A stretch of DNA of 64,000 bases, taken from assembly GCA_900100475.1 (NCBI GenBank), contig FMTU01000001.1, positions 186,001 to 250,000 of the forward strand, in the 5' to 3' direction. The DNA is from Sphingobium faniae (GTDB taxonomy: Bacteria; Pseudomonadota; Alphaproteobacteria; Sphingomonadales; Sphingomonadaceae). Each line of letters begins with the position of its first letter. Position 1 is the first letter of the stretch. A model generated the notes under the pieces. It worked only from the letters and a program-made list of their open reading frames with translations. It made no database searches and was not told the origin of the DNA. The position numbers were made by a program, and so were the translations under genes. Positions 1 through 64,000 of this stretch are shown piece by piece.

Positions 1-1
1 G

Positions 2-220
2 TTCTGGATCATGGCGCGGGCGACGCGCTGGCGCATGAAGCGCAGGCTGGACAGCACAGAGCGCGCGCTGGCCGCCGTCACCGCAGCCGCCGCGCCTTCC
101 ACGCCTCCGCCCGTCGTGGCGACGTCCGTCGTGACGACGCCTCCCCTGCCCGCGCCGCAGGATGACGAAGCGCCCCTGCCCGCAACGCCTTCCCCCTTTC
201 ATACAACAGGAACAGCATGA
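2..220 (+). CDS. LapA-domain-like membrane protein, C-terminal part (cut by window edge)
   Basis: This is the 3' end of a gene that starts before the window. The visible frame opens with FWI, then an Arg/Lys-rich juxtamembrane stretch (RATRWRMKRRLDSTERALA) and an Ala/Pro/Thr-rich tail ending HTTGTA. That pattern, the end of a hydrophobic helix, a basic stretch, a short coiled segment and a disordered tail, fits the C-terminus of LapA (DUF1049) proteins, small inner-membrane proteins linked to LPS assembly. Its stop codon overlaps the pyrF start (ATGA), so the two are probably one operon. The membrane part is not visible, so the family call rests on the tail and is only moderate. Confidence 0.5.
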   Translation, partial: FWIMARATRWRMKRRLDSTERALAAVTAAAAPSTPPPVVATSVVTTPPLPAPQDDEAPLPATPSPFHTTGTA

Positions 221-891
221 GCAGCCCCCTCTACGTCGCCATTGACACGCCCGACCTTGAAAAGGCGCAGGGATTGGCGCGGCAGGTGCGTCATCATGTC
301 GGCGGGTTGAAGCTGGGGCTGGAATTTTTCTGCGCTCATGGCCACCATGGCGTGCGGGAAATGATGAAGTTCGACCTGCCGATCTTCCTCGACCTCAAGC
401 TGCACGACATTCCCAACACCGTGGCCAAGGCCATGCAGGCGCTGCATGTGCTGGAACCCGCAGTGCTGACCGTCCATGCGGCGGGCGGCCGCGCCATGCT
501 GGAGGATGCGAAGGCCGCGGCGGGCGCGAACACGAAGGTGGTCGCCGTCACCGTGCTGACCAGCCTCGACGATGGCGACCTGCTCGACATCGGGGTCGGC
601 GGCAGGGCGGAGGACCAGGTGGCCCGCCTCGCCGATCTGGCGCGCAGCGCGGGGCTGGACGGCATTGTCTGTTCGGGGGCCGAAGTGGGCCTTGCCAAGC
701 AGATGTGGCCCGAAGGCTTCTTCGTCGTGCCCGGCGTCCGCCCGGCCGGCGGCGCGATGGGCGATCAGAAACGCGCCGTCACGCCTCGCGAGGCGCTGGA
801 TCGCGGCGCATCCATCCTCGTCGTGGGCCGCCCGATCAGCCTCGCTGAAAATCCGGACATGGCCGCGCGGGAAATCGAAGCGACGCTATAG
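217..891 (+). CDS. pyrF: Orotidine 5'-phosphate decarboxylase
   Basis: Catalyses the last step of de novo UMP synthesis, decarboxylating OMP to UMP in the cytoplasm. The 224-residue length is normal for the short bacterial class. The catalytic Asp-Lys-Asp signature is seen as DLKLHDIPNT (residues 59-68). The phosphate-binding end is seen as VVPGVRP (170-176) and GRPI (204-207). The whole protein reads as a TIM barrel without insertions. The ATG overlaps the stop of the LapA-like gene, suggesting translational coupling. A strong hairpin follows the stop. Confidence 0.96.
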   Translation: MSSPLYVAIDTPDLEKAQGLARQVRHHVGGLKLGLEFFCAHGHHGVREMMKFDLPIFLDLKLHDIPNTVAKAMQALHVLEPAVLTVHAAGGRAMLEDAKAAAGANTKVVAVTVLTSLDDGDLLDIGVGGRAEDQVARLADLARSAGLDGIVCSGAEVGLAKQMWPEGFFVVPGVRPAGGAMGDQKRAVTPREALDRGASILVVGRPISLAENPDMAAREIEATL

Positions 892-908
892 AGCCAGTCC
901 ATCTGGAT

Positions 909-945
909 AGGCGGGGGCAGCCGCATCACGACCGCCCCCGCCTTT
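909..945. terminator. Bidirectional terminator between pyrF and the outer-membrane protein gene
   Basis: A perfect 10-bp stem, AGGCGGGGGC (909-918) with GCCCCCGCCT (934-943), encloses a 15-nt loop and is followed by a short TTT run. It lies between two convergent genes, so it can serve both. Confidence 0.75.
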
Positions 946-950
946 CTCCA

Positions 951-1604
951 TCAGAAGCGATAGCCGACGCTGGCGACCACCTGATGCCGGTCGGTATCGA
1001 CGTCGAAATTGCGGCTGGTCGCGCCATCCTCGAAGCGAATCCGGCCCTTATTATATTTGGAATAGCGATATTCCATCTTGGCGAAGCTGTTCGTGGTGAG
1101 GGCGCGCTCCACGCCCGCGCCGATGCGCCAGCCGTCCAGCTTGAACGCGGTGTCGGTCGTCTGATTGGTGTCGCCCGCCAGCACCTTCAGCTTGGCATTG
1201 GTATAGCCGCCCTTCACATAGACCAGCGTCGCCGGGTCCGCGAGGATGCCCGCGCGCGCGCCGATATAGAGGTCGCGGCCCTGTTTCACCCGGCCGAAAC
1301 CGAAATCGTCGGTGAAATCATGGCGGCTGCTCTTGGCGGTGGAGTTGGTGAACTCGCCTTCCACGCCGACCACCGCGCTGCCCAGATTCACGTCATAGCC
1401 CGCGCCGACGCCGTAGAGCAGGCCGTCGATCGACTGGTCGTCGCGGCCATTGTCATTATCAATATCGCTGCCCGCGCCGACATGGTCATAGCCCAGAATG
1501 GCTTCCACGCGCGGCCCCGTAAAGGTCGGGGCAACATCCTGCGCAAGCGCCGGGGCGGAAATCGCGCCACCGGCCAGAAGGGTTGCGACCATTATCTTTC
1601 GCAT
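951..1604 (-). CDS. Outer-membrane beta-barrel protein (porin family, OmpA-like/Omp25-like)
   Basis: A 217-residue secreted protein. Residues 1-21 form a signal peptide (MRKIMVATLLAGGAISAPALA) with an ALA cleavage site. The rest alternates polar and hydrophobic residues with many Gly/Tyr/Arg strand ends (GYDHVGAG, GVGAGYDVNLG, GARAGILADP, VKGGYTNAKL, ASVGYRF) and ends in the C-terminal Phe typical of BAM substrates. This matches the small eight-stranded barrels common in Alphaproteobacteria. The frame is open upstream to 1802, but the ATG at 1604 was chosen because it begins the signal peptide and has a GGAG Shine-Dalgarno about 8 nt upstream. The ligand or exact role cannot be read. Confidence 0.82.
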   Translation of the reverse strand: MRKIMVATLLAGGAISAPALAQDVAPTFTGPRVEAILGYDHVGAGSDIDNDNGRDDQSIDGLLYGVGAGYDVNLGSAVVGVEGEFTNSTAKSSRHDFTDDFGFGRVKQGRDLYIGARAGILADPATLVYVKGGYTNAKLKVLAGDTNQTTDTAFKLDGWRIGAGVERALTTNSFAKMEYRYSKYNKGRIRFEDGATSRNFDVDTDRHQVVASVGYRF

Positions 1605-1798
1605 AAAAATAGCTCCGTCTTCCTGTTCTTTCATCCCCTGCAAGGGGGAAGACGGTGAAAGCCGGGTGAAGCCATTGGTTGCATGAACCCAGGATAAACA
1701 AGGACTTATGTTGCCGAAATGCCACATTTGGAGGCGGCTCGCCGCACAGCCGTGCGCCAATCGAGACGAAGCGCGGATCTGACTCACTCCTGCGCCGC

Positions 1799-4700
1799 TC
1801 AATAATCCTTCGAAACGCGCACGTTCGCGCTTTCCCGGCCCAGCGTCGAAATCGCCCCCAGCAACGACAGCCAGCGCGTGACCTGATATTCGATCCGCGT
1901 CGCCGAATAGCCCTGCCCGTCGGTGATCAGCTCCACATAGGTCTTGCGCGTCAGATATTTCCCCGCCGCGATGGACGTGCCCTGCCCCTGCGTCGGATCG
2001 GCGGCGATGATGCGCAACCGGTCAAGCCCTGCGGCCCGCCGCACCGCGTTGATGGGGTCAAGCCCGCCATTGCCCTGCAAAGATCCCACCGCCGACGCCA
2101 GTTGCAGGGCTTCGGGCGCGGACAGATTGGTGATCGACGTGCCGAACAGGATGCGGGAGAGCAGTTCGTCCTGCGGCAGCGCGGGCACGCTGGTAAAGCT
2201 GATGTCCGGCGCCAGCCCCGTGCCCCCGACATGGATCGAAGCCGTCAGGTCGGACACATCCGCCTCCGCCGTGATGTCGAGCGTCGGGTTGACCGGCGTC
2301 TTTCCATCGAACTGGATCAGCCCTTCCCGCAACTCGAAGCGGCGCCCGGCAAATTCATAATCGCCCCGCACCAGCCGCGCCGTCCCTGCAATCGCCGGAT
2401 TGGTCACGGTCCCGCGCAGGTCCAGATCGGCCCGCCATTCGCTGTCCAGCCCCAGCCCCGTCACCATCAGCCGGTTGCGCGCCTGCGCCTTGATCGCGAG
2501 CGCCCATGGCGCATTGCTGCGCGGCCGTTCCAGTTCCTCGCCCCGCCGGTTGATCTCCACCACCTTGAGCTGCGGAAGCTGCGCCGCGGCAGCGGCCCGG
2601 CCCAGCGTGAAACGGCTGTTGATGAGCTTGAGGTCGCCCCCGATCGTGCCGCCCGACCCATCGGAACGCAGCGTGATCGGCCCCGTCACCGTGGCGGCCA
2701 GATCGTCCCGCTCCAGCAGCGTCGCATTGTCCGCCTGCAACGCCAGGTCCATGCCGACGCCCGCCGTGCCCTTGAAGGTGAACGACCCACTGCCCGTCAC
2801 CGACCCGCCATTGCGCGCCTTCGCGGCGAAGTCCGAAATGAAGAGCCTGTCGCCCGAAAAACGTCCCTGCGCCTTGACGCCGCTCAGCCGCATCCCCGTC
2901 ACCGGGCTGTTCATCGCGATATTGTCGGTGGAGAATGTCCCGGCGATCACCGGCTCGCCCAGCGTGCCCCGCACGTCCGCCGCCATGCTCACCGGCCCCA
3001 CGATATCGACGATCTCCACGCCCGTCAGCCGCCAGAGCGTATCAGCCGCGCCATGATAGCGCATCTGGGCGAAGAAGGGCGCGCGGTTCAGTCGCTCCGC
3101 CAGGCTGCCCCCCTGCCCCAACGGCGTCATCAGCGCCTGCGCCTGCCCGATGGTGCGCCCGTCCGACACGAAGACCATGCGCGTCGCCAGCCGGTCCTGA
3201 TTGAGGATGCCGTTGACCCCCACATCGACCGGCCGGGAACTGAGCGACAGGCCCGACCGCGACAGCCCCCGGACCCGCAGTTCGACCTTGCCCGTCGGCA
3301 TCCCACCGCGCGGCTGGGCGTAGCTCAGCGTCCCCGTCGCCACGCCGCCCAGTCCCAGATTGTCATAGGCAATGTCCAGCAGCGATAGCGGCAAGGCCTG
3401 CATCCGCGCCTCTATCGCCACGGATTCGCTCCCCAGATCGCCGCCAAGCTGCACCGATCCTCCCGCAAAGCTGATCGTGGCGGGCGCCAGATGCCACCCC
3501 TCCTCCGTCCGCGTCAGCACGGCCGCGCGCGTCAGCCGGATCGGCTTGCGATCCACCGTCCCGCTGGCCGACAGGCGGATGCGGTCCGGCTCCACCTGCG
3601 CTTCGCCCTGAAGGTCGAACAACCGCCCGCGCTGCCCCGAAAGGCTGCCCCGCACCATGCCCTTGCCGTCCACCAGCTTCGCATTGCCCGCCATCCGGCC
3701 CAGCAATATGCCACCCACCCGCAAGCCGCGCGCTTGCACCGTGGCGTCGATCGACGTGCCGTCCGGATCGAGCAGGATGACGGCATCCAGATTCCCGCGC
3801 ATCACGGCGATGGCGGTCGGCCCGTCGAAACTCGCGCGATTGGCCGCAAGCTGAAGCTGCAATTGCTGCACGCCGTTTACGGGCCGGAACCCGACCGTGC
3901 CCGTCACCGGCCCGGCAACGGCCAACTGCCCGTCCAGCCCGCCGGTGACAGGCCGGATATCCCCGCTCGCGCTCACGCCCGACACGGCCAACCGCGCCAC
4001 GCGCACGATCGCCTGACCGCCCTGGGGCAGCAGGATCGCGCCATTGCCAGTGAACGGCCCCAACGTCGACCCACCCTCCGCCGTGAAGGCATAGCCGGTA
4101 GCATCGGGATCGAAGCGCGCCTTCACCTCCCGCAACCCCAGTGCATCCATCGGCCGATGCAGCAGCAGCTCCACCGCCGGACGGTCGATCTGCCCGTCCA
4201 GCGTCAGGTTCAGCGGCCCATATTGCCGATGCCTCCCACTCCCTTCGAAATGGACCGTCCCGTCGCGGCGGCGATAGCCCTTCGCATCCAGCGCCAGCAG
4301 CGGCGATTGCAGATGCAGGTCGGTGAAGGTCAATTGCCCATCCGGCCCCAGCGCCAATGCGCTCCGCAGCGTCGGCAATCCGCCGCCCAGCGAATGAAGG
4401 AAGCTGTTGTCCAGCCGCCGCATCCGCGCGGCCACATGCCCGCTCAGGGAGAATGCCCCCCTCGGTCCCGGCACCGCGCGCAGCTTCGACGTCAGGTCGA
4501 CCACGCCCAACCCGCGAATGAGCAAACCGCTGATCTGCCCGTCCAGCCCGAAATCATAGCGCCCGGTCTTGAGGTCCGCCATCATCAGCAGCCTGCCGTT
4601 CAGCCGGTCGGACCGCACCGTCATGGGGTTGCTGACAATCTGCTGCCCCTTGAGTTGCAGCACCCCGTCCAGCGCGAAATTACGGAAAATACCCTCGACC

Positions 4701-5986
4701 AGTTCGCCCTGCCCGTCCAGCCGCCGCGCCCGCAGGCGCACGGGGATCAGCGCCGGGCCGTTCTTCGCCTTGCGCCCCTTGCCATCGGCGCGCACGTCGC
4801 TGATCGTGGTCTTGTCGAACACAAGCTGTTTCGCCGTCAGCAGATATTCGTAACCGGGACTGGCAAAAGGGCCATCCAGACGGATGCGCGCGCCCACGTC
4901 GCGCCCGCGCATATTCCTGAGCAGCGTTTCGGGCCGCGCCAGCTTCACGTCGACCAGCATATTGTCGAGCGCATTATTCCGCAGGTCGATGGCCCCGTCC
5001 GCCGTCAGGTCGATGGCGGCGGATCGCAGCGACAAGATGCCGTCGATCACGCGGTTTTCCATGCTGCCTTCCGCCCGCACCGACAGGCGCGGCGTCGACA
5101 GCCGCTCGACCAACCCCTTGCCCGCCATGGCCGATCCCTCGATCGACCCCTGCGCGCTGTAACGCCCCTTGCGCGCCGTCAGGTCGAGCGCCATCGTCGG
5201 CTGCGCGTCCAGCGTTCCGGCAAGCCGCCCGTCCCATCGCGTCCAGCTACCCTTGCCATGCACGCGCAGATTGGCGTCCTGCTTCAATCCGGCCATCGCC
5301 GCCAGCACGCCGCCCCTGGGCGCGTTGATGATGACCTCAAGGTCGAACTTGTCGTCATCGGGGCGGCTGTCGAGCGCGATGTTCAGCGCATCCTCTCCGT
5401 CCAGCACGCGAGCCGACAGGTCGATGATGGCGCGACCGCCGCGAATATCCGCGTCGCCGCTCAGGGTCGCTTGCTGCGCCTTTCCGGTGATGCCGGGGGC
5501 GATGGCCAGACGATCCACCGACAATTGCATCAGGCGGATATCGAAGCCCGGCAGGATCGGCCCCTGCCGTTCGCTGGGATTGAGTTTCGGCAATTTGTGC
5601 AGCGTCGCGCGGGGGATCGCGAGCCGGTCGATGTCCAGCCGGTTCGACAACCAGGCAAAAGGCCACCAGTCCAGTTCGACCTTCGGCGCATCGAAAAAGC
5701 GACCCTTGGGATCGGACAGTTCCAGCCCATGCAGAACCGCCCGGCGATAGATGCTGCCGTCGATCCGCTCGACCCGGATACGCAGGCCCGAAGGCGGGCT
5801 GATCGCCGCGATTCGCGACACGAGGAAACGGTGCCCGGCGGATGTATCCAGCCAGGCCAGCGACCCCACGACGATCAGCAGCAGCGCCGCCAGCACCGCC
5901 GTCACCCAACGCTGCCACCGTCCGTCCCATGCCCGGCGGGGCCGGGGCGGCGGTGGGGCGGCGTCAAGGGGCTGTTCTTCTGCCAT
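1799..5986 (-). CDS. tamB: Translocation and assembly module protein TamB (DUF490)
   Basis: A very large periplasm-spanning protein of 1395 residues. It has a proline-rich cytoplasmic leader, one N-terminal anchor helix (about 28-46), long AsmA-like repeated beta structure through the middle, and the conserved TamB/DUF490 domain in the last 350 or so residues. It pairs with the outer-membrane protein TamA to help assemble some outer-membrane proteins, and members of this superfamily are also implicated in phospholipid transport between membranes. Its start shares one base with the stop of the upstream tamA gene (TGATG), a translationally coupled tamA-tamB operon. The very large open frame on the other strand is an antisense shadow. 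Confidence 0.93.
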   Translation of the reverse strand: MAEEQPLDAAPPPPRPRRAWDGRWQRWVTAVLAALLLIVVGSLAWLDTSAGHRFLVSRIAAISPPSGLRIRVERIDGSIYRRAVLHGLELSDPKGRFFDAPKVELDWWPFAWLSNRLDIDRLAIPRATLHKLPKLNPSERQGPILPGFDIRLMQLSVDRLAIAPGITGKAQQATLSGDADIRGGRAIIDLSARVLDGEDALNIALDSRPDDDKFDLEVIINAPRGGVLAAMAGLKQDANLRVHGKGSWTRWDGRLAGTLDAQPTMALDLTARKGRYSAQGSIEGSAMAGKGLVERLSTPRLSVRAEGSMENRVIDGILSLRSAAIDLTADGAIDLRNNALDNMLVDVKLARPETLLRNMRGRDVGARIRLDGPFASPGYEYLLTAKQLVFDKTTISDVRADGKGRKAKNGPALIPVRLRARRLDGQGELVEGIFRNFALDGVLQLKGQQIVSNPMTVRSDRLNGRLLMMADLKTGRYDFGLDGQISGLLIRGLGVVDLTSKLRAVPGPRGAFSLSGHVAARMRRLDNSFLHSLGGGLPTLRSALALGPDGQLTFTDLHLQSPLLALDAKGYRRRDGTVHFEGSGRHRQYGPLNLTLDGQIDRPAVELLLHRPMDALGLREVKARFDPDATGYAFTAEGGSTLGPFTGNGAILLPQGGQAIVRVARLAVSGVSASGDIRPVTGGLDGQLAVAGPVTGTVGFRPVNGVQQLQLQLAANRASFDGPTAIAVMRGNLDAVILLDPDGTSIDATVQARGLRVGGILLGRMAGNAKLVDGKGMVRGSLSGQRGRLFDLQGEAQVEPDRIRLSASGTVDRKPIRLTRAAVLTRTEEGWHLAPATISFAGGSVQLGGDLGSESVAIEARMQALPLSLLDIAYDNLGLGGVATGTLSYAQPRGGMPTGKVELRVRGLSRSGLSLSSRPVDVGVNGILNQDRLATRMVFVSDGRTIGQAQALMTPLGQGGSLAERLNRAPFFAQMRYHGAADTLWRLTGVEIVDIVGPVSMAADVRGTLGEPVIAGTFSTDNIAMNSPVTGMRLSGVKAQGRFSGDRLFISDFAAKARNGGSVTGSGSFTFKGTAGVGMDLALQADNATLLERDDLAATVTGPITLRSDGSGGTIGGDLKLINSRFTLGRAAAAAQLPQLKVVEINRRGEELERPRSNAPWALAIKAQARNRLMVTGLGLDSEWRADLDLRGTVTNPAIAGTARLVRGDYEFAGRRFELREGLIQFDGKTPVNPTLDITAEADVSDLTASIHVGGTGLAPDISFTSVPALPQDELLSRILFGTSITNLSAPEALQLASAVGSLQGNGGLDPINAVRRAAGLDRLRIIAADPTQGQGTSIAAGKYLTRKTYVELITDGQGYSATRIEYQVTRWLSLLGAISTLGRESANVRVSKDY

Positions 5987-8034
5987 CAGAAAGCCTGCCC
6001 CAGCGACACATAGACCGCGATCTTGGGATCGCCGCTCTGCGGGTTGAGCGGCGTGCCGACATCGACGCGGATCGGTCCGAAGCTGCTATAATAGCGTAGG
6101 CCCATGCCCGCCCCGATCCGCAAATCCCGGAATCGCGGCAGGAAGCTGGTGGAGATATTGCCCGCATCGACGAACGGCACGACCCCGAAATTGCCGAAGC
6201 GCACCCGTGCCTCCAGCGAAAATTCGGCAAGACTCTTTCCCCCCACCGGATCGTCGTCCGGCCCATAGCGCGGCCCGATCTTCTGATAGCCATAGCCGCG
6301 CACCGACGCGCCGCCCCCCGCATAAAAGCGCCGCGACGGGGCGATCCGGTCCACGGTGGACCCCAATATCGTCCCGAACCGCGTCCGCGCCGCCAGCACC
6401 ACGCGGTCGCCCACAGGCTGATAGGCGCTGCCGTCCAGTTGCACCCGTGCATAACCGAAAGTGCCGCTCTGGAACGACAATTCGGGGCTGAGCCGCCCGC
6501 CCAGCCGGAAACCCGTGGTCGGATTGAGCAGATCGTCGCTGCCGTCATAGGTGAGGCTCAGCGGCACCGCGCCGATGAAGAAGGTCCGCCGCGATCCGCC
6601 GCTGAAGAAATCCGCCTCGTCCGACGCCACCAGTTCCGTGCCGACACGCCACACCCATTTCTTCTGGAACAGGATATTGGTCTGCCGCTCCAGCCCGCCC
6701 GCGATGGTGATGGTCCGCGCGTCATAGGCGTCGCGCTTGATGTTGCTGACCGACAGCAGCCCGGTCAGCACATTGTCGCGCCGATGGAAATTATTGCGCC
6801 GGTAAAGGACGCTCGCCGTCTGCTCCTGGGTGCCGATGACGCCCCGCAACGTCACCGCGCCTTCGGGCGGCAGCAGGTTGCGATGCTGCCAGCTCACCTC
6901 CGCGCGATAGCCCTCGCCCGTTCCGTAACCCAGTTCCCCCGCTATGGTGCGGAGCGGAGCGGGCCGGACATCCACGTCCAGGTCGACATGCTCCCCATCG
7001 CCCGCATCCCGCGGCTTGAGCGTCACCGTGGACACAAGGCCCGTCGCCACGATGGCGCGCCGCAGATCCTCCACGTCCGACGCCATATAGGGATCGCCCG
7101 GATCGAACCGCGCGATCTCCTGCAAATGCCGCGCATTGAACAGCCTGTTGTCGTTCAGCACGATATCGCCAAAGGTCCGGTAGCCCCCCGGCGTCACCAC
7201 GATATCCAGATCGCCCTTATGCTCCTCATGGTCGATGCGCACTTCCGGCTCATCGACCCTGGCGAAGGGGAAACCGCTCTCCGCCAGCGCCGTGGACAGC
7301 GAATCGCGTCCCGCCAATATCTTGTCCGCATCCACCGGATCGCCAGCCTTGACCGGAAAAGCCTCCCGCAGCTTCCCTTCCCGCGCGCCCGTTTCGGCCA
7401 GCCCCATCAGTTCGACGGAAGACAGCAGATATCGCGTCCCCGGCACCACGTCGAACCGCACCGCCAGCCGATCGCTCCCGGCTGGCGGCGGCGACACGGA
7501 CCCGCGAATGCGCGCCGCATAATAGCCCTTCGCCCGCAGCAACTGGTCCAGCAGTTCCTGATCTTCCTTCACCCGCCGGTTGATCTGGGCAAGATTGGCG
7601 CGCCGCTTTTCGCCTTGCGCGAGCGTCGACAATTCCGCGAAGCGCAGATTGAACTGTTCGTCCGCAATCCCCTCCACGCCGTTCAGCGTCACGCGGTAGC
7701 GCCGTTCCTCGCCCGCATCGGTAAAGACAGGGGTCTGCTCGACCGGCTCTTCGGCGCCGGGCGCTTCCGCCATCGCCGCGTCATCGGAACCCACCGCATC
7801 GGCCTGGGGTTCATCCGCCAGCGGCTCCACCTTGTCGGGCTGCCCCATGTCGGGCCACTCCACGCCGATATCCGGCATGGGGTCGAGCGAGGGCGCTTCA
7901 TCCCGCACCGGCGCCGGATCGACCTGAGCACGCGCCGCCCAGGGCGCGGCCAGCAGCAGCAAGGGCGCAAGGAAAAGCCGTGCGGTATGCGGGCAGCCTG
8001 AAAAGCGGCGTCGGGTCCGCAAGCCGTTGGTCAT
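5986..8034 (-). CDS. tamA: BamA/TamA-family outer-membrane assembly protein (TamA)
   Basis: A 682-residue Omp85 protein. It has a signal peptide with cleavage near ARA (34-36), an acidic low-complexity linker to about residue 100, POTRA-type repeats to about 350 (for example KAKGYYAARIRG and ESGFPFARVDEPEV), then a 16-strand barrel. The barrel carries the family motif RGYGYQKIGP and a terminal Phe (VSLGQAF). It sits directly before tamB and overlaps it by one base, which is why TamA is preferred over BamA. The length exceeds E. coli TamA (about 577 aa), mostly because of the acidic N-terminal linker. Expected in the outer membrane with the POTRA part in the periplasm. Confidence 0.92.
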   Translation of the reverse strand: MTNGLRTRRRFSGCPHTARLFLAPLLLLAAPWAARAQVDPAPVRDEAPSLDPMPDIGVEWPDMGQPDKVEPLADEPQADAVGSDDAAMAEAPGAEEPVEQTPVFTDAGEERRYRVTLNGVEGIADEQFNLRFAELSTLAQGEKRRANLAQINRRVKEDQELLDQLLRAKGYYAARIRGSVSPPPAGSDRLAVRFDVVPGTRYLLSSVELMGLAETGAREGKLREAFPVKAGDPVDADKILAGRDSLSTALAESGFPFARVDEPEVRIDHEEHKGDLDIVVTPGGYRTFGDIVLNDNRLFNARHLQEIARFDPGDPYMASDVEDLRRAIVATGLVSTVTLKPRDAGDGEHVDLDVDVRPAPLRTIAGELGYGTGEGYRAEVSWQHRNLLPPEGAVTLRGVIGTQEQTASVLYRRNNFHRRDNVLTGLLSVSNIKRDAYDARTITIAGGLERQTNILFQKKWVWRVGTELVASDEADFFSGGSRRTFFIGAVPLSLTYDGSDDLLNPTTGFRLGGRLSPELSFQSGTFGYARVQLDGSAYQPVGDRVVLAARTRFGTILGSTVDRIAPSRRFYAGGGASVRGYGYQKIGPRYGPDDDPVGGKSLAEFSLEARVRFGNFGVVPFVDAGNISTSFLPRFRDLRIGAGMGLRYYSSFGPIRVDVGTPLNPQSGDPKIAVYVSLGQAF

Positions 8035-8116
8035 CCGCCCGATCTAACCCATATGTCCCGCCAGACGCCAGCCAAGAAGCACGCAGGCCGCACATTCCAT
8101 CGCAGCGCCCCGCTTT

Positions 8117-8596
8117 TCAGAATGCGCTGCTCAGCCGGTCCATCAGCGCCCGCGCGGGGCTTGGCGCGCCTCCCCCGTCCGGCCGCCGCATCAGCTCGAT
8201 CCGCTGCTGAAGCCGCGCCACCCGCTCGTAAAGCTCCTGACTGGCCTCCACCAACGACCGCGCCGCGAAAGGAAAAGACGCCGCCAGCGCCGTATCGCTT
8301 TGCGCCGCAACGCCCAGCCGGTATTTCTCCTCGCCCATTTCCGCATCGCCGATCTCGCCCCGCTGCCACGCCCGCTGGCTCAGCAGCCAGGCGATCACAT
8401 GCATCAGTCGCGTCGTCACCTTCAGCGATTCGCAGGCGAAAGCGACCCGCTGCAACGGATCGCCGGTCAGATCCGACGGCAAGGCGGCGGAATCGAAATA
8501 GGAACGCGCCTCGTCCGCCATCACCATGGCTTCCACATAAAGGCTGTCCACCAGACGCTGGTGAAGTCCCCGATCAAGCAATGCAGCTTTCCCCAT
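8117..8596 (-). CDS. DUF1465 family protein
   Basis: A 159-residue soluble, largely helical protein (LYVEAMVMADEARSYFD, SLKVTTRLMHVIAWLLSQRA) with a coiled C-terminal stretch ending ALMDRLSSAF. It resembles the DUF1465 family, which is widespread in Alphaproteobacteria and has no established function that I can state. The frame is open further upstream to 8665, but the ATG at 8596 starts the conserved part (MGKAALLDRG). It lies upstream of tamA in the same direction with an 82-nt gap, so it may be co-transcribed. Confidence 0.72.
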   Translation of the reverse strand: MGKAALLDRGLHQRLVDSLYVEAMVMADEARSYFDSAALPSDLTGDPLQRVAFACESLKVTTRLMHVIAWLLSQRAWQRGEIGDAEMGEEKYRLGVAAQSDTALAASFPFAARSLVEASQELYERVARLQQRIELMRRPDGGGAPSPARALMDRLSSAF

Positions 8597-8690
8597 GACG
8601 CCTGACTGGCACACTCCTCTCGCTTTGTCAGTCCCGCCCCGCGCGCCATGAAACGGCTGTCCCATTCAGGGGCGGTCGGCTCAGGTCGCC

Positions 8691-8888
8691 CTACGCAATA
8701 ATATCCGGCACCAGCGCATCTTCCAGCACCATCATTTCGTCGCGCAGGCGCAGCTTGCGCTTCTTCAGCCGGGCGATCTGCATCTGGTCGCTCCCGCCTG
8801 AATCAACCAGAGCGGAAATCGCGTCGTCGAGGTCGCGATGCTCGATGCGCAGCATTTCCAATCGACGCATGATGTCTTCCCGGCTCAC
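8691..8888 (-). CDS. YdcH family small protein (DUF465)
   Basis: A small charged helical hairpin protein with the YdcH pattern: RLEMLRIEHRDLDDAIS, a turn, then IARLKKRKLRLRDEM and a PDIIA end. About 65 residues if it starts at the GTG at 8888, which places 8 residues before the conserved core as in relatives and has AGG-rich sequence just upstream. The frame stays open to an ATG at 8957, so the start is uncertain. The function of YdcH proteins is not known. A second, divergent YdcH gene lies 170 bp away. Confidence 0.7.
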   Translation of the reverse strand: MSREDIMRRLEMLRIEHRDLDDAISALVDSGGSDQMQIARLKKRKLRLRDEMMVLEDALVPDIIA

Positions 8889-9060
8889 CGCACCTGCTTC
8901 CCAGAACCCCGTTCCCATGACGGATCGTTGATAGCCCGCCCCGGTCATGCGGGCCATCGCAAATTTCAGCGCGGGCTATCGCAAAGCCCAAATAGCCGGG
9001 AGACAAGGGCGGCATTTCATGATCTATTTCGTCATCCATCACCCTCGTAAGGAGAATGTC

Positions 9061-9219
9061 ATGGAAAGCAGTCATATTTCAGCCCTTTCAGCCAAGCACG
9101 CCGGACTTGAAGCGCGAATCAAGGCGGAGACGAGTCGTCCCATGCCGGACGCGTCGCTGGTGGCTTCGCTGAAGAAGCAGAAATTGAGGTTGAAGGAAGA
9201 AATGGCGGCGCACCACTAA
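9061..9219 (+). CDS. YdcH family small protein (DUF465)
   Basis: A 52-residue protein (MESSHISALSAKHAGLEARI...) with the YdcH arrangement of a first helix, a short turn (RPMPDAS) and a second basic helix (SLKKQKLRLKEEMAAHH). The ATG at 9061 has a strong TAAGGAG ribosome site 7 nt upstream and is preferred over the longer frame beginning at 8947. It is followed by a clear intrinsic terminator, so it is probably a monocistronic unit. Function unknown; it is a divergent neighbour of another YdcH gene. Confidence 0.78.
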   Translation: MESSHISALSAKHAGLEARIKAETSRPMPDASLVASLKKQKLRLKEEMAAHH

Positions 9220-9274
9220 GCGCAGCCATTTGTCATGGCGGGCTTCATCGGATGGAGGTGAAGCCCGAAAGACA

Positions 9275-9303
9275 AAGCCCCGTCTCACGCGGGGCTTTTT
9301 ATT
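9275..9303 (+). terminator. Intrinsic terminator after the YdcH gene
   Basis: The stem AAGCCCCG (9275-9282) pairs with CGGGGCTT (9290-9297) across a 7-nt loop and runs into a T tract (CTTTTTATTT). A good rho-independent terminator for the 9061-9219 gene. Confidence 0.88.
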
Positions 9304-9363
9304 TGGCGATGGCAGCTTGCGGCCCGGTGCCAAAGGGCGGCTTTGCGTGGAGAGCGGGCACCA

Positions 9364-9438
9364 CCTCTCCCTCGCCCATGGGGGAGAGGGTTGCGCAGAC
9401 CTGGCAGCTTGCTGGCTGGTCGTAGCTGGGTGAGGGGG
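9364..9438. repeat. Sphingomonad-type intergenic palindromic repeat
   Basis: The block begins with an interrupted palindrome CCTCTCCC...GGGGGAGAGG around CCATGG, continues through TTGCGCAGACCTGGCAGC and TTGCTGGCTGG, and closes with TAGCTGGGTGAGGGGG. From memory, this wording recurs between genes in many sphingomonad genomes as a dispersed REP-like element. No other copy was found in this window, so the repeat status rests on recalled knowledge. Confidence 0.55.
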
Positions 9439-9470
9439 AAGCCGCCTTCGGGATAGCGCAGGACCTCGCC

Positions 9471-9836
9471 TCATCGCCCCCGCGCCGATTGCCACCGCAG
9501 ATAATCGGGAAGCACATGCGTCTCGCCGCTTCCCACCGGGCGGCGGACCAGCCGTGGGTCGATCGGCCGATCGAACGCCACGCCGATTCTTTCGCCATGA
9601 GTCCAGGCGACCTGACCGGCTACCCGGCCGACACCCCGCAGTTCCAGCGTCAGGCGAGTTTTCGCCGCGACCCGCCGCTCGCATTCCGCCATCAGCCCCG
9701 TGGCCGACAGGTTGCGGACGCGCGCCTGACAGAGCGGCATCCCGTCATCCCTGACCAGATTCGTCAGCAGGAAAAGACTGTCCCGCGGTGAAGTTCTGGC
9801 CGGCCCACGCTCCAAACCATCCTGATCCATGCCCAT
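9471..9836 (-). CDS. PilZ domain protein
   Basis: A 121-residue protein consisting of one PilZ-like barrel. The family signature (D/N)xSxxG is seen as RNLSATGLMAEC (41-52). The strands VGRVAGQVAWTHGERIGVAFDRPI follow, typical of the second half of PilZ. The upstream RxxxR loop that contacts cyclic-di-GMP is not clearly conserved (PRDSLFLL), so binding is uncertain. No partner domain is present and the gene stands alone between a repeat and dksA. Likely cytoplasmic. Confidence 0.72.
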   Translation of the reverse strand: MGMDQDGLERGPARTSPRDSLFLLTNLVRDDGMPLCQARVRNLSATGLMAECERRVAAKTRLTLELRGVGRVAGQVAWTHGERIGVAFDRPIDPRLVRRPVGSGETHVLPDYLRWQSARGR

Positions 9837-9905
9837 CGACTGACCCGTATTTTATCCATTGAAGGATGGGTCATTGCCATTGGCGCATGGACAAAATGTT
9901 AATCC

Positions 9906-10370
9906 TCAGTCGTCGCGCGAAATCTTTTCCTGCCGCTCATGGCGTTCCTGCGCCTCGACCGTCATGGTCGCGATCGGGCGGGCTTCCAGGCGGCCCAGCG
10001 AAATCGGTTCGCCCGTCACTTCGCAATAGCCATATTCGCCCTCGTCGATGCGGCGCAGCGCGGCGTCGATCTTGGAGATCAGCTTGCGCTGGCGATCGCG
10101 CGTCCGCAGTTCGATCGACCAGTCCGTCTCGCTCGACGCGCGGTCGTTGAGGTCCGGCTCGCGCAGCGGTTCATTCTGGAGAACCGCGAGCGTTCCTTCC
10201 GCTTCGGTAAGGATTTCCTTCTTCCATCCCCACAGGCGCTGCCGGAAATATTCCAGTTGCAACGGGTTCATGAAGTCCTCGTCCGGCGACGGACGATAAT
10301 CGGGGGGGAGTGTTACAGCCGATTTCGGCGGCTTTCCGCCGTCCTTCTCGGAATTCAAAACCGATGCCAT
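9906..10370 (-). CDS. dksA: RNA polymerase-binding transcription factor DksA (zinc-finger-less type)
   Basis: A 154-residue DksA that acts with ppGpp in the RNA polymerase secondary channel. The coiled-coil tip motif DxxDxA is present (DLNDRAS, 73-79). The C-terminal globular part reads YGYCEVTGEPISLGRLEARP (113-132): only one Cys (116) of the classical four is kept, as in other alphaproteobacterial DksA proteins. The ATG at 10370 was chosen over an upstream-open frame because a GGAGAG site lies 7 nt before it and family similarity begins there. It is preceded by a long non-coding region. Confidence 0.9.
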   Translation of the reverse strand: MASVLNSEKDGGKPPKSAVTLPPDYRPSPDEDFMNPLQLEYFRQRLWGWKKEILTEAEGTLAVLQNEPLREPDLNDRASSETDWSIELRTRDRQRKLISKIDAALRRIDEGEYGYCEVTGEPISLGRLEARPIATMTVEAQERHERQEKISRDD

Positions 10371-10804
10371 CTGGCTCTCCGACTCGATGTGCCCCCGGCG
10401 CTGAACGGACCGGCGGCCATTCCCTATGGTTGGGCGCCCTAATAGCCACGGGCGGGAGACGACACAAGCGAACATTCTCCGCTCGTTAATGTCCGCCGCC
10501 CACCTGTTTTCCCGTCGGGTCAGGACATGCGCCGAGTCCCTTCCGGACGGGCTTGGAGAGAGAGAGAGTTGCGGCAAGCCGGATTCATTTCGCCTCCCGC
10601 ACATGTTCCACAGTGGGACGTTAACCATATCTGGCTACCCAAGACCGTGAATCTCCTCGACCTGAAGGTGGCAATCAGGGTTAACAGCATTGCGGTTAAC
10701 GCTTTATTTTGCGTTCCTGCACATAGGGAAAACCCGTTGCCCTCCCCTTTACCGGGTCAGGCCGGCGATGGGAAAGCCGCGGATAAAAGGACAAGAGTGA
10801 ACCT
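10371..10804. other. Long intergenic region between divergent dksA and the serine-rich gene
   Basis: This 434-bp region holds no convincing gene. A leftward open frame continuing dksA shows no family-like sequence. It should contain the divergent promoters. Visible elements are a GA-rich run (near 10,555-10,568), a GTTAAC at 10,620-10,625, and a direct repeat GGTTAAC at 10,679-10,685 and 10,694-10,700 (15 bp apart) followed by AT-rich sequence, a plausible regulator or promoter area for the rightward gene. Confidence 0.5.
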
Positions 10805-11806
10805 ATGTCGGTACGGATGGCATTGGCTAAATTATGCGCCTGCACCTGCGGCGGCGCGATCATCGGCGGGGGCGCCGTCCATGTCGCGGAAAGCGCGCGC
10901 CCGGCGGTCGTCAAAAGCACCAAGAGCGTGAAAGCCGCGCCCCGGAAACGCTATGCCTCCCACAAGGTGAAGCCCAAGGCGGTCAAGACCGTGACAGCCT
11001 GCGCGCCCTCCACCGTGACCGTCACGACGCAGGCCGCGCCCATCCCGCTGCCCGCGCCCATGCCGATGGCTGAAATGCCGATGATATCGGGCGGGTCAGC
11101 CGTTCCGGTCGTGATGGGCGGCGGCTTTGGCGGTTTCGGCGGCGGGTTCGTCGGCGGCTTCTTCGGCGGCGGTGGCGGCAGCAGCGGAGGCGGTTCCGTC
11201 GTCATCTCCTCCACCAGCAGCTCGACCGGCGGCATCAGCAGTTCGACCAGTTCGACCACCGGCGGCGTGTCCACGTCCACGGGCGGGGTTTCGACCTCGA
11301 CCGGCGGCGTCTCGACCTCCACGGGAGGCGTGTCCACGTCCAGCGGCCATGTGTCGACGTCGAGCGGCGTCTCCACCTCCTCGGGCAATGTCTCCACATC
11401 CTCCGGCAATGTATCGACATCCTCCGGCGTCAGCAGTTCTTCCTCGTCCAGTTCGTCGTCATCCTCCAGTTCATCGTCCTCTTCCAGTTCGTCGAGCAGT
11501 TCGGGCGGCGATGATCATGGTTCCAGCGGCGGATCGTCCAGCTCCTCCTCTTCGAGCAGTTCCTCGTCGAGCAGCAGCAGTTCCTCGAACGGCTCTTCGT
11601 CCAGTTTCGGCACGACGAGCAGCAGTTCCTCCTCCAGTTCCTCGTCGAGCAGTTCGTCCTCCTCCAGCAGTTCGGGCGGCAGTTCCAGCAGCACAGGGGG
11701 TACGCCGGTCCCCGCGCCGCCGATGATCCTGCTCTTCGGCGCGGGCGCGGTGGCGCTGGTCGCCCGCCGTCGCTTCGCCGAACGAAAGGCCAAAGCCGCA
11801 GCCTGA
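10805..11806 (+). CDS. Serine-rich low-complexity exported protein with PEP-CTERM-like tail
   Basis: A 333-residue protein in four parts. Residues 1-29 are a hydrophobic, Cys/Gly-containing export signal. Residues 30-75 are basic (many Lys/Arg). A Pro/Met/Gly-rich part (78-130) follows. Residues 131-300 are almost all Ser, Thr, Gly and Val, starting with about seven imperfect 7-residue repeats of the GVSTSTG type and passing into long Ser runs. The tail is VPAPPMILLFGAGAVALVAR then RRFAERK: a Pro-containing motif, one membrane helix and an Arg cluster, as in PEP-CTERM/VPxPA-CTERM sorting signals, though PEP is PAP here. Likely an envelope or extracellular-matrix protein; the function is inferred from composition only. 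Confidence 0.65.
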   Translation: MSVRMALAKLCACTCGGAIIGGGAVHVAESARPAVVKSTKSVKAAPRKRYASHKVKPKAVKTVTACAPSTVTVTTQAAPIPLPAPMPMAEMPMISGGSAVPVVMGGGFGGFGGGFVGGFFGGGGGSSGGGSVVISSTSSSTGGISSSTSSTTGGVSTSTGGVSTSTGGVSTSTGGVSTSSGHVSTSSGVSTSSGNVSTSSGNVSTSSGVSSSSSSSSSSSSSSSSSSSSSSSSGGDDHGSSGGSSSSSSSSSSSSSSSSSSNGSSSSFGTTSSSSSSSSSSSSSSSSSSSGGSSSSTGGTPVPAPPMILLFGAGAVALVARRRFAERKAKAAA

Positions 11807-11829
11807 CAGGACGGCTTTTCCAGAACAAG

Positions 11830-11868
11830 GGAAAGGGGCGGAACCGGGCGACGGTCCCGCCCCTTTCC
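11830..11868. terminator. Bidirectional terminator
   Basis: A 12-bp stem, GGAAAGGGGCGG (11830-11841) with CCGCCCCTTTCC (11857-11868), lies between the convergent serine-rich and Host_attach genes. It lacks a long T run but is very stable. Confidence 0.65.
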
Positions 11869-11878
11869 TGTTGATGGA

Positions 11879-12319
11879 TCAGCTTTCGGAAATGATCCGC
11901 TCGATTTCCGGCACCGGATGGTTGGCCAGATCCTTGGCGATCTCTCCGACAAGGCGGCTTTGCACTTCCTTGTGATAATGTTTGCGCATCTCGCCCAGAA
12001 TGGCGGGCGGCGCGACGATGATCAGCTTCCCATAATCGTTCGCCAGCGCGCCGCGTTTCAGCAGGTCCGCCGCTTCCGCCGCGAAACGGGCTTCTTCCAG
12101 ATCGTGGAAATCCGTCTGCTCCATGCTGCTGCGATGGCTGCCGACCGAATTGAACGCCCGCCCCGGCGCATCCGACGCCTGATCGCGATCGGGCGGGTTG
12201 TCCTGTTCCCGCACCGTCTCCGCTTCCAGATTGGGAAACGCCCCGTCGCCTTTGTTACGAAGCAGTAACAATTTGCGCCCGTCCACCACCATCACCACCC
12301 CGTCAAAATCAATCCGCAT
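11879..12319 (-). CDS. Host attachment family protein (Host_attach, PF10116-like)
   Basis: A 146-residue soluble protein. It starts MRIDFDGVVMVVDGRKLLLLRNKG, continues with a polar middle that includes RAFNSVGSHRSSMEQTD, and ends in a conserved half with DLLKRGALANDYGKLIIVAPP, MRKHYHKEVQ and EIAKDLANHPVPEIERI. This matches the family named after proteins studied in plant-associated bacteria; a biochemical role is not established to my knowledge. The ATG at 12319 has an AAGGAG site 8 nt upstream and is preferred to the TTG/GTG codons just before it. Confidence 0.78.
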   Translation of the reverse strand: MRIDFDGVVMVVDGRKLLLLRNKGDGAFPNLEAETVREQDNPPDRDQASDAPGRAFNSVGSHRSSMEQTDFHDLEEARFAAEAADLLKRGALANDYGKLIIVAPPAILGEMRKHYHKEVQSRLVGEIAKDLANHPVPEIERIISES

Positions 12320-12407
12320 CACCAACTCCTTTCATGGATTCCCCGCATCAACGGACGGCGGCGCGCAGGGTTGCGCCGCTGATCGCGGAACGGCATAGGG
12401 CTGATCC

Positions 12408-13685
12408 ATGCACGACATCCGCTTCATCCGCGAAAACCCCGCCGCCTTCGACGCCGCCCTCGCCCGCCGTGGCGTCGAGCCGCTCTCCGCCGGCATCCTC
12501 GCGCTCGACGAACGCAGCCGCGCGCTCAAGACGGAATTGCAGCACGGCCAGGCCCGCCGCAACGAAGCGAGCAAGGCCATCGGCCAGGCCATGGCCGCCA
12601 AGGACACGGACAAGGCCGAAAGCCTGAAAACCGAAGTCGCCGCGCTGAAGGAACGGATGCCCGCTCTGGAGGCAGAGGATCGCGAAACCGGCGAGCAGCT
12701 TCACGCGATGCTCGCCGCCATCCCCAACCTTCCCGCCGACGACGTGCCCGGGGGGCAGGATGAAACGGCCAATGTGGAAATCGGCCGCTGGGGCGAGCCG
12801 CGCAGCTTCCCCTTCACCCCGCAGGACCATGCCGATTTCGGCCCCGCCCTGGGTCTGGATTTCGAGAGCGCGGCTGCACTGTCGGGCGCCCGCTTCGCCG
12901 CCCTGCGCGGACAGATGGCGCGGCTTCACCGGGCGCTCGCGCAGTTCATGCTGGACCGCCAGTCGGGCGAGAATGGCTATGAGGAAGTGAACCCGCCCCT
13001 GCTCGTCCGCGACGAAGCGCTGTTCGGCACCGGCCAGCTTCCCAAATTCGCCGAGGATCTGTTCCGCACCACCGACGGCCGCTGGCTGATCCCCACAGCG
13101 GAAGTCAGCCTCACCAATCTGGTGCGCGAACAGATCGTGGCGGCGGATCGCCTGCCGATGCGCCTCACCGCGCTCACCCCCTGCTTCCGCTCCGAAGCCG
13201 GATCGGCGGGACGCGACACGCGTGGCTTCATCCGTCAGCACCAGTTCGAGAAGGTGGAACTGGTCGCCATCTGCAAGCCCGAAGAGTCCGAAGCCGAACA
13301 TGAACGCATGTGCGCGGCGGCGGAGGGCGTCCTCCAGGCGCTGAACCTTCCCTATCGCAAGATGCTGCTCTGCACCGGCGACATGGGCTTTTCCGCGCGC
13401 AAGACCTATGATCTCGAAGTCTGGCTGCCGAGCCAGCAAAGCTATCGCGAAATCAGTTCCGTCTCGAACTGCGGCGACTTTCAGGCGCGGCGCATGAATG
13501 CCCGCTACAAGCCGGAGGGAGCAAAGCAGACCCGCTTCCTCCACACGCTGAACGGGTCGGGACTGGCGGTCGGCCGCGCGCTGGTCGCTGTGCTGGAAAA
13601 TTATCAGCAGGAAGACGGCAGCGTCATCGTTCCCGAAACGCTCGCACCCTATATGGGCGGGCTCACACGGCTACGGCCCAACTGA
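12408..13685 (+). CDS. serS: Seryl-tRNA synthetase
   Basis: Charges tRNA-Ser (and tRNA-Sec where present) with serine. At 425 residues it is normal in length. Residues 1-105 form the long antiparallel coiled-coil tRNA-binding arm. The class II core shows TAEVSLTN (230-237), motif 2 around [16 protein letters not shown] (258-273), an [11 protein letters not shown] segment (353-363) and motif 3 [17 protein letters not shown] (382-398). It is followed by surE after 10 nt, an arrangement common in Alphaproteobacteria. Confidence 0.97.
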
Positions 13686-13695
13686 AGGTGCGCCC

Positions 13696-14460
13696 ATGCG
13701 AATCCTGCTGACCAATGACGATGGCGTTTACGCCCCCGGCCTCAAGGTGCTGGAGGAAATTGCGCGCACCCTGTCCGACGACATCTGGATCGTCGCGCCG
13801 CAGGATGAGCAATCCGGCGCGGGCCACAGCCTGACACTCACCCGTCCGCTGCGTATCCGCAAGCATGGCGAAAGGCATTACAGCGTCACCGGCACACCCA
13901 CCGACGCGGTGATGATGGCGGTTGGGCATCTGATGAAGGACTGCAAGCCCGATCTGGTGCTGTCCGGCGTCAATCGCGGCGCCAATCTGGCCGAAGACGT
14001 GACCTATTCCGGCACCGTCTCCGCCGCGATGGAAGGCGCGATTTCGGGCATCCGGTCCATCGCGCTCAGCCAGGTCTATCCGCGCGAGGGCATGGGCGAC
14101 GCGGTCCCCTTCGCCGCGGCGCGGGCATGGGGAGAGAAGGTGCTGCGGCCGCTGATCGCCATGCCGGAAACGCCCCGGACGCTGTTCAACGTCAACTTCC
14201 CCGCCATCGAACCGGATCAGGTGAAAGGCGTGCGCGTCGTGCGGCAGGGCTTTCACGATATCGACCGCACTTCCATCGTCGAAAGTGTCGATCCGCGCGG
14301 TTATCGCTATTACTGGTTCGGACTGGGGACGAGCGATTCCGTGCCGGAAGGAACCGACCTTGCCGCCATCGCGCAAGGCTATGTCACGGTGACTCCCCTG
14401 CACTTCGACCTGACGCAGGACCGCGCGATGGCGGCGACCACTCACGCTTTCGCGGATTGA
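13696..14460 (+). CDS. surE: 5'/3'-nucleotidase SurE
   Basis: A metal-dependent phosphatase acting on nucleoside 5'- and 3'-monophosphates, a stationary-phase survival protein. The metal ligands are in place: NDD (7-9) at the start, Ser40 in DEQSGAGHS, and Asn93 in GVNRGANLAEDVTYSGTV. The 254-residue length is typical. It follows serS by 10 nt and is likely co-transcribed. The pcm gene often found next to surE is absent; an ion channel follows instead. Confidence 0.96.
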   Translation: MRILLTNDDGVYAPGLKVLEEIARTLSDDIWIVAPQDEQSGAGHSLTLTRPLRIRKHGERHYSVTGTPTDAVMMAVGHLMKDCKPDLVLSGVNRGANLAEDVTYSGTVSAAMEGAISGIRSIALSQVYPREGMGDAVPFAAARAWGEKVLRPLIAMPETPRTLFNVNFPAIEPDQVKGVRVVRQGFHDIDRTSIVESVDPRGYRYYWFGLGTSDSVPEGTDLAAIAQGYVTVTPLHFDLTQDRAMAATTHAFAD

Positions 14461-14559
14461 TCGCAAGACGGCCGCCCGGCTAGAGAAGAGGTTCCATTTC
14501 GAACGTCGCAAGGGTCGCCTGCCCGTCCATCCGGTCGATCATCTGCCAAAGGAAGCGCG

Positions 14560-15615
14560 ATGAGGATCATGCACGTTCCCTTGCGGTCGCCCACCGCCGG
14601 TTTTCTTCGGCGGCGATCGTCCCTCCCGATCTGGGCGGATCTTGCCTGGCGCGTGGCGCTGGTGTTCGGCCTGCTGGGGCTGGTGCTGCTGATCCACTGG
14701 ATCGGCCGCGACGGGCTGCGGGACAATCTCGACAATAATATCAGCTTCGTGGACGTACTCTATTTCACCACCGTCACCATCATGACGGTGGGCTATGGCG
14801 ACATCGTTCCCGTCAGCCCCGAAGCCCGGCTGTTCGAAGCGGTGCTGGTCACGCCGATTCGGCTGTTCGTGTGGCTGATCTTCCTTGGAACGGCCTATCA
14901 TCTCTTTTTCCGCAACATCCTCTACAGGTGGCGCATGGCACGCATTCAGGCCGATCTGCACAATCATATCGTCGTCACCGGCTTTGGCACGTCGGGCAGC
15001 GAAGCGGTGCGCGAACTGCTGGCGCGGGGCGTCGATGCGCGGGAAATCGTTGTGATCGACCCATCGGAACGGGCGCTTGCGCAAGCGGAGGATTTGGGCT
15101 GCAACGTCATGTGCGGCGACTCCACGCGTGACAAGACCTTGAAGGACGTGGCCATCCACCGCGCCCGCACCCTGATCGTGTCGGCGGGGCGAGACGACAC
15201 GTCCATCCTCATCACCCTGACGGCGCGGCATCTGGCCCCTCGCCTGCCGATCAGCATCGTCGTGCGGAACGAGGATAATGAACTGCCCGCGCGGCAGGCA
15301 GGCGCGACCACCGTCATCAATCCGGTGAGCTTCGCGGGGCTGCTGCTGGCGGGCAGCACCAGCGGGCGGCATCTGGCCGATTATATGGCGGATCTGGCGG
15401 CGTCGGGCGGTCGGGTGAAGCTGAACGAACGCTTCGTGCTGCCTGAAGAGATCGGCAAGCCGCTTTCGGCCATCGCCACCGGCATCGGCGTCCGCATCTA
15501 CCGCGAGGATCGCCCCGTCGGCTTCCAGGACGAAGGCGCGCAGAAGCTCCAGACGGGCGACATGATCATCGAGATCGTCGATGAAGTCCCCGCCGAAAGC
15601 CCCGATCCGGCCTGA
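14560..15615 (+). CDS. Potassium channel family protein with NAD-binding (TrkA-N/RCK) domain
   Basis: A 351-residue inner-membrane channel subunit. It has a first helix (about 30-48), a pore loop with selectivity filter TVGYGD (76-81), a second helix (about 97-118), then a cytoplasmic Rossmann RCK domain beginning [15 protein letters not shown] (136-150). A TrkA-C-like end lies near 270-350. This is a two-helix Kch/MthK-like architecture, expected to form tetramers that pass K+ under control of a bound nucleotide or ion. Most of the 99 nt before it show no strong ribosome site, only GGAAGCG just upstream. Confidence 0.88.
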
Positions 15616-15677
15616 ATCAGGCATTTCGCAAGCAGGCCGTGACATTTGGCGCGAAAATCCCTATGTGCGCGCCGATC

Positions 15678-17054
15678 ATGGCAACCAAATTTCCCGAACC
15701 GCCGAAGGTCGGCATGGTGTCGCTCGGCTGTCCCAAGGCCCTTGTGGACAGCGAACGCATCCTGACGAAGCTGCGTTCCGACGGCTATCAGATGTCCGCC
15801 GACTATTCCGGCGCGGATGTCGTGCTGGTCAACACCTGCGGCTTTCTCGACTCGGCGAAAGAGGAGTCGCTCGAAGCCATTGGCGAGGCGATCGCGGAAA
15901 ATGGCCGGGTCATCGTCACCGGCTGCATGGGCAATGAAGCGGACCTGATCCGCCGGAAATTCCCGCAGGTGCTGGCCGTCACCGGCGCGCATCAATATGA
16001 GGCGGTGGTGAACGCGGTGCATGAAGCATCGCCGCCGGTCCCCAACGCCTTTGTCGATCTGGTGCCCGAAGGCGGCCTCAAGCTGACGCCGCGCCACTAT
16101 AGCTATCTCAAGATTTCCGAAGGGTGCAATCATCGCTGCTCCTTCTGCATCATCCCGTCACTGCGCGGCGATCTGGTGAGCCGCCGGGTGGACGCGGTGC
16201 TGCGCGAGGCGGAAAAGCTGGTCCATGCGGGCACGAAGGAACTGCTGATCATCAGCCAGGACACGTCGGCCTATGGCGTCGACACCCGGCATGAGCCGCG
16301 CCAGTGGAAGGGCCGGGAGGTCCGCGCGCATATGACCGATCTGGCGCGCGAACTGGGCCAATTGCGCACCGGCGAGGGCGCGCCGCCCTGGGTGCGGCTG
16401 CATTATGTCTATCCCTATCCCCATGTGGATCAGGTTATCCCGCTCATGGCCGACGGGCTGCTGACGCCCTATCTGGACATTCCTTTCCAGCACGCCGCGC
16501 CCAATGTCCTGAAGGCCATGAAGCGCCCCGCCAATGAAGCCAAGGTGCTGGACCGCATCCGCAAGTGGCGGGATATCTGCCCGGACATCACGATCCGCTC
16601 CTCCTTCGTCGTCGGCTTCCCCGGTGAGACGGAAGCGGATTTCCAATATCTGCTGGATTGGCTGGACGAAGCGCAGCTCGACCGGGTGGGCGCTTTCCGC
16701 TTCGAGCCTGTCGAGGGCGCGGCGGCCAACGCCCTGCCCGACGCCGTGCCCGAAGAGGTCAAGGAAGAACGCTACCAGCGGATCATGGAGAAAACCGCCG
16801 CGATCTCCACCGCGAAACTGGCGGCCAAGGTCGGGCGCGTCCTGCCCGTCATCATCGACGAGGTGGGCGAAGCGGACGAAGACGGCTCCATCGGCGCGAC
16901 CGCGCGCAGCCAGGCCGATGCGCCGGAGATCGACGGCAATGTGTTCCTGCGCGATGTCGGCGAAGGGCGGCAGCCAGGCGATGTGTTGACGGTGTTGATC
17001 GAGGATGCGGACGAACACGACCTTTATGGCGTTCCGCAAGCCCCCGTCGCATAA
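15678..17054 (+). CDS. rimO: Ribosomal protein S12 methylthiotransferase RimO
   Basis: A radical-SAM enzyme that methylthiolates an Asp of ribosomal protein S12. The N-terminal UPF0004 domain supplies three cluster Cys (18, 54, 83: SLGCPKA, NTCGFLD, TGCMGNE). The radical-SAM motif CxxxCxxC is C150-NHR-C154-SF-C157. The RimO-specific [12 protein letters not shown] follows, and a TRAM domain closes the protein (458 residues). The ATG at 15678 (MATKFPEPP) is chosen over 15639 because conserved sequence starts right after it. The MiaB alternative is disfavoured by the IIPSLRG wording. Confidence 0.95.
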
Positions 17055-17060
17055 GGATTG

Positions 17061-17084
17061 AAGGCGGCGGGAATGCGCCGCCTT
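17061..17084. terminator. Hairpin between convergent rimO and lipoprotein genes
   Basis: A 9-bp perfect stem AAGGCGGCG / CGCCGCCTT with a 6-nt loop lies between the two stops. There is no T run, so it is a bidirectional terminator of moderate strength. Confidence 0.6.
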
Positions 17085-17091
17085 CCCTGCA

Positions 17092-17931
17092 TCACGCCGC
17101 GATGAAGGCGTCCTGATATTCCGTCTTGATCGCGTCCCGAATCGCCCCGTCGACCGGGAGCGCCACATTATAGCTGCCTTCCGCATAAGGACCGGCGCTA
17201 TAGGGGCCGACAATCACGGTAACGCCGTCGATCAGCTTGCCGTCCTTCGACGTGAGCACCAGCACTTCCTTCATCGGGTCGATGCATTTGGTGAAGTCGT
17301 CGTCGCCCCGCACGACAGGCGCGCCACGCTTTTCCGCGCGCTGGCGGTCGAGTTCCTTGCAAAAACCATCATGGATCGCCGACGCGAAAGCCTCGGGGGA
17401 AGTCATCATCACCGCAAGGCTCGTTTCCCGCTTCATGCGGCGATCCCACAACAGGCTGTCATAGCCGGTCATGCCATGCGCGCCGCCGGTGAAAATATAG
17501 GTTTCCGATTTCAGCGCCAGAAGCCGGGGCGTATCGGCCGCCACCGCCCAATGCGTTTCCAGGCTGTGCTTGCGGAAGGGATAGCCCGATTCCTTCGCAG
17601 ACTTCTGATCCTCCCGCGCCATTTTGAGCGCGTTCTCCTTCGCCTCCGTCATGGCCTTGCCGAGTTTCGACACCAATGCGGGAACCGCCGCGACCTGCCC
17701 CGGATAGTCATAGACAAATTCCAGCAAATCGGTCTTTTCGGATACCGCAAAGGGCTTGCCCGCCGGCACCGGCTGCTCCGCGCCTGCCATCCGGTTGGCG
17801 AAGTCCGTCGCTTCCGCATTGGCCGCATGGTTGGCCGGTGCGGAATTATCATGCTGCGAGGGGGAGCAGGCGGACAGGAAAAGGGCCGCCGTTGCCAGCG
17901 GCCCCATCGCCCAAAAGCAAGCGTCGCGCAT
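17092..17931 (-). CDS. Lipoprotein of the DUF4163/DUF3298 (RsiV-like extracellular) type
   Basis: A 279-residue exported protein with a lipobox LFLSAC (Cys22). The mature part carries the DUF4163-like region (LLEFVYDYPGQVAAVPAL...) and a DUF3298-like C-terminal half with GGAHGMTGYDSLLWDRRM and VGPYSAGPYAEGSY, which in other bacteria forms the lysozyme/cell-wall-sensing fold of anti-sigma factors such as RsiV. Here there is no anti-sigma domain, so it is a free-standing lipoprotein. The ATG shares a base with the stop of the upstream 67-residue gene (TAATG), so the two are coupled. The ligand is unknown. Confidence 0.75.
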   Translation of the reverse strand: MRDACFWAMGPLATAALFLSACSPSQHDNSAPANHAANAEATDFANRMAGAEQPVPAGKPFAVSEKTDLLEFVYDYPGQVAAVPALVSKLGKAMTEAKENALKMAREDQKSAKESGYPFRKHSLETHWAVAADTPRLLALKSETYIFTGGAHGMTGYDSLLWDRRMKRETSLAVMMTSPEAFASAIHDGFCKELDRQRAEKRGAPVVRGDDDFTKCIDPMKEVLVLTSKDGKLIDGVTVIVGPYSAGPYAEGSYNVALPVDGAIRDAIKTEYQDAFIAA

Positions 17932-18134
17932 TAATGGAGCTTTACCGCCGCCATGCAACGCTCGCTGATCGCCTTTCGCATATATTCGCTCTGAAAGGCG
18001 CGGCCGGTATTGGACCAGCCTTCGGCTATCAACGCCTGCCGAATCGCGTGAGCGCCATCGAACTGGCCGCTTTCCGCCAGCGTATAGGCGCGGGAGCGAA
18101 GAGCCTGAAGGCTGCTATCATCAGCATGGAACAT
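17931..18134 (-). CDS. Small conserved hypothetical protein (67 aa)
   Basis: A soluble, helical 67-residue protein (SLQALRSRAYTLAESGQFDG..., EYMRKAISERCMAA). The ATG at 18134 has a GAAGGAG ribosome site and the stop overlaps the lipoprotein start, strong signs of a real gene even though a longer open frame runs through it to 19,109. It resembles small sphingomonad proteins of similar size that I recall, but no named family or function can be assigned. It is divergent from the aminopeptidase gene. Confidence 0.65.
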   Translation of the reverse strand: MFHADDSSLQALRSRAYTLAESGQFDGAHAIRQALIAEGWSNTGRAFQSEYMRKAISERCMAAVKLH

Positions 18135-18278
18135 CCTTGATTCTCCTTCACGATTATTGTCGGAACAAATGTTAGCGCAACGCCTGCCCGCCGCAAGGGC
18201 GGGCGAGGCCGAGCGAAGGGATGGGGCGACGAAAAATGCCCTTTCCAACACCCTCGCCTTTCCCTTACATCCTGCCGA

Positions 18279-19676
18279 ATGACCGACTTTTCCGACCTGT
18301 TCAAAGCCGACAACGATCAGCCCGCCCGTTCGATCCACCTTTTGGACGGCAAGGAATTCGAAGTCTGGCTGAACGGCCAACCGGAACCTGTCCGGGCCAT
18401 TGTCGGCGCGCAGAAATTCCAGGGAAAGGCGAACCAACATGCTATCCTGCCCGCGCAAGGAGAGCAGGACTGGTCCGTTGTCGCCGGTGTCGCCGACCGG
18501 CAGAATCTTGGCACTTGGTGCCTTGCGAAGCTGGCTGAAGCCCTGCCCGAAGGACAATATCGGCTGAGCGAAGGAACGCCAGACAAGGCCGCACTGGGCT
18601 GGCTGGCCGCGCAATATCGGTTCAGCCGCTATCGCAAGGAGGATAGTCCGGCCGGTCCCCGCATATTGCTGACGCAGGATGTGGCCCACATCGACGCGAC
18701 CGTGCAGTTGGCGCAGGCCGTCGCGCTTGTCCGCGATCTGGTCAACACGCCTGCCGCCGACATGGGTCCGGCCCAGTTGGAGGAGGTCGCGGGGGCGATC
18801 GCCCAACGCTTCGGCGGCGCCATGACGGTGACGAAGGGCGACGCGCTGGAGCAGGGCTATCCCATGATCCACGCTGTCGGCAAAGCGGCGGACAAGAGCT
18901 TCGCGCCGCGCCTGATCGAACTGCAATGGGGCGAACCCGGCCATCCGCGCATCGCCATCGTGGGCAAGGGCATCTGCTTCGACAGCGGCGGACTGGACAT
19001 CAAGCCCTCCTCCGCCATGCTCCTGATGAAAAAGGATATGGGCGGCGCGGCTCATGCGCTGGCGCTGGCGCAACTCGTGATGGGCGCGCGACTGCCCGTG
19101 CGGCTGCATCTGCTGATCCCGGCGGCCGAAAATGCCGTAGGCGGCAACGCCTTCCGGCCCGGCGACATATTGAAGAGCCGCAAGGGGATCAGCGTCGAGA
19201 TCGGCAATACCGATGCGGAGGGCCGGCTGGTGCTGGGCGACGCGCTGACGCGCGCGGGCGAAGAGCAGCCGGAACTCATCATCGACTATGCGACCCTGAC
19301 GGGCGCGGCGCGCGTGGCGGTCGGTCCCGATCTTCCCGCCCTTTTCGCCAATGACGACGATCTTGCCGCCGCCGTGAGCGCCGCTGGCACGGAAGTGGAT
19401 GATCCGAGCTGGCGGCTGCCGCTATGGGACGGTTATGCGGACATGCTGAAATCCGATGCCGCCGATATCAACAATGCGGGCGAAGGCGGCTTTGCCGGAG
19501 CTATCACGGCGGCCTTGTTCCTGCGGCGGTTCGTACCGGACGATACGTCCTGGCTGCACCTCGACACCTTCGCCTGGCGGCCATCGGCCCGGCCCGGCAG
19601 GCCCAAGGGCGGCGAAGCGCTTGGATTGCGGGCGATTTTCAGGGTTTTGCAGCAACGCTATGGGCGGCAGGGTTAA
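18279..19676 (+). CDS. Leucyl aminopeptidase family protein (M17)
   Basis: A cytosolic two-metal aminopeptidase that removes N-terminal residues from peptides. Residues 1-150 form the variable N-terminal domain. The catalytic domain shows VGKGICFDSGGLDIKPS (228-244) with Lys230, Asp235, the KKDMGG segment (Asp253) and the hallmark NTDAEGRLVLGDAL (310-323). The length of 465 residues is typical. The N-terminal domain is shorter and divergent compared with E. coli PepA, so a DNA-binding role is not implied. Transcribed ahead of the MarR-argC cluster. Confidence 0.92.
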   Translation: MTDFSDLFKADNDQPARSIHLLDGKEFEVWLNGQPEPVRAIVGAQKFQGKANQHAILPAQGEQDWSVVAGVADRQNLGTWCLAKLAEALPEGQYRLSEGTPDKAALGWLAAQYRFSRYRKEDSPAGPRILLTQDVAHIDATVQLAQAVALVRDLVNTPAADMGPAQLEEVAGAIAQRFGGAMTVTKGDALEQGYPMIHAVGKAADKSFAPRLIELQWGEPGHPRIAIVGKGICFDSGGLDIKPSSAMLLMKKDMGGAAHALALAQLVMGARLPVRLHLLIPAAENAVGGNAFRPGDILKSRKGISVEIGNTDAEGRLVLGDALTRAGEEQPELIIDYATLTGAARVAVGPDLPALFANDDDLAAAVSAAGTEVDDPSWRLPLWDGYADMLKSDAADINNAGEGGFAGAITAALFLRRFVPDDTSWLHLDTFAWRPSARPGRPKGGEALGLRAIFRVLQQRYGRQG

Positions 19677-19734
19677 AGCGGACAATCCGTCGAGCCGTTA
19701 CGCAACCGGATTGGCTATCGTGCGTTAGGGGCAC

Positions 19735-20142
19735 ATGGATGCCTCACCTGCAAAAGAATCGGCCACGCGAAACGAACGTCCTGATATGGGGCCACTTGGT
19801 CAATGGATGCAGACTCTGGTCGATTATGTCCGGTCGGGAAAGCCCGATCTGACCAATCGGCAAATGGCGCTGATGATGACGGTCTATATCGGCTCCGGGC
19901 CTCACACGGTTCGCGGGCTGGCCGAAGTGCTCCATGTTTCCAAGCCCGTTATCACCCGCGCGCTCAACAAGCTGTCCGCGCTCGGCTATGTGCGGCGGGA
20001 ACGCGATATCGCCGACCGACGCAATATTTTCATCGTACGGACCCCTAAAGGGGCGGAATTCCTTGACGCCTTTCACCATTTCATCGCAGGAACCGCGCGC
20101 GATGAACGTCATAGACACACCCACGCGGACCAGTCCGCCTGA
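19735..20142 (+). CDS. MarR-type winged-helix regulator
   Basis: A 135-residue protein with one winged-helix domain: LTNRQMALMMTVYIGSGPHTVRG, recognition region LAEVLHVSKPVITRALNKLS (about 62-81) and wing GYVRRERDIADRRNIFIVRTPKG. No sensor domain is visible beyond it. The end of the gene overlaps the start of the NlpC/P60 peptidase by 41 bp in another frame. The start at 19735 gives a polar 15-residue leader before the core. It probably regulates its own cluster, but no operator was identified. Confidence 0.8.
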   Translation: MDASPAKESATRNERPDMGPLGQWMQTLVDYVRSGKPDLTNRQMALMMTVYIGSGPHTVRGLAEVLHVSKPVITRALNKLSALGYVRRERDIADRRNIFIVRTPKGAEFLDAFHHFIAGTARDERHRHTHADQSA

Positions 20143-21010
20143 AAGAATCCGCTTCAACCTTCAGGGCCGGTCGGTGGCGCTGGATAGCCGTACCCATGCG
20201 GCGCGGGGCGATCTTGCCGATGTTTCTCTGGCGGGCATGCTGTTTTCGGCACATTATGCACGAGCGGTCAAATTAACCTGCGTCGCAGCGGGCGCGCCGC
20301 TGCTGGCAACTCCTGGCACCAACGCGCAAGCGGTCAGCGAATTGCTGCGCGGCGAAATTTTCCATGCACTGGATGTGACGACCGATTGGGCATGGGGCTT
20401 TTGCGGCCATGACGGCTATGTCGGGTATCTCCGGCGGGAAGCATTGGACGCGCTGGAAGAAACCACTCATCGCGTGACGGCGTCATGCGCGCCCCTGTTC
20501 AGCGTGGCCGACATCAAGGCGCCTGTCGCGGATTACTGGCCCCGGAACGCGCTCTTCGCGGGAGTGGAAGATGGTCCTTTCATCGCGCTGGGTGAAGGCT
20601 TCATCCACAGCCGCCACGCCAGGATGGTGGGCGAAAAGGAAACGGACTGGGTGTCGGTGGCCGAAAGATATCTGGGCCAGCCCTATGTCTGGGGCGGGCG
20701 CGGCCATAGGGGTATCGACTGCTCCGGCCTGGTGCAGGTCGCCTTGGGACAATGCGGCATCAGCGCGCCGCGCGACACCGACCTGCAACGCGAAGGCATC
20801 GGATCGCCTCTTGCCGAGGACGCACCACTGCGCCGGGGAGATCTGGTCTTTTTCCCCGGCCATGTGGGGATCATGACGGACAACGAGACATTGCTGCATG
20901 CGAACGCACACTGGATGACCGTGATCGCTGAACCTCTGGCGGATGTCGTGGCGCGCTTGCAGGTCGATCATGCCGAGCCCATTATCGCGCGGCGGAGAAT
21001 AAGCGCATGA
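20102..21010 (+). CDS. C40 (NlpC/P60) family peptidase
   Basis: A 302-residue cysteine peptidase likely cutting peptidoglycan stem peptides. An N-terminal region of about 180 residues includes an SH3b-like part (WAWGFCGHDGYVGYLRREAL). The P60 domain follows: YLGQPYVWGG, catalytic Cys207 in GIDCSGLVQVAL, LRRGDLVFFPGHVGIM with His254, and LLHANAH. No signal peptide is visible, so it may act on recycled muropeptides in the cytoplasm. The start (ATG 20102) lies inside the MarR gene and the last 4 bases overlap argC (ATGA). Confidence 0.88.
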   Translation: MNVIDTPTRTSPPERIRFNLQGRSVALDSRTHAARGDLADVSLAGMLFSAHYARAVKLTCVAAGAPLLATPGTNAQAVSELLRGEIFHALDVTTDWAWGFCGHDGYVGYLRREALDALEETTHRVTASCAPLFSVADIKAPVADYWPRNALFAGVEDGPFIALGEGFIHSRHARMVGEKETDWVSVAERYLGQPYVWGGRGHRGIDCSGLVQVALGQCGISAPRDTDLQREGIGSPLAEDAPLRRGDLVFFPGHVGIMTDNETLLHANAHWMTVIAEPLADVVARLQVDHAEPIIARRRISA

Positions 21011-21951
21011 CGACTCACATCTTCATCGACGGCGGCGTCGGAACCACCGGCCTCGAAATCGGGGAACGGCTGGCCGGACGGCCTGAACTGACGCTCATCA
21101 CGCTGGATGAGAAGGACCGCAAGGATGCGGCGGCGCGGCGCGAAGCGCTCAACAGCGCCGACATCGTGATCCTGTGCCTGCCCGACGACGCCGCGCGCGA
21201 AGCGGTGGCGTTGATCGACAATGACCGTACCCGCGTCATCGACGCCTCGACCGCGCACCGCGTGGCCGATGGCTGGACCTATGGCTTTCCCGAACTGGAG
21301 CCGGGCCATCGCGAGAAGCTGGCGCAGTCCCGTTTCGTCGCCAATCCCGGCTGCTGGCCGACCGGCTTCCTGGCGCTGGTCCGGCCGCTGACGCTGGCGG
21401 GACTGCTGCCTGCCGACTGGCCTGTCACCGTGTCTGGCGCGTCCGGCTATTCGGGCGGCGGCAAGTCGATGATCGCGGAATATGAGAACGGCGATGGCGC
21501 GCCCACTGCCTTCCGCGCCTATGGCCTCAATCTGGCGCACAAGCATGTTCCGGAAATGACGCGCTATTCCGGGCTGGCGCATCCGCCGATCTTCGCACCC
21601 GCCGTCGCGAACGTCCATCGCGGCATGTTGGTGGAAGTGCCGCTGCAACTGCGCGCCATGCCGGGCAAGCCTTCGGTCGCCAGCCTGCATGAAACGCTGG
21701 CCGCTGCTTATGCGGGCTCGCCCATCGTCACGGTCGTACCGCTGGAGGAAAGCGCCGCCATGACCCAATTGCGGGTCGAACATGTCGGCGCGACCGACCG
21801 CCTGACATTGTTCGTTTTCGGCAATGAAGATAGCGGGCAGGCGCGCCTTGCGGCCGCGCTCGACAATCTGGGCAAGGGCGCTGCCGGAGCAGCGGTCCAG
21901 AATCTGAATATCCTTGCCGGCCTGCCGGAAACCGCAGGCCTGCGCCTCTGA
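21007..21951 (+). CDS. argC: N-acetyl-gamma-glutamyl-phosphate reductase (short type)
   Basis: Reduces N-acetylglutamyl phosphate to the semialdehyde in arginine synthesis, using NADPH. The N-terminal Rossmann motif is GGVGTTGLEIGERL (9-22). The catalytic Cys is Cys116 in VANPGCWPTG. The 314-residue length and the sequence around it fit the short (type 2) ArgC. The ATG overlaps the stop of the peptidase gene, so arginine synthesis is translationally coupled to a cell-wall peptidase and a MarR regulator, an unexpected partnership. Confidence 0.94.
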   Translation: MTTHIFIDGGVGTTGLEIGERLAGRPELTLITLDEKDRKDAAARREALNSADIVILCLPDDAAREAVALIDNDRTRVIDASTAHRVADGWTYGFPELEPGHREKLAQSRFVANPGCWPTGFLALVRPLTLAGLLPADWPVTVSGASGYSGGGKSMIAEYENGDGAPTAFRAYGLNLAHKHVPEMTRYSGLAHPPIFAPAVANVHRGMLVEVPLQLRAMPGKPSVASLHETLAAAYAGSPIVTVVPLEESAAMTQLRVEHVGATDRLTLFVFGNEDSGQARLAAALDNLGKGAAGAAVQNLNILAGLPETAGLRL

Positions 21952-21954
21952 CGT

Positions 21955-22176
21955 TCAGTGGATGGTGCCGAGCGGCTGATCATAGGAAAGCAGCACGATC
22001 AGCCTCTCGATCTGCCGCCAGCGGCAGAAATGAATATGATTGCCAAGGTCGCGGCTGCGATCCGCGCGCGCGGCCGCTTCATAACCGGCATTGTCGCCGA
22101 ACAGGCTGATCAATTCGGCCGCTTCTTCATAACTTTTGCGATCCGAAAGATATGGCAAGTTCATCAATTCCCCCAT
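21955..22176 (-). CDS. Small hypothetical protein (73 aa)
   Basis: A small soluble protein reading ...LPYLSDRKSYEEAAELISLFGDNAGYEAAARADRSR... then NHIHFCRWRQIERLIVLLS. It looks like a conserved sphingomonad protein: helical, with a conserved-looking HFCRWRQIERLI stretch near the end. The start is ambiguous between ATG 22176 and ATG 22164, the latter preceded by GGGGGA. It is convergent with argC, with only 3 nt between the stops. Function unknown. Confidence 0.62.
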   Translation of the reverse strand: MGELMNLPYLSDRKSYEEAAELISLFGDNAGYEAAARADRSRDLGNHIHFCRWRQIERLIVLLSYDQPLGTIH

Positions 22177-22377
22177 CTGGCCAGCGCCCGTGGATATCCC
22201 TCCTCAAAAAGCGTGCCATTTGTCCGTTTTAAGGGATCTGGCGGGACAGAAAAGTTTATCGTGCATTAGCCAAGTCCCGATCCGGCACGAAAATCCCATA
22301 AAGGCACAGACCGTCCAAAAAAGGGGCGCTCGCAAAAGCGGCTGGCCTTGAAGCCCGCCTCATGGCAATGGCCGATC

Positions 22378-22551
22378 ATGACGACAGGAAAGAACAACCC
22401 CACCGGCGCGGGCGCGATCATCGCCCTGCTGATTTTGGGCGGCGCCATCGTGGGCGGATTGATGGGGCAACCGAGCGTGGGGCTTTTGGTCGGCGGCGCC
22501 ATCGGCGTGGCGATCGCGCTGCTGCTGTGGCTTCGCGAGCGCGGAAAATAG
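22378..22551 (+). CDS. Small two-helix membrane protein (57 aa)
   Basis: The sequence from ATG 22378 (MTTGKNNPTGAGAIIALLIL...) has two hydrophobic helices separated by GGLMGQPSVG and ends in a charged LRERGK tail. Glycine-rich helices suggest tight packing or oligomers. The upstream-open frame from 22348 adds residues without a ribosome site. No family recognised; it sits before the sugar dehydrogenase in the same direction with a 61-nt gap. Confidence 0.5.
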   Translation: MTTGKNNPTGAGAIIALLILGGAIVGGLMGQPSVGLLVGGAIGVAIALLLWLRERGK

Positions 22552-22612
22552 CACGCGGCTCGCGCATCCTGCGCCTTGCCGGACGCGCCATGGCGACATA
22601 AATGTGAACGCC

Positions 22613-23941
22613 ATGAAAAAGCATATCATCGCCCTCACCCTTATTGCGCTGCTCATCGTCGGCGGCGCATTCTTCTATCTGGCGCGGGGCGATACCGCGA
22701 GACTGGCCCCCGGCGCGGACGTCGGCAAGGAACCCGTCTTCACCACGGCGCGCAATGAGTTGATCCCGACCGTCAACATCGCCGAATTGGCGGGCTGGAA
22801 TGCGGGTGAAAAACCCGTGGCGGCAGAGGGACTTTCGGTCAGCCGCTTCGCCGATGGATTGACCCATCCCCGCTCCATGCTGCGCCTGCCCAATGGCGAC
22901 ATATTGGTGGCCGAAACCAACAGCCCGCCGCGCCCGCAAGGCGGCATTACCACACGCGTCATGAATTATATGATGGACAAGGCGGGAGCGGGCGGCCCCT
23001 CCCCCAATCGCATCACCTTATTGCGCGACACCGACGGAGACGGACGGGCGGACACGAAAACGGCGTTCCTCACAGGACTCAATTCGCCTTATGGCATGGC
23101 GCTGATCGGGGAGACGCTCTACGTCGCCAACACCGATGCGCTGATGGCCTTCCCCTATAAGGAGGGCGAAACCAAGATGGTGGACAAAGGCCGCAAGATC
23201 CTGAACCTGCCCGCGCAGGCCCCCAATCTCCACTGGACCAAGAGCTTGGTCGCCAGTCCGGAGGGGCTGCTCTATGTTGGAGTCGGATCGAACAGCAATA
23301 TCGGCGAAGACGGACTCGACAAGGAACAGAACCGCGCCGCCGTGCTGGAAGTTGATCCCAAGACCGGCAGCTATCGCATCTTCGCTTCGGGCCTGCGCAA
23401 TCCGACCGGCCTTGCCTTCGAACCGACCAGCGGCGCGCTTTGGGGCGTGGTCAATGAGCGCGACATGCTGGGCAGCGATCTGGTGCCCGATTTCCTGACG
23501 CGGGTGGAGTTCGGGGCTTTCTATGGCTGGCCGTGGAATTACTGGGGCGGCTATGAGGACCGCCGGGTCCAGCCGCAACGGCCGGAAGTCCGCGAATATA
23601 CCAAGCGCCCCGATTATGCGCTCGGCAACCACGTCGCGCCGCTGGGCCTGTCCTTTTCCAAGGATGTGAAGCTGGGCGCACCCTTCACCAACGGCGCTTT
23701 CGTCGGGCTGCACGGCAGTTGGAACCGCAAGCCCGTCGCCGGTTACAAGGTCGTGTTCGTGCCGTTCCAGAATAATGGGGAAGTGGGCACCGCCAAGCCG
23801 GTCGATGTGCTGACCGGCTTCCTGAACAAGGATGGCAAGGCGCATGGCCGTCCGGTCGATGTAACAGCCGACGGCAAGGGCGCGCTGCTGGTCAGTGACG
23901 ACGTGGGCGGCGTGATCTGGCGGGTCGTGAAGGCGGACTGA
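22613..23941 (+). CDS. PQQ-dependent sugar dehydrogenase family protein (L-sorbosone dehydrogenase-like)
   Basis: A 442-residue periplasmic beta-propeller. An N-terminal uncleaved or signal helix (KKHIIALTLIALLIVGGAFF) is followed by propeller blades with typical wording: FADGLTHPRSMLRLPNGDILVAE, RITLLRDTDGDGRADT, GLNSPYGMALIGETLYVAN, RNPTGLAFEPTSGALWGVVNERD and HGSWNRKPVAGYKVVF. This is the GSDH/sorbosone dehydrogenase family, which oxidises aldoses or related sugars with PQQ. The exact substrate cannot be read. The ATG 22613 is chosen over a GTG 9 nt earlier. Confidence 0.88.
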   Translation: MKKHIIALTLIALLIVGGAFFYLARGDTARLAPGADVGKEPVFTTARNELIPTVNIAELAGWNAGEKPVAAEGLSVSRFADGLTHPRSMLRLPNGDILVAETNSPPRPQGGITTRVMNYMMDKAGAGGPSPNRITLLRDTDGDGRADTKTAFLTGLNSPYGMALIGETLYVANTDALMAFPYKEGETKMVDKGRKILNLPAQAPNLHWTKSLVASPEGLLYVGVGSNSNIGEDGLDKEQNRAAVLEVDPKTGSYRIFASGLRNPTGLAFEPTSGALWGVVNERDMLGSDLVPDFLTRVEFGAFYGWPWNYWGGYEDRRVQPQRPEVREYTKRPDYALGNHVAPLGLSFSKDVKLGAPFTNGAFVGLHGSWNRKPVAGYKVVFVPFQNNGEVGTAKPVDVLTGFLNKDGKAHGRPVDVTADGKGALLVSDDVGGVIWRVVKAD

Positions 23942-23944
23942 GCT

Positions 23945-24760
23945 TCAGAGCGCCAGCCCGTTCCGTCCTGCCAGTTCGACCACATATTGCCAGGCGACGC
24001 GGCCTGACCGGCTGCCGCGCTGCGTCGCCCACTGGATCGCTTCGAGCGGATCGAAACTGAGGCCGAGGCTGTTGGCATAGCCGGCGACGATGTCCACATA
24101 GGCCTGCTGGTCGATGGCATGGAAACCGAGGCTGAGACCGAAACGGTCCGACAACGCCATCTTGTCGTCGATCACGTCGCGCGGATTGACGGGATCGTCC
24201 TGCTCCGAAAGGTGACGGGGCACGATATGCCTGCGGTTGGACGTCACATAGAGCCGCACATTGGCGGGTCGCGCCGCCGTTCCGCCTTGCAGCAGGGAAC
24301 GGAGCGAACGGGCGTCCCCCACCCCTTCATCGAAACCGAGATCATCGAGGAAGAGAATGAAAGGCCGGTCCGTTTCGCGCAGGAGCGAGAAAAGCCGGGG
24401 CAGGCTCGCCAGTTCCTCTATCGCGCATTGCAGCAAGGCGACATCCTGTCCCTCCCGCTGGAGCTTGCCGACGACCGCCGCGACCGTCGCCGACTTGCCC
24501 GTACCGCGCGCGCCCCACAACAGCACGTCATGGGCGGCATGGCCCGCGGCATGGCGACGCGTATTTTCCAGCAATGCCTCCTTCTGCCGGTCAATGCCGG
24601 AAAGCAGGTCATAAGCGACCGGATCGAAGGCCTCCACCGGCCTGATGGCTTCGCCGTCCCAGACATAGGCTGAAGCGGCAATCAAATCGGCCGAGAGCGC
24701 GGCGGGCGGAGCAAGGCGCTCAAGGGCTTCGGCGATGCGGGTGAGAAGTGCGTCAGTCAT
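23945..24760 (-). CDS. DUF815 family AAA-type ATPase
   Basis: A 271-residue ATPase with Walker A GARGTGKS (83-90), Walker B ILFLDDLGF (135-143), a sensor-like YVTSNRRHIVPRH segment and a conserved ending with a GSRSGRVAWQYVVELAGR pattern. This is the DUF815 family, found next to or within operons of core metabolism in many proteobacteria; the role is not established. It is divergent from the Sua5-type gene, with about 110 bp between the two starts. Confidence 0.86.
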   Translation of the reverse strand: MTDALLTRIAEALERLAPPAALSADLIAASAYVWDGEAIRPVEAFDPVAYDLLSGIDRQKEALLENTRRHAAGHAAHDVLLWGARGTGKSATVAAVVGKLQREGQDVALLQCAIEELASLPRLFSLLRETDRPFILFLDDLGFDEGVGDARSLRSLLQGGTAARPANVRLYVTSNRRHIVPRHLSEQDDPVNPRDVIDDKMALSDRFGLSLGFHAIDQQAYVDIVAGYANSLGLSFDPLEAIQWATQRGSRSGRVAWQYVVELAGRNGLAL

Positions 24761-24870
24761 GCTGCGCGCTTAATCTTCCGCCCCGCCCCCGGCAAGCCGG
24801 GACGGCATTGTCATCCTTCTTTCGCATTGGCCTTTTACTGGCTGGAGGAGACGTTTATAGCGCGGGGGCC

Positions 24871-25827
24871 GTGACTATCGCACATTCAGCCTTTTCCACG
24901 AAAATCTGCCGCTACGGCGCGGAATCCCTGCGTGAAGCGGCCCTGTTGATCCGCGCGGGGGAGCCGGTGGCAGTGCCGACGGAAACGGTCTATGGCCTCG
25001 CCGCCGATGCGACCGACAGCCACGCCGTCGCGGCCATCTATGGTGCGAAGAGCCGGCCCAGCTTCAATCCGCTGATCGTCCATGTGGCGGACCGGACCAT
25101 GGCCGAAAGCCTCGCATATTTCTCTCCCCAAGCCGCCCTGTTGGCGGACCGCTTCTGGCCCGGCGCGCTGACGCTGGTGCTGCCGGCACGGGACGATAGC
25201 GGGCTGTCCCCGCTCGTCATGGCTGGTTTGCCGACCGTCGCCATCCGCCTGCCCGCTCATCCCGCTATGCGTGCCCTGATCCGGGAAAGCGAGCGGCCGC
25301 TCGCCGCCCCTTCAGCCAATCGCAGCGGTTCGATCAGCCCGACCAGAGCCGAACATGTGCTGGCGAGCCTGAACGGCAAGATCCGCATGATCCTGGACGA
25401 AGGCCCCACCAGCGAGGGGCTGGAATCAACCATCGCCGCTCCGGAGGCAGGCCGCATCCGCTTGCTGCGCCCCGGCCCCGTGACCGCCGCCATGCTGGAG
25501 GAAGCCAGCGGACTGCCCGTCGTGACGGGCAAGGCCGATGCAAGCATCGAAGCGCCCGGCCAGATGGCAAGCCATTATGCCCCGTCCAAGCCGGTCCGCC
25601 TCCATGCGCTGAAAGCGGAAAAGGACGAATATCTGATCGGTTTCGGGCTGATGCCGTGCAACTTCAACCTCAGCCCGGACGCGGACCTGCAAGAAGCGGC
25701 GGCCAATCTGTTCACCGCCCTGCATCTGGCCGACGCCAGCGCCGCCAGCAGCATCGCCGTCGCGCCGATCCCGGAGGAAGACATCGGTATCGCAATCAAC
25801 GACCGCCTGCGCCGCGCCGCCGCCTGA
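24871..25827 (+). CDS. Threonylcarbamoyl-AMP synthase (Sua5/YciO/TsaC family)
   Basis: Makes threonylcarbamoyl-AMP from Thr, bicarbonate and ATP for the t6A37 modification of ANN-decoding tRNAs. The YrdC domain covers about residues 15-200: AVPTETVYGLAADA, YGAKSRPSFNPLIVHV, RLPAHPAMRALI and PLAAPSANRSGSISPT. A Sua5-type C-terminal extension follows (MASHYAPSKPVRL onward), so this is the long Sua5 form (318 aa) rather than the short TsaC form. The GTG at 24871 is the only sensible start: upstream sequence in frame is unlike the family. Confidence 0.9.
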   Translation: MTIAHSAFSTKICRYGAESLREAALLIRAGEPVAVPTETVYGLAADATDSHAVAAIYGAKSRPSFNPLIVHVADRTMAESLAYFSPQAALLADRFWPGALTLVLPARDDSGLSPLVMAGLPTVAIRLPAHPAMRALIRESERPLAAPSANRSGSISPTRAEHVLASLNGKIRMILDEGPTSEGLESTIAAPEAGRIRLLRPGPVTAAMLEEASGLPVVTGKADASIEAPGQMASHYAPSKPVRLHALKAEKDEYLIGFGLMPCNFNLSPDADLQEAAANLFTALHLADASAASSIAVAPIPEEDIGIAINDRLRRAAA

Positions 25828-25830
25828 TCC

Positions 25831-26097
25831 TTACTGGCAGTTGCCATAGCCCGCCCGACGACATTCGCGTCGGCGCTGTTCCTCCGCCTCTTCCCGTTCC
25901 CGAGCCTCGCGCGCTTCCTGTTTGCGCATCTTGCGGCCGTAATTCCGGTCGGCCTCCTCCTGGCTGGTCGTGCTCCAGTCGACGGCCTGTGAACCGGCGC
26001 GCACGGGCAATGTGGCGACATCAAGCGCTGTCTTCGCCACGCAGCCCGGCAACAGCAGCAAGGCAAGGATGGCCATCCCCATCGGTGTTGCGTTCAT
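25831..26097 (-). CDS. Small lipoprotein, charged C-terminus
   Basis: An 88-residue protein with a lipobox LLLLPGC (Cys19) and, after a short DVATLPVRAGSQAVD segment, a long charged helix rich in Arg/Glu (EADRNYGRKMRKQEAREARE...) ending GYGNCQ. The start ATG 26097 (MNATPMGM) is chosen for the signal peptide and AAGGGACGG upstream. Convergent with the Sua5 gene (3-nt gap). Function unknown; the DVATLPV pattern after the lipobox is common in small sphingomonad lipoproteins. Confidence 0.7.
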   Translation of the reverse strand: MNATPMGMAILALLLLPGCVAKTALDVATLPVRAGSQAVDWSTTSQEEADRNYGRKMRKQEAREAREREEAEEQRRRECRRAGYGNCQ

Positions 26098-26179
26098 CAT
26101 TCCGTCCCTTGCGATCCCGTCCCGCAACATAGCAGGTAAAATGTGCGGCCTGTCACGCAAAACCGCCCCTTACGGAAAA

Positions 26180-26713
26180 TCAGGCGTCGATGCGTTCGGC
26201 AAATCCCTTGCGCAGCTTGGCCAGCTTGGGCGGAATGACGGCCATGCAATAGGGATTGCGATCGCCCACCCTGTCCCAATATTTCTGATGATAATCCTCC
26301 GCCGGATACCATGGCGCATCGGGTTCGATGGCGGTGACGATGGGGCTGGACTGAGCGGTCTGGGCGCGCTCGATGCCGGCCCGCGCCTCCGCTTCCTGCT
26401 CCGCTGAATGAGGGAAGATCGCCGAGCGATATTGCGTGCCGATGTCATTGCCCTGCCGGTTCAGCGTCGTCGGGTCATGCGTCGCGAAAAAAATGTCGAG
26501 CAGATCGGCATAGGAAATCACCGCCGGATCATAGGCGATACGGATCGCCTCGGCATGTCCCGTCGCGCCCGAACATATCTGTTCATAGGTCGGATCGGGC
26601 AAAGCGCCTCCGATATAGCCGCTTTCCACCGACTTCACGCCCTTCAGATTCTGATACACCGCTTCTGTGCACCAGAAACAACCGCCTGCCAGCGTCGCGA
26701 CCTCATCCGCCAT
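26180..26713 (-). CDS. msrA: Peptide methionine sulfoxide reductase MsrA
   Basis: Repairs methionine-S-sulfoxide in proteins and free Met. The catalytic motif is [11 protein letters not shown] with Cys12. Family segments [23 protein letters not shown] and TQYRSAIF are in order, and YHQKYWDR lies near the end. A possible resolving Cys is in NPYCMAV. At 177 residues it is full length. The ATG 26713 is chosen because the conserved sequence starts five residues later; the frame is open upstream to 26887. Confidence 0.95.
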
Positions 26714-26756
26714 GATCTGCGTCCTTATCCTGTATCGAACGCAGAGATAGGAAATG

Positions 26757-28457
26757 TCAGGCGGGGCTTCCAGCCTTGAGCGCGTCAGCCTTCGCCTTTT
26801 CCTCGGCCACCAGTTCCTTGCGGGAAAGCTTGCCGACCAGCGTCTTGGGCAGGCTGTCGCGCACTTCCACCGCGCAGACCCGCTCATGCTTGCCCAGTTG
26901 CGGATTGAGCCATTCCTTCAGCCCCTCCCCGCTGACCGTGGCACCTTCCTGCAAGGATACGAAGGCCTTGGGGCATTCGCCGCGATAGGCGTCGGGAATG
27001 CCGATCACCAGGGCTTCCTTGACCGAGGGATGATGATACAGCACCGCTTCGACCTGACTTGGAAAGACCTTGAAACCTCCGACGGCGATCATGTCCTTCA
27101 GCCGGTCGACGATCTTCACATAGCCATCCTCGTCGATGAAGCCGACATCGCCCGTCCGCAGCCATTCGCCGATAAACACATCCTTGTCGGCATCGGGACG
27201 CCGCCAATAGCCCTTCATGATCTGCGGCCCGGCAAAGGTCAGTTCGCCCGGCACGCCCGGAGCGGCTTCCTTGGTGGGATCTTCGCGGTCCACGACACGC
27301 ACGCGCGTACCGGGAACGGGCTGTCCCACCGTGCCGCTCTTGTTGAGACCTTCATAGGGATTGACGCACACGACCGGACTGCTTTCGGTAAGGCCGTAGC
27401 CCTCCACGACGTTGGAGCCGGTCATCGCCTCGAACCGTTCCTTGATCTCCAGCGGCAGTGGCGCGCCACCGGAAATGCAAAGCCGCAGCGACGAGAAATC
27501 AATATTCGGCGTCGCCGGATTGTCCAGCAGCGCCTGATACATGGTCGGCACGCCGGGCAGCGCCGTGGCCTTGGTCCGCTGGATCGCGGCCAGAACCTGC
27601 GTCGCATCGAACCGCGGCAGCATCACGATCTCGCCGCCGTTCAGCACCGTGCGATTGAGCGCGCAGGTATTGGCAAAGACATGGAAGAAGGGAAGCACCC
27701 CGATGATCCGGTCCACCGATCCCGGCAGGGGATCTATCATCTGCACCTGCCGCGCATTGGCGGTCAGATTCTGGTGCGTCAGCATCGCGCCTTTGGGCTG
27801 GCCCGTCGTGCCGCCGGTATATTGCAGCAGGGCGATGTCCTGTTCCGCATTGATCGCCGGGATGGGACAATTCCCGTCATTATCGATCAGGCTGGAAAAA
27901 GTCGTGACGCGCGGATCACTGGGCCGGGCTGTCGTCTCGCTCCGCTTGAAAAGACGGAATAGCAGGGACTTCACCGGCGGAAGCGCGCCCGCCACCGATC
28001 CCACGACCAATCGTTCAAGGCTGCTGTTGTCGAGCACTTCCAGAGCCGTGGGCAGAAGGGCGCTGGCGGATAAGGTGAAAAGGATGGTGGTGCCGCTGTC
28101 CTCGACCTGATGCTCCAGTTCGGCGGCGGTATAGAGTGGTGAATAATTCACCACGGTCGCGCCCGCCATCATGATCCCATAATAAGCGGCGACATAATGC
28201 GGGACATTAGGCAGATAGAGACCGACCCGATCTCCCTTTTCAACGCCCATCCGCATCAGGCCGCAGGCGACCCGCCTGGCTCCCTCGCGCACCTCGGCAT
28301 AGGAATAGATGCGGCCGTAAAAGTCGATCAGCGGCGCCTGGGGATGGGCCTGCGCGCTTTGCTCGAACATCTCGACCATCGACATGGGCGCGAATTGCTG
28401 ATCCCATGGAGTCGGATGGTTGTAACGCTCTCTCCAGATGATTTCGTTCTTGTCCAT
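26757..28457 (-). CDS. Long-chain fatty acid-CoA ligase (FadD-like AMP-forming ligase)
   Basis: Activates fatty acids to acyl-CoA via an acyl-AMP. The AMP-binding motif [20 protein letters not shown] (211-230) is followed by [44 protein letters not shown] and the C-terminal domain [20 protein letters not shown] with a late catalytic Lys ([16 protein letters not shown]). Length 566 residues. The start ATG 28457 (MDKNEIIW) matches FadD-type N-termini. The substrate chain length cannot be read. Confidence 0.9.
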
Positions 28458-28596
28458 AGACAGGAATGTATGGGCCGCATTTGCTTTACGCAAGCGTAAA
28501 GCAACGGCAAAGGGCCACGCCACCATTGCGGCGCGGCCCTTGCTTTCAAGCCTTTGCGCGGGTCATTTCTCCACGGGAAGAAATGACCCTGCGGCA

Positions 28597-29295
28597 TCAG
28601 ACATGGCCCTTATTGTCGCTGAAGGGATCGAGTATCTTCGCCACGTCGGAAATCAGTTCCGCCTGGCTGTTCAAAGCCTCTTCGGCGCGGCGCGCGGCGT
28701 CATCGCGTTCGCGGCGCAGTTCTTCGATCAGAGCCGCGCGGTCGCCATCCAGACGCGAATCGGCAGGCGCCTCGATTCCCGCTTTTTTCGCGGCTTTCGC
28801 GACCAGCGCGTCCAGTTCGCGCTGCGAGCACAGACCCAGCGTCACCGGGTCCTTGGGCACGATGTTCGAGATGTTCCAGTGCGTCCGGTCGCGGATCGCG
28901 GCGATGGTGGTGCGCGTGGTGCCGATCAGCTTGCCGATCGCGCCATCGGAAATTTCGGGGTGATTGCGCAGTATCCATGCGATGCCGTCGGGCTTGTCCT
29001 GCCGCTTGGAAACCGGCGTGTAGCGCGGCCCCTTGGTCCGGCGCACAGGCTCCGGGCCTTTCAGCATCTTCAGGCGGTAATCCGGGTTCGCTTCGCCCTT
29101 GTGGATTTCCTCCATCGTGATTTCATGGGCGCGGACGGGGTCGCGGCCGGTATATTTGGTGCCGGCGGTATCGTCGGCGATCGCCTGCACTTCCAATATA
29201 TGAAGCCCGCAGAATTCCGCGATCTGATCGAAGCTCAGCGCCGTATTGTCTACAAGCCAGCTAGCGGTCGCGTGGGGCATGAGGGGCTGGGACAC
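28597..29295 (-). CDS. trcR: Cell-cycle transcriptional regulator TrcR (DUF1013)
   Basis: A DUF1013 protein, 232 residues. DUF1013 proteins are conserved in Alphaproteobacteria and linked in Caulobacter to cell-cycle transcription. Recognisable segments are MPHATASWLVDNTALSFDQI, FCGLHILEVQAIADD, DPVRAHEITMEEI and an HTH-like DGAIGKLIGTTRTTIAAIRD region, followed by a charged coiled-coil tail. The GTG at 29295 (VSQPLMPHA) is chosen because GGAGAAT lies 8 nt upstream; the frame is open to 29334 without family-like sequence. Confidence 0.9.
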   Translation of the reverse strand: MSQPLMPHATASWLVDNTALSFDQIAEFCGLHILEVQAIADDTAGTKYTGRDPVRAHEITMEEIHKGEANPDYRLKMLKGPEPVRRTKGPRYTPVSKRQDKPDGIAWILRNHPEISDGAIGKLIGTTRTTIAAIRDRTHWNISNIVPKDPVTLGLCSQRELDALVAKAAKKAGIEAPADSRLDGDRAALIEELRRERDDAARRAEEALNSQAELISDVAKILDPFSDNKGHV

Positions 29296-29394
29296 GGGAA
29301 TATTCTCCACGTAAAAACAATAAGGGCCGCCCAAGCAGGGCGGCCATGACAGCTTGGAGATAATGCATCACGCCCTTGTGAGCAAGAAAAAGCG

Positions 29395-30423
29395 TCAGGC
29401 GACGCCGTCAAGCCTTGCGCGGCCGATCGGATGCAATCCCGACAGGAAATCTTCCGCGCTGTTTTCCCAGGTGAATGTCCGGCCATGGGCTGCGCACTGC
29501 CCCCTGTCGCACTGCAAGGCGGCGGCGATGGCTTCGTCAAGATTCTCCGCCAGCGCCCCGGTCGTCGAGGTGACGATGTCGACCGGCCCCGAAACCGGAT
29601 AGGCCGCGACCGGCGTCCCGCAAGCCAGCGCCTCGATCATGACGAGGCCGAATGTATCGGTCCGGCTGGGAAAGACGAAAACATCCGCGCCCGCATAAGC
29701 GCTCGCCAACGCCTCACCAAACATCGCGCCCGGAAAATGCGCCTGCGGATAAGCGCGTTCCAGTGTCGGCCGCGCCGGTCCATCCCCGATAACGACCTTG
29801 CTCCCCGGATGACTGCTGGCGAGGAAGGCCTCCAGATTCTTCTCCACCGCGACGCGGCCCACATAAAGCTGGATCGGCCGGGGCAGTTGCGCGAACAGCG
29901 CGAGCGGCTCCGCTTGCGGCGTGAAGGCGGCAAGGTCCACGCCCCTGCCCCATGGCCGCACCTGCGCGACGCCATGCGCGCGAAGTTGCCGCCGCACGGA
30001 TCTCGTGGACACCAACACCGCCTGCGCCGGTCCGTGGAACCAGCGGATATAGCGCCAGAACCATCCCGCGGGCAGGCCCGTGCGCCGCGCCACATATTCC
30101 GGGAAATGGGTGTGATAGGCAGTCGTGAACGGCACCCCGCTCCGCAGACACCAGCGCCGCGCGGCAAGGCATAGCGGCCCTTCGGTCGCCAGATGCACCG
30201 CGTCGGGCCGGAATGCCGCAATAGCCTGTCCGATCACGGTGGAGCGCACCAGCGCCAGACGGATTTCGGGATAGGTGGGGCACGGAATGGACCCATAAAG
30301 ATCGGGCGAGATGATCTTGACGACATGCCCCTTTTTCAGAAGTTGCGACTGCATCATCTGAAGCGTGCGGACCACGCCATTCACCTGCGGCAACCAGGCG
30401 TCGGTGATGATAGCGATGCGCAT
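29395..30423 (-). CDS. Glycosyltransferase family 4 (mannosyl/glucosyl lipid transferase type)
   Basis: A 342-residue GT-B enzyme. It begins MRIAIITDAWLPQVNGVVRT and contains FPEYVARRTGLP, a VGRVAVEKNLEAFL segment (donor domain), VIGDGPARPTLE, and the GT4 signature FPSRTDTFGLVMIEALACGTP (slightly broken here as DVFVFPSRTDTFGLVM). This resembles MgtA/PimB-like enzymes that add hexoses to lipids. It follows an LpxH-like phosphoesterase by 11 nt in one operon, which supports a role in envelope glycolipid synthesis. Donor and acceptor are unknown. Confidence 0.85.
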   Translation of the reverse strand: MRIAIITDAWLPQVNGVVRTLQMMQSQLLKKGHVVKIISPDLYGSIPCPTYPEIRLALVRSTVIGQAIAAFRPDAVHLATEGPLCLAARRWCLRSGVPFTTAYHTHFPEYVARRTGLPAGWFWRYIRWFHGPAQAVLVSTRSVRRQLRAHGVAQVRPWGRGVDLAAFTPQAEPLALFAQLPRPIQLYVGRVAVEKNLEAFLASSHPGSKVVIGDGPARPTLERAYPQAHFPGAMFGEALASAYAGADVFVFPSRTDTFGLVMIEALACGTPVAAYPVSGPVDIVTSTTGALAENLDEAIAAALQCDRGQCAAHGRTFTWENSAEDFLSGLHPIGRARLDGVA

Positions 30424-30434
30424 GGCCCGATCCG

Positions 30435-31301
30435 TCACGCCGCGATGCGCGTCTGTTCGCGCATATTGCGCGCCGCGATCTCATCGGCCCAATGAAGTAT
30501 CTCCATCCGCCCGTCGAAATGCTCGACCAACGCCGTGCAGCCCTCCACCCAGTCGCCGTCATTATAATATTGGATGCCGCCGATCTCGCGTATCTCGGCA
30601 TTGTGGATATGGCCGCAGACGACGCCATCCACGCCGCGCGCGCCTGCTTGATGCGCCACCACCTCCTCGAAGCGGGAGATGAAGGACACAGCGTTCTTGA
30701 CCTTGTGCTTCGCCATTTTCGACAGCGACCAATAGGGCAGGTCCATGCGCTGACGCACCGCGTTGACGATGACGTTGAGCCGCATGAGCAGGGTGTGGGC
30801 GGCATCCCCCACAAAGGCGAGCCAGCGATGGGCCAGCATGATCGTGTCGAACTCGTCGCCGTGCAGGACCAGCAGCTTGCGCCCGTCGGCCGTATCATGG
30901 ATAGCCTTGCGCCTGATCTCCACGCCGCCGAAGTTGAGGCCGGTGAACTGTCGGAACATCTCGTCATGATTGCCGGGGATATAGACGACGCGGGTGCCGC
31001 GCTTGGCCCGTTTCATCAGGCGCCAGACCACGTCATTATGACTGGCGGGCCAGTAGAAGCGCTTTTTGAGGCGCCAGCCGTCGATGATGTCGCCCACCAG
31101 ATAGATGGTGTCGCTATCGACGCTGTCGAGGAAATCGATCAGCATCCTGGCATTGCAGCCGCGCGTGCCCAGATGAATATCCGAAATCCAGATGGTGCGG
31201 TAACGACGGCGTCCATGGCCAGGCCGTTCGGGAAAATGCGGTTCCTGCGTCAGACCTTCTTCAAGGTCGGAAAGGAAAGGCAGGCGCGTCACGGCGTCCA
31301 T
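30435..31301 (-). CDS. LpxH-like UDP-2,3-diacylglucosamine diphosphatase family metallophosphoesterase
   Basis: A calcineurin-like phosphoesterase of 288 residues with all metal motifs: SDIHLGTRGC, GDIIDGWRL, PGNHDEMFR, LHGDEFD and GHIHNAEI. The long N-terminal leader and the WRLKKRFYWPASHNDVVW stretch match the group annotated as UDP-2,3-diacylglucosamine diphosphatase, but true LpxH in lipid A synthesis is not proven. The partner glycosyltransferase lies 11 nt downstream. The ATG 31301 is preferred to the GTG one codon earlier. Confidence 0.85.
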   Translation of the reverse strand: MDAVTRLPFLSDLEEGLTQEPHFPERPGHGRRRYRTIWISDIHLGTRGCNARMLIDFLDSVDSDTIYLVGDIIDGWRLKKRFYWPASHNDVVWRLMKRAKRGTRVVYIPGNHDEMFRQFTGLNFGGVEIRRKAIHDTADGRKLLVLHGDEFDTIMLAHRWLAFVGDAAHTLLMRLNVIVNAVRQRMDLPYWSLSKMAKHKVKNAVSFISRFEEVVAHQAGARGVDGVVCGHIHNAEIREIGGIQYYNDGDWVEGCTALVEHFDGRMEILHWADEIAARNMREQTRIAA

Positions 31302-31399
31302 CACAGTCTGTCCCCAAGGCTGTTGTCCTCGGAACAGGGCCTTAACGTCCCAATGTTACAAATCCGCGCCGAATGTTACGGAAATACGACCTTTCGGGA

Positions 31400-32404
31400 T
31401 CAAATGGTGAGAACGATCTTTCCGAAATGCTCGCCCGCATCCATGCGCGCGTGGGCCTTTCCGGCTTCGGCCAGAGGAAAGCGTCGGTCCATGGCGGGCC
31501 GCAGCCTGCCCTCCTCGACCAGAGGCCAGACGACCCGCATCAATTCTTCCGCCACCAAAGTCTTGAACGAAACCGGACGGCCGCGAAGCGTCGATCCGGT
31601 CAGCGTCAGCCGCCTGGCCATTATGGTGGGAAAGAACAGGGTGCTTTTAGGACCGCCCAGCACGGCGATCGACACATGCCGTCCGTCCTCCGCCATGCAC
31701 TCGATATTGCGCGGCACATAGTCGCCGCCCACCATGTCCAGCACCGCCTGGCATCCCTGCCCGCCGGTGATGCGCTTCACCTCCGCCACGAAATCCTGCG
31801 TGCGATAGTTGATCGCATGATGCGCGCCCCATTGCCGCGCCTGCTCGCATTTCCCGTCGCTGCCGCAGGTCACGATGACGGTGATGTCGAACAGGCGGCA
31901 GAGCGTGATCGCCATGGTGCCGATACCGCTCGTCCCGCCATGAACCAGCACGGTATCGCCCTCGACGACATAGGCGCGCTCGAAAAGATTGGTCCACACC
32001 GTGAACAGCGTTTCCGGCAAGGCCGCCGCCTCGACGATGTCATAACTGTCCGGCACCGCCAGGCATTGGCCAGCAGGCGCGATCGCATATTCGGCATAGC
32101 CTCCGCCGGGCAGCAGCGCGCAGACCCGCTGCCCCACCAGATCCTGCGCCTCCGATCCTGCCGCCACGATGGTGCCTGACACCTCCAGCCCCGGAATGTC
32201 GGACGCTCCGGGGGGTGGCGGATATTTGCCCATGCGTTGCAGCACGTCCGGGCGATTGACGCCAGCAGCCGCCACGCGGATCAGGACTTCGCCTTCTGTC
32301 GGGACCGGCACGGGGCGGCGTTCGGGAACCAGCGCCTCCGGCCCGCCTGGCGCCGGAATGGCGATAGCCGTCATTTCCGTCGGCACTACGCTATCGAAGT
32401 TCAT
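31400..32404 (-). CDS. NAD(P)H-quinone oxidoreductase, zinc-free MDR family
   Basis: A 334-residue medium-chain reductase that transfers electrons from NADPH to quinones or enones. The N-terminal GroES-like part has GVNRPDVLQRMGKYPPPPG and GLEVSGTIVAAG; zinc-ligand Cys residues are lacking. The Rossmann motif is VLVHGGTSGIGTMAI (153-167). The PIG3-like wording PPPPGASDIPGLEVSG supports a QOR/PIG3 assignment. The ATG 32404 is used because GGGGGCAG lies just before it; an in-frame ATG ten codons later lacks a ribosome site. Confidence 0.9.
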   Translation of the reverse strand: MNFDSVVPTEMTAIAIPAPGGPEALVPERRPVPVPTEGEVLIRVAAAGVNRPDVLQRMGKYPPPPGASDIPGLEVSGTIVAAGSEAQDLVGQRVCALLPGGGYAEYAIAPAGQCLAVPDSYDIVEAAALPETLFTVWTNLFERAYVVEGDTVLVHGGTSGIGTMAITLCRLFDITVIVTCGSDGKCEQARQWGAHHAINYRTQDFVAEVKRITGGQGCQAVLDMVGGDYVPRNIECMAEDGRHVSIAVLGGPKSTLFFPTIMARRLTLTGSTLRGRPVSFKTLVAEELMRVVWPLVEEGRLRPAMDRRFPLAEAGKAHARMDAGEHFGKIVLTI

Positions 32405-32489
32405 ACTCTGCCCCCGGCCATCATTGAAATAGCGTCTGAAGTTTGCGCCCTTATTGACAGACTGCCCAACAGGGTCAACATTGGCTTTC

Positions 32490-32687
32490 ATGGACTTGGA
32501 CGACGATCTGCCACGCAGGGCCGATGATCCGCTGAACCGGCTCATCCAACAGGATCTGGAGCCGCTGTCCCTTGTCGAACTGGAAGCGCGCGTCGCTACG
32601 CTGGAGGGCGAAATCACCCGCACTCGATCAAAAATTGAAAGCGCCGTTAACCATAGATCAACCGCCGAGGCGTTATTCAAGCGATGA
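32490..32687 (+). CDS. DUF1192 family small protein
   Basis: A 65-residue protein with an acidic start (MDLDDDLPRRADDPL) and a coiled-coil (LSLVELEARVATLEGEITRTRSKIESA), the DUF1192 pattern found across Alphaproteobacteria. The start ATG 32490 begins the family-like sequence. The stop overlaps the ATG of a possible 50-residue reading frame (ATGA) that runs to just before clpA. Function unknown. Confidence 0.85.
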   Translation: MDLDDDLPRRADDPLNRLIQQDLEPLSLVELEARVATLEGEITRTRSKIESAVNHRSTAEALFKR

Positions 32688-32836
32688 ACCCGCGCCCCAT
32701 CCTCTGCGGCTACACGAAGGGCTTCATCGGACACGGGCAGCCTGGCAATTCCGGTGATCCAGGCAGACGCCTTGATCCGCCGTCGAGCAATGCCGACATA
32801 GGGTTCAAGACCGCCCCTCTTCGGGGCCAGGAGTAG
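32684..32836 (+). CDS. Possible 50-aa leader reading frame between DUF1192 and clpA
   Basis: The frame starts with an ATGA overlap on the DUF1192 stop and encodes MNPRPILCGYTKGFIGHGQP and so on, ending GQE at 32836, 7 nt before the clpA ATG. The clpA ribosome site (GGAG) lies inside its last codons, and a GCCCC-TCTTC-GGGGC hairpin (32813-32827) sits just before that. Composition (Gly/Pro-rich, no clear helix) gives no family. It may be a coupling or leader peptide, or only an accidental frame. Confidence 0.3.
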   Translation: MNPRPILCGYTKGFIGHGQPGNSGDPGRRLDPPSSNADIGFKTAPLRGQE

Positions 32837-32843
32837 AACAGAC

Positions 32844-35162
32844 ATGCCTTCTTTCGCCCCCGCTCTTGAGACCACGCTGCACAATGCGCTGACTCATGCC
32901 TCCGAGCGTCATCATGAATATGCGACGCTGGAACATCTCCTGCTCGCCCTGATCGACGACGAGCATGCGTCGAAGGTGATGCAGGCCTGCGGCGTGGAGC
33001 TGGGCGAACTGGGCGACGCCGTCACCCAATATCTCGACCATGAACTCGACAGCCTGAAGGTGGAAGGGCAATCCGACCCCTCCCCCACCAGCGGCTTCCA
33101 GCGGGTCGTCCAGCGCGCGATCCTGCACGTCCAGTCGTCGGGCAAGGATGAGGTGACGGGCGCCAACGTCCTCGTCGCGCTCTTTTCCGAACGGGAAAGC
33201 TATGCCGTCTATTTCCTCCAGCAGCAGGATATGAGCCGCCTCGACGCAGTGAGCTATATCAGCCACGGCGTCGGCAAGGGCACATCCGCGCCCGAACCGC
33301 GCGAGGCCAAGGGCCCGCAGGAAGAGGAAAAGAAGACGCAGGACAGCAAGGGCAAGAAGGACAGCGCCCTGGACCAGTTCACCGTCAACCTCAACGAGAA
33401 GGCCGAACGGGGCAAGGTTGACCCGCTGATCGGCCGCGCGGCCGAAGTCGACCGGACGATCCAGATCCTGTGCCGCCGGTCGAAGAACAACCCACTCTAT
33501 GTGGGCGATCCGGGCGTGGGCAAAACCGCCATCGCGGAGGGCCTGGCGCGCAAGATCGTCGAGGGTGACGTGCCCGACGTGCTCAAGGAAGCGGTGATCT
33601 ACTCGCTCGACATGGGCGCGCTGCTCGCCGGCACCCGCTATCGCGGCGATTTCGAGGAGCGCTTGAAGGCTGTCGTCACCGAGCTGGAAAAGATGCCCCA
33701 CGCGGTCCTCTTCATTGACGAAATCCACACGGTGATCGGCGCTGGCGCGACCAGCGGCGGGGCGATGGATGCCTCCAACCTGCTCAAGCCCGCTCTCTCG
33801 GGCGGCACGATCCGCTGCATCGGCTCGACCACCTACAAGGAATTCCGCAATCATTTCGAAAAGGACCGCGCCCTGCTGCGCCGGTTCCAGAAGATCGACG
33901 TCAACGAGCCCACGGTCGAGGACACGATCAAGATTCTCGCCGGCCTGCGGAGCGCATTCGAGGAGCATCACAACGTCAAATATACTGCCGACGCGATCAA
34001 GTCGGCGGTTGAGCTTTCGGCGCGCTACATCAACGACCGCAAGCTGCCGGACAAGGCGATCGACGTGATCGACGAAGTGGGCGCGATGCAGATGCTCGTC
34101 GTCCCGTCCAAGCGCAAGAAGACGATCACCCCCAAGGAGATCGAGGCGGTCATCGCCACCATGGCGCGCATCCCGCCCAAAACGGTGTCGAGCGACGACA
34201 AGACCGTGCTCGGCTCGCTGGAAACCGATCTCAAGCGCGTGGTTTTCGGTCAGGACAAGGCGATCGAGGTGCTGTCCTCCGCGATCAAACTGTCCCGCGC
34301 GGGCCTGCGCGATCCCGACAAGCCGATCGGCAACTATCTTTTCTCCGGCCCCACCGGCGTCGGAAAAACGGAGGTCGCGCGCCAGCTTGCTCATCTGCTC
34401 GGCATCCCGCTCCAGCGTTTCGACATGTCGGAATATATGGAACGGCATTCGGTCAGCCGCCTGATCGGCGCGCCTCCAGGCTATGTCGGCTATGATCAGG
34501 GCGGCCTGCTGACCGACGCGGTCGACCAGAATCCGCACAGTGTCCTGTTGCTGGACGAGGTCGAAAAAGCGCATCCCGACCTGTTCAACATCCTGTTGCA
34601 GGTGATGGACAATGGCCGCCTGACCGATCACCACGGCAAGACCGTCGATTTCCGCAACACCATCCTCATCATGACCACCAATGCCGGTGCGTCGGACATG
34701 GAGAAGGAAAGCATCGGCTTCGGGTCGATCACCCGCGACGATGTGCAGGAAGATGCGGTGAAGAAGCTCTTCACCCCGGAATTCCGCAACCGTCTCGATG
34801 CGGTGGTGCCCTTCAGCTATCTGCCGCCGGAAATCGTCGCCCGCGTCGTCGACAAGTTCGTGCTCCAGCTCGAACTCCAGCTTGCCGATCGCGACGTCCA
34901 CATTACGCTGGACGACGACGCAAAGGCATGGCTGACGCAGCGCGGCTATGACAAGCTCTATGGCGCTCGCCCGATGGGCCGCCTGATGCAGGAGAAGATC
35001 AAGCAGCCGCTGGCCGAGGAACTGTTGTTCGGCAAGCTTGTCCATGGCGGCGAAGTCCATGTCCGGCTGAAGGATGATGCCCTGGCCTTCGAAATCACGC
35101 CCGCCGCGCCCAAAAAAGGCAGGAAGGGCGGAAAATCGAAGGCAACCGAACCGGCAAAATAA
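32844..35162 (+). CDS. clpA: ATP-dependent Clp protease ATP-binding subunit ClpA
   Basis: An AAA+ unfoldase that feeds proteins to ClpP. A 772-residue protein with an N-terminal double repeat (1-140), a charged linker (150-180), D1 Walker A GDPGVGKT (221-228) with an AGTRYRGDFEERLK segment, and D2 Walker A FSGPTGVGKTEVARQL with FLNILL-type Walker B context (DEVEKAHPDLFNILLQ). The ClpP-docking loop is IGF (ESIGFGSI) rather than IGL. No ClpB-type middle domain is present, so ClpA is firm. No clpS is seen upstream; a DUF1192 gene takes that place. A strong terminator follows. Confidence 0.97.
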   Translation: MPSFAPALETTLHNALTHASERHHEYATLEHLLLALIDDEHASKVMQACGVELGELGDAVTQYLDHELDSLKVEGQSDPSPTSGFQRVVQRAILHVQSSGKDEVTGANVLVALFSERESYAVYFLQQQDMSRLDAVSYISHGVGKGTSAPEPREAKGPQEEEKKTQDSKGKKDSALDQFTVNLNEKAERGKVDPLIGRAAEVDRTIQILCRRSKNNPLYVGDPGVGKTAIAEGLARKIVEGDVPDVLKEAVIYSLDMGALLAGTRYRGDFEERLKAVVTELEKMPHAVLFIDEIHTVIGAGATSGGAMDASNLLKPALSGGTIRCIGSTTYKEFRNHFEKDRALLRRFQKIDVNEPTVEDTIKILAGLRSAFEEHHNVKYTADAIKSAVELSARYINDRKLPDKAIDVIDEVGAMQMLVVPSKRKKTITPKEIEAVIATMARIPPKTVSSDDKTVLGSLETDLKRVVFGQDKAIEVLSSAIKLSRAGLRDPDKPIGNYLFSGPTGVGKTEVARQLAHLLGIPLQRFDMSEYMERHSVSRLIGAPPGYVGYDQGGLLTDAVDQNPHSVLLLDEVEKAHPDLFNILLQVMDNGRLTDHHGKTVDFRNTILIMTTNAGASDMEKESIGFGSITRDDVQEDAVKKLFTPEFRNRLDAVVPFSYLPPEIVARVVDKFVLQLELQLADRDVHITLDDDAKAWLTQRGYDKLYGARPMGRLMQEKIKQPLAEELLFGKLVHGGEVHVRLKDDALAFEITPAAPKKGRKGGKSKATEPAK

Positions 35163-35187
35163 ACGCCTTTGTCAAAGGTGAAAGAAT

Positions 35188-35217
35188 GGGCGGTCTATCG
35201 GACCGCCCCTTTTTTTT
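35188..35217 (+). terminator. Intrinsic terminator after clpA
   Basis: A perfect 8-bp stem GGGCGGTC (35188-35195) / GACCGCCC (35201-35208) with a 5-nt loop is followed by a run of eight T (35210-35217). Confidence 0.95.
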
Positions 35218-35343
35218 GAGAAATGAAATCAAATTTTTGCGCCGACTGGGTTCGACAAGAGAAACTTTTCCCTGCTCCCTTGGGAGAAGAGTACGGAGCC
35301 TCACCTCATCCACAGCCGTCACTCCGGCGTCTCTCTTCTTTTT

Positions 35344-35369
35344 CGCCGAACATCACGGCATGTTCGGCG
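35344..35369. promoter_or_regulatory. 10-bp inverted repeat upstream of the GST gene
   Basis: CGCCGAACAT (35344-35353) and ATGTTCGGCG (35360-35369) form a perfect dyad with a 6-nt centre, 65 bp before the glutathione S-transferase start. No T run follows, so an operator for a dimeric regulator is as likely as a terminator. The rest of the 270-bp gap shows only the clpA terminator. Confidence 0.45.
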
Positions 35370-35433
35370 GCCGGAAGTAGCATCCCCCCCTCCAGACCTG
35401 CTACATAGGCGGCCATGGCAAGGGAGAGTTCCG

Positions 35434-36063
35434 ATGGCAGACATCACCTTCTACACAAATCCCATGTTGCGCGCGCAGATCGTGCGATGGATGCTGGAAG
35501 AGGTCGGCGAACCCTATGACATGGTCCAACTCGACTATGGCGCCAGCATGAAGGCGCCGGACTATCTCGCTATCAATCCCATGGGCAAGGTTCCCGCCAT
35601 CGTCCATGCGGGCAAGACGGTCACCGAAGCCGCCGCGATCTGCGCCTATCTCGCCGATGCTTTTCCCACCGCCAATCTTGCTCCGCCTCCGGATCGCCGC
35701 GCCGACTATTATCGCTGGCTCTTCTTCGCCGCCGGTCCTGTGGAAGCGGCGGTCACGAACAAAGCCTTGGGCTTCGTCATGCCGGAGGGACGGGAGCGGA
35801 TGGCGGGTTATGGCACATTCGACCAGACCATGGACGCACTGGAAAGCGCCATCTCAGGCCCCGCATGGATTTGCGGCGATCAATTCACCGCCGTCGATGT
35901 TTATGCCGGCGCGCAGGTGGATTGGGGTTTGGCCTTCGGCACCATGCCCAGCCGTCCGGCCTTCGAAGCCTATGCCGCCCGCCTTCGCGGCCGCCCTGCC
36001 TATCAACGGCAAAAGGAACTGGATAACGCCCTGATCGCGAAAATGCAGGAAGGCAGCCAATAA
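35434..36063 (+). CDS. Glutathione S-transferase family protein
   Basis: A 209-residue cytosolic GST. The thioredoxin-like N-terminal domain reads ITFYTNPMLRAQIVRWMLEEVG, with a cis-Pro-type turn in INPMGKVPAIV and ETAAIC-like VTEAAAICAYLADAFP. The helical C-terminal domain has CGDQFTAVDVYAGAQVDWGL, the N-capping box region. The start ATG 35434 has AAGGGAG before it. A Cys/Ser at the usual catalytic place is not clear (N11-P-M), so the class is uncertain. Confidence 0.88.
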   Translation: MADITFYTNPMLRAQIVRWMLEEVGEPYDMVQLDYGASMKAPDYLAINPMGKVPAIVHAGKTVTEAAAICAYLADAFPTANLAPPPDRRADYYRWLFFAAGPVEAAVTNKALGFVMPEGRERMAGYGTFDQTMDALESAISGPAWICGDQFTAVDVYAGAQVDWGLAFGTMPSRPAFEAYAARLRGRPAYQRQKELDNALIAKMQEGSQ

Positions 36064-36092
36064 AAAGGCCCGGCGGAATGAACCGCCGGACC
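36062..36092 (-). terminator. Terminator between GST and Bax inhibitor genes
   Basis: The stem CCGGCGG (36070-36076) / CCGCCGG (36083-36089) has a 6-nt loop, with five A on the left giving a T tract for leftward transcription. It ends the Bax-inhibitor transcript and can also serve GST. Confidence 0.75.
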
Positions 36093-36114
36093 TCTCGATA
36101 AAGCCAGGGAATGT

Positions 36115-36855
36115 TCAGTCCCGGCTGCTGCCCATGAAACGCAGCAGGAACAGGAACATGTTGATGAAGTCGAGATAGAGGCTCAGCGCGCCCATCACCA
36201 CCGACTTGCCCATCATGTCCGTGCCCGCGACATGGGCATAGATGCTCTTGATCTTCTGCGTATCATAAGCCGTCAGCCCGGCAAACAGCAGCACGCCAAT
36301 GACACTGATCACCAGATCCATCGCGCTCGACCGCAGGAACAGGTTGATCAGGCTCGCCACCAGCAGGCCGACCACTCCCATGATGAGGAAGGTGCCGAAA
36401 CCCGACAAATCCTTCTTCGTGGTATAGCCCCAAAGGCTGAGGCCCACGAAAGCCGCGGCCGTCGCAAAAAATGTCTGCGCGATCGACGTGCCGGTATAAA
36501 CCAGGAAGATCGACGACAGCGACAGCCCCATCACCGCGGCATAGGCCCAGAACATCGCCTGCATCGTCACGGTCGAAAGCCGGTTGACGCCAAAGCTCAT
36601 CACCATGACGAAAATCAGCGGCGCGAACATGATGACATATTTCAATATGCCGGGACCCGCGAGGATTTGATAGGCAAGGCCGCTGCTTGCGAACAGCATG
36701 GCCACAACGCCCGTCAGCAGAACGCCGCTCGCCATATAATTATAGACCGACAGCATATAGCTGCGCAGACCGGCGTCGAACGCCTCGCCGCGCGCCGCAG
36801 TGGCGCCGCCGCCAAAGCCCGCAATGCCGGAGCGGGGATCGGACCAGTTGGCCAT
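36115..36855 (-). CDS. Bax inhibitor-1/YccA family membrane protein
   Basis: A 246-residue inner-membrane protein with about seven helices. A soluble leader (MANWSDPRSGIAGFGGG) is followed by LRSYMLSVYNYMASGVLLTG, repeated hydrophobic helices and the family region LFAGLTAYDTQKIKSIY near residue 200. A YLDFINMFLFLLRFMG end is typical. The family (TMBIM) is linked to ion leak and proteostasis; a specific role is not readable. The start ATG 36855 has AAGGAG before it. Confidence 0.93.
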   Translation of the reverse strand: MANWSDPRSGIAGFGGGATAARGEAFDAGLRSYMLSVYNYMASGVLLTGVVAMLFASSGLAYQILAGPGILKYVIMFAPLIFVMVMSFGVNRLSTVTMQAMFWAYAAVMGLSLSSIFLVYTGTSIAQTFFATAAAFVGLSLWGYTTKKDLSGFGTFLIMGVVGLLVASLINLFLRSSAMDLVISVIGVLLFAGLTAYDTQKIKSIYAHVAGTDMMGKSVVMGALSLYLDFINMFLFLLRFMGSSRD

Positions 36856-36972
36856 GGGTAACTTCTCCTTAGTCGGCATTTATCCGCCGGTCCCTTCATT
36901 ATCGGCTTTTCCGTCGTTTAATTCAACCCGCCTTGCCGACGTGACGAACCTTCAGCCGAAACCTATAAGAAG

Positions 36973-37506
36973 ATGATGCACCGCCTGTTCGTCGCCATTC
37001 GCCCGCCCCTGTTCATCCGGTCCCGCTTATTGGGGCTGATGGAGGGCGTTTCCGGCGCGCGCTGGCAGAATGATGACCAATTGCATCTGACGCTCCGCTT
37101 CATCGGCGAAGTGGAGCGCCATATCGCAGAAGATCTGGCTGACCTTCTGAGGTCAGTCCGCTTCTCTCCCTTTTCGATCGAACTGGCCGGTGTCGGCCGT
37201 TTCGAGAAAAATGGCCGGGCCGACAGCCTTTGGGCTGGTGTGCAACCGCGTGAGCCACTCGCGGCATTGCACCGCAAGATGGACCATCTCTGCGTCACGC
37301 TCGGCCTGAAGCCGGAAGCGCGCGCTTATTTGCCGCATATCACCATCGCCCGCTGCGGACGTTCCACCGCGCCGACCGATCCCTTCATGGAACGCAACGC
37401 CGGCCTCACCAGCGTCCCGTTCGCGGTGGAAGGCTTTTCCTTATATGAAAGCCATCTGGGCGGCGAAGGAGCCATCTATAACCGGATCGCCCACTATCCC
37501 GACTAG
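36973..37506 (+). CDS. thpR: RNA 2',3'-cyclic phosphodiesterase ThpR (2H family)
   Basis: A 2H phosphoesterase opening RNA 2',3'-cyclic phosphates. Both catalytic HxT motifs are visible: HLT (38-40) in QLHLTLRFIG and HIT (122-124) in LPHITIAR. The 177-residue length is usual, and the end ...GAIYNRIAHYP is intact. It is the last host gene before the integrated element; the recombinase remnant begins within a few bases of its stop. Confidence 0.93.
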   Translation: MMHRLFVAIRPPLFIRSRLLGLMEGVSGARWQNDDQLHLTLRFIGEVERHIAEDLADLLRSVRFSPFSIELAGVGRFEKNGRADSLWAGVQPREPLAALHRKMDHLCVTLGLKPEARAYLPHITIARCGRSTAPTDPFMERNAGLTSVPFAVEGFSLYESHLGGEGAIYNRIAHYPD

Positions 37507-37509
37507 CTG

Positions 37510-37698
37510 TACTCCTACGCGAGAAGCTGCATCACGGTTCACCTGATCTGCGCCAGGCTTATGCCCGGCTACTACTCAGCGAGGTTCGCGTGGACGATCA
37601 GAAAATCCGCATCAGCGGCTCCAAAGCCGTGCTGGCCCGGAGTGCCGCCGGGGGGCGTGGCCAAGACCACGCCCGCAATTCTCTCTTTTGTTCGAGAA
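37510..37698 (+). pseudogene. Frameshifted 3' end of a serine recombinase
   Basis: In one frame the DNA reads LREKLHHGSP, DLRQAYARLLLSEVRVDDQK, IRISGSKAVLARSAAGG, the pattern of the C-terminal end of resolvase/recombinase-family serine recombinases (VDD..IRI.G.K.VL). After a run of six G (37650-37655) the natural continuation GVAKTTPAILSFVREW is in the next frame, so one base was gained or lost there. The catalytic domain is gone. The fragment stops at the left 16-bp repeat. Joining 37698 to 48390 gives WCTQQDSNLWPSD and a stop inside the tRNA-Arg gene, so this recombinase once ended in that tRNA. Confidence 0.75.
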
Positions 37699-37714
37699 TG
37701 GTGCACCCAACAGG
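37699..37714. repeat. attL, 16-bp direct repeat
   Basis: TGGTGCACCCAACAGG is identical to 48390-48405, the last 16 nt (reverse strand) of tRNA-Arg(CCU). It marks the left end of the integrated element; flanking bases differ on both sides, so the identity is exactly 16 bp. Confidence 0.85.
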
Positions 37715-37830
37715 GGTGCAAGATTCCAGCGAAAACAACGCGGAGCGAAGGCTAACGGGCACTTTGTTGCTCACGGGGAACCGGCGAGTCGCATCCCCGC
37801 TGGCTAACCTTTTCTCTCCCCCCGGCCACG

Positions 37831-37869
37831 AAAAAGCCCCCGATCTGGCGGCAACCGGATCGAGGGCGG
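37831..37869 (-). terminator. Leftward intrinsic terminator at the element's left end
   Basis: Read leftward, GCCCTCGATCCGG is followed by a loop, CCAGATCGGGGGC and TTTTT: an imperfect GC-rich stem with a five-T tail. It would stop transcription leaving the element towards thpR. Between attL and the primase start (37715-37930) nothing else is seen. Confidence 0.55.
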
Positions 37870-37930
37870 AATACCTTTCCATAGCGGCGGATAGGCACGG
37901 AAACCCTACCAGCGATGGGAGGGCTGTGCA

Positions 37931-39955
37931 ATGACGGTCATGCAGGCCGAACGCGCCTTCGCGCTCCCCGACCGCTGGAAGCGGCTCGTTGATCTGGGCT
38001 TTAGCGCCTTTCCCGTCGAGCGGCGCGGCAAGAAGCCGCTGGGCAAATGGAAAGCCTATCAGGCCGAGCGCCCCGACATCACCACGGTGCGGCAGTGGAG
38101 CGGCCGGGACACCAATATCGGCGTCGCGACCGGAGCCGTCTCCGGGCTGCTGGTCCTCGATCTGGACAATGCAGAGGCGATTGCAGAGGCGGAACTGCGG
38201 GGCATCCCCGACACCATCACGGTTCGCACCGGCAAGGGGCAGCATGTCTATTTCGCGCATCCGGGCGGGATCGTCGGCAACCGGGCAGGCATCTTCCCCG
38301 GTGCCGATATTCGTGGCGATGGCGGCTATGTCGTCGCGCCTGGCTCGATCCATGAGAGCGGCACGGCCTATGAATGGCTGAACCCGCCCGGCCTGTTCCA
38401 GCTTGCCCCGGTCCCTGATTGGCTAATGGACATGCTGAGGACGCCTTCGCTGGTTGCTGTCGAGGCCGGGAAGGTCCGCAAAGCCCAGCCCGGCGCAAGG
38501 AACGACCAGTTGAACAAATCCGCGTTCCGGCTGGGGCAGGAAGCGGCAAGCGGGCATGTGGATCAGGGCGAGGCGCGCGCGGCGTTGGCGGATGCAGCGC
38601 GCGCGGCTGGACTGGACGACGAGGAAACGCGCGCCACGCTCGCCAGCGGGCTAGGCGCGGGGCATGTAACGCCTAAGCGGAACCGTGACCCGTCTGAGGA
38701 TGATATAGCGCTCGCCTTCGCCGCTCGCCACGGTCAGACGCTCCGCTTCGACCATAATGTAGGCGCATGGTTCGAGTGGGACGGAACCCGGTGGAAGAAG
38801 GATAGCTGCCACAGGGCGTTCACCTATGCCCGGCAGATAGGCCGCCAGCGCGGCGCGGCGGGCAAGGCGAATTTCGCCGGGGGCGTGGAGAAGTTCGCCC
38901 GCGCCGATCCCGTTCATGCTGTCACGTCCGAAATCTGGGATAGCGACCCGCTGCTGTTGGGCACACCGGGCGGCACGGTGGACCTGCGGACGGGGGAATA
39001 TGCCCCCGCGAAGCCCGATAACTATATCACCAAACTGACGGGCATTTCCCCGGAACATGGCGAACCGACGCGGTGGCTCCAGTTCCTTGAAGAGGCGACG
39101 GCGGGCGACCATGAACTGATGCGCTTCCTGCAACAGGTGGCGGGCTATTGCCTGACGGGCCTGACGAACGAACACGCGCTGTTCTTCATTTACGGGCCGG
39201 GCGGCAACGGCAAGTCCGTGTTCCTCAATATCCTGAATTTCATCCTGGGCGACTATGCCACGACAGCGGGCATGGATACCTTCACGGCGAGCAAGAGCGA
39301 CCGGCACCCGACCGACCTTGCCATGCTCCGGGGCGCGAGGATGGTATCCGCCAGCGAAACGGAGGAGGGCCGCGCATGGGCGGAAAGCCGGATCAAGCAG
39401 ATGACCGGCGGCGACAAGATCAGCGCCCGGTTCATGCGGCAGGACTTCTTCGAGTTCATTCCCGCATTCAAGCTGGTGATCGTCGGCAACCACGCCCCGG
39501 TGCTGGCGAACGTCGATGAGGCAGCGCGGCGGCGGTTCAACATCATCCCGTTCACGCATAAGCCCGCCAGCCCGGACAGGATGCTAGAGGAGAGGCTGAA
39601 GGAGGAAGCCGGGCGCATCCTCGCTTGGGCGATCCGGGGTTGCCGGGACTGGCAGGCAAACGGGCTTGTGCGGCCGGAGATCGTGACGGCAGCGACGGCG
39701 GAATACTTCGATGATCAGGATTTGTTCGGCCAGTGGATCAATGATCGCTGCGAGCGTTCGGCCAACAAGTTCGAGTTGCCCACGCCTCTCTATAACGACT
39801 GGGCATCTTATGCGCGCGCGGCAGGCGACGATCCCGGCTCGCAGCGCGCTATGAGCGGCAGGCTCAAAAGAGCAGGTTTCCGATATGGGAAGAACAACGG
39901 CGTTCGGGCATACTATGGCGTTTCGCTGCGCCCGTGTGCTGGTGGCCTGCCATGA
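37931..39955 (+). CDS. Phage/plasmid-type primase-helicase (Prim-Pol + D5/P4-type ATPase)
   Basis: A 674-residue replication protein. The N-terminal Prim-Pol domain shows LVDLGFSAFPVERRGKKPLG, catalytic VLDLDN (75-80, Asp77/Asp79), GKGQHVYF and APGSIHESG. A D5_N-like middle contains DGTRWKKD and the TPGGTVDLRTGEY element. The superfamily 3 helicase part has Walker A GPGGNGKS (422-429), a TEEGRAWAE segment and sensor IVGNHAP (517-523). This architecture starts replication of satellites and phages at an adjacent iteron origin; such an array lies immediately downstream. A GGGAGG site precedes the ATG. Confidence 0.93.
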   Translation: MTVMQAERAFALPDRWKRLVDLGFSAFPVERRGKKPLGKWKAYQAERPDITTVRQWSGRDTNIGVATGAVSGLLVLDLDNAEAIAEAELRGIPDTITVRTGKGQHVYFAHPGGIVGNRAGIFPGADIRGDGGYVVAPGSIHESGTAYEWLNPPGLFQLAPVPDWLMDMLRTPSLVAVEAGKVRKAQPGARNDQLNKSAFRLGQEAASGHVDQGEARAALADAARAAGLDDEETRATLASGLGAGHVTPKRNRDPSEDDIALAFAARHGQTLRFDHNVGAWFEWDGTRWKKDSCHRAFTYARQIGRQRGAAGKANFAGGVEKFARADPVHAVTSEIWDSDPLLLGTPGGTVDLRTGEYAPAKPDNYITKLTGISPEHGEPTRWLQFLEEATAGDHELMRFLQQVAGYCLTGLTNEHALFFIYGPGGNGKSVFLNILNFILGDYATTAGMDTFTASKSDRHPTDLAMLRGARMVSASETEEGRAWAESRIKQMTGGDKISARFMRQDFFEFIPAFKLVIVGNHAPVLANVDEAARRRFNIIPFTHKPASPDRMLEERLKEEAGRILAWAIRGCRDWQANGLVRPEIVTAATAEYFDDQDLFGQWINDRCERSANKFELPTPLYNDWASYARAAGDDPGSQRAMSGRLKRAGFRYGKNNGVRAYYGVSLRPCAGGLP

Positions 39956-39958
39956 GGC

Positions 39959-40068
39959 AGGGACGCAAGGGACGCTTAGGGACACTTCAAAGTGTTAATC
40001 GCCCACACGCGCACGCGCGCATGGAGATTCATAGGGTATATCCGTCCCTAAGCGTCCCTAGTGTCCCT
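39959..40068. promoter_or_regulatory. Inverted iteron array, candidate replication origin of the element
   Basis: Three AGGGAC units on the top strand (39959, 39968, 39978) are mirrored by three GTCCCT units (40044, 40054, 40063), with spacings 9, 10 ... 10, 9. The arms share the 16-bp block GTCCCTaagcGTCCCT as an inverted repeat. The 60-bp centre holds TTAATC, an alternating CACACGCGCACGCGCGCATG tract and an AT-rich GATTCATAGGGTATAT. It lies just after the primase-helicase gene. Origin function is an inference; an operator is the alternative. Confidence 0.6.
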
Positions 40069-40079
40069 TGGTGGCGCGC

Positions 40080-40226
40080 ATGACCCCTGCCCGCACCGCC
40101 CGCCAGTTGGCCCGCGACCTGTCCCGGCTCTCCCCCGACTGGCGCAACCCGGAACGCTTCTTCCTCAACCGCAATGAGATCGAGCGCGCGTTGCAGCGGC
40201 TCGCCAAGCAACTGGAGAACCATTGA
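40080..40226 (+). CDS. Small basic protein (48 aa) of the element
   Basis: The frame reads MTPARTARQLARDLSRLSPD and so on, ending LAKQLENH: a basic helical protein with an RNEIERALQRLAKQLE helix. It starts 12 bp after the last iteron and its stop overlaps the HNH gene start (TGATG), which supports it being real. No family recognised; size and charge would fit a DNA-binding accessory protein. Confidence 0.55.
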   Translation: MTPARTARQLARDLSRLSPDWRNPERFFLNRNEIERALQRLAKQLENH

Positions 40227-40615
40227 TGGCCCAATGGCCCTACAACACGACGACATGGCGCGACCTTCGCTTTGCGCATCTGGCGCTGTTCCCGGCCTGC
40301 AAGGGCTGCGAGGCCATGGGCAGGCTCACCCGCGCCAACACCGTCGATCATATCGTGCCGATCAGCGAGGGCGGCGCGGCCTTCCCCGGTCATGATGGGC
40401 TAAGATCATACTGCCAAGCCTGTCACAGCGCCAAGACTGCACGGGGCACCGAGGCAGGCGCGATCCGGTCGACCAAGCCGCGCAAGGGCTGCGATGTGGA
40501 CGGCTGGCCGCTCGACCCGGCGCATCCGTGGAACAGCGAAAAATCGCTCAGGGCTGACGATCCAAGACCGACGCCGAACCTTCACAATCAGTTAGTTTCA
40601 AAGGACAACCTATAA
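40226..40615 (+). CDS. HNH endonuclease
   Basis: A 129-residue phage-type HNH nuclease. Zinc Cys pairs are C25-KG-C28 and C63-QA-C66, and the nuclease core is NTVDHIVPISEGG (38-50, His42) with CHSAKTARG after it. Such HNH proteins sit beside the large terminase in HK97-like phages and help DNA cutting during packaging. Here it is coupled to both neighbours: its ATG overlaps the 48-aa gene and its stop TAATG overlaps terL. Confidence 0.9.
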   Translation: MAQWPYNTTTWRDLRFAHLALFPACKGCEAMGRLTRANTVDHIVPISEGGAAFPGHDGLRSYCQACHSAKTARGTEAGAIRSTKPRKGCDVDGWPLDPAHPWNSEKSLRADDPRPTPNLHNQLVSKDNL

Positions 40616-42198
40616 TGGGAGCCCGAGGACCGGGCGCGGGACGCCTCAAAGCCGTTGCGGCGCGGGCACCTGCTACCGCTGCCAACCCGTGGGAAAAGGC
40701 CGGGATGCCTGCTGCTGACCGCGTGCTGGCGTTTCTGGGCACGTTGCCGATTGTCGCGGGCCTCAAGGCTGGCGAGAAAATGGAGGTGCTGGATTTTCAG
40801 GAGCGTTTCGTGCGCGGCGTGTATGCCGAGACGGAAGGCGAGCGGCTGGTGCGCCTTGCTGGCCTGTCCGTGGCGCGCGGCAACGGCAAGTCCGGCCTGC
40901 TGGCTGGGCTGGGCCTCGCGCATCTGCTGGGGCCGATGATGGAACCCTATGGCGAGTGCTATGCCGCCGCCCTCGACCGCGAACAGGCGAGCGTGCTTTA
41001 CCGCATGACCTGCGCCTACATCTACGAAACCCCATGGATGGCCGGACGGGTGAATATCCGCGACCAGACAAAGGAAATCACGGATCACGAAAGCGGGTCG
41101 ATCTGGCGCGCCCTGACCTCCGATGCTCGAAAGGCGCACGGCCTGGCCCCCTCATTCTGGATCGCGGACGAAGTGGCGCAATGGCGTTCCCGCGAACTAT
41201 GGGACAATCTGCGGACCGGCATGGCGAAGCGCAAGCACGCGCTGGGCGTGACGATCAGCACGCAAGCTGCGGACGATCTGCATTTTTGGTCGGAAATGCT
41301 GGACGCGGAACCGGCGCCATCGGTTTATATCCAGCTTCATGCGGCCCCTGACGATTGCGCGCTGGACGATCGCGAGGCGTGGGCGGCGGCAAACCCGGCA
41401 TTGGGCGCGTTCCTCAACGAGGATGAATTTGCCGATGCAGCGGCCATGGCCATGCGCTCGCCATCTTTCGCCCCGGCCTTCCGCTTGCTCAACCTCAATC
41501 AGCGGATTGCCGCCGAGGGCCGGTTTATCGAACAGGCAGATTGGGACGCGAACGGCGATCCCTTCGACGTGACGGAACTGGAGGGCAAGCGTTGCTATGG
41601 TGGCCTCGACCTGTCCAGCACGCGCGACCTCACCGCACTGGCGCTATGGTTCCCGGACGAAGGCAAGCTGCTGGTGTGGCATTGGCTCCCCGCCGATACC
41701 ATCGCGGCGCGGGTGGAGCGGGACCGCGTGCCCTATGACCGCTGGACTGCCGATGGCTGGGCAGAGGTGACGGTGGGCAATGCCCGCGATGATCTGGCGA
41801 TTGCGCTGCAACTGGCAGACATTCGTGCCCGCTATGACGTTCAGGGCATCGCCTTCGACCGCTGGCAGATTGCGCGGCTCAACAAGCTGCTGTCGGACGA
41901 AGGGATAGACCTGCCCATGGTCGAGTTCGTCCCCGGCTTCCGATCCTATGCAGCGGCGGTGGATGCATTCGAGACTGCGGTGCTGGGCCGAAAGATGCAG
42001 CACAACAACAATCCCCTGCTGCGCTGGCAGGCCGGGAACGTGATCGTGGAGTCGGACCCGGCTGGGAACCGCAAACCGACCAAGGCGAAGTCGCTGGACC
42101 GGATCGACGGCATCGTGTCCGCCATCATGTCCTGCGGACTTGCGGCGACCGATGAGGGGCCGCAAGTCTATCGCGGTGAAGGGCTGATGTGGGTTTAG
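40615..42198 (+). CDS. Terminase large subunit
   Basis: The packaging motor and nuclease, 527 residues. The N-terminal ATPase has a Walker A-like ARGNGKS (87-93), preceded by the MEVLDFQERFVRGVY adenine-region motif, and a Walker B WIADEV (182-187) with the catalytic Glu. The C-terminal RNase H-like nuclease has YGGLDLSSTRDLTAL (Asp332), the pattern of TerL_nuclease (phage_terminase_1 group). It is full length. No small terminase gene is seen upstream, where one is normally found. Confidence 0.92.
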   Translation: MGARGPGAGRLKAVAARAPATAANPWEKAGMPAADRVLAFLGTLPIVAGLKAGEKMEVLDFQERFVRGVYAETEGERLVRLAGLSVARGNGKSGLLAGLGLAHLLGPMMEPYGECYAAALDREQASVLYRMTCAYIYETPWMAGRVNIRDQTKEITDHESGSIWRALTSDARKAHGLAPSFWIADEVAQWRSRELWDNLRTGMAKRKHALGVTISTQAADDLHFWSEMLDAEPAPSVYIQLHAAPDDCALDDREAWAAANPALGAFLNEDEFADAAAMAMRSPSFAPAFRLLNLNQRIAAEGRFIEQADWDANGDPFDVTELEGKRCYGGLDLSSTRDLTALALWFPDEGKLLVWHWLPADTIAARVERDRVPYDRWTADGWAEVTVGNARDDLAIALQLADIRARYDVQGIAFDRWQIARLNKLLSDEGIDLPMVEFVPGFRSYAAAVDAFETAVLGRKMQHNNNPLLRWQAGNVIVESDPAGNRKPTKAKSLDRIDGIVSAIMSCGLAATDEGPQVYRGEGLMWV

Positions 42199-42261
42199 GG
42201 AAGTCGTATCGCGACCAGCCGCAAAATTCGCCGCATCGCTTCGGGACGGCTGGCACCGGGA

Positions 42262-42450
42262 TCACAACTTTGGCCGCCGATTCCATAATCGGACAGCTTC
42301 GGCCTGGTCATCGCGCATTGGCCCCTCCGCGCCGCAAACCTGGCACTTTACTGCGAAAGCCTTGGAAAAGACGTGCTCGTAAAAAATCAGATTGGTGGCG
42401 AGGCAGAACGGACAAGGCTCAAGCGGTTGCTCAATGGGCGGGCTACTCAT
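42262..42450 (-). CDS. Lar-family restriction alleviation-like protein (62 aa)
   Basis: A two-Cys-pair zinc ribbon: EPCPFCLATNLIF (Cys13, Cys16), AVKCQVCGAEGP (Cys36, Cys39), then AVRLWNRRPKL. The order PCPFC...C..C...W N matches Lar proteins, small phage-borne factors that lessen host type I restriction in the Rac prophage. It is transcribed opposite to the packaging genes, and its start overlaps the RHH gene by 8 bp, so the two form one small operon. Confidence 0.72.
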   Translation of the reverse strand: MSSPPIEQPLEPCPFCLATNLIFYEHVFSKAFAVKCQVCGAEGPMRDDQAEAVRLWNRRPKL

Positions 42451-42637
42451 GCCCTATCAGCTTGCCAGCCAGAATCTGGCGAATAGCCTCTGGCCGCGAC
42501 GGCCGTGGCTCTTGTTGCGCGATCCATGCATCGAGGGCTGCGAGGTCGGCGGGCTGTAGGCGGACGAGTATTCCCAAGCCCTTGCCAGTGGTGGCGGGTC
42601 TGCCTCGCTTTTTCGGGATATCACTAATTGACGACAT
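42443..42637 (-). CDS. Ribbon-helix-helix type small regulator (64 aa)
   Basis: The protein begins MSSISDIPKKRGRPATTG, an AT-hook-like basic leader, then GILVRLQPADLAALDAWIAQ and SRPEAIRQILAGKL. This matches a CopG/Arc-type fold: one beta strand and two helices with the turn before SRPEAIR. It likely represses its own operon. Direct repeats GGGATATCAC flank its start codon (42615-42624 and 42647-42656). The partner is the Lar-like gene downstream. Confidence 0.75.
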   Translation of the reverse strand: MSSISDIPKKRGRPATTGKGLGILVRLQPADLAALDAWIAQQEPRPSRPEAIRQILAGKLIGHE

Positions 42638-42656
42638 GCAACATTGGGGATATCAC
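42615..42656. promoter_or_regulatory. GGGATATCAC direct repeats around the RHH start (candidate operator)
   Basis: Two identical 10-bp copies, GGGATATCAC at 42615-42624 and 42647-42656, lie 32 bp apart (about three helical turns). One is inside the first codons of the RHH gene and one is upstream. The core GATATC is itself a palindrome, which suits a dimeric repressor. Autoregulation is inferred. Confidence 0.5.
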
Positions 42657-42662
42657 AAAGCC

Positions 42663-42696
42663 GACCTGAAGGAAAGTTGGAGCTTTCCCTCAGGTC
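42663..42696. promoter_or_regulatory. 14-bp inverted repeat in the divergent control region
   Basis: GACCTGAAGGAAAG (42663-42676) and CTTTCCCTCAGGTC (42683-42696) pair with one A/G mismatch and a 6-nt centre. It lies between the leftward RHH-lar operon and the rightward acidic-protein gene. It could be an operator or an mRNA hairpin upstream of 42726. Confidence 0.45.
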
Positions 42697-42725
42697 TAAC
42701 CGCAACCGTCTAGTTGGAGACGATC

Positions 42726-43082
42726 ATGGCTAACACCGATCTACGGGCGGATTCCGCCCTTGTCACCCTACCGAATTGCTTACCATCCATGCCTGCCGTG
42801 GCGCGCATCCTGTCCCGCTATGACCGCGAGCGACTGGAAGGATTTGTCGCTATTGCAATTGACCTCATGGACCTGATGGACGGCGATCCCGATCTGGAGG
42901 ACGGCGACGCGGACGAGGACGACGATCCGGCGGGCGGTAACGTCGAGGATGAACGACAAATGGCAGCGGGACAGGACTATTATCGCCTGCCGCCCCGTTA
43001 CGGCATCGACCAGACCAAGGGGCCGATCAATGAGATCGAGGCTTATCGCCAACATCGGAGGGATATGGGCTGCTTGGATTGA
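42726..43082 (+). CDS. Acidic hypothetical protein of the element (118 aa)
   Basis: It has a hydrophobic/helical first half (NCLPSMPAVARILSRYDRERLEGFVAIAIDLMDLMD), then a strongly acidic stretch (DGDPDLEDGDADEDDDPAGG) and a polar end with RQHRRDMGCLD. The ATG 42726 has TTGGAG 7 nt upstream. Not recognised. Acidic tracts of this kind occur in DNA-mimic or scaffold-like proteins, but nothing here proves either. Confidence 0.6.
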   Translation: MANTDLRADSALVTLPNCLPSMPAVARILSRYDRERLEGFVAIAIDLMDLMDGDPDLEDGDADEDDDPAGGNVEDERQMAAGQDYYRLPPRYGIDQTKGPINEIEAYRQHRRDMGCLD

Positions 43083-43128
43083 GGATTGTGCCCACCCGCT
43101 TTTTGGCGGGCAGGCCAAAGCGCGGCAC

Positions 43129-43157
43129 TTGACACGCTTAAAAGCGTGCCTTATCTC
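43129..43157 (+). promoter_or_regulatory. Promoter and palindromic operator before the MerR-like gene
   Basis: TTGACA at 43129-43134, a 17-bp spacer and TATCTC (43152-43157) form a plausible promoter. The spacer contains most of a perfect palindrome CACGCTT-AA-AAGCGTG (43133-43148), whose left two bases lie in the -35 box. A regulator bound there would control the gene that heads the capsid operon; self-control by the MerR-like protein is inferred. Confidence 0.55.
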
Positions 43158-43180
43158 ACGCTCTATATTTGGAGCACGCC

Positions 43181-43774
43181 ATGAGATATACCGTCCGCAA
43201 CATAGAGCGCGAGTTCACGCCAGCCGAGGCGGCGGAGATCACGGGCGTATCGACCGCGCTTCAACGTGACTGGCGGCGGCGCGGGATACTGGCAGAGAAA
43301 GTTGAAGGTAAGTGGACGCGCTGGACGCTGAAAGACGTTATCGGGCTGGCCGTCATGAAGCGCCTTTCGGATGCGGGGATTGATGTATCAAAGACCCTGG
43401 ACGCAGCCGCGATGGCTGTCCTGCCCACCTTTGGATGCATCTACGCAATTGACGGCGCAATCGAGATCACTGGCGCGAAAGTGCCGGACAAGCTCCTGAC
43501 AGCTATGCTCTACGCCGATGGCATCCAGACCCGTAATTCGGACGGCTCCCCCGGACGTGAGCCGGGCCACTATCTGTTTATCGGTCGAGATTTTGTCAGC
43601 GAAGCGGTGCAAACCGCGCGTTTTTCTTCCTTGGCGGGCATGGACGACTTTCTCACCGAGCGCACCTTTGGCCTGTTTTTGGTTTTAGACTGCGAAACAC
43701 TTGGGTTGGAAATCTTCTATCGCGCTGGCGGGAAGCCGCTCATCCGCAAGGAAATCGAGGCGAGCCACGAATGA
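43181..43774 (+). CDS. MerR-like helix-turn-helix regulator of the element
   Basis: A 197-residue protein. The N-terminal winged HTH resembles MerR: TPAEAAEITGVSTALQRDWRRRG (about 13-35), a wing with KVEGKWTRWTLKDVIGLAVMKRL, then a possible dimer region (DAGIDVSKTLDAAA). The C-terminal 110 residues show no known sensor. The ATG 43181 has a GGAG site. Its stop overlaps the next small gene (ATGA), so it heads the capsid operon running to 47304. A switch or late-gene activator role is an inference from position. Confidence 0.75.
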   Translation: MRYTVRNIEREFTPAEAAEITGVSTALQRDWRRRGILAEKVEGKWTRWTLKDVIGLAVMKRLSDAGIDVSKTLDAAAMAVLPTFGCIYAIDGAIEITGAKVPDKLLTAMLYADGIQTRNSDGSPGREPGHYLFIGRDFVSEAVQTARFSSLAGMDDFLTERTFGLFLVLDCETLGLEIFYRAGGKPLIRKEIEASHE

Positions 43775-43923
43775 CGAAATCGCCTCTCCCCAAGGCGTCC
43801 GCCGCCGCGTCTGGCACTGCGGAAGGGGTGCACCCCATGGGGACGTTTTGCCCACGCTGCGAAGCGTCGGTTTTCACCGCGCCGGGGGCTTCGGTCCCCG
43901 GCCAGATTGAGGAAGTAACATGA
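43771..43923 (+). CDS. Small protein (50 aa) coupled to the capsid gene
   Basis: The frame MTKSPLPKASAAASGTAEGV... contains FCPRCEASVF (one CxxC pair) and ends QIEEVT. Both ends overlap neighbours by ATGA (MerR-like gene before, capsid gene after), which argues for real translation. The single CPRC could bind zinc as a dimer. No family recognised. Confidence 0.5.
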   Translation: MTKSPLPKASAAASGTAEGVHPMGTFCPRCEASVFTAPGASVPGQIEEVT

Positions 43924-45158
43924 AAACGAGTGACTTGATCGAACAGCGGGCGGGGATCGTCGCTCGCATGAACACCGCCCACGAAGCCGACGACAATGCT
44001 GCTTTCGAGGCGGCCGAAACCGAACTGCGGGCGCTCGACGCCAAGCTGGATCGCCAGCGCAAGATCGACGACGCCGACCGCGCCGAACCGGGCACGCCGC
44101 TCAACGGCGACAACAAGCTGACCAGCGAGATCCGTTCCCGCTTCAACATCGGCCGCGCCATCGCGGGCGCTGCGGGGCTGGCGGTCGATTGGGGTTTCGA
44201 ACGCGAGGTGCAGACCGAATTGGCGAAGCGCGCCGGTCGCAACGCCGAGGGCGTTTTCATCCCGACCGAGTGCTTTGAAACCCGCGTGCTGACCACCGCC
44301 ACCGGCTCCGAGCTGGTCCCGACCGAGCATCGCCCGGATCAGTATATCAGCGCCCTGACCGCCTCCAGCGTCGTTCGCGGCATGGGTGCCCGTGTCCTGT
44401 CGGGCCTGACCGGCAATCTCTCCATCCCCCGTGAGACCGATAGCCCCGCCATCGGCTGGGTCGCGGAGAATAGCGCCCTGACCTCCGACGATGCCGACTT
44501 TGACGCCATCACCCTGTCGCCCAAGCACGCGGGCGCGCTGTCGGAATGGTCGCGTAACATGCTGATGCAGGCCAGCCCGGACGTGGAAAGCCTGTTGCGC
44601 GAGATGCTGGCCCGCAACCTCGCGCTGGCGATCGACAAGGCGGCGATCCTTGGCGGCGGGACGAATGAACCCAAGGGCGTCCTGTCCACGGCGGGTATTC
44701 AGAAGATCACCGCCCCGACTTCGCTGTTCGATGCGGTGGCCGATGCCGTGGCGCTGGCGGACGTGGCGAATGTGGGCGCATCCCGTGGCCTGCTAACTAC
44801 CCCGGAAATCCGCAAGATCGCCGCCAAGGCGCTGGACGCCAACGGCCTGCCGATCGGCATCGACAAGGTATTCGGCGGCGTATCGGCGACCTTCTCCAAT
44901 CAGGTGCCCAAAACGCTGGGCGGCACTCCCGGCACCGAACATGGCATGATCTACGGCGACTGGTCGGAGCTGCTGATCGGCATCTGGAGCGAGATTGATA
45001 TTCTCGTGAACCCGTTTGAATCGACGGCCTACAGCAAGGGCAATGTCATGATCCGCGCCATGGCGACGGTCGATTGCGCGGTGCGCCACCCCAAGGCGTT
45101 CGTGTCGATCGAGGACGTGACGACCGCCACGGCGGCCATGCCGGCGGTGACTCCGTAA
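43920..45158 (+). CDS. Major capsid protein, HK97 family
   Basis: A 412-residue capsid subunit. Residues 1-60 form a charged coiled-coil (LIEQRAGIVARMNTAHEADD, ETELRALDAKLDRQRKIDDA), the scaffold-like delta domain removed by the protease. The HK97 fold follows with recognisable GMGARVLSGLTGNLSIPRET, SEWSRNMLMQASPDVESLLR, ILGGGTNEPKGVLST and GDWSELLIGIWSEIDILVNP segments. The delta domain is short compared with HK97 gp5. The stop overlaps the protease start. Confidence 0.93.
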   Translation: MKTSDLIEQRAGIVARMNTAHEADDNAAFEAAETELRALDAKLDRQRKIDDADRAEPGTPLNGDNKLTSEIRSRFNIGRAIAGAAGLAVDWGFEREVQTELAKRAGRNAEGVFIPTECFETRVLTTATGSELVPTEHRPDQYISALTASSVVRGMGARVLSGLTGNLSIPRETDSPAIGWVAENSALTSDDADFDAITLSPKHAGALSEWSRNMLMQASPDVESLLREMLARNLALAIDKAAILGGGTNEPKGVLSTAGIQKITAPTSLFDAVADAVALADVANVGASRGLLTTPEIRKIAAKALDANGLPIGIDKVFGGVSATFSNQVPKTLGGTPGTEHGMIYGDWSELLIGIWSEIDILVNPFESTAYSKGNVMIRAMATVDCAVRHPKAFVSIEDVTTATAAMPAVTP

Positions 45159-45703
45159 TGGCGGCCGGGGACGATATGGAGCGGCGGGCCTTTAGCGAGG
45201 TCCGCGCCTCCGGGCGGCGGCTGGAAGGCTATGCCGCCACCTTCGGCAGCGAGGCGGCTATCGGCGGTTTCCGCGAGCGTATCGCCCCCGGTGCCTTTCG
45301 TGGCGCGCTGGCGGGGGACGTGCTGGCGATGCTGGACCATGACCCCGGCAAGGTGCTGGGGCGCACCCGTTCGGGCACGCTGCGGCTCACAGAGGACGCG
45401 AGGGGCCTCGCCTTCTCGCTCGACCTTCCCGATACGCAGGCGGGCCGTGACGTGCTGGCGCTAGCGGAACGCGGCGACCTTGGCGGCATGTCCTTCGGCT
45501 TCACGGTGCCCAAAGGCGGCGAAAGCTGGCAGGGGGAGACCCGGACGCTTCGCACCGTGGATCTGAAAGAGATCAGCGTCGTGCAGGCGTGGCCCGCCTA
45601 TCCCGACACGGAGATCGCGCTGCGCAACCGTGGCCATGATGACCATGGCCTGCGCCGCCGCCGGTCCCTCATTCTCGCGGAGGTGGCCCGTGCGATTGGC
45701 TGA
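45158..45703 (+). CDS. HK97-family prohead protease
   Basis: A 181-residue serine protease that matures the capsid. Family segments: SGRRLEGYAATFG, FRERIAPGAF, LDHDPGKVLGRT (catalytic His61) and GDLGGMSFGFTVP (catalytic Ser112), then LKEISVVQAWPAYPDTEIAL. The ATG 45158 overlaps the capsid stop (TAATG). It sits after, not before, the capsid gene, the reverse of the usual portal-protease-capsid order. Confidence 0.93.
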   Translation: MAAGDDMERRAFSEVRASGRRLEGYAATFGSEAAIGGFRERIAPGAFRGALAGDVLAMLDHDPGKVLGRTRSGTLRLTEDARGLAFSLDLPDTQAGRDVLALAERGDLGGMSFGFTVPKGGESWQGETRTLRTVDLKEISVVQAWPAYPDTEIALRNRGHDDHGLRRRRSLILAEVARAIG

Positions 45704-46853
45704 CCGCATCCTGTCCCGGCTGGGCTATGAGCGCCGCGACGCCAGCGATCCGTCATGGGCGGCGCTGGCTCCGGGCATCGGCTATCATGCGGGCGTGTCG
45801 GCGCGCTATGCCGAGAATATGAGCGCGGTGCTGGGCTGCGTGAACGTGATCGCGGACAGCCTCGCCAGCATCCCGGCGCTGGTCTATCGGCTGGAGGGCG
45901 AAAACAGGATCGAGGCGATGAGCCATCCCCTGCGCCGCCTGACCGTCAACGGCGTCAATGAGGGCATGACCTGGCCGGAGTTCATCGGCCATCTGGTCGC
46001 CTCCACGCTGCTGACCGGCAACGGCCTTGCCGAGATCATCCGGGCGGGCAACGGGCAGTTGTCGGGCCTCGCCTATATCCCGTGGGGCATGGTGACGGTC
46101 GCGGAACTGTCCAGCGGCAGGCTGGCCTATGATGTGTCGGACGGGCGCGGCCATGGGCGCCGCCTGCTGGCCGGTGAAGTCATCCACCTTCGCGACCGGA
46201 CTGATGACGGCAAGATCGGCGTGTCGCGCCTGTCGCGCGCCGCTGATGCCGTCAATGCCGTGGACCTTGCCAACCGCCATGCGCGGTCCTTCCTCGCCAA
46301 TGGCGCCAGCCCCAGCGGCATTATCGAGGTGCCGGGTACGATGAAGCCCGATCAGCGCACGGCGCTGCGCGATCAAATCCAGTCGGGCCACGGCGGCGCG
46401 GCCAATGCTGGCAAGACCATGATTATGGACGGCGGGATGACGTGGAAGGGCGTGTCCCTGTCTCCAGAGGACAGCGAACTGCTGGAAACCCGGAAGTTCG
46501 GCACGGAAGAAATCTGCCGTCTCTTTCAGGTGCCGCCCCCGCTGGTGCAGGACTATTCGCACAACACCTTTACGAACAGCGAGACGGCCGGGCGCTGGTT
46601 CGCCATGTTCACGCTGGCCCCGTGGGCGCGAAAGATCGAGGCGGAATTTGCCCGATCCGTATTCCCCTCCAATGGTCCTTACGAACTGGAACTGGATCTG
46701 TCCGGCTTCCTTCGCGGCGACCCGCAAACCCGCTGGCAGGCCCACGAAATCGCCCTGCGCAACAATGTGCTGGACGCCAACGAGGTTCGCCAGATTGAGG
46801 GCTGGAACCCGCGCGCCGTCGACGCCCCTAAAACTGGGGAGGTTACGGAATGA
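45690..46853 (+). CDS. Phage portal protein (HK97 type)
   Basis: A 387-residue subunit of the dodecameric DNA gate. Family segments: YAENMSAVLGCVNVIADSLA, HPLRRLTVNGVNEGMTWPEF, LLTGNGLAEIIR, LIPW-like AYIPWGMVT, EVIHLRDRT, GVSRLSRAADA and FGTEEICRLFQVPPPLVQD. The GTG 45690 (VRLADRIL) has GGAGG 7 nt upstream and overlaps the protease end by 14 bp. The C-terminus couples by ATGA to the connector gene. Confidence 0.93.
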   Translation: MRLADRILSRLGYERRDASDPSWAALAPGIGYHAGVSARYAENMSAVLGCVNVIADSLASIPALVYRLEGENRIEAMSHPLRRLTVNGVNEGMTWPEFIGHLVASTLLTGNGLAEIIRAGNGQLSGLAYIPWGMVTVAELSSGRLAYDVSDGRGHGRRLLAGEVIHLRDRTDDGKIGVSRLSRAADAVNAVDLANRHARSFLANGASPSGIIEVPGTMKPDQRTALRDQIQSGHGGAANAGKTMIMDGGMTWKGVSLSPEDSELLETRKFGTEEICRLFQVPPPLVQDYSHNTFTNSETAGRWFAMFTLAPWARKIEAEFARSVFPSNGPYELELDLSGFLRGDPQTRWQAHEIALRNNVLDANEVRQIEGWNPRAVDAPKTGEVTE

Positions 46854-47116
46854 CTGATCTTGTCACCCTCGCGGAAGCCAAGCTGCACCTGCGCGTCACC
46901 CATGACGATGAGGATACGGCCATCGCCATGATGATCGCGGCGGCGTCGGAAGCCGTGGCGGACGTGGTGGCGGAGATCGCCCCCGGCGCCATCCCCGTCC
47001 GCCTGAAACTGGCCGTCCTGACCCGCGTAGCGATCATGTTCGACAAGCGCGATAGCATCGAGGCGGGCAAGGGCGAACTGCCCATGCTGACGCCATTGCG
47101 GAGGTTGGAGGTCTGA
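46850..47116 (+). CDS. Head-tail connector protein (gp6-like)
   Basis: An 88-residue helical protein: LVTLAEAKLHLRVTHDDEDTA, IAMMIAAASEAVADVVAEIA, IPVRLKLAVLTRVAIMFDKRD. This is the Phage_connect/gp6-like family that forms the ring under the portal. It overlaps both neighbours (ATGA with the portal, TGATG with the next gene). It is the last recognisable head-completion gene. Confidence 0.88.
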   Translation: MTDLVTLAEAKLHLRVTHDDEDTAIAMMIAAASEAVADVVAEIAPGAIPVRLKLAVLTRVAIMFDKRDSIEAGKGELPMLTPLRRLEV

Positions 47117-47304
47117 TGGCTGCCCGCCGCGCCTTGATCCGTGAAGCTGATCTGCGCCGCTGGGCGCGGATTGCTCGCGATGAGGGCGTGGCGATCCGTG
47201 GCAGCATCGCTCCCGATGGCACAGTGCAAGTTCTTGTGGAGCCGGGGCGCGTACGCGACGATGGTAATAGCTTCGATCAGATGATGGGTGGTGCACGTGG
47301 CTAA
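47116..47304 (+). CDS. Small basic protein (62 aa), possible head-closure or regulatory factor
   Basis: The protein starts MAARRALIREADLRRWARIA and contains REA-type charged helices and a GTVQVLVEPGR strand, ending MMGGARG. It is coupled to the connector gene (TGATG) and overlaps the integrase start. Similar short ORFs follow the connector in alphaproteobacterial elements, as I recall. No domain assigned. Confidence 0.55.
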   Translation: MAARRALIREADLRRWARIARDEGVAIRGSIAPDGTVQVLVEPGRVRDDGNSFDQMMGGARG

Positions 47305-48379
47305 GCGGTGGCTCCCGCAATGGGTAAGCGAATATAAGGACCGGCACGGGAAGGCTCGCTATCGGTTCCGGCGCAAGGGCTTCGCTCAACATCTGTTCAA
47401 GCACGCTCCCGGCACGGATGGTTTCCGGCAGGAATATGAGGCTTGCAAACAAGGCATTGCTGCGGAGCCAATCGCCCCCGGCGTCGATCGCATTGTCCCC
47501 GGCAGTTTCAACGACTTGATCGCCCGCTATTATCGCTCCCCTGACTTTCTCGACCCCGGCGAGCGTACGCGCGTCGTCTATCGCGGCGCGATCGAGCGGT
47601 GGCGCATCAAATATGGCAAGGCGATGGTGCGCGACCTGGCTGCGCGTCATGTCGAAAGCATGATGGCGGAAATGCTGCCGCATCGGACAGCCGCGAACAT
47701 GCTGCGGAAGCGGCTCAATGCTCTGATGAAGTTTGCCATCCGGCAGGGCATGGCAACGAATAACCCCGTCACGGCAACGAAGCCTTATAGGGTGGATGGG
47801 GAGGGCTTCCACACATGGAGCGAGGCGGAGATCGCGGCCTATGAGGCGCGCCATCCGCTAGGCACGAAAGCGCGTCTCGCGCTCGACCTGATGCTATGGA
47901 CAGGCCAGCGCGGCGGCGATGCCCGCGTGATGGGACCGGGAAATATTCGTAACAAGCGGCTCGTGGTGACACAGGAGAAAACTGGTGCGACGGTCTCGCT
48001 GCCGATCCTTTCCCCGCTGGCGTCATCCATCCTCGCCACCCCATCGGGCGCAATGGTTTTCCTGCTCAGCGAACACGGTAAACCATTCAGCCGCAAAGGC
48101 TTCGGCAACAAGATACGGCAATGGTGCGATGAGGCTGGCCTGTCGCAGTGTTCGGCGCATGGGCTTCGTAAGGCCGCCGCGCGGCGCTTCGCGGAAGCTG
48201 GCTGCACAAATCAGCAAATCAAATCCTGGACCGGCCACACGACCGATAGCGAGGTGGCGCGCTACACAGCCGCCGCCGATCAGCAGGCGCTTTCGGACGC
48301 TGCCGCTGAAATGCTGATGGCTAACCTTGCCGATAGGTTAGCCAATCGGGTCTCTAACCCCCTAGAAAAGGAGGCTTAA
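47288..48379 (+). CDS. Tyrosine-type site-specific integrase
   Basis: A phage integrase of 363 residues from the GTG at 47288 (in-frame GTG codons at 47291 and 47297 are also possible). An N-terminal arm-binding part (RYRFRRKGFAQHLF) and a SAM-like core domain precede the catalytic domain. The catalytic set is visible: Arg208 in WTGQRGGDA, Lys near 231 (QEKTGATV), His291/Arg294 in SAHGLRKAAA, His317 in TGHTT and the nucleophile Tyr326 in EVARYT. It ends 10 bp from attR in the tRNA-Arg gene, as expected for an integrase targeting that tRNA. Confidence 0.94.
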   Translation: MVHVAKRWLPQWVSEYKDRHGKARYRFRRKGFAQHLFKHAPGTDGFRQEYEACKQGIAAEPIAPGVDRIVPGSFNDLIARYYRSPDFLDPGERTRVVYRGAIERWRIKYGKAMVRDLAARHVESMMAEMLPHRTAANMLRKRLNALMKFAIRQGMATNNPVTATKPYRVDGEGFHTWSEAEIAAYEARHPLGTKARLALDLMLWTGQRGGDARVMGPGNIRNKRLVVTQEKTGATVSLPILSPLASSILATPSGAMVFLLSEHGKPFSRKGFGNKIRQWCDEAGLSQCSAHGLRKAAARRFAEAGCTNQQIKSWTGHTTDSEVARYTAAADQQALSDAAAEMLMANLADRLANRVSNPLEKEA

Positions 48380-48389
48380 ATGCCAAAGG

Positions 48390-48405
48390 TGGTGCACCCA
48401 ACAGG
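48390..48405. repeat. attR, 16-bp direct repeat inside tRNA-Arg
   Basis: TGGTGCACCCAACAGG is identical to 37699-37714 and coincides with the last 16 nt of the tRNA gene (T-arm 3' side, acceptor strand and CCA). The tRNA is therefore kept whole by the element's own copy. Confidence 0.85.
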
Positions 48406-48466
48406 ATTCGAACCTGTGGCCTTCGGATTAGGAATCCGACGCTCTATCCTGCTGAGCTATGGGTGC
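48390..48466 (-). tRNA. tRNA-Arg (anticodon CCU)
   Basis: A 77-nt cloverleaf on the minus strand. The acceptor stem is GCACCCA / TGGGTGC with discriminator A and encoded CCA. The anticodon arm is TCGGA-TTCCTAA-TCCGA, giving anticodon CCT (reads AGG). The T-arm is CAGGTTCGAATCCTG with T-loop TTCGAAT. All stems pair, so it should be functional even though an element is integrated at its 3' end. Confidence 0.96.
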
Positions 48467-48567
48467 ACTGTGCGAAAGCCTTGGCTTTTCGCGCTTTGGC
48501 GATAGCCGCGTGCATTCTGCTCGTCAACATGGTCGGGAAATGTGACGCGATCATGCCTTGGGCTTCG

Positions 48568-49044
48568 TCAATTCTGCGCTTCGGGAGGAATGATGGGGAA
48601 AGGCAAAGGCGCGACTTCCACGCCTTCGGAAATCAGGGCGCGGGCTTCGTCCGGCGCGACTTCGCCGTGGATGCTGGCGCGGTCCTTTTCGCCATAGTGC
48701 ATCGCCCGCGCCTGCTCGGCGAAGGTGCGGCCGACCCAGGTCGACCCTTCCAGCGCCTTGGCCTGCGCGTTGGCCATCGCCTGCATCAGCGCGCGCATCC
48801 GCCCCTCATCCGCATTGCCCATGGGGACCGGCGCGCCCTCGGCGGGGGCGGCGGCCGCAACGGATCGCCTGTTGCCCTTGGCCGCGACGGCCGGCGCCAT
48901 CAGGGCCTTGACGACGCGGACATCCCCGCACATCGGGCAGGACAGCAGGCCGCGCGCCTTCTGATCCTCGAAATCCGCGCTGGAGCCGAACCAGGCTTCG
49001 AACACATGGCCCTGCCCTTCGCATTTAAGGTCGAACACGATCAC
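48568..49044 (-). CDS. DUF1178 family protein
   Basis: A 158-residue protein beginning with a zinc-ribbon-like part: IVFDLKCEGQGHVFEAWF and LLSCPMCGD, resembling the small CxxC regulatory-protein group. An Ala-rich linker and a conserved C-terminal half follow (AKALEGSTWVGRTFAEQARAMHYGE, IHGEVAPDEARALISEGVEVAPLPFP). This is DUF1178, widespread in Alphaproteobacteria, function unknown. The GTG start (49044) overlaps the stop of the amidohydrolase gene, so they are in one operon with grxC. Confidence 0.87.
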   Translation of the reverse strand: MIVFDLKCEGQGHVFEAWFGSSADFEDQKARGLLSCPMCGDVRVVKALMAPAVAAKGNRRSVAAAAPAEGAPVPMGNADEGRMRALMQAMANAQAKALEGSTWVGRTFAEQARAMHYGEKDRASIHGEVAPDEARALISEGVEVAPLPFPIIPPEAQN

Positions 49045-49871
49045 GCGATGACTACGTCCCTTGCTATTTCACGACGGTTGGCGATGGCGGGCACGCGCCC
49101 GCGCACTTCCTCTATGCGAGCCATGTCGATGTCGGCAAGAGCCAGCCCCATTTCCTCACCCATGTCGAGCAGGACTTCGCCCCATGGACCCACGGCCAGA
49201 CTGTGCCCATAGGTTTCCCGCCCATCCGCATGGCATCCGGTCTGCGCGGGGGCGATAACGAAGCATCCCGCCTCGATCGCGCGGGCGCGCAGCAATATAT
49301 GCCAATGCGCCTGCCCCGTCGGCACGGTGAAGGCGGCGGGCATCAGCAGCACGGTCGCGCCCGCATTGGTCAGCGCGCGATAAAGATCGGGAAAGCGCAT
49401 GTCGTAACAGACGGAAAGCCCCATGCGCGCCCAGGGCGTGTTCACCGCCACGACCTGTTCGCCCGGTCCATAAACAGAGGATTCGCGCCAACTTTCGCCG
49501 GTGGCGAGGTCCACGTCGAACAGATGGATCTTGTCATAGCGCGCGCGGATTTCGCCCCGGTCGTCGATCACGAAGCTGCGATTGGCCCAGCGCCCGTCGG
49601 CCCGTTCATCCTTGAAGGCGAGCGAACCGACATGCACCCATAGCCCCTGCTTCGCCGCCGCTTCGCGAAGGGCGACCAGCACCGGATCGTCCGCTTCGGT
49701 CCGCAGGGTTCCCGCCGCCCGCTTGCGGTCGCGATCCAGATAGCCGGCCATTTCCGGCGTGAAGAGCATATCCGCGCCTTCCGCTCTGGCGCGCGCGGCC
49801 ATCTCCACGATCGCGGCGGCATTCGCGGCGGGATCAATGCCGCTGGTCATCTGGAAGATCGCGGCGCGCAT
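49041..49871 (-). CDS. Carbon-nitrogen hydrolase (nitrilase superfamily)
   Basis: A 276-residue amidohydrolase. The catalytic triad is visible as Glu40 (TPEMAGYL), Lys114 (YDKIHLFDVD) and Cys155 (SVCYDMRFPDLYRAL). The wording YDKIHLFDVDLATGESWRES and CYDMRFPDLYR is typical of the NIT1/NIT2-like branch, whose members repair deaminated glutathione or cleave omega-amides. The grxC neighbour upstream would fit a glutathione-linked role. The ATG 49871 is used; a GTG at 49880 overlapping the grxC stop (GTGA) is a valid alternative. Confidence 0.9.
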   Translation of the reverse strand: MRAAIFQMTSGIDPAANAAAIVEMAARARAEGADMLFTPEMAGYLDRDRKRAAGTLRTEADDPVLVALREAAAKQGLWVHVGSLAFKDERADGRWANRSFVIDDRGEIRARYDKIHLFDVDLATGESWRESSVYGPGEQVVAVNTPWARMGLSVCYDMRFPDLYRALTNAGATVLLMPAAFTVPTGQAHWHILLRARAIEAGCFVIAPAQTGCHADGRETYGHSLAVGPWGEVLLDMGEEMGLALADIDMARIEEVRGRVPAIANRREIARDVVIA

Positions 49872-49876
49872 GATGG

Positions 49877-50134
49877 TCACAGGCCCAGCAACGGGTCGAG
49901 CTTGCCCTGGCGGTTGAGCGCGGCCATGTCGTCGCTGCCCCCGATATGCTGGCCGTCGATGAAGATTTGCGGCACCGTCACCCCGCCCTGGGAGCGTTCC
50001 AGCATCTCCTGCCGCTTTGGCCCGCCCATGGTGATGTCATATTCCTCGAACGGCACGCCCTTGCCTTCCAGCAAAGCCCTGGCCCGCGCGCAATAACCGC
50101 AAAATGCCTTGGTATAGATTTCGACCTTCGCCAT
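49877..50134 (-). CDS. grxC: Glutaredoxin 3 (GrxC)
   Basis: An 85-residue dithiol glutaredoxin: active site CGYC (12-15) in YTKAFCGYCARAR, cis-Pro motif TVPQIFIDG and GSDDMAAL for glutathione binding. Reduces disulfides and glutathionylated proteins. The ATG 50134 gives the standard N-terminus (MAKVEIYTK). In one leftward run with the amidohydrolase and the DUF1178 gene. Confidence 0.95.
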   Translation of the reverse strand: MAKVEIYTKAFCGYCARARALLEGKGVPFEEYDITMGGPKRQEMLERSQGGVTVPQIFIDGQHIGGSDDMAALNRQGKLDPLLGL

Positions 50135-50186
50135 TGCTTCCCGATACTCCTTCATCGCATGAGATGGGGAGTCGAGGGTGCCTTTG

Positions 50187-50930
50187 TCAATCGAGCGGTT
50201 CCCCATCCGGCAGCACCCGCGCCCAGCAGAGCAGATGCACCTGCGCCGCGCCGCCGCGTCTCAGCGCCCGCGCGCAGGCCGCCGCCGTCGCTCCGCTGGT
50301 ATGCACATCGTCGATCAGCAGGATCGTGCGCCCCGAAAGACCATGGCCCGTCGCCAGCGCGAAAGCGCCGCGCACCGCCTTTGCGCGATGGCGGGGATTC
50401 ATGCCACGCAAGGGCCTGGTCCCCTTCGTCCGCAGCAGCGCATGCTTTTCGACGGGCAGCCCCGTCGCCCGGCTCAGATGATCGGCGATCAGGGCCGCCT
50501 GATTGAACCCCCGCCACCACAGCCGCCAGCGATGCAGCGGGACCGGGACGATCAGCGGCCGGTTCTCCGCCCGGACATGCCGCGCCATATGCCCCGCGAT
50601 CAGCCGGGCGAGGCCTATGCGCCGCCCATATTTGAGCCGCAGCGCCACCGCCCGCGCCACGTCGCCATAGGCCAGTACCGCCCGCGCGCTGTCGAAGGGC
50701 GGCGGGTCAGAGAGGCAGGCGCCGCATTCCCCGCCGTCCCCCATCGCATGATCGAACGGCACGCCGCAGCGGACGCAGCAGGGGTCGCCCAGAAAATCCA
50801 TCCCGCTCCAGCATGCGAGGCAGAAGGACTGTTCCTTGTCCACCACGACGCCGCAACCGGGGCAGCGCGGCGGCAGCGCATAATCCAGTGCCGACGCGCC
50901 GATGGTCTTGAGAAGGGGGAGGACCGTCAT
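50187..50930 (-). CDS. ComF family phosphoribosyltransferase-like protein
   Basis: A 247-residue ComF homologue. The N-terminal zinc region has PPRCPGCG, CLACW, CVRCGVPF and CGACL pairs. The C-terminal PRTase fold has GFNQAALIADHLS, KGTRPLRGMNP and the PRPP loop ILLIDDVHTSGAT. ComF supports DNA uptake in naturally competent bacteria, but homologues exist widely without proven uptake. The ATG 50930 has AGGAGG upstream. Divergent from the methyltransferase gene. Confidence 0.92.
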   Translation of the reverse strand: MTVLPLLKTIGASALDYALPPRCPGCGVVVDKEQSFCLACWSGMDFLGDPCCVRCGVPFDHAMGDGGECGACLSDPPPFDSARAVLAYGDVARAVALRLKYGRRIGLARLIAGHMARHVRAENRPLIVPVPLHRWRLWWRGFNQAALIADHLSRATGLPVEKHALLRTKGTRPLRGMNPRHRAKAVRGAFALATGHGLSGRTILLIDDVHTSGATAAACARALRRGGAAQVHLLCWARVLPDGEPLD

Positions 50931-50973
50931 GATCCTCCTTGTTCCCGCTCCGCGTCCGATGCACAAGACCCGC

Positions 50974-51822
50974 ATGACCAACCCCGACATCTTCGACCGG
51001 CGGCTGCGCGCCTTGCGGCGCGACCGGATGATGGCCCGTTTCGCGGATCATGATTTCCTTTATCGCGCGATGCTGGACGAATTGCTGGACCGGCTGGCCG
51101 ATGTGCAGCGCGACCTGCCCGAGGCGCTGGTGATCGGCTGCCCCGACGGCAGCGCGAAGGCCGCGCTGGAAGCGATGGGCAAGAAGGTCGCCTGCGCCGA
51201 TCCCGGCTTCCTTGCGGCGCGGCAGGCAGGTGGTGTGCAGGGGGATGAGGACGCCCTGCCCTTCGCCGACGACAGTTTCGACCTGATCCTTGCCTGCGGG
51301 ACGCTGGACAGCGTCAACGACCTGCCCGGCGCGCTGATCCTGATGCGGAGGATATTGCGGCCGGACGGACTGATGCTGGCGGCGTTCGCGGGGGCAGGCA
51401 GCCTTCCCCGGCTGCGCGCCGCGCTGATGGCGGGGGAAGGCGATCGGCCCGGACAGCATATCCATCCGCAGGTCGATGTCCGGTCGGCGGGCGACCTGCT
51501 GGCGCGGGCCGGTTTCGCCATGCCGGTGGCGGACGGCGACATGCTGACCGTGCGCTATGGCGACATGATCCGCCTGATGCACGACCTGCGCGGCATGGGG
51601 CTGGGCAATGCGCTGGCGTCGCATCCTCCGGCCTTGCGGCGCGATGTGCTGGCAGGCGCGATGGCGCATTTCGCCGAAGCGGCCGATCCGGACGGACGGA
51701 CCGCCGAGCAGATCGGCCTCGTCTATCTGAGCGGCTGGAAACCCGATCCCAGTCAGGCGCAGCCGGCGCGACGGGGAAGCGCGACCGTCTCTTTGGCGCA
51801 GGCCCTGAAGCGCAAGGACTGA
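50974..51822 (+). CDS. SAM-dependent methyltransferase, class I-like
   Basis: A 283-residue Rossmann enzyme. Core signs are EALVIGCPDG (weak motif I), LPFADDSFDLILACGTLDSVNDLPGALI (motif post-II/III) and RRILRPDGLMLAAFAG (motif IV-V). The start NPDIFDRRLRALRRDRMM and the two-helix insert after it resemble the BioC/NDUFAF5-like group of mitochondria and Alphaproteobacteria. The glycine motif is degenerate (VIGCPDGS), so activity is likely but not certain. The start ATG 50974 is chosen; ATG 50959 is possible. Confidence 0.8.
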   Translation: MTNPDIFDRRLRALRRDRMMARFADHDFLYRAMLDELLDRLADVQRDLPEALVIGCPDGSAKAALEAMGKKVACADPGFLAARQAGGVQGDEDALPFADDSFDLILACGTLDSVNDLPGALILMRRILRPDGLMLAAFAGAGSLPRLRAALMAGEGDRPGQHIHPQVDVRSAGDLLARAGFAMPVADGDMLTVRYGDMIRLMHDLRGMGLGNALASHPPALRRDVLAGAMAHFAEAADPDGRTAEQIGLVYLSGWKPDPSQAQPARRGSATVSLAQALKRKD

Positions 51823-51829
51823 ACGCGGT

Positions 51830-52705
51830 TCAGGCCGCGCCGTCGCGCCGGAGCGTGCCCGGCATCGGCGGATCGGCCACCGTCCATGACTGCCAGCCGC
51901 CGAAGCGGAAGGCATATTCGACATGGCTGCCGCGACGAAAGGCTGCCTCGTCCCATGTCACGACCTGCAATTCGATCCGGTCATGGCGATGGACGTGCAG
52001 CCAGTTGAAGCTCTGCGGTTCCGCGTTGCGCAGGCGCGTGGAAGTCGCCGTTCCCGCCTGAATGACCAGAGCGCCGCCCGCATCCTCCGTCATTTTTTCC
52101 GCGGCCTGTGCATAGGTGCGGTGGAAATGACCGGCGAGCGCGATGTGGATGCCTGCCTCTCGCGCGGCCTTCACCGCGTCGTCATGGCGGCCGACCGCCT
52201 CGCTCCATTCGCCGCCCTCGCCGATGGGCATGGCGAAGAGCGGATGATGGGTGACGAGGACGCGGGTCTTTTCCGGCGCGACCGGAGCAAAGCGCGCGCG
52301 CAGCAATTCCATCTGCTCCTGATTGAGCCGCCCGTCCTTGATCGTGAGCGACCGCGCCGTGTTGAGGCCGAGGATCGCCACCGCCTCATCCTCGTAAAAG
52401 GGGCAAAGATCGTTGGAGATATAGCGCCGGTAGCGGTCGAGCGGTCGCGCGAACCGCCGCATCACGTCGAAAAGCGGCACGTCATGATTGCCCGGAATGA
52501 CGAGCAGCGGCAGGCCCGCCGCGCGCAGCCGGTTGATCCATGCCGAAGCTTCCCGGAACTGCGCGACCCGCGCCCGTTGGGTCAGGTCGCCGCTGATCAC
52601 CACCAGATCGGGTCGCTTTTCCAGCAGCCATGCTTCCGCCGCTGTTGCGATCCTGCCGTCATGCGCGCCGAAATGCAGGTCGGAAAGATGGGCGATGCGA
52701 GCCAT
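51830..52705 (-). CDS. Metallophosphoesterase, cAMP phosphodiesterase (CpdA)-like
   Basis: A 291-residue calcineurin-like phosphoesterase with SDLHFGAHD (Asp9/His11), GDLTQRA, PGNHDVP, THHPLF and GHFHRTY metal motifs in order. The length and the SDLHFG/GDLTQRARVAQF wording fit the CpdA/class III cyclic nucleotide phosphodiesterase group. The substrate is not proven. Its start faces the lipid kinase gene: the two are divergent, 70 bp apart. Confidence 0.88.
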   Translation of the reverse strand: MARIAHLSDLHFGAHDGRIATAAEAWLLEKRPDLVVISGDLTQRARVAQFREASAWINRLRAAGLPLLVIPGNHDVPLFDVMRRFARPLDRYRRYISNDLCPFYEDEAVAILGLNTARSLTIKDGRLNQEQMELLRARFAPVAPEKTRVLVTHHPLFAMPIGEGGEWSEAVGRHDDAVKAAREAGIHIALAGHFHRTYAQAAEKMTEDAGGALVIQAGTATSTRLRNAEPQSFNWLHVHRHDRIELQVVTWDEAAFRRGSHVEYAFRFGGWQSWTVADPPMPGTLRRDGAA

Positions 52706-52775
52706 ATTCCCCCAACGATCCGCGCGCCATCGGGTTGCGCGGGGAGCCGATCCGGCTTTGGCGAGTTGTTATGCC

Positions 52776-53675
52776 ATGGAAACGAAACCCCTGCCGCGCG
52801 AGGCGGTTCTTATCGTCAATGCCCAGTCCCGCAAGGGCGAGACGACCTTCGCGGAGGCGAAAGAGGCTATCGAAAAGGCGGGCGTCCGCCTGATCGCCGC
52901 CCATGCCGTAAAGGACCCGGATCGGATGGCTCCCACCGTGCGCGAGGCGGTGGCGTCCGGTGCGCCGATGGTCATCATAGGCGGCGGCGACGGATCATTG
53001 TCGGGAACGGTGGATGAACTGGTCGGCAAGGATTGCGTGTTCGCCGTTCTGCCGCTGGGCACCGCGAACAGCTTTGCCCGCACGCTGGGCCTGCCGCTGG
53101 AACTGGAAGGCGCTGTCGACGCCATAGCCCATGGACGGAGGCGGCGGATCGACCTCGGCATGATTGATGGCGATTATTTCGTCAACGCGGCCTGCATGGG
53201 CTTGTCCCCGATGATCGGCGACACGGTGCCGCATAAGCTCAAACGCTATCTGGGACGCACGGGCTATCTGTTCTGGGCGGTCAAATGCTCCGTAGGGTTT
53301 CGGGCGTTTCGGCTGGTGGTCGACGATGGCGTCAGGGAACATCGCATGTGGTCCACCGAAGTCCGCATCCTGAACGGCCCTTTCCATGGCGGGGTCGAAC
53401 TTTCCGACGAAGCCGATGTCGATACCGGCGAGATCATCGTGCAGGCCATCGTCGGGCGCAGCCACATGCGCCTCGCCTGGGACTGGTATGCAAAATTCTT
53501 CCGGCTGCGCGACCGCAACGCCCATACGCAGGAATTTCGTGGCAAATCCTTCCGCCTGAGCGCCCGGCCGCCGCAGCGCCTGTCCATCGACGGGGAGGTG
53601 CTGGCCAAAACGCCCTTTACCACGAAGATCGCAGGCGGCGCGATCGAAGTCGCCGTCCCGGCATCGGACGACTAA
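52776..53675 (+). CDS. Diacylglycerol kinase family lipid kinase
   Basis: A 299-residue DAGK catalytic-domain protein. The nucleotide motif is VIIGGGDGSLSGTVDEL (66-82), followed by VLPLGTANSFARTLGLP and IDLGMIDGDYFVNAACMGLSP. This is the YegS/DgkB-like group that phosphorylates diacylglycerol or related lipids. A start at 52776 (METKPLPREA) is used, although an out-of-frame ATG sits 5 nt before it. The frame is open far upstream without family-like sequence. Confidence 0.88.
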   Translation: METKPLPREAVLIVNAQSRKGETTFAEAKEAIEKAGVRLIAAHAVKDPDRMAPTVREAVASGAPMVIIGGGDGSLSGTVDELVGKDCVFAVLPLGTANSFARTLGLPLELEGAVDAIAHGRRRRIDLGMIDGDYFVNAACMGLSPMIGDTVPHKLKRYLGRTGYLFWAVKCSVGFRAFRLVVDDGVREHRMWSTEVRILNGPFHGGVELSDEADVDTGEIIVQAIVGRSHMRLAWDWYAKFFRLRDRNAHTQEFRGKSFRLSARPPQRLSIDGEVLAKTPFTTKIAGGAIEVAVPASDD

Positions 53676-53681
53676 ATCCGT

Positions 53682-55040
53682 TCAGCCCTTCGCTTTGGCT
53701 GCCTTGCGCTCCTGCATCTTTTTGCGGAAGCGGGCGGCCCAGCCGGGCTTTGCGTCCTGCCGGGGGCGGACGAGGCAGAGCGCGTCGGCGGCCACATCCG
53801 CCGTCACGGTGCTGCCCGCGCCCACGATCGCGCCCGCGCCGATCTGCACCGGCGCGACCAGCGCGCTGTTGGAGCCGATGAAGGCCCCCGCCCCGATCTC
53901 CGTCCGATATTTGAAGAAGCCGTCATAATTGCAGGTGATGGTGCCTGCACCGATATTGGCCCCTGCCCCCACGCTGGCGTCGCCGATATAGGACAGGTGG
54001 TTCGCCTTCGCGCCTTCGGCCAGTTCCGCCTTCTTGATCTCGACAAAGTTGCCGACCTTCGCCCTGGGGCCGATCTTCGCACCGGGACGCAGGCGGGCAT
54101 AGGGACCGATCGCCGCGCCGCTTTCCACCCGCGCGCCTTCCAGATGGGAGAAAGCATGGATGACGACATCGTCCGCCACGCTCACGCCGGGGCCGAGCAC
54201 GACATTCGGTTCAATCACCACGTCGCGGCCCAATATCGTGTCATGCGCGAAAAACACGGTTTCCGGCGCGACCAGCGTGACGCCCTCGCGCATCGCTTCG
54301 TCGCGGCGGCGCGCCTGCCACAGCGCCTCCACGCCCGCCAGTTCGATCCGGCTGTTGACGCCCGCGACTTCCCACGCCTCCGTCTCGATCACGGCGCTCT
54401 GCGCGCCCGGCAGCATCACGATGTCGGGCAGATAATATTCGCCCGCCGCATTGTCGTTGCCGATCCGGTCGAGCAACACGAACAGATCCGTCGAGCGCAC
54501 CGCCATCAGCCCGCTGTTGCAGAGCGTCACGGCCCGCTCGGCGGCACTCGCATCCTTAAATTCCACCATCTTTTCGATGATGCCCTGCCCATCCGCGACG
54601 ATCCGGCCATAAGCGGCGGCATCGTCCGGCCGGAAGCCCAGCACGACCGCGCGCGGCTCATCCCCGCGCGCGAGCCGGTCCAGCATCGCCCGCATCGTTT
54701 CCGCCCGCACCAGCGGCACATCGCCATAAAGGATCAGCACTTCGCCCGCAAAGCCCTCCAGCGCGTCATGCGCCTGCGCGACGGCATGGCCGGTGCCAAG
54801 CTGCCGGTCCTGCACGGCGAGGACGACGCCCTTGCCTTCGACCGCCCTTTCCACCTGATCGCGCCCCGCACCGACGACCACCACCTGCCGGTCCGGCTGC
54901 AATTCCGCCACGCTCGCCAGCAGATGCAGCAGCATCGGATGGCCCGCGACGGGATGCAGCACCTTGTGCAGCGACGACTTCATGCGCGTACCCTGCCCGG
55001 CGGCAAGGATGATGACGGCAAGGGGGCGGCTGGCGGTCAC
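53682..55040 (-). CDS. glmU: Bifunctional N-acetylglucosamine-1-phosphate uridyltransferase / glucosamine-1-phosphate acetyltransferase
   Basis: Makes UDP-GlcNAc for peptidoglycan and LPS. The uridyltransferase half begins VIILAAGQGTRMKSSLHKVL (9-28). The acetyltransferase half is a left-handed beta-helix from about residue 245 (HDTILGRDVVIEPNVVLGPG, RLRPGAKIGPRAKVGNFVEIKKAEL, HLSYIGDASVGAGANIGAGT). At 452 residues it is complete. The GTG start at 55040 (VTASRPLAV) has AGGAG about 12 nt before it; an ATG at 55091 would add residues unlike relatives. Divergent from gph. Confidence 0.96.
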   Translation of the reverse strand: MTASRPLAVIILAAGQGTRMKSSLHKVLHPVAGHPMLLHLLASVAELQPDRQVVVVGAGRDQVERAVEGKGVVLAVQDRQLGTGHAVAQAHDALEGFAGEVLILYGDVPLVRAETMRAMLDRLARGDEPRAVVLGFRPDDAAAYGRIVADGQGIIEKMVEFKDASAAERAVTLCNSGLMAVRSTDLFVLLDRIGNDNAAGEYYLPDIVMLPGAQSAVIETEAWEVAGVNSRIELAGVEALWQARRRDEAMREGVTLVAPETVFFAHDTILGRDVVIEPNVVLGPGVSVADDVVIHAFSHLEGARVESGAAIGPYARLRPGAKIGPRAKVGNFVEIKKAELAEGAKANHLSYIGDASVGAGANIGAGTITCNYDGFFKYRTEIGAGAFIGSNSALVAPVQIGAGAIVGAGSTVTADVAADALCLVRPRQDAKPGWAARFRKKMQERKAAKAKG

Positions 55041-55134
55041 GGCGCGGCGACTCCTGTTATCGAACGATAGGGCTGGCGCTCGCTCTGCCATGTTTGGCTT
55101 GCCTTTTCTACCGCCGCAAGGGCATGGCCGCGCC

Positions 55135-55803
55135 ATGACGCAGATTCCTTTCGACATCGTCGGCTTCGACCTCGACGGTACGCTGATCGACACCAGCGGC
55201 GACCTTGCCGCAGCCGTCAACTACGCCCTTGGCAAGCTGGGACGCCCGCCCTTCCCGGTCGAGGCGATCCATCCCTTCGTCGGCAAGGGCGCGAAGGTGA
55301 TGCTGGAACGCGCGCTCGCCGCGTCAGGCGGTTATGAGGCGGCCGAACTGGAGGAAAATCTGCCCGTCCTGCTCGATTATTATGAGCAGAATCTGGCCAT
55401 CCATTCCCTGCCCTATCCCGGCCTGATCGAAACCATGGACCGGCTGACGGAACGGGGCGTGAAGCTCGCCATCTGCACCAACAAGGCGGAACGCTTCACC
55501 ATTCCGCTGATGCATCAACTCGGCCTGTCGGAACGCTTCGCCAGCATCGTGGGCGGCGACACGGTGGGCGTCGCCAAGCCCGACCCGGCCCCGATCCGCG
55601 AGATGATCGCGCGGGCGGGCGGAGGCCGCGCCATCTTCCTGGGCGACACGATCAACGACATTGCGGGCGCGCGCAATGCGGGCATCCCCAATGTAGCGGT
55701 CAGCTTCGGCTTCCTCGACGGCCCGGTCGAAAATCTGGAAGCCGACGCGGTGATCCATCATTTCGACGAACTGGTGCCGCTTCTGGAGCAATGGCCCGGC
55801 TGA
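55135..55803 (+). CDS. gph: Phosphoglycolate phosphatase (HAD superfamily)
   Basis: A 222-residue HAD phosphatase that removes phosphate from 2-phosphoglycolate. Motif I is GFDLDGTLIDT (Asp12/Asp14), motif II AICTNKAE, motif III around KPDPAPI and motif IV FLGDTINDIAGARNAG. The cap region VGKGAKVMLERAL matches Gph. The ATG 55135 gives MTQIPFDIV. A strong hairpin lies downstream, shared with the operon ending in lpdA. Confidence 0.9.
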   Translation: MTQIPFDIVGFDLDGTLIDTSGDLAAAVNYALGKLGRPPFPVEAIHPFVGKGAKVMLERALAASGGYEAAELEENLPVLLDYYEQNLAIHSLPYPGLIETMDRLTERGVKLAICTNKAERFTIPLMHQLGLSERFASIVGGDTVGVAKPDPAPIREMIARAGGGRAIFLGDTINDIAGARNAGIPNVAVSFGFLDGPVENLEADAVIHHFDELVPLLEQWPG

Positions 55804-55832
55804 CGCGCTGCGAGGCGGTTCTGCAAGCTCCA

Positions 55833-55867
55833 CGAAAAAGGGACGGCGCGCCCGGCACGCCGTCCCT
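55833..55867 (-). terminator. Terminator of the TCA-cycle operon (leftward), shared with gph
   Basis: The stem AGGGACGGCG (55839-55848) / CGCCGTCCCT (55858-55867) with a 9-nt loop continues leftward into a T5 run (the AAAAA before it on the top strand). It ends the mdh-lpdA transcript. Confidence 0.85.
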
Positions 55868-55897
55868 CCTCTCAAATCAACCGCAGTTGCCAACCCA

Positions 55898-57298
55898 TCA
55901 CATATGGATCGGCTTGCCCGTCACGGCCATGGCGGCTTCCTTGATCGCCTCACTGTGCGTCGGGTGCGCGTGGCAGGTGTAGGCGATATCCTCGCTCGAC
56001 GCGCCGAATTCCATGGCCTGCGCGGCCTGCGCGATCATCGTGCCCGCGACGCTGGCGATGATCCACACGCCCAGCACCCTGTCGGTTTCCGCGTCCGCGA
56101 TGACCTTCACGAAGCCGTCCGGCTCATGATTGGTCTTGGCGCGGCTGTTCGCCAGCATGGGGAACTTGCCGACCTTGACCGCGCCGCGCTCCTTGGCCGC
56201 TTCCTCGGTCAGGCCGACCCCCGCGATTTCGGGGCTGGTGTAGACGACCGACGGGATCACGTCATGGTTCACGATGCCGGTGAGGCCCGCGATATTCTCC
56301 GCGACGGCGATGCCTTCATCCTCGGCCTTGTGCGCCAGCATCGGGCCGGGGATCACGTCGCCAATGGCCCAGACACCCGGAACCCTGGTGGCGAAATCAT
56401 GATCCGTCTCGATCTGGCCACGCCCGTTCAGGTCCAGCCCGATCTTGTCCAGCCCCAGACCTTCCGTGTTCGGACGGCGGCCGATCGACACCAGCACGCA
56501 ATCCGCCTCGATCGTTGCCGCATCGCCACCGGCGGCCGGTTCGACGGTCAATTCGACATGCTTGCCCTTGACCTTCGCTCCCGTGACCTTGGTGCCGAGC
56601 TTATAGTCGAAGCCCTGCTTCTTGAAGATCTTGTTTGCTTCCTTGCGGACCTCGCCGTCCATGCCGGGCAGTATCTGGTCGAGAAATTCGACGACCGTGA
56701 CCTTCGCGCCCAGACGCCGCCACACGCTGCCCAGTTCCAGCCCGATGACACCGCCGCCGATCACGACGAGATGGTCGGGCACCTTGTCCAGTTCCAGCGC
56801 GCCGGTGGAATCGACGATGAGGCCCTTCTTGTTGTCGACCTCGACGCCCGGAAGCGGCGTGACCGAAGAGCCGGTGGCAATGACGATATTCTTCGCCGTC
56901 ACCTTCTCGCCCGCCACTTCGACCGTGTTGGCGCCGGTGAAGCTGGCAAGGCCCTTGAGCCACGTCACCTTGTTCTTCTTGAACAGGAACTCGATGCCGC
57001 CGGTCAGGCCGTTCACCGCATCCTTGCGCTGGCCCTGCATGGTGTCGAGGTCGAGGCTCATCTTGTCGATCTTGACGCCCAGCTTCGCGAGCGCCCCGCC
57101 GGCCGCCTCCTCATAGAGTTCTGAAGCGTGGAGTAGCGCCTTGGACGGAATGCAGCCGACATTGAGGCAGGTGCCGCCCAGCGTCTCACGGCTTTCGGCG
57201 CAAGCGGTCTTGAGGCCCAGTTGCGCCGCGCGGATCGCCGCGACATAGCCGCCGGGGCCAGCGCCGATCACCAGAACGTCATAGTCGAAGTCTGCCAT
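55898..57298 (-). CDS. lpdA: Dihydrolipoyl dehydrogenase (E3)
   Basis: Reoxidises dihydrolipoamide of 2-oxoglutarate dehydrogenase and related complexes, reducing NAD. FAD motif VLVIGAGPGGYVAAIRAAQLG (8-28); redox disulfide GGTCLNVGCIPSKALL (Cys44/Cys49); NAD motif VIGGGVIGLELGSVW; C-terminal catalytic CHAHPTHSEAIKEA. Length 466. Last gene of the leftward mdh-sucD-sucA-sucB-lpdA set; a 128-bp gap with a dispersed repeat separates it from sucB. Confidence 0.97.
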   Translation of the reverse strand: MADFDYDVLVIGAGPGGYVAAIRAAQLGLKTACAESRETLGGTCLNVGCIPSKALLHASELYEEAAGGALAKLGVKIDKMSLDLDTMQGQRKDAVNGLTGGIEFLFKKNKVTWLKGLASFTGANTVEVAGEKVTAKNIVIATGSSVTPLPGVEVDNKKGLIVDSTGALELDKVPDHLVVIGGGVIGLELGSVWRRLGAKVTVVEFLDQILPGMDGEVRKEANKIFKKQGFDYKLGTKVTGAKVKGKHVELTVEPAAGGDAATIEADCVLVSIGRRPNTEGLGLDKIGLDLNGRGQIETDHDFATRVPGVWAIGDVIPGPMLAHKAEDEGIAVAENIAGLTGIVNHDVIPSVVYTSPEIAGVGLTEEAAKERGAVKVGKFPMLANSRAKTNHEPDGFVKVIADAETDRVLGVWIIASVAGTMIAQAAQAMEFGASSEDIAYTCHAHPTHSEAIKEAAMAVTGKPIHM

Positions 57299-57340
57299 AC
57301 CAATCTCCGTTCGCCCCTGGGCCGGGTGATGCCTCGGCCC

Positions 57341-57415
57341 AGCCTGTCAAAGGGCTGTGATTCTTTCGCCTTTAGCACAGAAAGGGCGGGGCTTAGACAG
57401 GCTCAGCCCGAACGA
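57341..57415. repeat. Sphingomonad-type inverted repeat between sucB and lpdA
   Basis: AGCCTGTC (57341-57348) is repeated inverted as GACAGGCT (57396-57403), followed by CAGCCCGAACG. The phrase GACAGGCTCAGCCCGAACG is, from memory, a very common dispersed intergenic repeat in sphingomonad genomes. Inside is AGCACAGAAAGGGCGGGGCTT. It lies in the intercistronic gap of the TCA operon and may fold in the mRNA. Confidence 0.6.
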
Positions 57416-57426
57416 TGACGGGGTGA

Positions 57427-58689
57427 TTACAGGTCGATCAGCAGACGGGTCGGGTCTTCGATCGCGTTCTTGACCGCGACGAGGAACGTCACCGCCTCGC
57501 GCCCGTCGACCATGCGATGATCATAGCTCAATGCCAGATACATCATCGGGCGGATGACGATCTCGCCATTGCGCACGACCGGGCGATCCTCGATGCGGTG
57601 GAGGCCCAGCACCGCCGACTGGGGCGGATTGATGATCGGGCTGGACAGCAGCGATCCGAAAACACCGCCATTGGAGATGGTGAAGGTGCCGCCCTTCATA
57701 TCTTCCAGGGTGAGCGTGCCTTCCTTGGCCTTCTTTCCGAAAGAACCGATGGTCTTTTCGATCTCCGCGACGCTCAGGCTCTCGGCATTGCGGATGACCG
57801 GCACGACCAGGCCATTCGGGGCCGACACCGCGACGGAAATGTCGGCGAAGTCGTTATAGACGATCTCATCGCCTTCGATCTGCGCGTTGACGCCGGGAAT
57901 GTCCCGCAGCGCCATGCAGACCGCTTTGGTGAAGAAACCCATGAAGCCCAGGCGGACGCCGTGCTTCTTTTCGAAAAGTTCCTTATACTTCGCCCGCGCC
58001 TCGATGACGTTGGTCATGTCGACGTCATTATAGGTGGTGAGCAGCGCCGCGTTGTTCTGTGCTTCCTTGAGCCGCTTGGCGACCGTCTGGCGCAGGCGGG
58101 TCATCTTGACGCGCTCCTGACGACGGCTGGGACCGGCGGCGGGCGCATCGGCGGCGGAAGCGGCTTCGGCAGGCGCGGCGGCCGTGGCAGCCTTCGCGGT
58201 GCCGGCGGCGGCGGCGGCCACCACATCATCCTTGGTCAGGCGGCCGTCCTTGCCGGTGCCCTTGATCTTGCTGGGGTCGAGGCCATGCTCCAGCACCAGA
58301 CGGCGCACGGCGGGCGAGAGGGTCAGGTTGCCCGCATCGCCATCCTCCTCGGTTCCGCCCGACGCGCCCGGCGCGGGGGTAGCGGCCTCCGCCCTGGCAG
58401 CGGGAGCGGGAGCGGGAGCGGGAGCGGGAGCCGGAGCCGCCGCAGCGGCCGCGCCCTCATTGATGGTAGCGAGCAGCGCGCCGACCTCGACCGTATCGCC
58501 TTCCTTCGCGATGATGTCGCCCAGCGTACCGGCGACGGGCGCGGGCACGTCGACCGCGACCTTGTCGGTTTCAAGGGACACGATCGGCTCATCGGCCTTC
58601 ACCGCCTCGCCGGGCTTCTTGAGCCACTGGCCAACGGTTGCTTCGGTAACGGATTCGCCCAGCGTGGGGACTTTGACTTCAGTTGCCAT
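57427..58689 (-). CDS. sucB: 2-oxoglutarate dehydrogenase E2, dihydrolipoyl succinyltransferase
   Basis: The succinyl-transfer core of 2-oxoglutarate dehydrogenase. The lipoyl domain carries Lys43 in [11 protein letters not shown]. An Ala/Pro linker (about 83-118) contains a repeated AP tract ([20 protein letters not shown]). The E3-binding domain ([26 protein letters not shown]) and the catalytic domain with [16 protein letters not shown] follow. Length 420, complete. Eight bp downstream of sucA. Confidence 0.96.
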
Positions 58690-58697
58690 GAGCTTCT

Positions 58698-61502
58698 TCA
58701 GCCTTTCTTCTGGCGGCGGATTTCTTCACGGACGCTGTGGCCCAGCGCATCGGCGACGAGCGCGCCCTGTTCGGCGACATGGCGCTTGGCAAGGCCCGTG
58801 GCAGGCGATGCCGATGCCTTGCGGCCCGCATAGCGCGCCCGCATCGGCGCCCTGCCGGCCTGAGCCAAAGCTTCCTCGATGAACGGCTCAACGAAGAACC
58901 AGCCGCCATTGTTGCGCGGTTCCTCCTGGCACCAGATCACTTCCTCCAGGTTCGTCATGCGCTGGATACGCACGGCCAGCGCATCGGCCGGGAAGGGATA
59001 GAGTTGCTCGATGCGGACGATCTGGGTGTTCTTGTCCCCTGCCGCGTCGCGCGCCTCGATCAGGTCATAGGCGACCTTGCCCGAACAGAGCACCAGCCTT
59101 CTGGTTTCCTTGTCCGGCGCCGGATTGGTGTCCGACAGAATGCGCATGAAATGCGTTTCGCCAAGGAAGTCCTCCGTCTTGCTGACGGCCAGCTTGTGCC
59201 GCAACAACGACTTGGGGGTCATCAGGATCAGCGGCTTGCGGAAGGACCGCAGCATCTGGCGGCGCAGTATGTGGAAATAATTGGCCGGGGTCGTGCAGTT
59301 GGCGACCTGGATATTCCCTTCCGCGCAAAGCTGAAGATAGCGTTCCAGACGCGCCGAGCTATGCTCCGGCCCCTGCCCTTCATAGCCGTGCGGCAGCAGG
59401 CAGACGAGACCGTTCGCGCGCAGCCACTTGCTTTCCGACGAACTGATATACTGGTCGAAAATGATCTGCGCGCCATTGGAGAAGTCGCCGAACTGCGCTT
59501 CCCACAGAACCAGCGATTTCGGCTCCGCCAGCGCAAAGCCATATTCGAAGCCCAGCACGCCATATTCCGACAGCGGGCTGTCCAGCACCTCGAACCGGCC
59601 ATGCGGGACGGTGGAGAGCGGGACATATTTGTTTTCCGTGCCCTGATCGACCCAGACCGAGTGGCGCTGGCTGAAGGTGCCGCGCCCCGAGTCCTGTCCC
59701 GACAACCGCACGCCATAGCCTTCCGACAGCAGCGAACCGAAGGCCAGAGCCTCGCCCGTGGCCCAGTCGAAATTCGCGCCGCTCCTGAACATCTCCGCCT
59801 TGGCGTCGAGCACGCGGCGCAGTGTCTTGTGGATGTTGACGCCCTCGGGAACGGTGGTCAGCGTCTTGCCGAGGCTGTCGAACAGCTTCTGGCTGATCGC
59901 GCTTTCCACGTTCTGACGGGTGGTTTCCGCGTCGGCGGGCTTGTGCAGGCCCGACCAGCGGCCAGCGAACCAGTCGGCCTTGTTGGGCTTGTAGCTCTTG
60001 GCCGCCTCGAACTCTTCCTCCAGATGATTGACGAAATCGCCGGTCGCCTGATTGACATAATCGTCATCGACCACGCCCTGCGCCTTGAGCCGCGCCGAAT
60101 AAACGTCGCTCACCGGGGGATGCTGGCGGATTTTCGCGTACATCAGCGGCTGGGTGAAGCTTGGCTCGTCGCCCTCATTATGGCCGAAGCGGCGATAGCA
60201 CCACATGTCGATCACGATGTCGCGGTGGAAGGTCTGGCGATATTCGATCGCCAGCTTGCAGGCGAAGGTGACGGCTTCGGGGTCGTCGCCGTTGACATGC
60301 AGGATCGGCGCCTGGACGCCCTTCGCCACGTCGCTCGGATAGGGCGAGGAACGCGCGAACTGGGGCGAAGTGGTGAAGCCCACCTGGTTGTTGACGACGA
60401 AGTGGATGCAGCCGCCCGTATTGTAGCCCCGGATGTCGGAAAAGCCGAAGCATTCCCAGACGATGCCCTGCCCGGCAAAGGCCGCGTCGCCGTGGATCAG
60501 CACGGGCAGAACCTGCTCATGCTTTTCAAGGTCGTCGCGGAAGGTCTGCTGCGCGCGGACCTTGCCCAGCACGATCGGGTCGACGGTTTCGAGGTGCGAA
60601 GGATTGGGCACGAGGCTCATATGCACCTTGATCCCGTCGAACTCCCGGTCCGTCGAGGTGCCAAGGTGATATTTGACGTCGCCCGAACCGCCGACATCCT
60701 CGGGATTGGCGGTGCCGCCCGAAAATTCGTGGAAAATGACGCGGAAGCCCTTGGCCATCACATTGGCGAGCACGTTCAGCCGGCCGCGATGGGCCATGCC
60801 GTAAACGATCTCCCGCACGCCCGATGCGCCGCCATATTTGATGATGGCTTCCAGCGCGGGAATCATGGATTCGCCGCCATCGAGGCCGAAACGCTTGGTG
60901 CCGACATATTTGCGGCCCAGGAACTTTTCATACTGCTCGGCCTGGATGACCTTGGACAGGATCGCCCGCTTGCCTTCGGGCGTGAAGTGGATTTCCTTGT
61001 CCTTGCCTTCCATCCGGTCCTGAAGGAAGCGGCGCTCCTCCACATCCGCGATGTGCATATATTCCAGGCCGACATTGCCGCAGTAATTCTGCCGCAGAAT
61101 CGCGACGATCTCTTCGACCGTCGCATAGTCGAGACCCAGCGCGCCGCCGAGATAGACCCGCTTCCTAAGATCGTCGAGGCCGTGATATTCCGGCGTCAGG
61201 TCAGCGGGAAGCTGGCGCTGGGACAGGCCCAGCGGGTCGAGATTGGCCGCCAGATGGCCGCGTACGCGATAGGTGCGGATCAGCATCTGGGCGCGGATCG
61301 CATCCTCTGCCGCCTGTGCGACTTCGGCTTCTCCCGCCACCTTGCCCACGGACTTCGCGGCGGCCTTGATCGCCACCTGCATCTGCGTCGGGTCCAGCGC
61401 CCCGGTCAGGTCGTCGGTATCAATCGGCGGCCAGTTGGTGCGCGCCCAGCTTGGCCCGCGCTCGACTTCGAAATCCTGATTCTCGTAACCCATCACCGTC
61501 AT
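58698..61502 (-). CDS. sucA: 2-oxoglutarate dehydrogenase E1 component
   Basis: Thiamine-diphosphate-dependent E1 of the TCA cycle, 934 residues. Recognisable segments: a 2-oxogl_dehyd_N-type start, [36 protein letters not shown] (ThDP/substrate site), [19 protein letters not shown] (Mg-ThDP binding), [21 protein letters not shown], and [23 protein letters not shown] in the transketolase-like part. The start ATG 61502 has AAGGA about 9 nt upstream; MGY at 61493 is a possible alternative. The huge open frame on the other strand is a shadow. Confidence 0.97.
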
Positions 61503-61574
61503 CCCATCCTTGCCGCCTGCATCGCGGAACGGGAAGGACGACCGGGGTGCAGCCCGGCCGTCCGCCTTGCGAGA

Positions 61575-62459
61575 TTAGCCCTTGAGCACTTCCAGCAGGG
61601 TCGTGCCCAATTCGGAGGGGCTGGCTGCAACCTTGATGCCAGCCGCTTCCATGGCCGCGATCTTGCTTTCCGCGTCGCCCTTGCCGCCCGACACGATCGC
61701 GCCGGCATGGCCCATGCGGCGGCCCGGAGGCGCCGTGCGGCCCGCGATGAAGCCGGCCATCGGCTTCTTGCGGCCCTTCTTCGCTTCGTCGATCAGGAAC
61801 TGCGCGGCCTGTTCTTCCGCGTCGCCGCCGATTTCGCCGATCATGATGATCGATTCGGTCGCGTCGTCGGCCAGGAACAGTTCCAGCACGTCGATGAAGT
61901 TGGTGCCGTTGACCGGATCGCCGCCGATGCCGACGGCCGTGGTCTGGCCAAGGCCCGCATTGGAGGTCTGGAACACCGCCTCATAGGTCAGCGTGCCCGA
62001 GCGCGAGACGACGCCGACGCTGCCCTGCTTGAAGATGCTGCCGGGCATGATACCGATCTTGCATTCATTGGGGGTCAGCACGCCGGGGCAGTTCGGGCCG
62101 ATCAGGCGCGACTTGCTGCCCGAAAGGGCGCGTTTCACCTTCACCATGTCCAGCACCGGAATGCCTTCGGTGATGCAGACGATCAGCGGGATTTCCGCGT
62201 CGATGGCTTCCAGAATCGAATCGGCCGCAAATGGCGGCGGCACATAGATGACAGACGCTTCGGCGCCGGTCTTCGCCCTGGCTTCGGCGACGGTATCATA
62301 CATGGGCAGGCCGATATGGGTCGTGCCGCCCTTGCCCGGCGTGACGCCCGCAACCATCTGCGTACCGTAGGCCAGCGCCTGTTCGGTGTGGAAGGTGCCG
62401 GTGGCGCCGGTCATCCCCTGGGTGATGACCTTGGTGTTCTTGTTCACCAGAATGGACAT
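61575..62459 (-). CDS. sucD: Succinate-CoA ligase alpha subunit
   Basis: The alpha subunit of succinyl-CoA synthetase: CoA site [20 protein letters not shown] (14-33), the phosphohistidine His251 in [13 protein letters not shown], and [21 protein letters not shown]. Length 294. The ATG 62459 follows a hairpin-containing 101-bp gap from mdh. The beta subunit gene sucC is not adjacent here and was not found in the window. Confidence 0.96.
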
Positions 62460-62510
62460 GCTTGTCCCTTCACTTTCTCGCGACGTGGCAATTTTCGGGT
62501 GGAAAACAGC

Positions 62511-62541
62511 GCGTCCCAGGCTGCGCACTCACCTGGGACGC
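62511..62541. promoter_or_regulatory. Hairpin in the mdh-sucD intercistronic gap
   Basis: A perfect 10-bp inverted repeat GCGTCCCAGG (62511-62520) / CCTGGGACGC (62532-62541) with an 11-nt loop lies between the mdh stop and the sucD start. Leftward it is followed by GCTGTTTTCC, a weak T run. It could be a partial terminator, an RNase-processing site or a stabiliser; which is not readable. Confidence 0.5.
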
Positions 62542-62560
62542 ACTGGTGCAGTTCTTATTT

Positions 62561-63529
<969 letters not shown>

Positions 63530-63612
63530 TCATCCTCCAAGCTCGAAATATTGGAATTGCCGTTCGCTTAGGCCGATATCGTAAAGGTTTCAACCTGCCA
63601 TGAGAGAGCAAG

Positions 63613-63642
63613 GCAATTTATCTTTGCAATTTATTCGCAATT
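63613..63642. promoter_or_regulatory. GCAATT repeats upstream of mdh (possible regulatory site)
   Basis: Three GCAATT units at 63613, 63626 and 63637 lie 90-120 bp before mdh. The last two form TTGC-N9-GCAA. The wording resembles AT-rich Fur/Irr-like boxes, but the spacing and match are loose. Otherwise the 279-bp gap holds one strong hairpin and no gene. Confidence 0.3.
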
Positions 63643-63718
63643 GCATTAGAGGGAATCCGCCTTTGTTGCTCGCACGCTCCTACCCTGGCGTCTGGCCCCT
63701 TCCCGCAAAGGCCACCTG

Positions 63719-63750
63719 CCGGATGCCTCCCCATTTTGGGAGGTATCCGG
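63719..63750. terminator. Strong hairpin between zapE and mdh
   Basis: CCGGATGCCTCCC (63719-63731) pairs with GGGAGGTATCCGG (63738-63750), 13 bp with one G-T wobble and a 6-nt loop. It lies downstream of the leftward zapE stop and is the best candidate for its terminator, though no T run follows in that direction. Confidence 0.5.
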
Positions 63751-63802
63751 GCTATTTTCATGACAATAAGGAAGAAAAGCCGCTCGTCCAGCGCGGGAAC
63801 GG

Positions 63803-64000
63803 CTATCTGGTGCCGTGGCCCAATGCCAGATAATCGTCCGACTGCATTTCCATCAGGCGGGAAACGGTCCGCTCGAACTCGAACGCGCCATCCCCTTCGG
63901 GATAAAGCCGCGCAGGTTCGGCGTCGGCGGCGGCGAGCAGCTTCACCTTATATTCGTAGAGCGAGTCGATGAGCGTCACGAAACGCGCCGCCTCATTGCG
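63803..64000 (-). CDS. zapE: Cell division protein ZapE (AFG1-like ATPase), C-terminal part
   Basis: The last 65 residues are visible, from RNEAARFVTLIDSLYEYKVK through ADAEPARLYPEGDGAFEFERT to RLMEMQSDDYLALGHGTR and a TAG stop at 63803-63805. The FVTLID...LYPEG..FEFERT.SRL.EMQS pattern is the conserved end of AFG1/ZapE ATPases, which help constriction at the divisome in bacteria. The rest lies beyond the right edge. Upstream of mdh in the same direction. Confidence 0.9.
   Translation of the reverse strand, partial: RNEAARFVTLIDSLYEYKVKLLAAADAEPARLYPEGDGAFEFERTVSRLMEMQSDDYLALGHGTR

Follow-up and report, generated by a model that had tools for sequence, protein, structure and literature searches.

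The stretch of DNA analysed here, a 64,000-nucleotide window of the Sphingobium faniae genome, contains an intact 10.7-kb piece of mobile DNA in the chromosome at positions 37,699-48,405, flanked by exact copies of a 16-bp repeat, TGGTGCACCCAACAGG (37699-37714 and 48390-48405). The right copy forms the 3' end of a tRNA-Arg(CCT) gene on the minus strand (48390-48466), and an integrase sits at the right end of the element, adjoining this tRNA; the element is integrated in the chromosome and has an integrase of its own and attachment (att) sites. The features are as follows.

37699..37714, no strand: attL, 16 bp, exact match to 48390-48405
37931..39955, plus: Prim-Pol/D5 primase-helicase, 674 aa (Pfam Prim-Pol 9.9e-34, D5_N 5e-23; PHROG DNA primase 3.8e-125)
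39956..40068, no strand: candidate replication origin, ~10-bp repeats, GGGACGCTTA-like (TRF rows and sequence; function inferred)
40068..40226, plus: small conserved ORF, 52 aa, unknown function (tblastn relatives in several elements)
40223..40615, plus: HNH endonuclease, packaging module (Pfam HNH 1.6e-8; PHROG 6.7e-28)
40615..42198, plus: terminase large subunit (TerL), 527 aa (TerL_nuclease 8e-36, TerL_ATPase 4.3e-14)
42262..42450, minus: Lar-type restriction alleviation protein, cargo (PF14354 9.8e-11)
42443..42637, minus: small ribbon-helix-helix-like protein (RHH_1 0.018, under cut-off; HMM matches 3' of TerL in relatives)
42714..43082, plus: unknown protein, 122 aa (no family; HMM matches in relatives)
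43169..43774, plus: MerR-type HTH regulator (MerR_1 2.9e-5)
43843..43923, plus: two-hairpin capsid leader RNA, 81 nt (model R1, 80.5 bits, E 4.7e-17; covariation)
43920..45158, plus: HK97-type major capsid protein, 412 aa (Phage_capsid 5.8e-37; PDB 8gta 3.2e-28)
45074..45703, plus: prohead protease S78 (Peptidase_S78 3.4e-42)
45630..46853, plus: portal, 407-aa ORF (Phage_portal 4e-93)
46850..47116, plus: head-tail connector, Ad1/gp6-like (PHROG_40 1.6e-14; PF05135, Phage_connect_1, 1e-8)
47116..47304, plus: unknown 62-aa ORF 5' of the integrase (no family; relatives also have short ORFs there)
47288..48379, plus: tyrosine integrase (Phage_integrase 2.6e-18)
48390..48466, minus: tRNA-Arg(CCT), attachment site, with attR at 48390-48405 (ARAGORN; repeat)

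The sequence thus holds a tRNA site, an integrase, a replication gene with a candidate origin, and an HNH/TerL pair with an HK97-type head set, the capsid, protease, portal, connector, HNH and TerL genes all being the element's own. Pfam and PHROG searches of the window ORFs turned up no gene for a tail or for lysis, and Ad1 is the only connector, with no Hc1 in the element. The protease probably starts at ~45155-45158, and the true start of the portal probably lies further inside its ORF. A preliminary description, made without database searches, had listed the integrase, primase-helicase, HNH, TerL and head genes on an intact 10.7-kb element lacking tail and lysis genes, and this held on the Pfam/PHROG matches and att repeats. 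Its claim that nearly all neighbours overlap by 1-4 bp held only for HNH/TerL, capsid/protease, portal/connector and connector/62-aa ORF; elsewhere there are gaps of ~60-270 bp and two minus-strand genes (42262-42450, 42443-42637). The stated absence of repressor and Cro genes was likewise borne out in part, as no CI or Cro was found, yet a MerR-type HTH is encoded at 43169-43774.

The element has its own replication module, consisting of the Prim-Pol/D5 gene and the repeats, of which three direct and three inverted ~10-bp copies were identified by eye immediately 3' of the primase. The proposed origin at 39956-40068 stands as a candidate, its function being inferred. No small terminase subunit (TerS) was detected by Pfam/PHROG among the window's listed ORFs, and a divergent TerS could escape such a search; cos recognition is therefore unexplained. 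Regulation in capsid-forming phage-inducible chromosomal islands (cf-PICIs) is of the AlpA/Stl type, and the window element shows the MerR-type HTH 5' of its head genes; this protein may possibly activate the head operon, a role that is inferred. The ribbon-helix-helix-like gene occupies an equivalent position in other elements. A screen for defence cargo returned three PADLOC families among 89 proteins, the best (E 9.9e-7) being for a control protein.

The capsid gene is preceded by a structured leader RNA that extends to its start codon and shows strong covariation. Of 98 elements, 70 have the leader 5' of the capsid gene (two of them weak); it is missing in L075, the closest relative by portal (92%). 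In 298 Sphingomonadaceae genomes, 11 of 12 matches lay at satellites; the score for the window leader comes with the qualification that a copy of it is a training row of model R1. With E values up to 5 allowed, Rfam returned six matches; the leader was not among them, and all but the tRNA fell under the gathering score. The leader RNA is a new find without an Rfam counterpart. A short ORF at 43771-43923 overlaps this conserved leader and is probably non-coding. Control or stabilisation of capsid expression is the probable role of the leader, as inferred from sequence alone. As a separate observation, k-mers common to the elements outside the core genes, which had been sought for a cos site, led to this leader, and no cos site is proposed.

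Relatives were found in genomes and in IMG/VR, giving 105 distinct loci that each hold a capsid, a protease, a portal and an integrase gene (the window element counted once). The integrase lies 3' of the portal in 91 of these (median gap 444 bp; two gaps over 1.5 kb), and the connector was seen by profile in 51 and not in 54. The 36 distinct att-bounded elements average 10.5 kb (sd 0.56 kb) and occupy tRNAs for 11 amino acids. Satellite portals form one clade (43 rows, support 100/99), outside which 22 phage/GTA portals fall. Combined, these results show a widespread, mainly alphaproteobacterial family with a common head set, a length near 10.5 kb and one portal clade; the near-constant length and single portal clade point to real, very small particles. 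In a class-wide search E 1e-100 was reached in just 1 of 384 other genomes, and the family is therefore patchy and, with the separate Sphingomonadaceae search, commoner in that family of hosts. One relative, L111, is circular (10,080 bp) and was the only sequence of at least 5 kb with exact terminal repeats (121 bp) as a sign of a circle. The suggestion that a sphingomonad version might be undescribed was met by no account of the family in the literature searched; members may lie within the data sets of the founding cf-PICI and SatelliteFinder papers.

No exact empty site was found at the tRNA-Arg locus of five fetched congeners, the occupants being characterised in two: a satellite relative (L211/L224) in one and, as judged by eye, a serine-recombinase element (L210) in another. 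Each of the seven genomes searched has the left-flank genes at a different place, which in two, both drafts, is a separate contig.

Two checks had been named in the preliminary description as able to refute a satellite. One asked whether close relatives carry genes for a tail or for lysis: none of the 105 loci showed a tail operon, compared with tape-measure genes in 5/5 control loci of the nearest phages. Tail-type genes occurred only singly: L050/L051 encode an NlpC-like protein, and L066, L100 and L170, which lack HNH and TerL, each have a tape-measure gene. Decay in most copies was the other and was not seen: 32 of the 36 att-bounded elements are complete (full-length HNH, TerL, capsid, protease and portal plus an integrase), and dN/dS of 0.017-0.464 for head and packaging genes in the tested pairs indicates purifying selection. 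This range rests on seven pairs, with dS near saturation in several, the integrase too divergent in three and an over-long ORF used in the connector row for L136/L101. Because both checks came out in its favour, the satellite reading is now stronger.

The E. coli stretch used as cf-PICI reference, which we take to be EcCIEDL933, resembles the window element in its integrase, primase, capsid-protease-portal order, connector, HNH and TerL, and its annotation likewise has no tail genes. It differs in having a TerS (P27), in line with the listing of cf-PICIs with a small terminase subunit (PMC10690885), in pairing head closure with a connector where the window element has Ad1 only, in placing packaging genes 3' of the head genes rather than HNH-TerL 5' of them, and in its size (~14.4 kb, measured from the integrase to the final gene listed, vs 10.7 kb); the window element adds the capsid leader RNA and its own portal clade. 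That clade falls next to EcCIEDL933 at 92/65, which is not firm given one reference and a long branch. It is likely, by inference, that the element works like a cf-PICI borrowing helper tails, and the cf-PICI-like reading of the preliminary description is supported to that extent. The evidence falls short of placing it strictly within the published cf-PICI family, since TerS was not detected, the packaging block lies elsewhere and tree support is weak; its relationship to the E. coli cf-PICI is unsettled. The cf-PISP satellite-plasmid, reported in Vibrio only within that paper (PMC13230959), also has head genes and no tail genes and is episomal, as L111 may be, whereas the window element is inserted in the chromosome at a tRNA gene. 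A tape-measure protein of their own is known for the PLE and putatively some cf-PICIs (PMC12987554); L066, L100 and L170 share such a gene, and the window element does not. HK97-type tailed phages and the alphaproteobacterial gene transfer agent (GTA) have head protein families in common with the element but differ in having tails and lysis genes and portals outside the satellite clade; HK97 also has another gene order.

Three other explanations were weighed, and each appears very unlikely. The element could be a prophage in decay, its tail and lysis genes gone by chance: its gene types match an HK97-like prophage, and one relative with att ends (L087/L059) is a damaged copy that has a cut TerL and no capsid. 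Against this, the tail-less set is kept at near-constant size across many hosts and tRNA sites, its genes are under purifying selection, and the order capsid-protease-portal differs from the TerL-portal-protease-capsid of HK97. This candidate was rejected, as the relatives examined show no tail operon. Equally improbable is a small virus able to propagate alone, whose tail escaped recognition or which enters cells in another way, for which genes of unknown function between TerL and capsid and the ~87% of PHROGs without function could be cited; however, that interval is only ~1.7 kb in the window and is taken up by HTH genes and short ORFs, no lysis gene is among the families recovered, and a tail-joining connector is retained in 51/105 loci. 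Finally, tails from the host's GTA, suggested by a cluster on C90 in the same genome (read as GTA from its translations) and a weak match of the connector model to a C90 protein (2.3e-4), are hardly credible, since the connector gives a better match to the tailed prophage C61 (1.2e-9), as does Hc1 of 16 relatives to that prophage, and the C90 portal is far outside the satellite clade.

The element is likely an integrated tail-less phage satellite, its helper dependence and particles being inferred. In the proposed life cycle, replication of a tailed phage in the cell would lead the satellite to excise, replicate from the repeats adjoining its primase, assemble a small head (~T=3 by volume scaling) and pack its own genome; the capsid would be expressed through the structured leader directly 5' of its ribosome-binding site, and portal and connector would join tails provided, along with lysis, by the helper. 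Possible helpers, proposed on sequence evidence only, are siphophages like C61, a tailed prophage of the same genome with head closure, major tail, tape measure, Dit, tail fibre and endolysin genes, to which the head-closure (Hc1) genes of 16 relatives match. Helper induction, the small head and the use of a helper tail remain inferences without particle, excision or induction data. A head of T=3-like size is reportedly missing among tailed phages. A bolder, joint reading, which we regard as slightly more apt to fail than to hold, is that of a separate, mainly alphaproteobacterial lineage in which a tailed, T=3-like shell keeps genomes near 10.5 kb and a cis-regulatory RNA of a new class, seen to date only at these satellites, gates capsid synthesis, with side branches that swapped terminase for a tape-measure gene.

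From these findings, head-making satellites are extended to Alphaproteobacteria with named cultured hosts. The leader provides a specific marker for detecting many such elements, as well as a handle on the timing of head production by satellites.

The element lies in a 4.84-Mb genome, in which the window corresponds to G000:C57:186001-250000, and is delimited as follows.

37,699-48,405 (no strand specified), element, enclosed by two exact 16-bp repeats

The right repeat is the 3' end of tRNA-Arg(CCT), and the flanking genes, judged from their translations, are bacterial. The gene order begins with Prim-Pol/D5, repeats, a small ORF, HNH, the large terminase (TerL) and two small minus-strand genes (Lar-like and RHH-like), and continues with a 122-aa ORF, a MerR-type regulator, an RNA leader, capsid, protease, portal, connector, a 62-aa ORF and the integrase. 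Tail, lysis and small terminase (TerS) genes were not found among the element ORFs scanned, and the claim of the preliminary description that tail and lysis genes are absent held for these ORFs. A 10,449-bp IMG/VR contig carries the same element, with all 14 proteins compared being 100% identical. The evidence as a whole makes it very likely that the element is a real, intact satellite resembling capsid-forming phage-inducible chromosomal islands (cf-PICIs). The satellite part of the earlier cf-PICI-like reading is supported. The element works like a cf-PICI, but it is not assigned to that group, since no TerS was detected and the evidence for common descent is weak.

Several additional observations concern the element and its genome. 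The Lar-type restriction alleviation gene (42262-42450) is possible cargo against host restriction. Approximately 197 bp to the left of attL (37502-37698) recur near the left end of the related satellite that occupies this tRNA in another genome, G330 (82%), with a second copy elsewhere in that genome (89%). A further HK97-type block in the own genome (G000:C85:172794-181985) has HNH, TerL, portal, protease, capsid and head-closure (Hc1) matches.

Boundaries in relatives were assigned by a tRNA-anchored repeat of at least 15 bp spanning the head genes, with the copies 6-16 kb apart; non-tRNA sites and other sizes were unsampled because we chose these limits. The criterion was met in 39 rows, or 36 once copies (L086, L104, L110) were dropped, at tRNAs for Arg, Glu, Gln, Tyr, Lys, Ser, Gly, Met, Phe, Cys and Val. 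These 36 elements average 10,516 bp (sd 561, range 9,018-12,418), or 10,462 bp (sd 463) once L087, whose TerL is broken and which carries additional DNA, is left out; this spread is far tighter than the 6-16 kb limits. In 31 of 35, and in L224 as well, the HNH, TerL, capsid, protease, portal and integrase genes are all of full length, the exceptions being L066, L087, L100 and L121. A check for decay in most copies, raised by the earlier description, did not find it, 32 of 36 att-bounded elements being complete. If packed length followed T^1.5, scaling from HK97 (39.7 kb) would give 11.1 kb for T=3 and 17.2 kb for T=4; HK97 itself has T=7. A published model associates T of about 3 with a peak at 12.6 kb, terms the absence of T=3 tailed phages puzzling, and cautions that satellite P4 (11.6 kb) makes T=4, bigger than predicted (PMC7762592).

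Profiles built from core proteins were used to scan 157 sequences. A set of 105 loci was defined by excluding five phage controls, loci without capsid, protease, portal or integrase, and duplicates sharing a portal sequence, with the element counted once. Within this set, TerL was detected in at least 84 loci, HNH in 79, the Ad1 connector in 51, Hc1 in 22 and a recognised replication gene in 66, all of these being lower bounds because contig ends cut some loci. The integrase starts no more than 5 kb downstream of the portal in 91 of 105 (median gap 444 bp), and the gap exceeds 1500 bp in two (L094, L169).

All 157 sequences were also searched with 16 query proteins, comprising tail, head-closure and lysis proteins of the own-genome loci C61, C60 and C90 (the last a GTA-like cluster), together with the L066 tape measure. 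Tail genes were detected in phage controls L068 and L072 and not in L069-L071; therefore, this search overlooks divergent tails. PHROG profiles identified tape-measure genes in L069, L070 and L071, bringing detection to 5/5 controls. Satellite matches to the 16 queries were Hc1 (16 relatives), an NlpC-like gene (L050/L051), a tape measure (L066/L110) and one antisense match (L127). In a pooled PHROG scan, two chosen proteins were added to 87 representatives drawn from the 203 non-core clusters (covering 280 of the 403 non-core proteins); among the families matched were tape-measure families (L100, L170), replication proteins, one TerS from an unidentified relative, and single-member tail families that we attribute to the NlpC-like protein. 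The tail-type genes found in relatives by these searches are single genes and exceptions (NlpC-like in L050/L051; tape measure in L066/L110, L100 and L170). Separately, a small conserved protein lies between the replication gene and HNH (e.g., L138 2418-2750; a cluster of 20 proteins); on visual inspection it resembles a winged helix; it had no family match when that of L138 was scanned, and is a possible candidate for the missing small terminase.

Three relatives encode a tape-measure protein of 592-672 aa, namely L066 (Sphingomonadales) and L100 (Rhizobium), both att-bounded, and L170, whose ends were unseen.

L066 6489-8267, oriented (no strand specified), tape-measure gene; locus without detected HNH/TerL
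L100 5147-7165 (no strand specified), tape-measure gene; locus without detected HNH/TerL
L170 4357-6339 (no strand specified), tape-measure gene; locus without detected HNH/TerL

The L100 and L170 tape measures share 62% identity. HNH and TerL were not found in any of the three, and it is inferred that these branches may borrow a helper terminase. Tape measures of PLE satellites function in chimeric tails, and putative ones have been drawn for cf-PICIs (PMC12987554); the occurrence is therefore new, but the idea is not.

A conserved leader, 81 nt long in the element (window 43843-43923), surfaced from k-mers shared outside the core genes and from DNA upstream of the capsid gene. Of 69 pattern hits among 137 loci, 49 were aligned (MAFFT) and 20 excluded (13 coding or dissimilar; 7 near-copies, tandem or truncated hits). 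In the consensus fold, a first hairpin with a GNGA loop is followed by a G+C-rich second hairpin, often with TTCG, closed by a 3-bp helix immediately 5' of the Shine-Dalgarno. Covariation is strong: pairing held in 97.8% of 923 alignment cells vs. 82.6% when shuffled, two-sided changes occurred at 12 of 19 pairs, and both sides had changed in 136 cells vs. 48.7; none of 500 shuffles matched any of these measures. Kinship may inflate the shuffle test; the control of sliding columns by 1-3, which preserves kinship, reduced pairing to 35-48%. A fresh alignment of 26 further matches gave the same fold, with a bias because they were selected by the search model R1.

R1 matched 70 of 98 loci with the capsid start present, weakly in L118 (29.5 bits) and L062 (21.2 bits), with match starts ranging between 95 nt upstream and 191 nt downstream of the earliest possible capsid-ORF start; late starts fall where the ORF stays open past the likely start. 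The 28 without a leader comprise 13 in non-Sphingomonadales hosts, 8 others with a left integrase and 7 other IMG/VR contigs. Four elements with a left integrase (L057, L063, L158, L159) carry the leader. A simple distribution story is countered by L075, the nearest relative by portal (92%), which lacks it and falls outside the 98 because its integrase was unseen. The own genome holds a single copy, at the element; no R1 match occurred in five phage control loci, own-genome loci L006-L013 or HK97, and Rfam 15 had no match at the leader. A scan of 298 family genomes, with stricter filters and several training rows among its matches, returned 12: ten at portal-found satellites, one upstream of a satellite capsid on another G139 contig and a weak one in G004 (28.7 bits) with no capsid. 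The exact core pattern occurred in seven IMG/VR contigs (5.9-13.8 kb), all previously found relatives. The gene preceding the leader differs between elements; judging from position, the leader would control or stabilise capsid expression. Hairpin 1 is doubled in tandem in L135, L141 and L148. Upstream of the leader is a palindrome, GGGGTGCACCCC (43825-43836), possibly an operator or terminator, whose core GTGCACCCC recurs close to where the capsid gene starts in 13 of 106 loci.

As for a helper, C61 is a tailed prophage with Hc1, major tail protein, tape measure, Dit, tail fibre and endolysin, and its Hc1 is matched by that of 16 relatives; C60 has tape-measure and tail-fibre matches. None of the 17 prophages in the strain carrying the E. 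coli cf-PICI EcCIEDL933 mobilised it at detectable frequency (PMC11389934); therefore, C61 is a possible helper, not a demonstrated one.

The portal search of 298 Sphingomonadaceae genomes (own included) found 15 places with 50-100% identity, spread over 13 genomes, and a fragment in a fourteenth (80%, 89 aa), the remaining 12 places reaching only 31-35%. E 1e-100 was passed by 1 of 384 other genomes of the class. A 19-row portal alignment searched against 84,980 species genomes yielded 55 loci, partly incomplete and mainly in Sphingomonadales, with others in Rhizobium, Xanthobacter, Nitrobacter and Acetobacteraceae and, in metagenome bins with possible binning errors, Hirschia, Parvularcula, Magnetospirillum, Dongia, Nitrosovibrio and Desulfovibrionaceae. 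IMG/VR held 169 relatives; two contigs of the best 80 exceed 15 kb. Among 50,697 phage records, none of 1431 with a portal match reached 60% (20 listed, 31-35%), and none of 80 capsid matches reached 80% query coverage (12 listed, 31-34%); of 474 plasmid records matched by the portal, none reached 60%. Two genomes carry two family portals each: in G196 they lie about 43 kb apart on contig C4, around 290 and 334 kb, and in G035 on C10 and C11. A Paracraurococcus ruber relative (L111) occupies a 10,201-bp contig with a 121-bp terminal repeat, giving a circle of 10,080 bp, and no integrase match; it may exist as an episome, or the contig may have been assembled from tandem copies.

A portal tree of 66 rows (43 satellite, picked for spread, 22 phage/GTA and one cf-PICI) placed all satellites on one side of a single branch (support 100/99). 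EcCIEDL933 adjoins them (92/65), its placement being unsure because of a long branch; it shares their capsid-protease-portal order, whereas that of HK97 differs. Across seven pairs, dN/dS was 0.017-0.464 for TerL, HNH, capsid, protease, portal and connector, and 0.05 to 0.64 for the integrase, highest in divergent pairs. The replication gene is exchanged between elements, being Prim-Pol/D5 here, AAA_25 proteins (in some cases including a Toprim portion) in L045, L046, L058 and L061, and O-like initiators in L057, L065 and, weakly, L054. The integrase lies right or left among relatives, as in L224, a 10.4-kb relative at the same tRNA-Arg in a congener with a left integrase. For this large family, of which no description was found in the literature searched, the element provides an entry point.
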